20,666 nucleotides of DNA from a virus. Below, in pieces: positions 1-20,666 of this stretch (positions are counted from its first letter, which is position 1; each line of letters begins with the position of its first letter). The position numbers and the translations under genes were made by a program. The notes beneath the pieces were generated by a model. That model had not been told where the DNA came from. It did no database searches and saw only the letters and a list, made by a program, of their open reading frames with translations. The DNA is taken from the IMG/VR virus record IMGVR_UViG_3300022858_000209, positions 1 to 20,666 of that record; one strand, written 5' to 3'.

Positions 1-53
1 CCCCTCCCCCCCTGCCGCATATACGTGTTACTTAGCCTCTAATTTCTCTATTA

Positions 54-147
54 GAAAAGCGGACTATCTTTTCGGTCCGGTTTGGATATATAAGTCTAGT
101 TTTATAGGCGAGTTATGAAAAGCGGACTTTTTGTACACTCCGGTTTG
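54..147. repeat. Two-copy hairpin-forming direct repeat, 63-bp period
   Basis: The 11-mer GAAAAGCGGAC occurs at 54-64 and again at 117-127. The 9-mer TCCGGTTTG occurs at 76-84 and 139-147. The offset is 63 bp in both cases, so this is one 31-bp unit in two copies. The inside of the unit differs, while the two arms can pair with each other: CGGAC (60-64) with GTCCG (75-79) in copy 1, and CGGA (123-126) with TCCG (139-142) in copy 2. Flanking AAA/TTT pairs lie across one G/G mismatch. Keeping the arms and varying the loop suggests a conserved RNA or DNA structure. Copy 2 is followed by a T-rich run, so it could help to end transcription entering from the left. Confidence 0.6.
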
Positions 148-479
148 TTTTATTTTTTTAATAATAAATTTGCAATATGGGATGTGTGTAGTATATTTAA
201 TTAACAGCGTGGGCTTGTGTGCATTTTACAGTCTACATGAGTTCGCGCTTTTTTTAGAAAGATGTAAGATGCAGGTTCTAATCAAAAAAGAGTTAATCCT
301 TGAGAATTGTTACATACTGGGTGGATTCTCTAAAAATTCTATGTTCAACCCCTCGGAAGAAACCAGCGGTACGAGTTCCATTTATCTGGAAGCTGGCCTA
401 ACTCATGACTAACTACGGCTATACTGGGGCAATGCGAACAGAAGTATTTTACTTAGTCTTTGATTTACAATTGAGCCAG

Positions 480-506
480 TTGATTAATATACCTCATTAG
501 TATAAT
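480..506 (+). promoter_or_regulatory. Possible promoter for the 574-1835 gene cluster
   Basis: A perfect TATAAT box lies at 501-506. A TTGATT box lies at 480-485, but the spacer is only 15 bp, shorter than the usual 16-18. It sits about 70 bp before the first gene and no other good candidate is nearby. This is a weak call based on sequence match alone. Confidence 0.3.
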
Positions 507-534
507 ATGAGATAGAACTCGGTGTAGATATGGG

Positions 535-560
535 TATTGAATTAAAGTATTGAATTAAAG
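535..560. repeat. Perfect 13-bp tandem duplication before the first gene
   Basis: TATTGAATTAAAG occurs at 535-547 and is repeated exactly at 548-560. The end of the second copy supplies the start of the ribosome site AAAGAGGTG (557-565) used by the gene at 574. It may be a slippage duplication or a small paired binding site. Confidence 0.75.
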
Positions 561-573
561 AGGTGTTAATATT

Positions 574-897
574 ATGGAAAGCGAGAAGCTGCAATTAACG
601 AGAGATATGGCTCATGGTATGGAGTTAGCTGCTGAGATAATGCACGATATGATGAAGGATTCTGACAGTAGGGCTTTGAGTCAAAAGGTTGACGGTAGGA
701 TGACGATAGGGATATGTCGGCATGATATTGCGGTGATATTTGCGGCCTTATTGATGTATTGTATGGCTATGATAGAGGAGGTTGATGGTGACTGGAGTGG
801 TCCTATTAAAAACGTGTTATCTTTGGCAGATAAGTTTTTAGACGGTTTGCCTTCTGATTATATTGAGAGGCATGGTATATTGAGTTATGACAAATGA
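574..897 (+). CDS. Hypothetical helical protein, 107 aa
   Basis: I do not recognise this protein. The ATG at 574 is chosen because AAAGAGGTG (557-565) lies 8 bases upstream, a good Shine-Dalgarno site. The product is rich in Met and acidic residues and looks mostly alpha-helical. A hydrophobic stretch at about residues 52-68 (around AVIFAALLMYCMAM) could be a buried helix or a short membrane segment. It is the first of three genes read in the same direction and closed by the terminator at 1877-1906. It sits well away from the packaging genes, so it may be a small accessory or regulatory protein, but nothing in the sequence fixes a role. Confidence 0.7.
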   Translation: MESEKLQLTRDMAHGMELAAEIMHDMMKDSDSRALSQKVDGRMTIGICRHDIAVIFAALLMYCMAMIEEVDGDWSGPIKNVLSLADKFLDGLPSDYIERHGILSYDK

Positions 898-952
898 AGA
901 GATGTTGGATTATTAAATTCACTTTAGTACTTATTTTGAAAGGGAAGTTATT

Positions 953-1144
953 ATGGGAACAGAAGTTAAGAAGAGTGCCTTTGAGTATGTGATACACGAT
1001 GGAGAGAAGATTTTGGAGCGTGATGCGGTAATGGCTGTAAGTCGAGAGCAGGCATTGGTGCTTATCGGTTCTCGAACTAAGCCTGACATTGACGCTGCTG
1101 GTGTTGAGGTATTACTACGTCCCTTTTGTCGAGAGTTCAAGTGA
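953..1144 (+). CDS. Hypothetical small protein, 63 aa
   Basis: This is a 63-residue protein of unknown function. The ATG at 953 follows a purine-rich site, GAAAGGGAAG (938-947), at suitable spacing. The sequence alternates charged and hydrophobic residues, with no membrane segment or Cys/His metal site. It lies 55 bp after the previous gene, probably on the same transcript. The last third overlaps an open frame that continues into the next gene in the +1 frame. A CCC TTT codon pair at 1121-1126 sits in that overlap, so a +1 frameshift product joining the two genes is conceivable but unproven. Confidence 0.6.
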   Translation: MGTEVKKSAFEYVIHDGEKILERDAVMAVSREQALVLIGSRTKPDIDAAGVEVLLRPFCREFK

Positions 1145-1160
1145 CCAGTTGACCCGCATT

Positions 1161-1835
1161 ATGAACGGTATCATGGCCCTCCCGGAGAATAAGAAGGCTA
1201 TCAGTGACGCGGTATTTGGGAACTTAGCTGGGGTGGACCATTTTACTAAGGTTGGCTATTCATCCAAGACCGCTACCCATCCCTGGTGGAATTCATGGGG
1301 GCATGAAGCTGGCTCTGCGAGGCTAACATCTTTCATAGCCGGCAAGTTAGAATCTGAGATGGTGGATATGTTTGACAGTTGTGAGTCAACGGACCATCCT
1401 TCTGATGGCGACCTAATCTCCCTAACCCCGAAAGAGTTGCAGAGGTCTTTGGACTGGGATAAGGCTCATGCTCCGGGCGATAGAATTAAGACTACCTTTG
1501 GCGCTTATAGGTATGTGCAGTTTGGTGGGGGTAGTATTGGCTCTGGCGAAGTTCTGGGCCCGGTCAAAGAAACTACTATCCGTAAGATCAATAACTTCTT
1601 TCCTGACAGCATGTTGGATGGATATGAAGAGGGTGGCCTCCCGATGGGACCGCAATTGACCCCTGACGAGCAGTATGTGATATATCGCAGGTGTGCGTAT
1701 GAGATTGAGGGTCGAAAGCGCGGTCTGCTATCTGACTGGAGGCTCGCAGAGGTCAAGCGTAAGATTATAACAGCATGTGGCTTTCAGGTTACTTTACAGC
1801 ATAGGCTATGCGGGCTTGTTGTATTCAATATCTAA
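1161..1835 (+). CDS. Partial major-capsid-like protein, 224 aa
   Basis: Residues about 33-126 resemble residues about 173-262 of the major capsid protein encoded at 12155-13159. The shared signals, in order, are a WW pair (42-43 here, 182-183 there), LESEM followed by DM (63-70 versus 199-206), a D-L/V-I then T-x-K-D/E motif (84-93 versus 218-226), and a V-Q/K-F-x-G stretch (about 119-123 versus 254-258). A 12-base identical run, GAATCTGAGATG, occurs at 1350-1361 and 12752-12763. The N-terminal arm and capsid E-loop region are absent, and the last 95 or so residues do not match. The start is uncertain: ATG at 1161 has no clear ribosome site, ATG at 1173 is an alternative, and the frame is open upstream to 1089. 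It may be a capsid paralogue, a decoy or a degraded copy; I infer homology, not function. Confidence 0.6.
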   Translation: MNGIMALPENKKAISDAVFGNLAGVDHFTKVGYSSKTATHPWWNSWGHEAGSARLTSFIAGKLESEMVDMFDSCESTDHPSDGDLISLTPKELQRSLDWDKAHAPGDRIKTTFGAYRYVQFGGGSIGSGEVLGPVKETTIRKINNFFPDSMLDGYEEGGLPMGPQLTPDEQYVIYRRCAYEIEGRKRGLLSDWRLAEVKRKIITACGFQVTLQHRLCGLVVFNI

Positions 1836-1876
1836 CATGAGTTAAATTTTTTATTCACAGTAATTTAGAGAAGATT

Positions 1877-1906
1877 ATGGCAGGGCTTAGGTCTTGCCAT
1901 TTTTTT
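1877..1906 (+). terminator. Rho-independent terminator after the first gene cluster
   Basis: An 8-bp stem pairs 1877-1884 (ATGGCAGG) with 1893-1900 (CTTGCCAT), including one G-T wobble. The loop is 8 bases, and six T follow directly (1901-1906). It ends the transcript from the genes at 574-1835. Confidence 0.85.
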
Positions 1907-1918
1907 ATACACGGTCGG

Positions 1919-1974
1919 TCATATCTGTAAGTTTATACCTGTAAGATGTTTATACATATCTGGTTAGTCAACCA
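1919..1974. repeat. Short direct repeats and a small hairpin in the inter-cluster gap
   Basis: CATATCTG occurs at 1919-1926 and 1954-1961. CTGTAAG followed by TTTATAC occurs at 1925-1938 and, with a 3-base insertion, at 1939-1955. TGGTT (1961-1965) pairs with AACCA (1970-1974) around a 4-base loop. Clustered short repeats in a gap between two transcription units suggest protein-binding sites, but the motif matches no regulator I know. Confidence 0.4.
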
Positions 1975-1983
1975 TGTTTAGTT

Positions 1984-2025
1984 ATCACCGCGCGCTATAT
2001 GTCAGAGGGGGTAGCGCGCGGTGAT
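1984..2025. repeat. Perfect 14-bp inverted repeat with 14-base loop
   Basis: ATCACCGCGCGCTA (1984-1997) is exactly complementary to TAGCGCGCGGTGAT (2012-2025), with a G-rich 14-base loop between. The arms are far more GC-rich than the AT-rich surroundings. No good T tract follows on either strand, so it is not a typical intrinsic terminator. It comes 78 bp after the real terminator and 121 bp before the next gene. It could be an operator, an RNA 5' stabiliser, a protein-binding cruciform or a replication or packaging signal. Confidence 0.75.
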
Positions 2026-2054
2026 TTCTGGGTAATTTAATTATTTTGGTTAAT

Positions 2055-2107
2055 TTGACAAGATGGGAAAAATAGGCAATGTTAATATAGCTAATATGTT
2101 AATATAG
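2055..2107 (+). promoter_or_regulatory. Candidate promoter/operator region for the structural genes
   Basis: A consensus TTGACA lies at 2055-2060. At 17-bp spacing the -10 position (2078-2083) is poor (AATGTT). The sequence downstream is very AT-rich and contains an exact 11-bp direct repeat, TGTTAATATAG, at 2080-2090 and 2097-2107, a 17-bp period. The region lies between the upstream terminator and the first gene of the long structural cluster, where a late promoter would be expected. Which element binds polymerase or a regulator cannot be settled from sequence. Confidence 0.4.
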
Positions 2108-2146
2108 GATATTTACACTACTTTGAAGGATGAGGCATGACCACAC

Positions 2147-2449
2147 ATGGCACAACCAACAAACGGAAGTTTCAGGCTTACAGCGTTGACAATAGCAGTT
2201 TTAATATCAGTTGTAGGGATGGCCGTTGCCTGGGGGACGCTTAATACAACCGTCGAAGAACATATTAAGTACGACGAGCGGTGTACCACTGATGCCCATA
2301 AGCATATATATGCGGAGGTGGCAAAGAAGGTGGATGTGAAGCAATATCAAGAGTGTATGAAGGGATTTGAGAAGGATATGAGGCTGGTTCGGGAACAGAT
2401 AGGCCGGATGGATGAGAAGCTGGACAAAGTATTATTGAGGGTGAAATAA
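2147..2449 (+). CDS. Membrane-anchored coiled-coil protein, 100 aa
   Basis: Residues about 9-30 form one strongly hydrophobic helix (around LTIAVLISVVGMAVAW) after a short polar N-terminus. The rest is charged and helical, and the C-terminal 35 or so residues (from about KDMRLVREQIGRMDEKLD) follow a heptad pattern typical of a coiled coil. It is therefore probably a single-pass inner-membrane protein. Proteins of this build in phages include holin-associated, spanin-like and injection-related proteins, but no signature decides between them. The ATG at 2147 is preceded by GGATGAGG; an out-of-frame ATG at 2137 is better spaced from that site but opens only a 35-codon frame. It is the first gene of the long structural cluster. 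Confidence 0.7.
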   Translation: MAQPTNGSFRLTALTIAVLISVVGMAVAWGTLNTTVEEHIKYDERCTTDAHKHIYAEVAKKVDVKQYQECMKGFEKDMRLVREQIGRMDEKLDKVLLRVK

Positions 2450-2451
2450 AG

Positions 2452-2598
2452 ATGAGTCGCTATCCGCGAAACAGTCCAAAGATTGATAACCAGGCTACTA
2501 AAGGGTTGCTGGGTAAGCAATGGTTAAATGTGCAACAGACAACGCAACAGCAAGTTTCTTTATTGGCGTACATGAATATGAAGGATAATAAATTATGA
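2452..2598 (+). CDS. Small hypothetical protein, 48 aa
   Basis: This short frame starts with ATG at 2452, two bases after the preceding stop, with GAGGGTG upstream as ribosome site. It ends in TGA at 2596-2598, which overlaps the ATG of the tail-spike gene (ATGA, 2595-2598). The tight spacing on both sides is the main evidence that it is real. The product is polar and Gln/Asn-rich, with a short helical C-terminus and no recognised domain. It may be a small virion part or chaperone for the spike, or may simply couple translation of the spike gene. Confidence 0.6.
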   Translation: MSRYPRNSPKIDNQATKGLLGKQWLNVQQTTQQQVSLLAYMNMKDNKL

Positions 2599-4595
2599 GC
2601 GTAAGAGGCAGATATAGAAAAGATAGTTACAAGGGTATTGGAATATCGGTAGCGGCATCTGACGCTGACAATGATACCAAGCAATATGCGGATTACGTTT
2701 GTAACGGTACAAACGATGATGTGACAATCGAGTTGGCCCTTACTGAACTTGTGGCTGCTGGCGGAGGGACGTTGAACTTGTCAGCGGGGACGTTTTCTTT
2801 AGGTGCGGGTGAAATTAATTTAACCGAACTTCATGATGGTATCCATATTCGTGGTGCTGGTATGGGAAACTTTACATCAGCCAACTACAAAGGAACGACT
2901 ATCAAGACAGATGCCCGTGGAGCCAACCTGGATATATTTGACATCAATGCTGGTGGAACCTTAGATAATGTATCTATTTCTGATATGACATTGCGATTAA
3001 ATTCATCAGCCAGTGCTTTTGCTATTAGAGTAGCCGCTGCTGGTAACTGTCGGAATATACATTTGGAGCGATTAGAAATCGTAGCGGCATCTAATACCGC
3101 AGGTGGTATCGCAATTGCTTCTAGTGCCATTGATGGAATCTATATCACTGACTGTCGAATTTTTTCTCAATACACAACCTGTTATGGGATTTTCGTTAGT
3201 GCCGCCGCATCTAATATCTGGATAAGAGGTTGTTATTTAGATTTGTCTTCGGCTTCTTCATACAATGCCATTGCCATGTATAAGGATTGTTATAATTATC
3301 ATATATTAGGAAATCATATTGAACATAGTGGTCATTCAGGTATAGCTCTCAGTGGTTCTTACAATGGTATAGTGTCTGGTAATTTCGTTAATGCTTCTGA
3401 ACACGCATCGCAAACAGAGGCAGGAATTGAGGTTGAGTTCAAAGGTCATACTACAGCACCTCATAGTGTATATCCATCCCATGATATAGTAATTGATGGC
3501 AACATTGTAACCGCTAAAGCATCTCCGGGTGGTACTCAGCATGGTATCATGGTCAGAGTTGACGAAACTGATGTGGCTGCTATAGGGACAGCCCTGCCAT
3601 ACGATATCACTATTTCAGACAATAGAGTCCATGGTGTTAAATCAACTGGCATATCATTATCAAATTGCGTAAAAATCAATCTAACAGGTAATCAAATAAC
3701 AGATTGTAATTACGGTGTGACTATCGCATCTACAGCAATTGATGTATTAGCGACTAATAACCAGGTACTTGGTAATACGACTGAAGATTGGGATGATAAT
3801 ACTAACAATAAATGTTTCGTGCAGGCTAGTGGTAACGTTTCGACTATAGGTGCTGAATTAGTTACTAATGGCGATTTTGCTGCATGGACAACTACTGACC
3901 CTGATGACTGGAATGCTACTCAACCAGATGGCAATGAGATATATGAAACAGACCGTGATGGTACGGCCGGGACAGGGGCTTGTACGATTCACGAACTCGG
4001 TGCAGGTAATTGTCTTATTGCCCAAGCAGTAGCAGTTAGTGATGATTCTGTTTACAGGTTGTCAGTTGAATTAACAGCCGTAACTGCGGGTGGTGTTAAT
4101 GCTTCTTGGGCTAACATTGATATTGGCGCAGGAGTTAGCACAGCGGTATTGTTGCAGCAGGGAACGAATGTTTTAACTTGCATTCCAACACTTGCATTAA
4201 CAACAAGTAATCTATCGTTTAGTCGTTCAGCCGGCGGTGCTCAATGTACTATTGACAATGTTTCTGTACGTAAGATACTGGCGGAGACTAAAACAACTAC
4301 AGCTACGAACGATGAAACAATTACTACAGGCTCACCAGCTTTATCAGTTAGTGGTAATAGTACATTAGACTCTAATGGGGGTGCGATAACTGCCACGCTA
4401 GGTAGCGCCAAGAATATTGGTGACGAGAAGCTCATTGTTATGACAGAAGCTTCTAATAGTTCAACGGTTACAATCGCCTTGCATGAAACAGAGGCTGACG
4501 AAGTACTTACATTTGATGCAGTAGATGAATACGCTCTACTTCGTTGGACTGGTACTGAATGGGTAACAATAAATATGACAGCTACGGCGGTATAA
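2595..4595 (+). CDS. Beta-helix tail spike / receptor-binding protein, 666 aa
   Basis: The N-terminal part has the pattern that opens pectate-lyase-like folds: repeated charged residues, then AAGGGTLNLSAGTFSLG (about 54-70). From about 80 to 395 the chain has many short strands ending in Asn or Gly (for example HILGNHIE, DIVIDGNIV, DITISDNRV, KINLTGNQIT), as expected for a right-handed parallel beta-helix. Residues about 419-560 (from LVTNGDFAAW) look like a jelly-roll, carbohydrate-binding-type domain. Residues about 575-666 form a beta-rich C-terminal region ending in LLRWTGTEW, perhaps for trimerisation. Such spikes bind or depolymerise host surface glycan. The start overlaps the previous stop as ATGA. 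Its place before terminase is unusual, since spikes often lie after the tail genes. I cannot identify catalytic residues, so enzyme activity is inferred. Confidence 0.8.
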   Translation: MSVRGRYRKDSYKGIGISVAASDADNDTKQYADYVCNGTNDDVTIELALTELVAAGGGTLNLSAGTFSLGAGEINLTELHDGIHIRGAGMGNFTSANYKGTTIKTDARGANLDIFDINAGGTLDNVSISDMTLRLNSSASAFAIRVAAAGNCRNIHLERLEIVAASNTAGGIAIASSAIDGIYITDCRIFSQYTTCYGIFVSAAASNIWIRGCYLDLSSASSYNAIAMYKDCYNYHILGNHIEHSGHSGIALSGSYNGIVSGNFVNASEHASQTEAGIEVEFKGHTTAPHSVYPSHDIVIDGNIVTAKASPGGTQHGIMVRVDETDVAAIGTALPYDITISDNRVHGVKSTGISLSNCVKINLTGNQITDCNYGVTIASTAIDVLATNNQVLGNTTEDWDDNTNNKCFVQASGNVSTIGAELVTNGDFAAWTTTDPDDWNATQPDGNEIYETDRDGTAGTGACTIHELGAGNCLIAQAVAVSDDSVYRLSVELTAVTAGGVNASWANIDIGAGVSTAVLLQQGTNVLTCIPTLALTTSNLSFSRSAGGAQCTIDNVSVRKILAETKTTTATNDETITTGSPALSVSGNSTLDSNGGAITATLGSAKNIGDEKLIVMTEASNSSTVTIALHETEADEVLTFDAVDEYALLRWTGTEWVTINMTATAV

Positions 4596-4604
4596 AGAGG
4601 AATT

Positions 4605-4667
4605 ATGGCAAATAAAGATGATACAGACATTACTTTAGATAATATAAGTTTTAAGAAGGTATCATAA
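4605..4667 (+). CDS. Possible 20-aa mini-ORF
   Basis: ATG at 4605 is preceded by a very good ribosome site, AAAGAGG (4594-4600), 4 bases away. The frame closes at TAA 4665-4667, and that TAA begins the ribosome site of the next gene. The peptide is polar and acidic with no known motif. It could be a real microprotein or a leader peptide that feeds ribosomes into the terminase genes. Evidence is only the ribosome site and the tight packing. Confidence 0.4.
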   Translation: MANKDDTDITLDNISFKKVS

Positions 4668-4675
4668 GGAACTTA

Positions 4676-5110
4676 ATGCCAAGAACAAAACTACAACCTG
4701 AAGAAGACTTGCACGAAACGATATTAGCGTTGGCTTATAACGGTTCAGAGGCAAGGGCTATAGCTACAAAGGCAGATGTTCCATTAAAAGCAATTGAGTT
4801 CTTCATGCCGTTACTGCGTGAACTCGCACAGTTAAAAAAGAATCCCGATAAAGAGACAGTAAGAAATAAGATTGTTATGAATGCAGTCGGCTGGATAATG
4901 AGTGACGACCCAGCGGTTCAACTGAGAGGTCAGAACCACCTGATGAAACTATGGCCGAATCAGTATGCAGATATATTCAAAGCATTACTACACTCCGACC
5001 AAAAACAAACAGTACTTGTTGAGTCACGGATTGTAGATGTTGTACCGGAAGGCGATCAGGCTAAAGTACTGGAAGAAATAAAAGCAGCGGAGGTTAAAGA
5101 AGATGATTAA
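4676..5110 (+). CDS. terS: Terminase small subunit (putative), 144 aa
   Basis: This gene directly precedes and overlaps the large terminase gene by 8 bases, the usual place for a small terminase subunit, which recognises phage DNA and loads the large subunit. Residues about 11-45 fit a helix-turn-helix (TILALAYNGSEARAIATKAD and onward), the normal DNA-binding part of this family. The middle is helical, suited to ring formation, and the acidic C-terminus could contact the large subunit. Length is typical. ATG at 4676 follows TAAGGA (4665-4670) at 5-base spacing. Identification rests on position and fold pattern rather than a unique motif. Confidence 0.7.
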   Translation: MPRTKLQPEEDLHETILALAYNGSEARAIATKADVPLKAIEFFMPLLRELAQLKKNPDKETVRNKIVMNAVGWIMSDDPAVQLRGQNHLMKLWPNQYADIFKALLHSDQKQTVLVESRIVDVVPEGDQAKVLEEIKAAEVKEDD

Positions 5111-6719
5111 CTCCGTTCCCGATAACTACACAGAAGCACATCGACAGATAGACCTGATTAACAGTGAGAAGTCATTGTATTATTTCGGTAAGCATATTCT
5201 TGGCTATGAAGACGCAGAACCTCAACCTCACTTAGAGTTGTGCAATTTCATACAGAACGGTGGCGACAGAAAACTTCTAGTTGGTACACGCGGCATATAC
5301 AAGACCTGTTTTGGAACGGTAGCCTACGCTATACAGAGAGTTATTAAGAATCCTAATATACGGATACTTATAGTCCAGAACACAGAAGACAATGCACAGA
5401 AAACATTGGGTGAGATTAAAGATCACTTTGATAGAAATCAAAAGCTACGAAGAATGGTTCCGAGTATCATTCCTACGAATACGCACAAGGTCGCATGGAG
5501 TAAATCGTCAATAGAGGTCAACCGAGACAGGGTTTATCGAGAACCAACTATCATGGCCGCTGGTGTCAATACAGATTTAGCTTCATTGCATTTTGATTTA
5601 ATATTAGGTGACGATGTAGTAGCCGCTAAGAAAGATGATATGAAAGAGGGCGGCATGATTATTCTCCGTCCAGAGGAAGTGGAAAAGGCAATCGGATGGT
5701 ACAAGATTACTGCACAGGGTTTATCGGTCAATAGAAAGGGAAAGAAAACCGAAGTACAGTTCATTGTAAACCGATGGGGACCGAAGGACTTTGCTGAACA
5801 CATCATGTCTAACCATCTCAAAACGGAAGAAAATCCATATGGTTTCTCCTTTTTGCAGATGGCTGCACATAAAGATGACGGTGAACTTCTATGGCCTTCC
5901 GTAATGACAGAAGAGTACCTTGCCCAAGCAAGGCAGGCGATGGGCGACTTCATGTATTTCACCCAGATGGAATGTCGTCCGTACAATCCAGCCGATAGAG
6001 GATTCCCGCCAGAGCTTAATGTATTCTGGCAAGGGAAAGAGCCTCCGCAGTTAGATAAGAAAAGCCAGGTTAATCATTATAGAATCTATGCACTCATGGA
6101 TATGGCAGACGTTTCAACAGCATCAAGCTGCTACACTTCGTTTGTCGTTTTGTGGGTTGACCAGGATAATCATATCTGGTTGGGCGAAGCTATACGGCAG
6201 AGGTTAGATACTGTTGGTAAGATCGCATTGATTCACAGCATGGTAAGAAAATATAAACTCACAAAGGTTCACATCGAGGAAAATCTATATAAAGAAACAT
6301 TGAGATTCGTTTTGCGCAATGCGATGGTGCGGGAGAATGTATTCTACCGAATCGAGCCGCTAAAACCTAAAAATAGAAATAAAGATGCTCGTATTCTTAG
6401 GCTACAGCCCCACCATCAGCAAGGCGCATTCCATCTTAAATCAGAACACGTTGACCTTATGCAGGAGATGAGAGATTTTCCATATACACCGTGGAAAGAT
6501 ATTATAGATAGTTGTGGATATATTATGGACTTCATACGTGGTCCTATTATACCTAAAGATGAACCAGAGCTAGTGTATAAACCGAGAACAGAGTTCAGTA
6601 TGAAAGAGATGAAAGACAGCATCAAAAACAGGAATGCTGCGGTTTACGGTTCTGGTAAGAAATTATTCAGAAAGCAAGGCAGGCACTTGCGAGATAATGT
6701 TAAGGAGTTCGTAGCATGA
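5103..6719 (+). CDS. terL: Terminase large subunit, 538 aa
   Basis: This is the packaging motor that pumps DNA through the portal and cuts it. The ATPase half has a Walker A-type loop GTRGIYKT (61-68), a Walker B-type segment LILGDD (166-171) and a VQNTEDNAQ stretch (91-99) typical of the family. The RNase H-like nuclease half shows MDMAD (332-336), IEEN (391-394) and KDIIDSCGY (465-473), giving the expected acidic residues D333, E392 and D469. The Walker A loop has Tyr where the textbook motif has Gly before Lys. ATG at 5103 overlaps the end of terS, with GGAGG (5089-5093) at 9-base spacing. Length is normal for the family. Confidence 0.93.
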   Translation: MINSVPDNYTEAHRQIDLINSEKSLYYFGKHILGYEDAEPQPHLELCNFIQNGGDRKLLVGTRGIYKTCFGTVAYAIQRVIKNPNIRILIVQNTEDNAQKTLGEIKDHFDRNQKLRRMVPSIIPTNTHKVAWSKSSIEVNRDRVYREPTIMAAGVNTDLASLHFDLILGDDVVAAKKDDMKEGGMIILRPEEVEKAIGWYKITAQGLSVNRKGKKTEVQFIVNRWGPKDFAEHIMSNHLKTEENPYGFSFLQMAAHKDDGELLWPSVMTEEYLAQARQAMGDFMYFTQMECRPYNPADRGFPPELNVFWQGKEPPQLDKKSQVNHYRIYALMDMADVSTASSCYTSFVVLWVDQDNHIWLGEAIRQRLDTVGKIALIHSMVRKYKLTKVHIEENLYKETLRFVLRNAMVRENVFYRIEPLKPKNRNKDARILRLQPHHQQGAFHLKSEHVDLMQEMRDFPYTPWKDIIDSCGYIMDFIRGPIIPKDEPELVYKPRTEFSMKEMKDSIKNRNAAVYGSGKKLFRKQGRHLRDNVKEFVA

Positions 6720-7297
6720 GTCGAGTATATGCAATATTAGGAACAGACGTATATAACTGGAAGGTTGCCCGGAGGAATATTGTCACCCTCTCGGCTCCCG
6801 ACTTTAATTTAAGTAACCCAGGTAGTGGTGGTATCTTTGACAATAGGGCAACTCTCTGGAATGCAATCCAATTGGACAGATTATGGAGAGGTAAGGATGC
6901 TCCCAATGGCATTAAGATTTCTCCGTACCTGACGACCAATTCAACAGCTACATTGAACAATGTTAATTTCCGGTTTCAGGTAGATGCCTTCCGAGGGCGA
7001 GAGAACAACCTTGAAAGAATCTGTACTGTTTCCGGTACTGCCGGTGCATATACATTCTTCAAAGATGATGACGGACTTAGCAGCTACGGTGGCTATACTA
7101 TCGCATCTGGTCGTTATGCTGATTTTCTGAATTTGACCGAAGATTATAATCACTCGATAGACCTTGAAGATGCAGCCAGCGATAACGGAAGAGCAATGCT
7201 GTCATTGGACTGGGAAGGCCGAGGGATGATAGCTATAAATATGTTAAGTACACTGGATGCAGGCATTGGTCTGGGTTTTGCAATATCAGGATGGTAA
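6716..7297 (+). CDS. Beta-rich protein between terminase and portal, 193 aa
   Basis: I do not recognise a named family. The product has no membrane segment or nuclease motif and is rich in Gly, Asn, Thr and aromatic residues in alternating strands, like a small virion surface or decoration protein. The start codon overlaps the terL stop as ATGA, and AAGGAG (6702-6707) lies 8 bases upstream. The stop is 3 bases before the portal ATG, so all three genes are translated as a block. It ends in a hydrophobic aromatic segment (GLGFAISGW), and the other small beta-rich proteins of this window at 13218, 14029 and 15725 also end in hydrophobic or aromatic strands. A shared origin is possible but unproven. 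Confidence 0.65.
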   Translation: MSRVYAILGTDVYNWKVARRNIVTLSAPDFNLSNPGSGGIFDNRATLWNAIQLDRLWRGKDAPNGIKISPYLTTNSTATLNNVNFRFQVDAFRGRENNLERICTVSGTAGAYTFFKDDDGLSSYGGYTIASGRYADFLNLTEDYNHSIDLEDAASDNGRAMLSLDWEGRGMIAINMLSTLDAGIGLGFAISGW

Positions 7298-7300
7298 CAA

Positions 7301-9037
7301 ATGAAAGTTAAGGATTTATCAGACTTAAAAGCTAGGCAGAAGGCTGCGATGGATTACCGCGAGTCTTTGTATAAAGATACTGACTGGCGTGAGTATGAAG
7401 ACTACTGGATGGCTAGGTATCCCAACCAAGAGGGTATCTTAAACGTTCCGGTACTTGTATCTGACGCACAAAGGCAGATGGCCTCTCTGACAGGTGCAAC
7501 TCCGGTATTGGAGTTATCTACTAACCAACCAGAACTCATCCCTGCCGCCCGCGTAATATCAGCACAGCTTAATCAGCTTGCAAGGTATATGAAGATAGCT
7601 GACGAGATGCAGGACGCGGTACAGGACGCTATAACTCTAGGCACTGGTTTTCTGCTTGATGGCTATGGAAGTCAATACGGCACATCTTATACAACTGCTA
7701 ACGAAGGTATCGACGATTCCCGCTATGACGATAAGTATCAGCGTATCGAATACCATGAGAATATCCAAGATAATATGCCTTGGACGTTGAGGGCGCATCC
7801 GTCAGATATTCTTGTCCCGTCAGGAACTATCAGAGAAGCAGATTGCTCTGGATTCTGGCATAGGTATATAAGACATATCGACGATGTTAAAGCTGATGAA
7901 AAGTATATGAAGAAGCATCGGGCCAAGCTCAAACCTGATATTAACATTGGTGAGACAACAGCAGGTATGGCTGGTAGCTATAACCGAGACATTGACCTTG
8001 AGCATGTCATGCTGTGGGATCATTACAATTATAAGACCAGTAAGCGAACAAGCTATAATGAGAACTACGGCTTTGCGATGGCCGATGATGTCGATGAGAT
8101 AATGATACGGATAGACCGATTACCAGTTCACTCTATCGTATTCAATCGTAACAGCAGGATGTTCTGGGGTACTTCTGACTTTAATTTCCAGGAAGATAAC
8201 GCAATGGAAATAAATGACATCAGAACCCAGCAGATGAAGTTGCGTAGATTACAGTCAGCTAAGGGTTTCTACGATAAGAATATGTTGGAAGATGAAACTG
8301 ACATGGAGAACTTTGAGAAGGCACTGGCTTCAATGACTTCAGATGAGGTCATGGCATTGATAGGGATTAACGGCGACCCTTCCAGGTTCATACAACAGTT
8401 CACTCCACACCAGATGCCTGATTTAAGTGGCCAGCTACAGACATGCAAGTCTGAGATTCAGGAGTTTGGTCTGGGAATAGGCCCGCACCAGAGGGGCCAG
8501 ATGGCTCCCGGCAGGCATACGAAATATGAAACGCAGGTAGCTGAAGGTGGATTCGATATGTCACTGACACCACGCCTGAAGGTTATCAGAGATGTCTATA
8601 TCGAGATATTCAAGAACTGGTCTGAGTTGATATTTGAGTTCTGGGATGAACCCCAGCAAGTTCAGACTTTTGACGCTATGGGCAATCCGGTAATGGTAGA
8701 GTTCAAGGGAGCGGACCTGAGAGGCGACTATCGGTTCAATATCTCACTGGATTCCATGAGGACAAAGAACCAACAGCAGAGGGTTGAAGAGGCTAATATG
8801 ATCTTGGCACAGACGATGCCGGGCGTACAGATGGGGGTTGTGGACCCGCGAGTATTATATCGTCAATATCTATCGAGGATAAATAGCGATTGGGATATAG
8901 ATTCACTGGTCCCAATGCCACAACAGCCAAAGGCAATGCCATTCAGTGAGTATCAACAGGGGTTCGGGCAGCAGATGCCACAGAACGAACAGGGGATAGC
9001 TCAGATAATGGGACAAATGGGAGGACAGATAGGTTGA
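7301..9037 (+). CDS. Portal (head-tail connector) protein, 578 aa
   Basis: The portal forms the ring at one capsid vertex through which terminase pumps DNA. Signs are the position after terL, the size, and an N-terminal region typical of podovirus portals: a helical start with DWREYEDYW (about 27-35), then LVSDAQRQMASLTGATPVLE and a long helix (ADEMQDAVQDAITLGTGF). The middle has mixed alpha/beta segments including AHPSDILVPSG. The long helical stretch FGLGIGPHQRGQMAPGRHTK and onward fits the stem/crown part. The last 45 or so residues are rich in Gln, Met and Pro and probably flexible. The stop overlaps the next gene's TTG start as TTGA. Confidence 0.88.
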   Translation: MKVKDLSDLKARQKAAMDYRESLYKDTDWREYEDYWMARYPNQEGILNVPVLVSDAQRQMASLTGATPVLELSTNQPELIPAARVISAQLNQLARYMKIADEMQDAVQDAITLGTGFLLDGYGSQYGTSYTTANEGIDDSRYDDKYQRIEYHENIQDNMPWTLRAHPSDILVPSGTIREADCSGFWHRYIRHIDDVKADEKYMKKHRAKLKPDINIGETTAGMAGSYNRDIDLEHVMLWDHYNYKTSKRTSYNENYGFAMADDVDEIMIRIDRLPVHSIVFNRNSRMFWGTSDFNFQEDNAMEINDIRTQQMKLRRLQSAKGFYDKNMLEDETDMENFEKALASMTSDEVMALIGINGDPSRFIQQFTPHQMPDLSGQLQTCKSEIQEFGLGIGPHQRGQMAPGRHTKYETQVAEGGFDMSLTPRLKVIRDVYIEIFKNWSELIFEFWDEPQQVQTFDAMGNPVMVEFKGADLRGDYRFNISLDSMRTKNQQQRVEEANMILAQTMPGVQMGVVDPRVLYRQYLSRINSDWDIDSLVPMPQQPKAMPFSEYQQGFGQQMPQNEQGIAQIMGQMGGQIG

Positions 9038-9813
9038 CGTATATCATAGCAGAAGCAGGGATTAACCATAACGGCGATATGGGTATCGTTAGAGAGATGA
9101 TAGATGCAGTAAAGCAAGTTGGGGCAGACTGCATTAAGTTTCAACTATATCATACTAACAGGTTGATATCAGAGTCTAAGACCGGCGTGAGACTCAGGGA
9201 CGAAATTATCCAGAAACGTGTAAAGGCCAGGGGCCATCTCCAGCAATGCGAACTCACAAAGGGTAATGTTTCCGCGATAATGGATATGTGTGCCAAGTCT
9301 AAAATAGATTTCCTTGCTACTCCGTTCGACTGCCAGTGGGCCGATATTATGATGGGGCTTGGCTGTAGAGAGTTCAAGGTCGGCTCGGACCGCATATTCG
9401 ATGTTCAGTTGATGGAGTTACTCTATCAGTACGCGAACACGCTATATGTATCTCTGGGCATGGCTCAAGGTGCTGACATAGAGAGGCTGTTAAGCAATAG
9501 CTACAATGAGGGTGTGGAGAGCCTTGTCTTAATGCACTGCGTTAGCAAGTACCCAACGCCACCTGAAGAGGCTGATATGAAGAAGATTCGGCGGTTGCAG
9601 GTGAGGTTTGGCAATGAGGTTGGGGTTGGCTTCTCAGATCACACTACTGATATACATGCGGGTGCTTGTGCTGTTATCAATGGGGCAACGTACCTGGAGA
9701 AGCATTTCACATTAGATCATAACATGAAGGGGCCGGACCAGAAGATGTCTTTTACCCCAGATGAGTTAAAGACTTACATCACGCTGGCCCGTGGCGTGGA
9801 GGTTTATACATGA
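9034..9813 (+). CDS. neuB: NeuB-type nonulosonic (sialic-type) acid synthase, 259 aa
   Basis: Enzymes of this family join phosphoenolpyruvate to a six-carbon amino sugar (such as ManNAc) to make sialic, legionaminic or pseudaminic acid. Signatures are EAGINHNG (7-14), IKFQ (34-37), ATPFD (95-99), KVGS (115-118), MHCVSKYPTP (167-176), GFSDHT (199-204) and EKHFTLD (222-228). His203 and His224 match the two metal-binding histidines known in NeuB. The protein stops after the barrel: usual bacterial NeuB is about 340-350 residues and ends in an antifreeze-like (SAF) domain, which is missing here. The TTG start at 9034 overlaps the portal stop; GGGAGGA (9019-9025) is 8 bases upstream and the first residues match the family start. 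The sugar substrate cannot be read from sequence. Confidence 0.88.
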   Translation: MTYIIAEAGINHNGDMGIVREMIDAVKQVGADCIKFQLYHTNRLISESKTGVRLRDEIIQKRVKARGHLQQCELTKGNVSAIMDMCAKSKIDFLATPFDCQWADIMMGLGCREFKVGSDRIFDVQLMELLYQYANTLYVSLGMAQGADIERLLSNSYNEGVESLVLMHCVSKYPTPPEEADMKKIRRLQVRFGNEVGVGFSDHTTDIHAGACAVINGATYLEKHFTLDHNMKGPDQKMSFTPDELKTYITLARGVEVYT

Positions 9814-10076
9814 TTTATCAATATCAATGTCCTAAATGCCTCAAGGTTATGGAAGAATATCGTCGGGTCGCAGATAGGAATAACTGCCCTAAATGTGCTG
9901 AGTGCGAGGTTAAGACGACAAAGCAACTGATAATCCCAGATATTAACACAGGAGCAGGCGACCGGATACCGGGTCTATGTAAGTCGCTACCGGGTAAGCC
10001 TGTCTATGTGAAGAATAAGCATCATTTCAGAGAGTTATGCAAGGAAAGGAACGCCGGAACGCCGGTTAATTTATAG
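9810..10076 (+). CDS. FmdB-like zinc-ribbon protein, 88 aa
   Basis: The N-terminus reads like the FmdB-type zinc ribbon: MIYQYQCPKC, then CPKC after 15 residues. Cys7, Cys10, Cys26 and Cys29 are the probable zinc ligands, with Cys32 nearby. The C-terminal half is basic and holds conserved-looking PGLCKSLPGKPVYVKNKHHF. Proteins of this kind are common beside phage structural genes, but their role is not known. Start overlaps the neuB stop as ATGA, with GGAGG (9798-9802) at 7-base spacing. It may bind nucleic acid or act with a neighbouring protein. Confidence 0.75.
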   Translation: MIYQYQCPKCLKVMEEYRRVADRNNCPKCAECEVKTTKQLIIPDINTGAGDRIPGLCKSLPGKPVYVKNKHHFRELCKERNAGTPVNL

Positions 10077-10101
10077 AAATATCAGGAGATAATTTGGCAA
10101 G

Positions 10102-10782
10102 ATGGAAAATAAAGGTAATATAGATAAGAAGATTAGTGACGCTTGTGTCAAGTTTAACGATTATGTGAAGCCCGCTATCGAGTGGATGAAAGAGAGTATT
10201 AAGCATAATCAGAACATGGACCTGATGATAGATTTTTGCAGGTTCAATTACTATATATCGTATTATTTGAAGTTAATGGACTTAGTAGATTGTAAGGCTT
10301 ATAGTAAATCAGACATTTATAAGATGAATAGAATGCTGGACTTATATAATAATATACTGAAGACGCAAGACACTGATGAGCTTGCCGCTATGACCAGATG
10401 GGCTATGCGGACGATCATCACTGATATGTCGGTTGACTATTATTTATTCGACCAGAAGAAGATGGATGATCTCACTGATGATAACTTAGGTAAGCTACTG
10501 GACATGGAAGTGGTAAACTGGGCAAGTTACGAAAGCTACGCAATACCGATAATCAATACGCTATTGCATGAGGTGGATGGTGAAGTGGTTGTTAGGGAAG
10601 ACCCTGACCTGGAGCTATTGGCTCAGGATGTGGGTTCTTCTCAATATCTGGCTTACGCACACATTATGGAGGCTATGGAGGATGCGGCTCAGAGTCATAT
10701 CCTATTTGAAGAAATACAGGAAAAAATGGACGCGAACAAAATGATAGTCCAGAAAGTCTATGAAAGGGAAACAGCAATATGA
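10102..10782 (+). CDS. Hypothetical alpha-helical protein, 226 aa
   Basis: I do not recognise this protein. It looks almost fully helical, with many Met, Tyr and acidic residues, no membrane segment and no enzyme motif. The N-terminal half includes an aromatic-rich patch (FCRFNYYISYYLKLMDL, about 47-63). It starts 25 bp after the zinc-ribbon gene; AGGAGA (10084-10089) lies 12 bases before the ATG, a slightly long gap. Its stop overlaps the next start as ATGA. The place between portal and scaffold suggests a role in head assembly, for instance as a scaffold partner or a minor head protein. Confidence 0.65.
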   Translation: MENKGNIDKKISDACVKFNDYVKPAIEWMKESIKHNQNMDLMIDFCRFNYYISYYLKLMDLVDCKAYSKSDIYKMNRMLDLYNNILKTQDTDELAAMTRWAMRTIITDMSVDYYLFDQKKMDDLTDDNLGKLLDMEVVNWASYESYAIPIINTLLHEVDGEVVVREDPDLELLAQDVGSSQYLAYAHIMEAMEDAAQSHILFEEIQEKMDANKMIVQKVYERETAI

Positions 10783-11243
10783 TTTCGCAAGAAGAATACA
10801 ATCTGTTGAGTGCGCAGAAGAGGCGACTGGAAGAAGAGAATGAGATTTCTGAAAAGCGTCTTCAGGAGGCAGAAGAGGCTAATAGCAATCTATCCCAGAA
10901 GTATAACGATGTTGAGAAGAAGCATCGTATTCTGATGAGGAAGATTGAGAATCTTAACCGTGACAAAATGATGACTATACAGATGGAGGCAAATGGCCTG
11001 CTTCATACTGAACTTATGGGTCCGTGGACGTTCGGTGACTGGCGTAGTTGCCAGAAGCAGATATTCCAGGATATCAGGCAGAATCAAATATCTCTTGAAG
11101 CTAAACTGCCAGTTGCAAAGGTTGATGTTGACCTGTCCGATGCGGTTATAGAGGAGCCGGTTGACCCGCTAATAGAGGCCGAAAAAGAAAAAGTCAGAAA
11201 AAAGAAAGGGATATTTAACAATGTCAGAACAAGAATACAATAA
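10779..11243 (+). CDS. Coiled-coil protein before the scaffold gene, 154 aa
   Basis: Residues about 5-75 have a clear heptad pattern with long runs of Glu, Lys, Arg and Leu (for example AQKRRLEEENEISEKRLQE), so a long coiled coil is likely. A short aromatic patch, GPWTFGDWRSCQKQIF (about 81-96), follows, and the C-terminus is charged and ends in basic residues (KEKVRKKKG). It overlaps the previous gene as ATGA and runs 23 bases into the next. It may be an accessory scaffold or assembly factor; its function is not known. Confidence 0.65.
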   Translation: MISQEEYNLLSAQKRRLEEENEISEKRLQEAEEANSNLSQKYNDVEKKHRILMRKIENLNRDKMMTIQMEANGLLHTELMGPWTFGDWRSCQKQIFQDIRQNQISLEAKLPVAKVDVDLSDAVIEEPVDPLIEAEKEKVRKKKGIFNNVRTRIQ

Positions 11244-12045
11244 CGAAATACCAGAGTCTCAGTCAGACACACCGACAGACCTCGATGAGGAAGTAAGCGA
11301 CTTAAATGTCCCTGAAACAGAACCGGATGTTATGGATGACGACCAGGAGGAAGTTCTTGACGATACTGAAGAGTCCTCAGATGCGGAAGAAGAGGATTAT
11401 GATGAGGGTTCAGGCGACGAAGAAGTTGATGAACCAGCAAAACCAGCATCGAATCAAGACGAACGCTTCGACAAAATGTCGCAGCAAATGGAGCAGTTAC
11501 AAGGTGTTGTTACATCTATGGCCGACTTTATGCAACAAGGAGGCCAGCAACAGCAACCAGTTCAGCAACCTGCTCCTCAGCGTCCCGTTAGACCGCAGAT
11601 AACGATACCTGAAGACGTAGAAGACTACAGCCAGCGAGATGCCGTGAAATACGCGGTTGAACAATCACAAGAGCAAAATAACTCTGTGATTAATGAGTTG
11701 GTTTCCAATCTCTCAAAAAGATTGAACATCTACGACAACCTGCTGGACACAGCATTGCAAGGTCATCCACAGAAGCAGATGATTTCTGAAGCATTAACAA
11801 TGATGCAGAAGAACCCGTCTATAAGCTTCCAGATGGCAATGCAGACAGCGGACGGATTAGCTGCTAAGAAGCGGGTAACGTCCCTTGAGAAGCAGAGCAA
11901 GCAGTCCCGCAAAGCCCAACAGAAACGTAAGGCTAAAGCGAGTCGCAGCTCTCAAAGACCGACCCAGATGAGAAAGCCAAAGACAACGAGAGTCCTTTCG
12001 GTAAGAGAGGCAGTTGACTTAGCAGAAGCTCAGGCGGGTCGCTAG
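11221..12045 (+). CDS. Capsid scaffolding protein (putative), 274 aa
   Basis: Scaffolding proteins guide shell assembly and then leave. This one has the usual build and place, just before the major capsid gene: a very acidic N-terminal 80 residues, a helical segment (about 83-105), a Gln/Pro-rich linker (about 107-125, with a QQQQ run), a helical middle and a strongly basic C-terminus (KQSRKAQQKRKAKASR and onward), which in known scaffolds contacts the coat. No protease motif is seen. The start overlaps the previous gene by 23 bases. Identification rests on composition and synteny, since scaffolds diverge quickly. Confidence 0.78.
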   Translation: MSEQEYNNEIPESQSDTPTDLDEEVSDLNVPETEPDVMDDDQEEVLDDTEESSDAEEEDYDEGSGDEEVDEPAKPASNQDERFDKMSQQMEQLQGVVTSMADFMQQGGQQQQPVQQPAPQRPVRPQITIPEDVEDYSQRDAVKYAVEQSQEQNNSVINELVSNLSKRLNIYDNLLDTALQGHPQKQMISEALTMMQKNPSISFQMAMQTADGLAAKKRVTSLEKQSKQSRKAQQKRKAKASRSSQRPTQMRKPKTTRVLSVREAVDLAEAQAGR

Positions 12046-12061
12046 AGTTCTAAAATAGTAA

Positions 12062-12150
12062 AAAGAATAGCCAATCAAGTTGGCTTCTTTGAGCAAGTGT
12101 ACCGGCACTTACACTTGCTCTTTGTCTAAGGTAAAAGTGCCGGAGGAAAG
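12062..12150 (+). promoter_or_regulatory. Tandem hairpins and loop-SD complementarity before the capsid gene
   Basis: Hairpin 1: AAAGAA (12062-12067) and GCCAA (12070-12074) pair with TTGGC (12080-12084) and TTCTTT (12085-12090), with a 2-base bulge and 5-base loop. Hairpin 2 follows without a gap: a perfect 11-bp stem, 12091-12101 with 12110-12120, an 8-base loop and then TTTGTCT, so it is terminator-like. The loop region CCGGCACTT (12102-12110) is exactly complementary to AAGTGCCGG (12135-12143), which runs into the capsid ribosome site GGAGG (12142-12146). The RNA could therefore form a pseudoknot or swap between two folds. Likely roles are attenuation, translation control or mRNA protection of the capsid gene. 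Confidence 0.7.
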
Positions 12151-12154
12151 CATT

Positions 12155-13159
12155 ATGGCTAAGGCAACCTATTACAAAAAGGGAAATACCGCGTACCTAG
12201 ATATGCTCTTTATGAGTTCCTGGGACCAGCGGTGGAAGACCATTGAAGATCAGATATTCCATAAACATCCAACACTTTCGTGGATGTTAGAACGTAAGAA
12301 TACCAATATGCTAGGTGAAGGTGGCGAACAGTTTCTTGTTCCGCTGCTGGTTGAAGAGAATCCTAACGGTGGCTGGATTAACGAGGAAGAGGGAGTTTCG
12401 ATGGACGACTTCGACCCGGATGATGGTGCTGCCTACTGGGCTAAGACACTAGCTTACGGCACAAGATGGCCGAGGTATCAACAGAGAGTCAACCGTGGCT
12501 CCAATAAGAAGTATTCCATCATTGAGCATAAAGAAGAAGTGACTATCAAATCTGTTAAGAATCTTCTGGCTCAAGCTGTTTATAATGGCTCTGGTGGAGC
12601 AGGTAAGCAACCTGAAGGTCTGAATCGTCTTATCCCGGCAACCGTTCCGGCCAGTCAATCGGTATCCATTGGCGGTTTGTCACCATCTACTAAAGCATGG
12701 TGGAGAACGCAGGGTACGAACATGAGTGGTTCCCCGGCAACGACCAACTTGGAATCTGAGATGATCGACATGCACGATATCATCGAGTTAGAGACTGGCA
12801 CGCCGGATGTCATCTTCACTCATAAAGACGTGAAGCAGATTTACGAAAAGAACGCCATGTCATTTATGACTGTGGATTCTAAGACCAAAATCGGTGACGC
12901 TACGTTTGATATGGTGAAGTTTAAAGGCTTACCTCTCATCTTCGATAAGGCTGCCCCTGCTGGCGAATTGCGTATGGTTACGAATGCTGGTATTCTGTGG
13001 TGCGTTGACCCTGAGTTCTACATGAAGTGGACCGATAGTAAAGAGGCCGTTAATCTGCCTATTACTAAGTTCCGCCAACTTGTAACTGTTTGTGCGATGG
13101 CACGTACAGCGGCACGTTCGCATGGTTGTATCTTCAACATTAGTGCTAATGGCGACTAA
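12155..13159 (+). CDS. Major capsid protein, 334 aa
   Basis: This is the shell protein, expected to have the HK97 fold. It follows the scaffold gene and has the usual size and layout: helical N-terminal arm, an E-loop-like segment (about 50-80), then the P and A domain motifs GGLSPSTKAWWRTQG (about 173-187), LESEMIDM (199-206), TPDVIFTHKDVKQIYE (216-231) and FKGLPLIFD (256-264). The frame is open further upstream, but ATG at 12155 is chosen because GGAGGAAAG (12142-12150) is an excellent ribosome site and upstream codons lie inside the hairpins. Part of the A-domain region is echoed by the gene at 1161-1835. Three Cys (283, 313, 325) sit in the C-terminal part. No protease gene lies nearby. 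Confidence 0.88.
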   Translation: MAKATYYKKGNTAYLDMLFMSSWDQRWKTIEDQIFHKHPTLSWMLERKNTNMLGEGGEQFLVPLLVEENPNGGWINEEEGVSMDDFDPDDGAAYWAKTLAYGTRWPRYQQRVNRGSNKKYSIIEHKEEVTIKSVKNLLAQAVYNGSGGAGKQPEGLNRLIPATVPASQSVSIGGLSPSTKAWWRTQGTNMSGSPATTNLESEMIDMHDIIELETGTPDVIFTHKDVKQIYEKNAMSFMTVDSKTKIGDATFDMVKFKGLPLIFDKAAPAGELRMVTNAGILWCVDPEFYMKWTDSKEAVNLPITKFRQLVTVCAMARTAARSHGCIFNISANGD

Positions 13160-13217
13160 TAGTTGTGGATGAATAGTGTATCGAAGTTTTTAACCTGATT
13201 ATTACAGGAGAATTATT

Positions 13218-13997
13218 ATGCAGGTTCATAGTTATGGAAAAAGTGTAAAGGCACTGTTGACCGCTGGTGTCCAGTCCACTAAGAGTGATATACCTCTTGG
13301 CCAGAAGTTTGAGGACGGCGAAAGAGTTTATCGCTGGGCTTATGTTAAATGTGCTTCGGCAGTACCGGGTCTTTGCTTTATATGCAGTAGCTATCGTTCG
13401 ACGATTAGCACCCAGGCGTTATCTGGTCCAGGCGACCACTTCAACAGTGCGGTTGCAGGTTGGGGCGGGAGTATTGGCGATGTCAATATTAAGCTGTATG
13501 GTGTTTCCGGTATGACAGACGAAGATATGTATGAAGACGGTACTTTTGAAGTATTGTCTGGTACAGGCAAGGGATTCAGCTACAAAGTCAATAGCTACGA
13601 GCGTGGTGGCTCCGGTGTTCACACCTTACGATTGAACGACCCATTACAGGTAGCCCTTGATACGACCACGTATGCTTATCTGCGACCGAACAAGTACTAC
13701 GGCTTGGCGTTCCAGGCGGGAGTCTTGTCTGCCTCTCAGGTGTATCTCAGGGGTGGTGTCGCTACTGTTAGCGTTACTGCTTCCGGGTACTGTCTTGTTC
13801 AGACTAGAGGGCCGGGTATTGGTATGGCGATTGCAGCTACCAGTGCTGGAAGGCTTGTCGCTCCGATGAATGTATCGGGCCAGATTTCAGCAATAATTAT
13901 GTCTGGGATAGTGAATGCTGTTATGCCTTGGGGTTATTCGGCGGGCGAAGCTATTGGCGCAGATGACTTCTTCGCTGTTGACTGGTGTATTGAATAA
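13218..13997 (+). CDS. Probable capsid decoration or head protein, 259 aa
   Basis: The protein directly follows the capsid gene, where decoration, head-fibre or minor head proteins are usual. AGGAG (13206-13210) lies 7 bases before the ATG. The sequence is Gly/Ser/Ala-rich with alternating hydrophobic residues, so it is mostly beta-strand, with no membrane segment or enzyme motif. The N-terminal half holds a short, charged block (SGMTDEDMYEDGTFEVLSG) and the last 50 residues are hydrophobic, ending in FFAVDWCIE. Function is inferred from position and composition only. Confidence 0.7.
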   Translation: MQVHSYGKSVKALLTAGVQSTKSDIPLGQKFEDGERVYRWAYVKCASAVPGLCFICSSYRSTISTQALSGPGDHFNSAVAGWGGSIGDVNIKLYGVSGMTDEDMYEDGTFEVLSGTGKGFSYKVNSYERGGSGVHTLRLNDPLQVALDTTTYAYLRPNKYYGLAFQAGVLSASQVYLRGGVATVSVTASGYCLVQTRGPGIGMAIAATSAGRLVAPMNVSGQISAIIMSGIVNAVMPWGYSAGEAIGADDFFAVDWCIE

Positions 13998-14002
13998 TTA
14001 AC

Positions 14003-14022
14003 CCCTTACCTCTGAAGGGAGG
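14003..14022 (+). promoter_or_regulatory. Ribosome site partly held in a small hairpin
   Basis: CCCTT (14003-14007) can pair with AAGGG (14015-14019) around a 7-base loop. AAGGG is the first part of the ribosome site AAGGGAGG (14015-14022) of the gene at 14029, so folding would partly hide it. The stem is short and the effect may be slight. Confidence 0.35.
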
Positions 14023-14028
14023 TTTGTT

Positions 14029-14340
14029 ATGGCTATTACTGTTACAAGAAAGTCAAGGCCAGTACGTGTAAGCACGGGTGGCAGAGGCTATTCTATAATC
14101 AGCTTCAGTGCAGTAGCAAGTGGTACTTCTACATTCCCAGGAAGTGGATTTGAAAGTTATTATCAGTCTATTGATAATGTTGCTATCAATATGTTATCCG
14201 GCAAGGCACAAGTAGTATGGAAAAAGCAAGGCGACCCAGGTTCCGGCATCTTTATTGAGATACAGGCATCTAATGGTGGATTTGTTGATGCTGCTGAGGT
14301 TGTCAGATTTACGTTTACTGCGTTCGGAATTACAACATAG
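14029..14340 (+). CDS. Small beta-rich probable virion protein, 103 aa
   Basis: A 103-residue protein of unknown family, with strong ribosome site AAGGGAGG 6 bases before ATG. It is composed of short alternating strands rich in Ser, Gly, Thr and Val, with a GIFIEIQASNG segment (about 73-83) and an aromatic C-terminal strand (RFTFTAFG). The C-terminal style recalls the proteins at 13218 and 15725 (GIFIEI here, GIFIQI there), so these may be related small beta-sandwich structural proteins. Position after the capsid gene suggests a head or neck part. Confidence 0.6.
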   Translation: MAITVTRKSRPVRVSTGGRGYSIISFSAVASGTSTFPGSGFESYYQSIDNVAINMLSGKAQVVWKKQGDPGSGIFIEIQASNGGFVDAAEVVRFTFTAFGITT

Positions 14341-14358
14341 TTCCATTTTTTTGTCTCC

Positions 14359-14390
14359 GAGGCAGGTCGTTACCTTTCGCGGCCTGCCTC
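14359..14390 (+). promoter_or_regulatory. Strong hairpin before the neuD-like gene
   Basis: GAGGCAGGTCG (14359-14369) pairs with CGGCCTGCCTC (14380-14390): 11 bp with one T-G wobble and a 10-base loop. No T run follows it; a T-rich run lies before it instead, so it is not a normal terminator. It sits 5 bases before the ribosome site AAGGAGG (14395-14401) of the next gene. It probably blocks 3' decay of the upstream mRNA or tunes expression of the acyltransferase gene. Confidence 0.6.
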
Positions 14391-14405
14391 ATCTAAGGAG
14401 GTTTT

Positions 14406-15050
14406 ATGAAGGTAGCTATTGTAGGTGCTGGAGGGCATGGCCGTGTTATCCTGGATATACTCCGTAATAACCACCAGTTTGATGTCGTTGGCTTTTTGGA
14501 TAACAACATTCAAATGCAAGGTAGCGATGTTGACGGTATTCCTATTATCGGACAACCCGATAACATTACTTTTATGCGGTATGATTTCGATAGCTGTGTT
14601 ATTGCTATTGGGGATAATAGCATCAGAAATAAGATCGCTCAGAAGTTAAAGGGCGTTCATGTATCTCTGGTTAATGCTATCCATCCATACGCGACTATCG
14701 CTGGTAATGTAAAGATAGGTAACAATGTAACGATAGCGGCTGGTTCGGTGGTATGTACTCATTGCGAGATAGCTGACTCAGTAATCCTTAATACGGGTTC
14801 TATCGTTGACCATGAGTGTAAGGTCGGTAGAGCTTCACATATATGCCCCGGTGCTAAGATAGCTGGCCGCGTTAATATAGGTGAGGAAGCGTTTATCGGT
14901 ATAGGAGCAACAATCGTTCAGGATATTACTATCGGTGACGGTGCTATTATAGGTGCTGGTTCGGTAGTACTGGAAGATGTTAAAGCACATACTACTGTGG
15001 TTGGCGCACCGGCCAGAGTGATTAAGGCATTGGAACTGGTGAGGGCATAA
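14406..15050 (+). CDS. neuD: NeuD/PglD-type sugar acyltransferase, 214 aa
   Basis: Enzymes of this family transfer an acetyl group from acetyl-CoA to a sialic acid or an amino sugar. Residues 1-85 form the small N-terminal sugar-binding domain with VAIVGAGGHGRVILDIL (3-19). Residues about 95-190 are hexapeptide repeats of the left-handed beta-helix type (KIGNNVTI, VNIGEEAFIGIGATI, ITIGDGAIIGAGSVV). NTGSIVDHE (129-137) holds His136, in the place of the catalytic His of PglD, and His145 follows. The C-terminal GAPARVIK is typical. Length is normal and the protein looks complete. AAGGAGG (14395-14401) lies 4 bases before ATG; the stop overlaps the next start as TAATG. With the NeuB-type enzyme at 9034 it suggests a shared sugar role. 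Substrate is uncertain. Confidence 0.88.
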   Translation: MKVAIVGAGGHGRVILDILRNNHQFDVVGFLDNNIQMQGSDVDGIPIIGQPDNITFMRYDFDSCVIAIGDNSIRNKIAQKLKGVHVSLVNAIHPYATIAGNVKIGNNVTIAAGSVVCTHCEIADSVILNTGSIVDHECKVGRASHICPGAKIAGRVNIGEEAFIGIGATIVQDITIGDGAIIGAGSVVLEDVKAHTTVVGAPARVIKALELVRA

Positions 15051-15715
15051 TGAAACAATCAGAAATGAAAACGCATCTTAAACAGAATCTTGGCAATAGA
15101 AGTATATCTTCATTGGAAACAGATTGGCTGAACTTCGCGTTACAAGATACAGCGGCGTTGCGTAACTGGCGTAAGATGAAAGTGCTGGATAGTACAACCG
15201 TTAAGACGGTTCCTAATAAGCTTTATTACCCCGTTCCCAACAGGACTAAGACTATTCTGGATGCTATCTATATGGATGGCTCAAATTCAAGGCCGTTGAT
15301 TTACATAACGCCGGAACATTATCGGGATACTTTCTCGTCACCAACTGACAGTGGTGCTGGTCCGGTTAAATATTACACCTATGAAGGTGACTATATAAAG
15401 CTGTACCCAATACCGGATGATAGCATCCCTATCGAGTTATTCCTGACTCAGTGGCCAACTGCATTTAATAGTAGTGCTGACACTGACAATCCACTGGGCG
15501 ATCTGTTGGACTTGGCAGTGATAGCAAGAGCAACGGTCTGGGGTGCAACTGCAATGCGAGACTTCCAGACACGTAACTTTTTCAACAATATATTTGGCAA
15601 GCAATGTAAGCGGATAGCTGTCTCTGACGGTAACTTCCAGGATTGGACTCCGCAGTATGCTTCCAAGCAGAATCTAAGAAACAGAGAATCAGGGTTATTA
15701 GTCCCTGCAATATAG
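15050..15715 (+). CDS. Probable head-tail adaptor (T7 gp11-like), 221 aa
   Basis: Its size and position, after the capsid gene and before the large nozzle-like gene, fit a tail-tube A or adaptor protein, which seats on the portal and carries the nozzle. The sequence has a helical N-terminus (SSLETDWLNFALQDTAALRNW), a beta-hairpin segment (KLYYPVPNRTKTILDAIYMD), a PLIYITPEHY block and a helical C-terminal part (LLDLAVIARATVWGATAM). This order is familiar from gp11-type proteins. The start overlaps the neuD stop as TAATG, with GAGGG just upstream. Identification is by pattern and synteny. Confidence 0.62.
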   Translation: MKQSEMKTHLKQNLGNRSISSLETDWLNFALQDTAALRNWRKMKVLDSTTVKTVPNKLYYPVPNRTKTILDAIYMDGSNSRPLIYITPEHYRDTFSSPTDSGAGPVKYYTYEGDYIKLYPIPDDSIPIELFLTQWPTAFNSSADTDNPLGDLLDLAVIARATVWGATAMRDFQTRNFFNNIFGKQCKRIAVSDGNFQDWTPQYASKQNLRNRESGLLVPAI

Positions 15716-15724
15716 GAGAATTAC

Positions 15725-16150
15725 ATGGCAGCTTTAACAACAGTCAATGTTGGCCTGACGATGCGAAATATTGGAGATGCTACAACCAGAGACAATATTG
15801 CAACTCTGTCTGGTTATCGGGCGGTGCATGGCGGGACAGGAATACTCACCACCAGCGGGACTACATCGCAACTTTTGGATTTTGGTGCTATATCCAGTAA
15901 CGGCATAAAGGGAATATTTATTCAGATCCTATCAAGCTGGTTGAATCCCAGCGCAGCAGCAACTATGTCTAGTTTAAGTGGTGTGTTCTTATATACGTCA
16001 AAAGCATCAGCAGGACATTGGCAGCGTCTTAGCGATGGTGATGCCAGTTATCTTCAACCATATGCCGCATCAGTCATACCATATAGACTCAGTATCAGAG
16101 CCGGTGAGTATAGAGAATATTATTACAAGTACAGTGTGTTTGGAATCTAA
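15725..16150 (+). CDS. Small beta-rich probable virion protein, 141 aa
   Basis: This is a protein of unknown family between the adaptor and nozzle genes. AGGAG (15714-15718) lies 6 bases before the ATG and includes the previous stop codon. The product is rich in Ser, Thr, Gly and Ala, with strands such as GIFIQILSS (about 62-70) and an aromatic C-terminus (REYYYKYSVFG). The stop directly abuts the ATG of the nozzle gene. It may be a tail or head-completion part, possibly related to the small protein at 14029; the similarity is short and not decisive. Confidence 0.6.
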   Translation: MAALTTVNVGLTMRNIGDATTRDNIATLSGYRAVHGGTGILTTSGTTSQLLDFGAISSNGIKGIFIQILSSWLNPSAAATMSSLSGVFLYTSKASAGHWQRLSDGDASYLQPYAASVIPYRLSIRAGEYREYYYKYSVFGI

Positions 16151-18604
16151 ATGGCAAACTATAAATACATCATAGTTAATAAACCTGACCGTGGCTTAAT
16201 GTTGAATGAGCAGGATGCAAACATCTCTAATGAGCATTGCTCTGACTGTAAGAATGTCTATTTCCGTGACGGTCAGATTATCAAGAGATTCGGATATGGG
16301 ACGAAGAAAAGCATTGTTAATGATATTGGAATTGTAAGTGCTGGGAATTATATTCAGTCTGCATACACTGATGAAGCAACTCATATCCAGATGCACGAAT
16401 CTAATATCAATGTATCGACTGCAACTCGCAGATTATATGGTTTTTCATTAGAAGACGCCATGTATTATAAACCTGTATCGGGTGTATGGAAAATTTTAGG
16501 GAAAGATATAGATAAAGATGCAACCGCTTCTGGTTGGCTAAATTGGGATGAAATTGGCATTCAATACAACGGCATGGTACGCAGTTCTTTTGGCGGCATT
16601 GACATAGGCTTATCGCCAATATGTTCCGCAAGAACTGCTAACATAAGAGTTGAGATAGATGATGATGCTGCAAACCCCAATACATTCCGATGGCGACATG
16701 CAAATGGTGGCCCGTGGATTCAAGCAGGGGTTGCTTGCACAACAACACCTGTATTATTAAGTGCTGCTGGGACGCAATATTCTTATGCTTCATTTTCTCT
16801 ATCGACAGGCGGTGCAGTAAGTGACTATAGCCTTTTCCAGTTTGGGCCTGCTGAAACACTGTTCTACGCTGATACTACATCTGGGCCAAATGGCTCTTGT
16901 ATTACTGGGGCATCGTGTCTTCTTGTAAGTACCCTATCAAAAGGATTCACGGCCTTCAAATATTATAACTCATCAGGATGGGGTGGAGCAGACACGTTAT
17001 CTTTCTGGTTCTATGCAAACAGGGTTGTCTCGGCAGATGATTTCAGATTCAAGATAGCAAACGATAGCGGGGCTGCTTATGGTATGCCTCTTTATTCTGA
17101 AGATAGTGCGGCGCATGGTGCTTTTATAAACGTACCTATTGACTCTACGTACCCAGCTAATACATGGAATAATGCGGTACTGACTTTCTCTACGTTACCA
17201 AGCACATATAGCCAAACAAGCAGGCTTTTACTACTTGAGGTTGATTTTGATGGTGCAGGATGGAAGTCTGTATATTTTGACTATCTACAGCTATTAAAAT
17301 CAGGTGGAACTACAAACCTCAGTGCTACCTCTACTAAGAAATCTCCAACATTATCTGATGCTGTACTTGCGAATATAAACTCGTCCACGCAATCGTATCT
17401 TGTGACAACGAACTATGAACAAGAACATTACGTCAGATATATAGACAATGGTATTACTGACCCGAAGTGGATGTTAGTAGCTGGTGCTGCCGACGCTGGT
17501 AGCGGATACAACGATACATCTGCATCTGATTACCATAAGTGTAAGGCGATAAGTGGATATAAGGAGAAGCTACATTTACTGGGTGGCAGCGAAGATACTG
17601 CCGGTACTGGTGCGGTTGATAAGCTACTGCAAGACAGATGGAGTGCAACTAATGACGCTATGGAATGGCAGGGTGGCGTTGCTACTGCAAGAAACGTTGC
17701 CGATACTTCTGGTGCTATTCTCAATGCGGTACGATTAACCGATGATAACAACTACATATTCAAGACAGACGCTATTGTAAGGCAGTCATTCTTAGGTGGT
17801 GAGTCTGCGATATTCTCATATAACACGGTATTCCAAGAGGATGCTTTATTGGCCGCTAAGATGGTGCAGGTAATCGGTGACTACTGCTATTGGGTTGGCA
17901 GAAGGAATGTATATGCGTTTGGCTCTGGAACAACTATGAGTCCAATTGGCGATGGCATTGAGTCAGAGTTCTATTCTACTGATGGAATTGAATACGCTGA
18001 AGGCCAATACCATCGCCGAAGTTTCTGGATGGATATGAGTATCGTTAATCTTGTGGGTATCATGGTCCCTGTCAGTAGCAATTATCCAGATAAGGCATTC
18101 ATGTTTGACCCGGATGAGAAGGTATGGGCGATATGGGATTTCTCTGCTGGTACAAGTACTAATATAACTGCGTCTGACTATGCAATTGGGTTGGTAACTG
18201 AGGGGACAGAAACAAACCTACAGCATTCAGTTCACTTCGGTAACTCATCTGGTGAGTTTTATGAGTTTGATACAACTGCTAAGAATGATGGAGCTAAAGC
18301 AATAGATGGCTATTGGATTTCCAAGGCATTCTCTAATCCGAAGAGTGAGAGGGCAGAGATTACCGCATGGAACGGTCTGGACTTTGAAGCTAAAGGTGAT
18401 GGTATCACTGTGAGTATTAAGGCAGATGACGGTGCATGGCAAGAGATTGAGACAAAGGTTCTGACATCCAGCTATGATTGGTACACGGTTGGTTTCCATC
18501 AACAGGCAAGATTCCTGAAGATCAAGTTCTCTAATTCGACATTGAGTGAAACGTTCTCTGTAAGGTCGTTTACTATGAGATACGAAGATGGAGCAACTCA
18601 CTAA
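16151..18604 (+). CDS. Tail nozzle / tail stabilisation-like protein, 817 aa
   Basis: The N-terminus has the pattern of podovirus nozzle or stabilisation proteins (T7 gp12 / P22 gp10 type): RGLMLNEQDANISNEH then NVYFRDGQIIKRFGYG (about 35-50). From about 462 on, HKCKAISGYKEKLHLLGG, DRWSATNDAMEWQGG and repeated strand segments fit the beta-propeller-like body that extends the tail and plugs the channel. Between about 160 and 390 lies a long region that reads like inserted beta-sandwich, carbohydrate-binding-type domains, including DTLSFWFYANRV and SRLLLLEVDFDGAGWKSVYF. ATG follows the previous stop without a gap and has no clear ribosome site, so translation is probably coupled. Length is within the range of the family once the insert is counted. 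Confidence 0.72.
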   Translation: MANYKYIIVNKPDRGLMLNEQDANISNEHCSDCKNVYFRDGQIIKRFGYGTKKSIVNDIGIVSAGNYIQSAYTDEATHIQMHESNINVSTATRRLYGFSLEDAMYYKPVSGVWKILGKDIDKDATASGWLNWDEIGIQYNGMVRSSFGGIDIGLSPICSARTANIRVEIDDDAANPNTFRWRHANGGPWIQAGVACTTTPVLLSAAGTQYSYASFSLSTGGAVSDYSLFQFGPAETLFYADTTSGPNGSCITGASCLLVSTLSKGFTAFKYYNSSGWGGADTLSFWFYANRVVSADDFRFKIANDSGAAYGMPLYSEDSAAHGAFINVPIDSTYPANTWNNAVLTFSTLPSTYSQTSRLLLLEVDFDGAGWKSVYFDYLQLLKSGGTTNLSATSTKKSPTLSDAVLANINSSTQSYLVTTNYEQEHYVRYIDNGITDPKWMLVAGAADAGSGYNDTSASDYHKCKAISGYKEKLHLLGGSEDTAGTGAVDKLLQDRWSATNDAMEWQGGVATARNVADTSGAILNAVRLTDDNNYIFKTDAIVRQSFLGGESAIFSYNTVFQEDALLAAKMVQVIGDYCYWVGRRNVYAFGSGTTMSPIGDGIESEFYSTDGIEYAEGQYHRRSFWMDMSIVNLVGIMVPVSSNYPDKAFMFDPDEKVWAIWDFSAGTSTNITASDYAIGLVTEGTETNLQHSVHFGNSSGEFYEFDTTAKNDGAKAIDGYWISKAFSNPKSERAEITAWNGLDFEAKGDGITVSIKADDGAWQEIETKVLTSSYDWYTVGFHQQARFLKIKFSNSTLSETFSVRSFTMRYEDGATH

Positions 18605-18945
18605 TGAATCACACACAGATAATATCGTTGCCTAAGATACCAGTGCTTGCTTCGCAGGTTAAAGGTCAGGAAGCTACGCTGGAAGACGTTAAGAATGATG
18701 TGGGGATATTGACCTCATATCTACAACATCTTCAGGCTTCAATTGAGGGTCTATCATCTAATCTATATAAGGATTTATCCCAAGGGAGATCGAGACATGA
18801 AGTTCGAGCAGATACTTGGACTATTGCAGACAATATAGATAACGGTGAGATAAAGTTTTCGCATGGTAAAAGTCACGAATTACAAGTTATGTTAGGCGGA
18901 GTCATGTACTACGTCGGGTTGACCGCTATTCCGGTTGGCCCATAA
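18604..18945 (+). CDS. Small hypothetical tail-region protein, 113 aa
   Basis: I do not recognise this protein. Residues about 16-55 are helical with a heptad-like pattern (QVKGQEATLEDVKNDVGILT), followed by a charged RSRHEVRADTW segment and a beta-rich C-terminus (ELQVMLGGVMYYVGLTAIP). The start overlaps the nozzle stop as TAATG, so it is translated with it. It may be a small tail part or chaperone. Confidence 0.6.
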   Translation: MNHTQIISLPKIPVLASQVKGQEATLEDVKNDVGILTSYLQHLQASIEGLSSNLYKDLSQGRSRHEVRADTWTIADNIDNGEIKFSHGKSHELQVMLGGVMYYVGLTAIPVGP

Positions 18946-18957
18946 GGAGTTATAGAT

Positions 18958-20457
18958 ATGTCTATGGGATATGATGCAGCTTTACCCAAAGAAGTACCCG
19001 GATTTGATTTTGGTGGTGTCGGCATGGGCCTTGCTGGCCTTGGTAGTGTCATGGGTGGCGCAGGGATGATGTTCGGTGGCGACGACCCAGAGATGCCTGC
19101 CCCTCCGGTCAATACTGGACTGATTAAGCCAGCGGCTAATCCGATGGAGCAAGAGTTATATAATCGTATGATGATGATGGCGTTAGAGGTTACACCTAAG
19201 AATGTGCCGGAATCTCTGACTTTTGCAGAGGGTGGCAGACCTCAGACTGACGTTATCAATCTGGTAGGTGAGATAGGACCGGAGTTGTTCGTATCTGACG
19301 CTGGTAGAATGAATATGATTGGCGAATCAGGGCCAGAGTTCTTTGACCCTGCATCTAAGGGTACGGTTGTTCCCAATAAGAACCTCCCCGCTTCTATGGC
19401 AGCCGGTAAGGGGCCACAGCAGGTCGGCGGCGACAAAGAGATAGCTATACAGCCAAAGGCTGAGGGAGGGCGTGTAGGGGGTTCTGTGGGTGCTGGAGGC
19501 GACCACGGAGGCGGCAGAGGCAAGGATGGTGACTCTGGTACTAATCTAGCTAACTATCAGCCACAGCAGTATCAACCCTCTTATCCGGGGTCACAGTATG
19601 CGTTACCAAATACGCTATCCCAGCAGCCATTATTCAATGCAGACCAGACGGCAGGGGCATTAAAGGCTAAAGGGCCGATTGGCGGTGAGATGGCCAGTAG
19701 GGTCTTAAATCAGGGGCCAACATATCAATATGACCCTAATGTGGTTAATCAGGAGTTCCAGGCACAGGTATTCGACCCGGCTATGCAGAACTTCCAAAAC
19801 AACCTATCCCCGTTTATGAGGGAGCAGGCGTTGATGTCTGGTAGTGCTACAGGTGAGGAAACACCTCGATATATTACTCGACAGTTGGGAGATATGGCCC
19901 AAGGGTTAGAGGCTCAGAGGTCAGCTATGCAGACTGCTGGAAGGGATAGAGAGACACAGGCTTTTGAGGCTAACTATAACCGTCAACTACAGGCGATGCC
20001 TATTCTTAACGATATGTTCGGTGATGCCTTAGACCCATTGCGTCAGTTGCAAGAGTTTAGGCAGCTTGGTGGTGATGTTAGCGGTCAGCAATACGATGCG
20101 TTAGCTGCCCAGTTACAGCCTCAGTTGGCTACATCGTTCCCAAATACGCAATATAGCCCAAATCCAATTGGCGGCTCTACTGGTCAGAATCCGTTGACAG
20201 TTCAAAGGTTTGCCCAGGGCGGGCGTATAAACCCTGACACGCCTGGAGAAACGAAAATTAACAGAGACTTAATGGCACATCCTGAGAATATTGGGATGGA
20301 ACAACCTGCATATACTAACAATCGTTTTGGTGCCGATAAAACTATGGAAAGAGTAATGGGCTTACAGCAGTTCATGCAGGCGATGTTTGGTGCAAACCAG
20401 CCAATGTTACCATCACAAGAGAAGGTGGCAGACTGGAAACAGTTGAGCCAGCTATAA
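18958..20457 (+). CDS. Probable internal virion / ejection protein, 499 aa
   Basis: Several signs fit a protein stored in the head and injected with DNA, or a short-tail counterpart of a tape measure protein. The N-terminus has a Gly/Met-rich hydrophobic stretch (about 19-41, VGMGLAGLGSVMGGAGMMFG) that could enter a membrane. Residues about 99-140 hold two near-copies of a G-E-x-G-P-E-x-F motif (VGEIGPELF at 103-111, IGESGPEFF at 121-129), followed by GTVVPN; one such motif is common near the end of tape measure proteins. A Gly-rich linker (about 169-192) and a Gln/Ala-rich helical region follow. AAGGAG (18944-18949) lies 8 bases before the ATG. Position after the nozzle agrees. Confidence 0.62.
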   Translation: MSMGYDAALPKEVPGFDFGGVGMGLAGLGSVMGGAGMMFGGDDPEMPAPPVNTGLIKPAANPMEQELYNRMMMMALEVTPKNVPESLTFAEGGRPQTDVINLVGEIGPELFVSDAGRMNMIGESGPEFFDPASKGTVVPNKNLPASMAAGKGPQQVGGDKEIAIQPKAEGGRVGGSVGAGGDHGGGRGKDGDSGTNLANYQPQQYQPSYPGSQYALPNTLSQQPLFNADQTAGALKAKGPIGGEMASRVLNQGPTYQYDPNVVNQEFQAQVFDPAMQNFQNNLSPFMREQALMSGSATGEETPRYITRQLGDMAQGLEAQRSAMQTAGRDRETQAFEANYNRQLQAMPILNDMFGDALDPLRQLQEFRQLGGDVSGQQYDALAAQLQPQLATSFPNTQYSPNPIGGSTGQNPLTVQRFAQGGRINPDTPGETKINRDLMAHPENIGMEQPAYTNNRFGADKTMERVMGLQQFMQAMFGANQPMLPSQEKVADWKQLSQL

Positions 20458-20470
20458 GGAGATACCAGCA

Positions 20471-20666
20471 ATGGCAGATATAGGCAGAGCATTACAGGGA
20501 TTATCTATGATGTCCACAGGTGTCGGTAACGCCATGATGGGTTATCAGCAGATACAGCAGAGGCAGCAGTATTACGACCAGTTGCGTAAGCAGGAAGAGC
20601 GTGTCGCTGCGAGGGACGCGTGGCAACAGAAGAATGCCCAACGGAACTACGATCTGAATGTGTCTA
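20471..20666 (+). CDS. Internal virion protein candidate, 5' part only
   Basis: This gene starts at ATG 20471 with AAGGAGA (20456-20462) 8 bases upstream and stays open to the window end (65 codons seen). The first 30 or so residues are small and hydrophobic (ALQGLSMMSTGVGNAMMGY), followed by a strongly Gln/Arg-rich helical stretch (QQIQQRQQYYDQLRKQEER). The pattern of a hydrophobic start and a coiled-coil body fits another ejection-type protein. The full length and function are not visible here. Confidence 0.7.
   Translation, partial: MADIGRALQGLSMMSTGVGNAMMGYQQIQQRQQYYDQLRKQEERVAARDAWQQKNAQRNYDLNVS

Follow-up and report, generated by a model that had tools for sequence, protein, structure and literature searches.

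Maf enzymes are cytoplasmic, act on protein with CMP-activated nonulosonic acids (CMP-NulO) and accept varied donors; the acceptors described in the excerpted literature are flagellins (PMC4065374, PMC11339370). Phage-encoded virion glycosylation is recorded for mycobacteriophages Che8 (gp110) and Corndog (gp38) (Freeman et al. 2023, via PMC12363180). As would hold for the phage described here, the transferase is phage-encoded; theirs modifies capsid or tail, and the excerpts of PMC12363180 mention no Maf or ulosonic-acid pathway. Orthologues of neuB and neuA have been counted in virus-only viromes (Roux et al. 2013, PMC3877843); unlike the present analysis, the excerpted text ties those counts neither to gene context nor to DUF115 or a head cluster. 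A literature search on phage NeuB, NulO, Maf and virion glycosylation, mostly at title level, returned no virion role for neuB. A supposed NeuB precedent in a Bacillus megaterium phage paper (PMC6292376) was rejected, the string in the excerpt being the author name Neubauer.

The phage genome and its head-assembly genes

We analyzed a 20,666-nucleotide stretch of viral DNA (the window), which lies within an apparently whole phage genome of ~45.2 kb (G001). The two were 100% identical across their entire overlap, and G001 closed on itself through the window. Bacterial contamination was rejected for this phage because G001 is self-closing and NeuB sits among terminase, portal and capsid genes. 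Across the late blocks, a related phage (G002) was ~84% identical in DNA. A terminase scan of viral contigs returned 13 loci, six of this phage group and seven at 25% identity. Among 50,697 phage records, the terminase had 53 matches, NeuB three and the capsid protein two, every one below 60% identity. No tRNA genes were found by search of this phage, and promoter-like matches were at chance level (29 observed, 27.9 expected).

The head-cluster genes described here all lie on the plus strand (window coordinates). The terminase large subunit (TerL, 5103–6719; phrog_38, 182 bits) is followed by a 578-aa protein (7301–9037) that we call the portal from its position after the terminase and a weak P22_portal match (19 bits, under the cut-off of 26.1). 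The 259-aa NeuB-family synthase (9034–9813) begins at a TTG inside the portal stop (TTGA), and its own stop overlaps, as ATGA, an 88-aa FmdB-like zinc-ribbon protein (9810–10076; match under curated cut-offs). A 274-aa acidic protein preceding the capsid gene (11221–12045) is probably scaffold-like by position and composition, with no useful family match in a Pfam/PHROG-type profile search. The major head protein (12155–13159) matched phrog_9953 with 90.5 bits; as its start codon, we prefer the ATG at 12155 to the ORF-listed TTG at 12080, which is the poorer fit. A 259-aa protein lies 3' of the capsid gene (13218–13997). This protein had the lowest identity (61%) among 13 window genes compared pairwise with G002, and is a candidate virion surface protein or acceptor. 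A conserved 103-aa protein (14029–14340; 98% identical in G002) precedes the 214-aa NeuD/PglD/LegH-family sugar acetyltransferase (NeuD, 14406–15050), which has AAGGAGG upstream and whose stop overlaps, as TAATG, the start of an adaptor/connector-like gene (15050–15715; phrog_10775 'tail', 20.6 bits, weak). A first-pass annotation had described the NeuB–portal and NeuD–adaptor overlaps; we confirmed both, and both are also present in G002.

Putative genes for synthesis, activation and transfer

NeuB matched the Pfam NeuB family (PF03102) with 206.5 bits (cut-off 22.1). The first-pass annotation considered NeuB and NeuD intact with key motifs kept. This held for NeuD and for 12 NeuB positions, but not for the NeuB SAF domain, Glu134 or Asn184. 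The C-terminal SAF domain was absent, NeuB covering positions 1–256 of a 329-position synthase model. In an alignment with 1xuu, meningococcal Glu134 and Asn184 corresponded to Arg120 and Ser171 in the phage protein, while Glu25, Lys53, Gln55, Lys129, Ser132, Ser154, Tyr186, Ser213, His215, Glu234, His236 and Asp247 (meningococcal numbering) were kept. We take the positions compared to be active-site or catalytic residues. The Glu134 column held Glu or Asp in 3 of 47 viral NeuB relatives, the check covering 47 of 51 loci (all except L003 and the partial L050–L052). Because the SAF domain and Glu134 are missing, NeuB may use something other than ManNAc or a 2,4-diacetamido sugar as its substrate. 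Among the best 80 of 185 bacterial relatives, 43 were short (<300 aa), top identities of 37–38% were spread over phyla, and no donor or host was found. In the NeuB tree, built without L046, L013 and three near-identical rows, the two phage proteins sat on a long branch.

The first-pass annotation had supposed that activation and transfer genes might lie outside the window, and G001 does encode a NeuA-like and a Maf-like DUF115 protein, ~3 to 8 kb ahead of the window's first base. A B12 radical-SAM protein is also encoded in G001. The NeuA-like CMP-sugar synthetase (G001 33398–34102; CTP_transf_3, 37.5 bits, cut-off 22.6) matched NeuA structures 6ifd (E = 1e-12) and 1eyr (E = 5.9e-11), and stayed below equivalog level for PseF (TIGR03584, 51.6 bits, cut-off 205.7).

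The DUF115 gene lies 17–28 kb from NeuB (linear records), and its 594-aa product matched PF01973 with 90 bits (cut-off 34.6). Both fold comparisons of the modelled core (pLDDT 57.2, pTM 0.65) placed Maf 5mu5 at the top (Z = 12.8, rmsd 4.9, 206 residues aligned), and sialyltransferases ranked lower. The full-length AlphaFold model (pLDDT 47.8) was too poor for judging the outer domains; by its length, the protein may have the three-domain Maf architecture. These features resemble the Maf/PseD flagellin nonulosonyltransferases (Magnetospirillum 5mu5, Clostridium CbMaf, Campylobacter Maf4) in the PF01973 central domain, the first-ranked core fold and the size, and the phage's neighbouring genes fit CMP-ulosonic acid synthesis. 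Unlike those enzymes, the protein is phage-borne, and its sequence match to 5mu5 was insignificant (E = 0.073). Both Maf-like proteins had zero matches among the 50,697 phage records.

MptE, a pterin enzyme of archaea, belongs to PF01973 as well, and the family was present in 4 of 14 control genomes, all four archaea. We therefore weighed whether the NeuB-like protein makes another ulosonate, or the DUF115 protein is MptE-like or something else, the product being a small molecule or nucleotide and not a protein glycan. The M. jannaschii MptE enzyme was the second-best fold, and the Foldseek E-value for Maf 5mu5 (1.8e-6) tied with that for the MptE fusion 8sbu. The core fold that the model points to is common to Maf and MptE and is not diagnostic of function. 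Loss of the SAF domain and of Glu134, rare as an acidic residue among viral relatives, and NeuB scores under the equivalog cut-offs of synthase models also fit such a product. Against it stand the 12 kept active-site positions, the NeuA/KdsB-type synthetase that accompanies NeuB in 44 of 50 viral records, and the first rank of Maf in both fold comparisons (TM 0.52 vs 0.42 for 8sbu; Z 12.8 vs 10.0 for MptE). The DUF115 protein is far longer than the 212–216-residue MptE chains of 8sd5. We consider this explanation improbable.

NeuD scored above the NCBIfam NeuD/PglB/VioB cut-off (TIGR03570, 223.5 bits, cut-off 160.8), matched PglD_N (74.5 bits) and has His136, which aligns with the His replaced in 4eaa and 4eab. 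Homologues of three steps of the bacterial LegH-LegI-LegF and NeuD-NeuB-NeuA pathways thus occur in one phage genome. Unlike in those pathways, the NeuB is SAF-less, the genes are split between the head cluster and another region, and the hexose-enzyme families Epimerase_2, DegT and GDP_Man_Dehyd had no members in G001 or G002. The proposed search of this genome for neuA, epimerase and glycosyltransferase genes thus turned up NeuA-like and Maf-like genes and no Epimerase_2, so the hexose must come from the host.

These genes might instead contribute to, or change, a glycan of the host (O-antigen or capsule), with the host's glycosyltransferases doing the transfer and DUF115 being incidental; serotype conversion and general surface remodelling would be examples. 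Many other viral NeuB genes lie, by eye, among epimerase-, aminotransferase- and glycosyltransferase-like genes, and phage O-acetyltransferases acting on capsular NulO are recorded for Acinetobacter (excerpts of PMC6586298). We found no broad sugar cluster in G001 outside about 12.8–15.0 kb or in G002 at 30.0–45.6 kb, and no members of the three hexose-enzyme families in either genome. A host-glycan role would also leave the head-cluster position unexplained, and we rate it a shade lower still than the other-product explanation.

Compared with G002, dN/dS was low for all five genes, those for NeuB, NeuD and the NeuA-like, B12 radical-SAM and DUF115 proteins (0.057–0.128; NeuB 0.057, NeuD 0.093; portal 0.040 and capsid 0.076 for comparison), these values being rough because they come from a simple counting method at dS of 1.1–1.4.

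NeuB and its partners in other viral records

We examined 50 NeuB-bearing viral records (51 loci minus L003, which is the same phage). CTP_transf_3, a family that also covers KdsB, was present in 44/50 compared to 0/45 arbitrary viral contigs, and PF01973 in 22/50 compared to 0/45. PF01973 passed the curated cut-off in 9 of the 22 records and lay ≤5 kb from NeuB in 13. The control contigs were shorter (median 21 kb vs 45 kb); at the per-base rate of the NeuB set, ~22 CTP_transf_3 and ~11 PF01973 control matches would be expected, and none were seen. These 45 control loci came from arbitrary 17- and 15-base patterns (one further locus, L137, was left out), chosen because DnaB gave nine loci, seven of them from the same phage group. 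The 50 records are not independent and form 41 clusters at 90% NeuB identity, with CTP_transf_3 in 39 and PF01973 in 18. The idea that NeuB and NeuD are co-inherited was rejected: NeuD exceeded its cut-off in 2/50 records, both of this phage group (7/50 at E ≤ 0.001), and the usual NeuB partner is the NeuA/KdsB-type synthetase.

NeuB lay at head genes in seven phage lineages, this one included, a set chosen by visual inspection of ORF maps and then tested. All 50 records were scanned for phrog_12 and phrog_10 only (8 and 2 with matches). In four more candidates (L006, L038, L019, L036), PHROG tests of single genes gave no head gene. Most of the 41 clusters had no head gene beside NeuB in the ORF maps, and many lay in large sugar clusters. 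Within the seven lineages, PF01973 occurred only in this phage and L008, the other five being fragments of 7.9–24.7 kb, and CTP_transf_3 was missing in two (L005, L025). In L008, a PF01973-NeuB-NeuA block follows the capsid block inside the head cluster; the NCBIfam matches of its CTP_transf_3 protein are KdsB-type models. The related HK97-type phages L016 and L022 carry a NeuA-methyltransferase-NeuB block at different sites, and the site filled in one phage is empty in the other.

These positions bear on whether the host, not the virion, is modified. Maf would then glycosylate host flagellin or another protein, with a motility change, a block to re-adsorption, late superinfection exclusion or aid to release. 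Flagellins are the acceptors in the excerpted Maf literature, the only NCBIfam match of the DUF115 protein was FlagModPseD (66.6 bits over model positions 211–388, far under the cut-off of 670), and the Maf-like and NeuA genes of G001 lie outside the head cluster, behind replication-type genes (named by eye). Yet NeuB shares bases with the portal frame and NeuD with the adaptor frame, the L008 block sits within a head cluster, and NeuB recurs at head genes that mostly lack recognizable mutual similarity across the seven lineages. We regard host modification as unlikely, though the likeliest of the three alternatives.

A possible route to virion glycosylation

Our preferred reading, to which we give about an even chance (~0.5), is that the phage has a NulO pathway of its own, which starts from a hexose of the host and attaches a CMP-activated ulosonic acid to a virion protein. 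We infer the activities, acceptor, exact sugar and benefit. NeuB would join a host-supplied six-carbon sugar to phosphoenolpyruvate, giving a sialic-type ulosonic acid; NeuD would acetylate the hexose precursor or the product; and NeuA would activate the acid with CTP. The Maf-like protein would then move the sugar to Ser/Thr of a protein in the cytoplasm. The acceptor would most likely be a virion protein, be it the capsid protein, the 259-aa protein encoded next to it or a component of the tail, and possible benefits are altered adsorption, shielding, or no sticking to debris. Given the overlaps of NeuB with the portal frame and of NeuD with the adaptor frame, we expect the sugar to be made during capsid building. 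This late expression is argued from gene position, and the argument is weaker for Maf and NeuA because both follow replication-type genes.

In favour of virion glycosylation are the NeuA-like and Maf-like genes of G001, the Maf-first fold, the low dN/dS values, the repeated occurrence of NeuB with NeuA-type and PF01973 genes, the seven head-gene lineages, the L008 block, the L016/L022 sites and the cytoplasmic action of Maf enzymes on protein. Counted against it are Maf and NeuA outside the head cluster, PF01973 in two of seven lineages, MptE within PF01973, the SAF and Glu134 losses, KdsB within CTP_transf_3, the many NeuB clusters lacking a head gene, the missing hexose enzymes and the flagellin acceptors of the literature. 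Somewhat below even odds, in our view, is the broader proposal that unrelated head types repeatedly took ulosonic-acid synthesis genes, sometimes with a Maf-type transferase, into head operons to 'sialylate' their own capsids.

Overall, these genes look capable of making a sialic-acid-like sugar, activating it and attaching it to a protein, and our data suggest that some phages coat their own particles with sugar. They also point to a little-noticed class of SAF-less NeuB common to phages and bacteria. With neuB linked to NeuA-type, Maf-like and head genes, an 'auxiliary metabolic gene' that lacked an explanation now leads to a hypothesis that can be tested, namely that tailed phages decorate their virions with sialic-type sugars. 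If true, this would matter for adsorption, for the clearance of phages in animals and for the making of glycosylated capsids.

NeuB and NeuD in the late gene cluster

The window is one entire viral contig (20,666 bp), and all genes of its late cluster lie on one strand. The terminase gene (5103-6719) is followed by the portal (7301-9037), NeuB (9034-9813) and an 88-aa FmdB-like zinc ribbon (9810-10076) that overlaps the NeuB stop as ATGA. Two unknown genes and a scaffold-like protein precede the major head protein, which ends at 13159. Downstream are a 259-aa protein, a 103-aa protein, NeuD (14406-15050), an adaptor-like protein (15050-15715) and genes without family matches. NeuB starts at a TTG within the portal stop (TTGA), and NeuD shares the sequence TAATG with its downstream neighbour, just as the first-pass annotation had described. 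A terminator-like hairpin (12091-12120, 11 pairs) separates the scaffold-like gene from the capsid start codon (ATG, 12155) and may set capsid expression apart. A 666-aa right-handed beta-helix protein, tailspike-like, is encoded upstream of the terminase genes (2595-4595).

NeuB scored 206.5 bits against PF03102 and 225.4 bits against the synthase model TIGR03569 (model positions 1-256 of 329), below the equivalog cut-off of 399.65. The earlier claim that its motifs are intact stood in part: 12 positions assigned to the active site are conserved relative to meningococcal NeuB (1xuu), but the C-terminal SAF part is absent, and Arg and Ser replace Glu134 and Asn184, respectively. Among 47 viral NeuB relatives, three have Glu or Asp at the Glu134 column and three are at least 300 aa long. 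Because 43 of the best 80 of 185 bacterial relatives are also shorter than 300 aa, with KVASAM/S or similar motifs replacing KIGSGE, these alignments indicate that phage NeuB is a member of a broad SAF-less class and not a lone decayed gene. This bacterial class is widespread (loci L206-L261), its records including Arthrobacter, SAR116, Pelagibacteraceae and Lachnospiraceae. NeuD exceeds its family cut-off (223.5 vs 160.8 bits) and retains the His that is replaced in 4eaa/4eab.

Between the window phage and a related phage (G002, ~84% DNA identity in late blocks), dN/dS was 0.057 for NeuB and 0.093 for NeuD, close to portal (0.040) and capsid (0.076); values are approximate (simple counting method; dS 0.6-1.9 in these genes). 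The zinc-ribbon gene had a dN/dS of 0.24, above its flanking genes (0.057, 0.085).

NeuA-type and DUF115 genes in the whole genome

Over shared sequence, the window is identical to IMGVR_UViG_3300005915_000036 (G001; 45,197 bp), which IMG/VR lists as 'linear', i.e. among records without end repeats. Because window positions 1-7897 match the G001 end, 7871-20666 match its start, and a 27-bp repeat lies at its ends, the phage genome appears to be ~45.17 kb and circularly permuted, with the window across the junction. The first-pass annotation had pointed outside the window for a CMP-sugar synthetase and a transferase, and candidates for both are present ~3 to 8 kb ahead of the window's first base, on the same strand as the window genes. 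A 594-aa PF01973 (DUF115) protein (G001 29674-31458; 90 bits, cut-off 34.6) comes first. It is followed by a radical-SAM protein of the B12-binding type (~32.0-33.39 kb) and by a NeuA-type synthetase (33398-34102) that scores 37.5 bits (cut-off 22.6) and matches solved CMP-sialate synthetases (6ifd, E 1e-12; 1eyr, 5.9e-11). The three genes keep this order in G002 (45,635 bp), with dN/dS of 0.061, 0.088 and 0.128, respectively. No Epimerase_2, DegT or GDP_Man_Dehyd members were found in G001 or G002, so the hexose is presumably taken from the host.

A small serine recombinase (G001 34072-34875, minus strand; L063:4072-4875) is convergent with NeuA and overlaps its 3' end. It has a 93% identical counterpart at the corresponding G002 position, and is possibly a hint of a cassette mobility mechanism. 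Short-repeat proteins occur outside the late cluster in G001 (GYGYGDG-type, L062:7243-7710) and G002 (FNTDYDC-type, L066:15067-15633).

PF01973 is described as the central domain of Maf, a nonulosonic acid (NulO) transferase; the Maf core is similar to sialyltransferase Cst-II, and Maf enzymes accept varied donors (PMC11339370, excerpts). Maf4 is a putative legionaminic-acid transferase, and LegB-LegC start the pathway (PMC9298399, excerpts). The family also includes archaeal MptE and was matched in 4/14 control genomes, all four archaea. The sole NCBIfam match of the 594-aa protein was FlagModPseD (178/640 positions; 66.6 bits, with the cut-off of 670 far above), and its only PDB sequence match was insignificant (5mu5, Magnetospirillum Maf; E 0.073). 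We modelled its 271-aa core with 13 viral sequences (pLDDT 57.2, pTM 0.65). Foldseek placed 5mu5 top, tied in E value (1.8e-6) with the MptE fusion 8sbu (TM-score 0.52 vs 0.42). A second aligner gave Z 12.8 over 206 residues for Maf, 10.0 for M. jannaschii MptE and 9.3 for SteA; the sialyltransferases ST8SiaIII (7.3) and CstII (5.8) fell below Z 8, the range its tool labels common. Because NeuB and NeuA share the genome with the modelled protein, Maf is the better reading.

NeuB among viral head genes

Scanned by pattern, viral contigs yielded 51 loci with NeuB relatives, and 50 records were searched for partners. CTP_transf_3, which covers both NeuA and KdsB types, was present in 44/50 (36 within 5 kb of NeuB), PF01973 (E <= 0.001) in 22/50 (9 above cut-off; 13 within 5 kb) and NeuD_NnaD in 7/50 (2 above cut-off). 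Control viral contigs chosen by an arbitrary 15-base pattern had neither CTP_transf_3 (0/45; Fisher P = 6e-21) nor PF01973 (0/45; P = 5e-8), uncorrected for relatedness or length. Of 41 clusters at 90% identity, 39 had CTP_transf_3 and 18 PF01973. Seven viral loci (L268-L274) whose terminase shares 25% identity with that of the window are possible distant relatives. A second virus with the same metagenome number as G001 (L019 5450-10822) encodes B12 radical SAM (26% identical to G001's), DUF115, SPASM radical SAM, a NeuA-methyltransferase fusion and NeuB consecutively.

Large sugar clusters are frequent in other NeuB lineages. Seven lineages with NeuB at head genes were picked by eye on ORF maps, with PHROG checks on genes, so 7/41 is no rate. 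The window phage and G002 form the first. In the second (L008, L046, L050), portal (phrog_156, L046 copy), capsid (phrog_334), 113-aa and 277-aa proteins precede a methyltransferase-PF01973 fusion, NeuB, NeuA/KdsB-type, 105-aa, 306-aa and weakly connector-like proteins. In the third (L005 2-2955), WbuX (162.7 bits, extending past the contig end), NeuC (188.2), NeuB and WbuZ (256.9), the Wbu and NeuC matches each below curated cut-off, precede a portal (phrog_12082, 580 bits); this resembles a pathway for an amidinated (acetamidino-type) ulosonic acid, set within a phage head cluster. L012 has NeuB, portal, a 161-aa protein, protease and capsid, with a NeuA-type gene ~2 kb ahead of NeuB. L016 has TerL, NeuA, methyltransferase, NeuB, a 114-aa protein, portal, protease (by eye) and capsid. 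L022 has TerL, portal, protease (by similarity to L016), capsid, two genes, NeuA, a 93-aa protein, methyltransferase, NeuB and adaptor. The weakest case, L025, has NeuC, full-length NeuB and other genes, with head morphogenesis and scaffold genes 3.8 kb further. PF01973 was found only in lineages 1 and 2, and CTP_transf_3 in 5/7 (not in L005 or L025), lineages 3-7 being fragments of 7.9-24.7 kb.

Among head-cluster loci, only L016 and L022 shared structural proteins (22-41% identity; blastp E <= 1e-4). Between these two loci, identity is 41% for NeuA, 47% for the methyltransferase and 52% for NeuB. In L016 the block separates TerL from portal, and the L022 versions of these two genes are spaced by 184 bp (open frames 683-2425, 2609-4351). 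The L022 block is flanked by a gene pair whose counterparts in L016 have a spacing of 88 bp (10746-11675, 11763-12476). Related sugar blocks are at different sites of related head clusters, each site empty in the other. These reciprocally empty sites indicate gain or relocation more than once, each time within the head cluster.

Acceptor of the putative glycan

We take the contig numbers in this analysis to be those of Ace Lake. No phage Maf or phage NulO virion pathway was found among the papers listed by searches of a library with few subscription papers or preprints. In excerpts, an Ace Lake survey reports that annotating its partial viral contigs turned up no auxiliary metabolic genes (PMC7416419), virus-only viromes reportedly contain neuB (126, 8) and neuA (11, 5; two table columns, PMC3877843), and phage-encoded virion glycosylation is known in mycobacteriophages (PMC12363180, citing Freeman et al. 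2023).

Maf glycosylation is described as cytoplasmic and preceding export (PMC4065374, excerpts). A host protein as acceptor is less likely than a virion protein, given NeuB's recurrence at head genes; it would fit the flagellin acceptors of Maf in the literature excerpts consulted and the position of this phage's Maf and NeuA outside the head cluster, behind replication-type genes (DnaB-, RusA-like; named by eye). These two points, and the five of seven head-cluster lineages in which DUF115 was not found, speak against protein glycosylation during assembly. A virion protein as acceptor has a probability of about one half. The phage pathway would glycosylate protein while virions assemble, and a virion glycan is predicted from the genes. 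Because of position, recurrence and the Maf-like protein, we favour glycosylation of protein during assembly over feeding of a host capsule.
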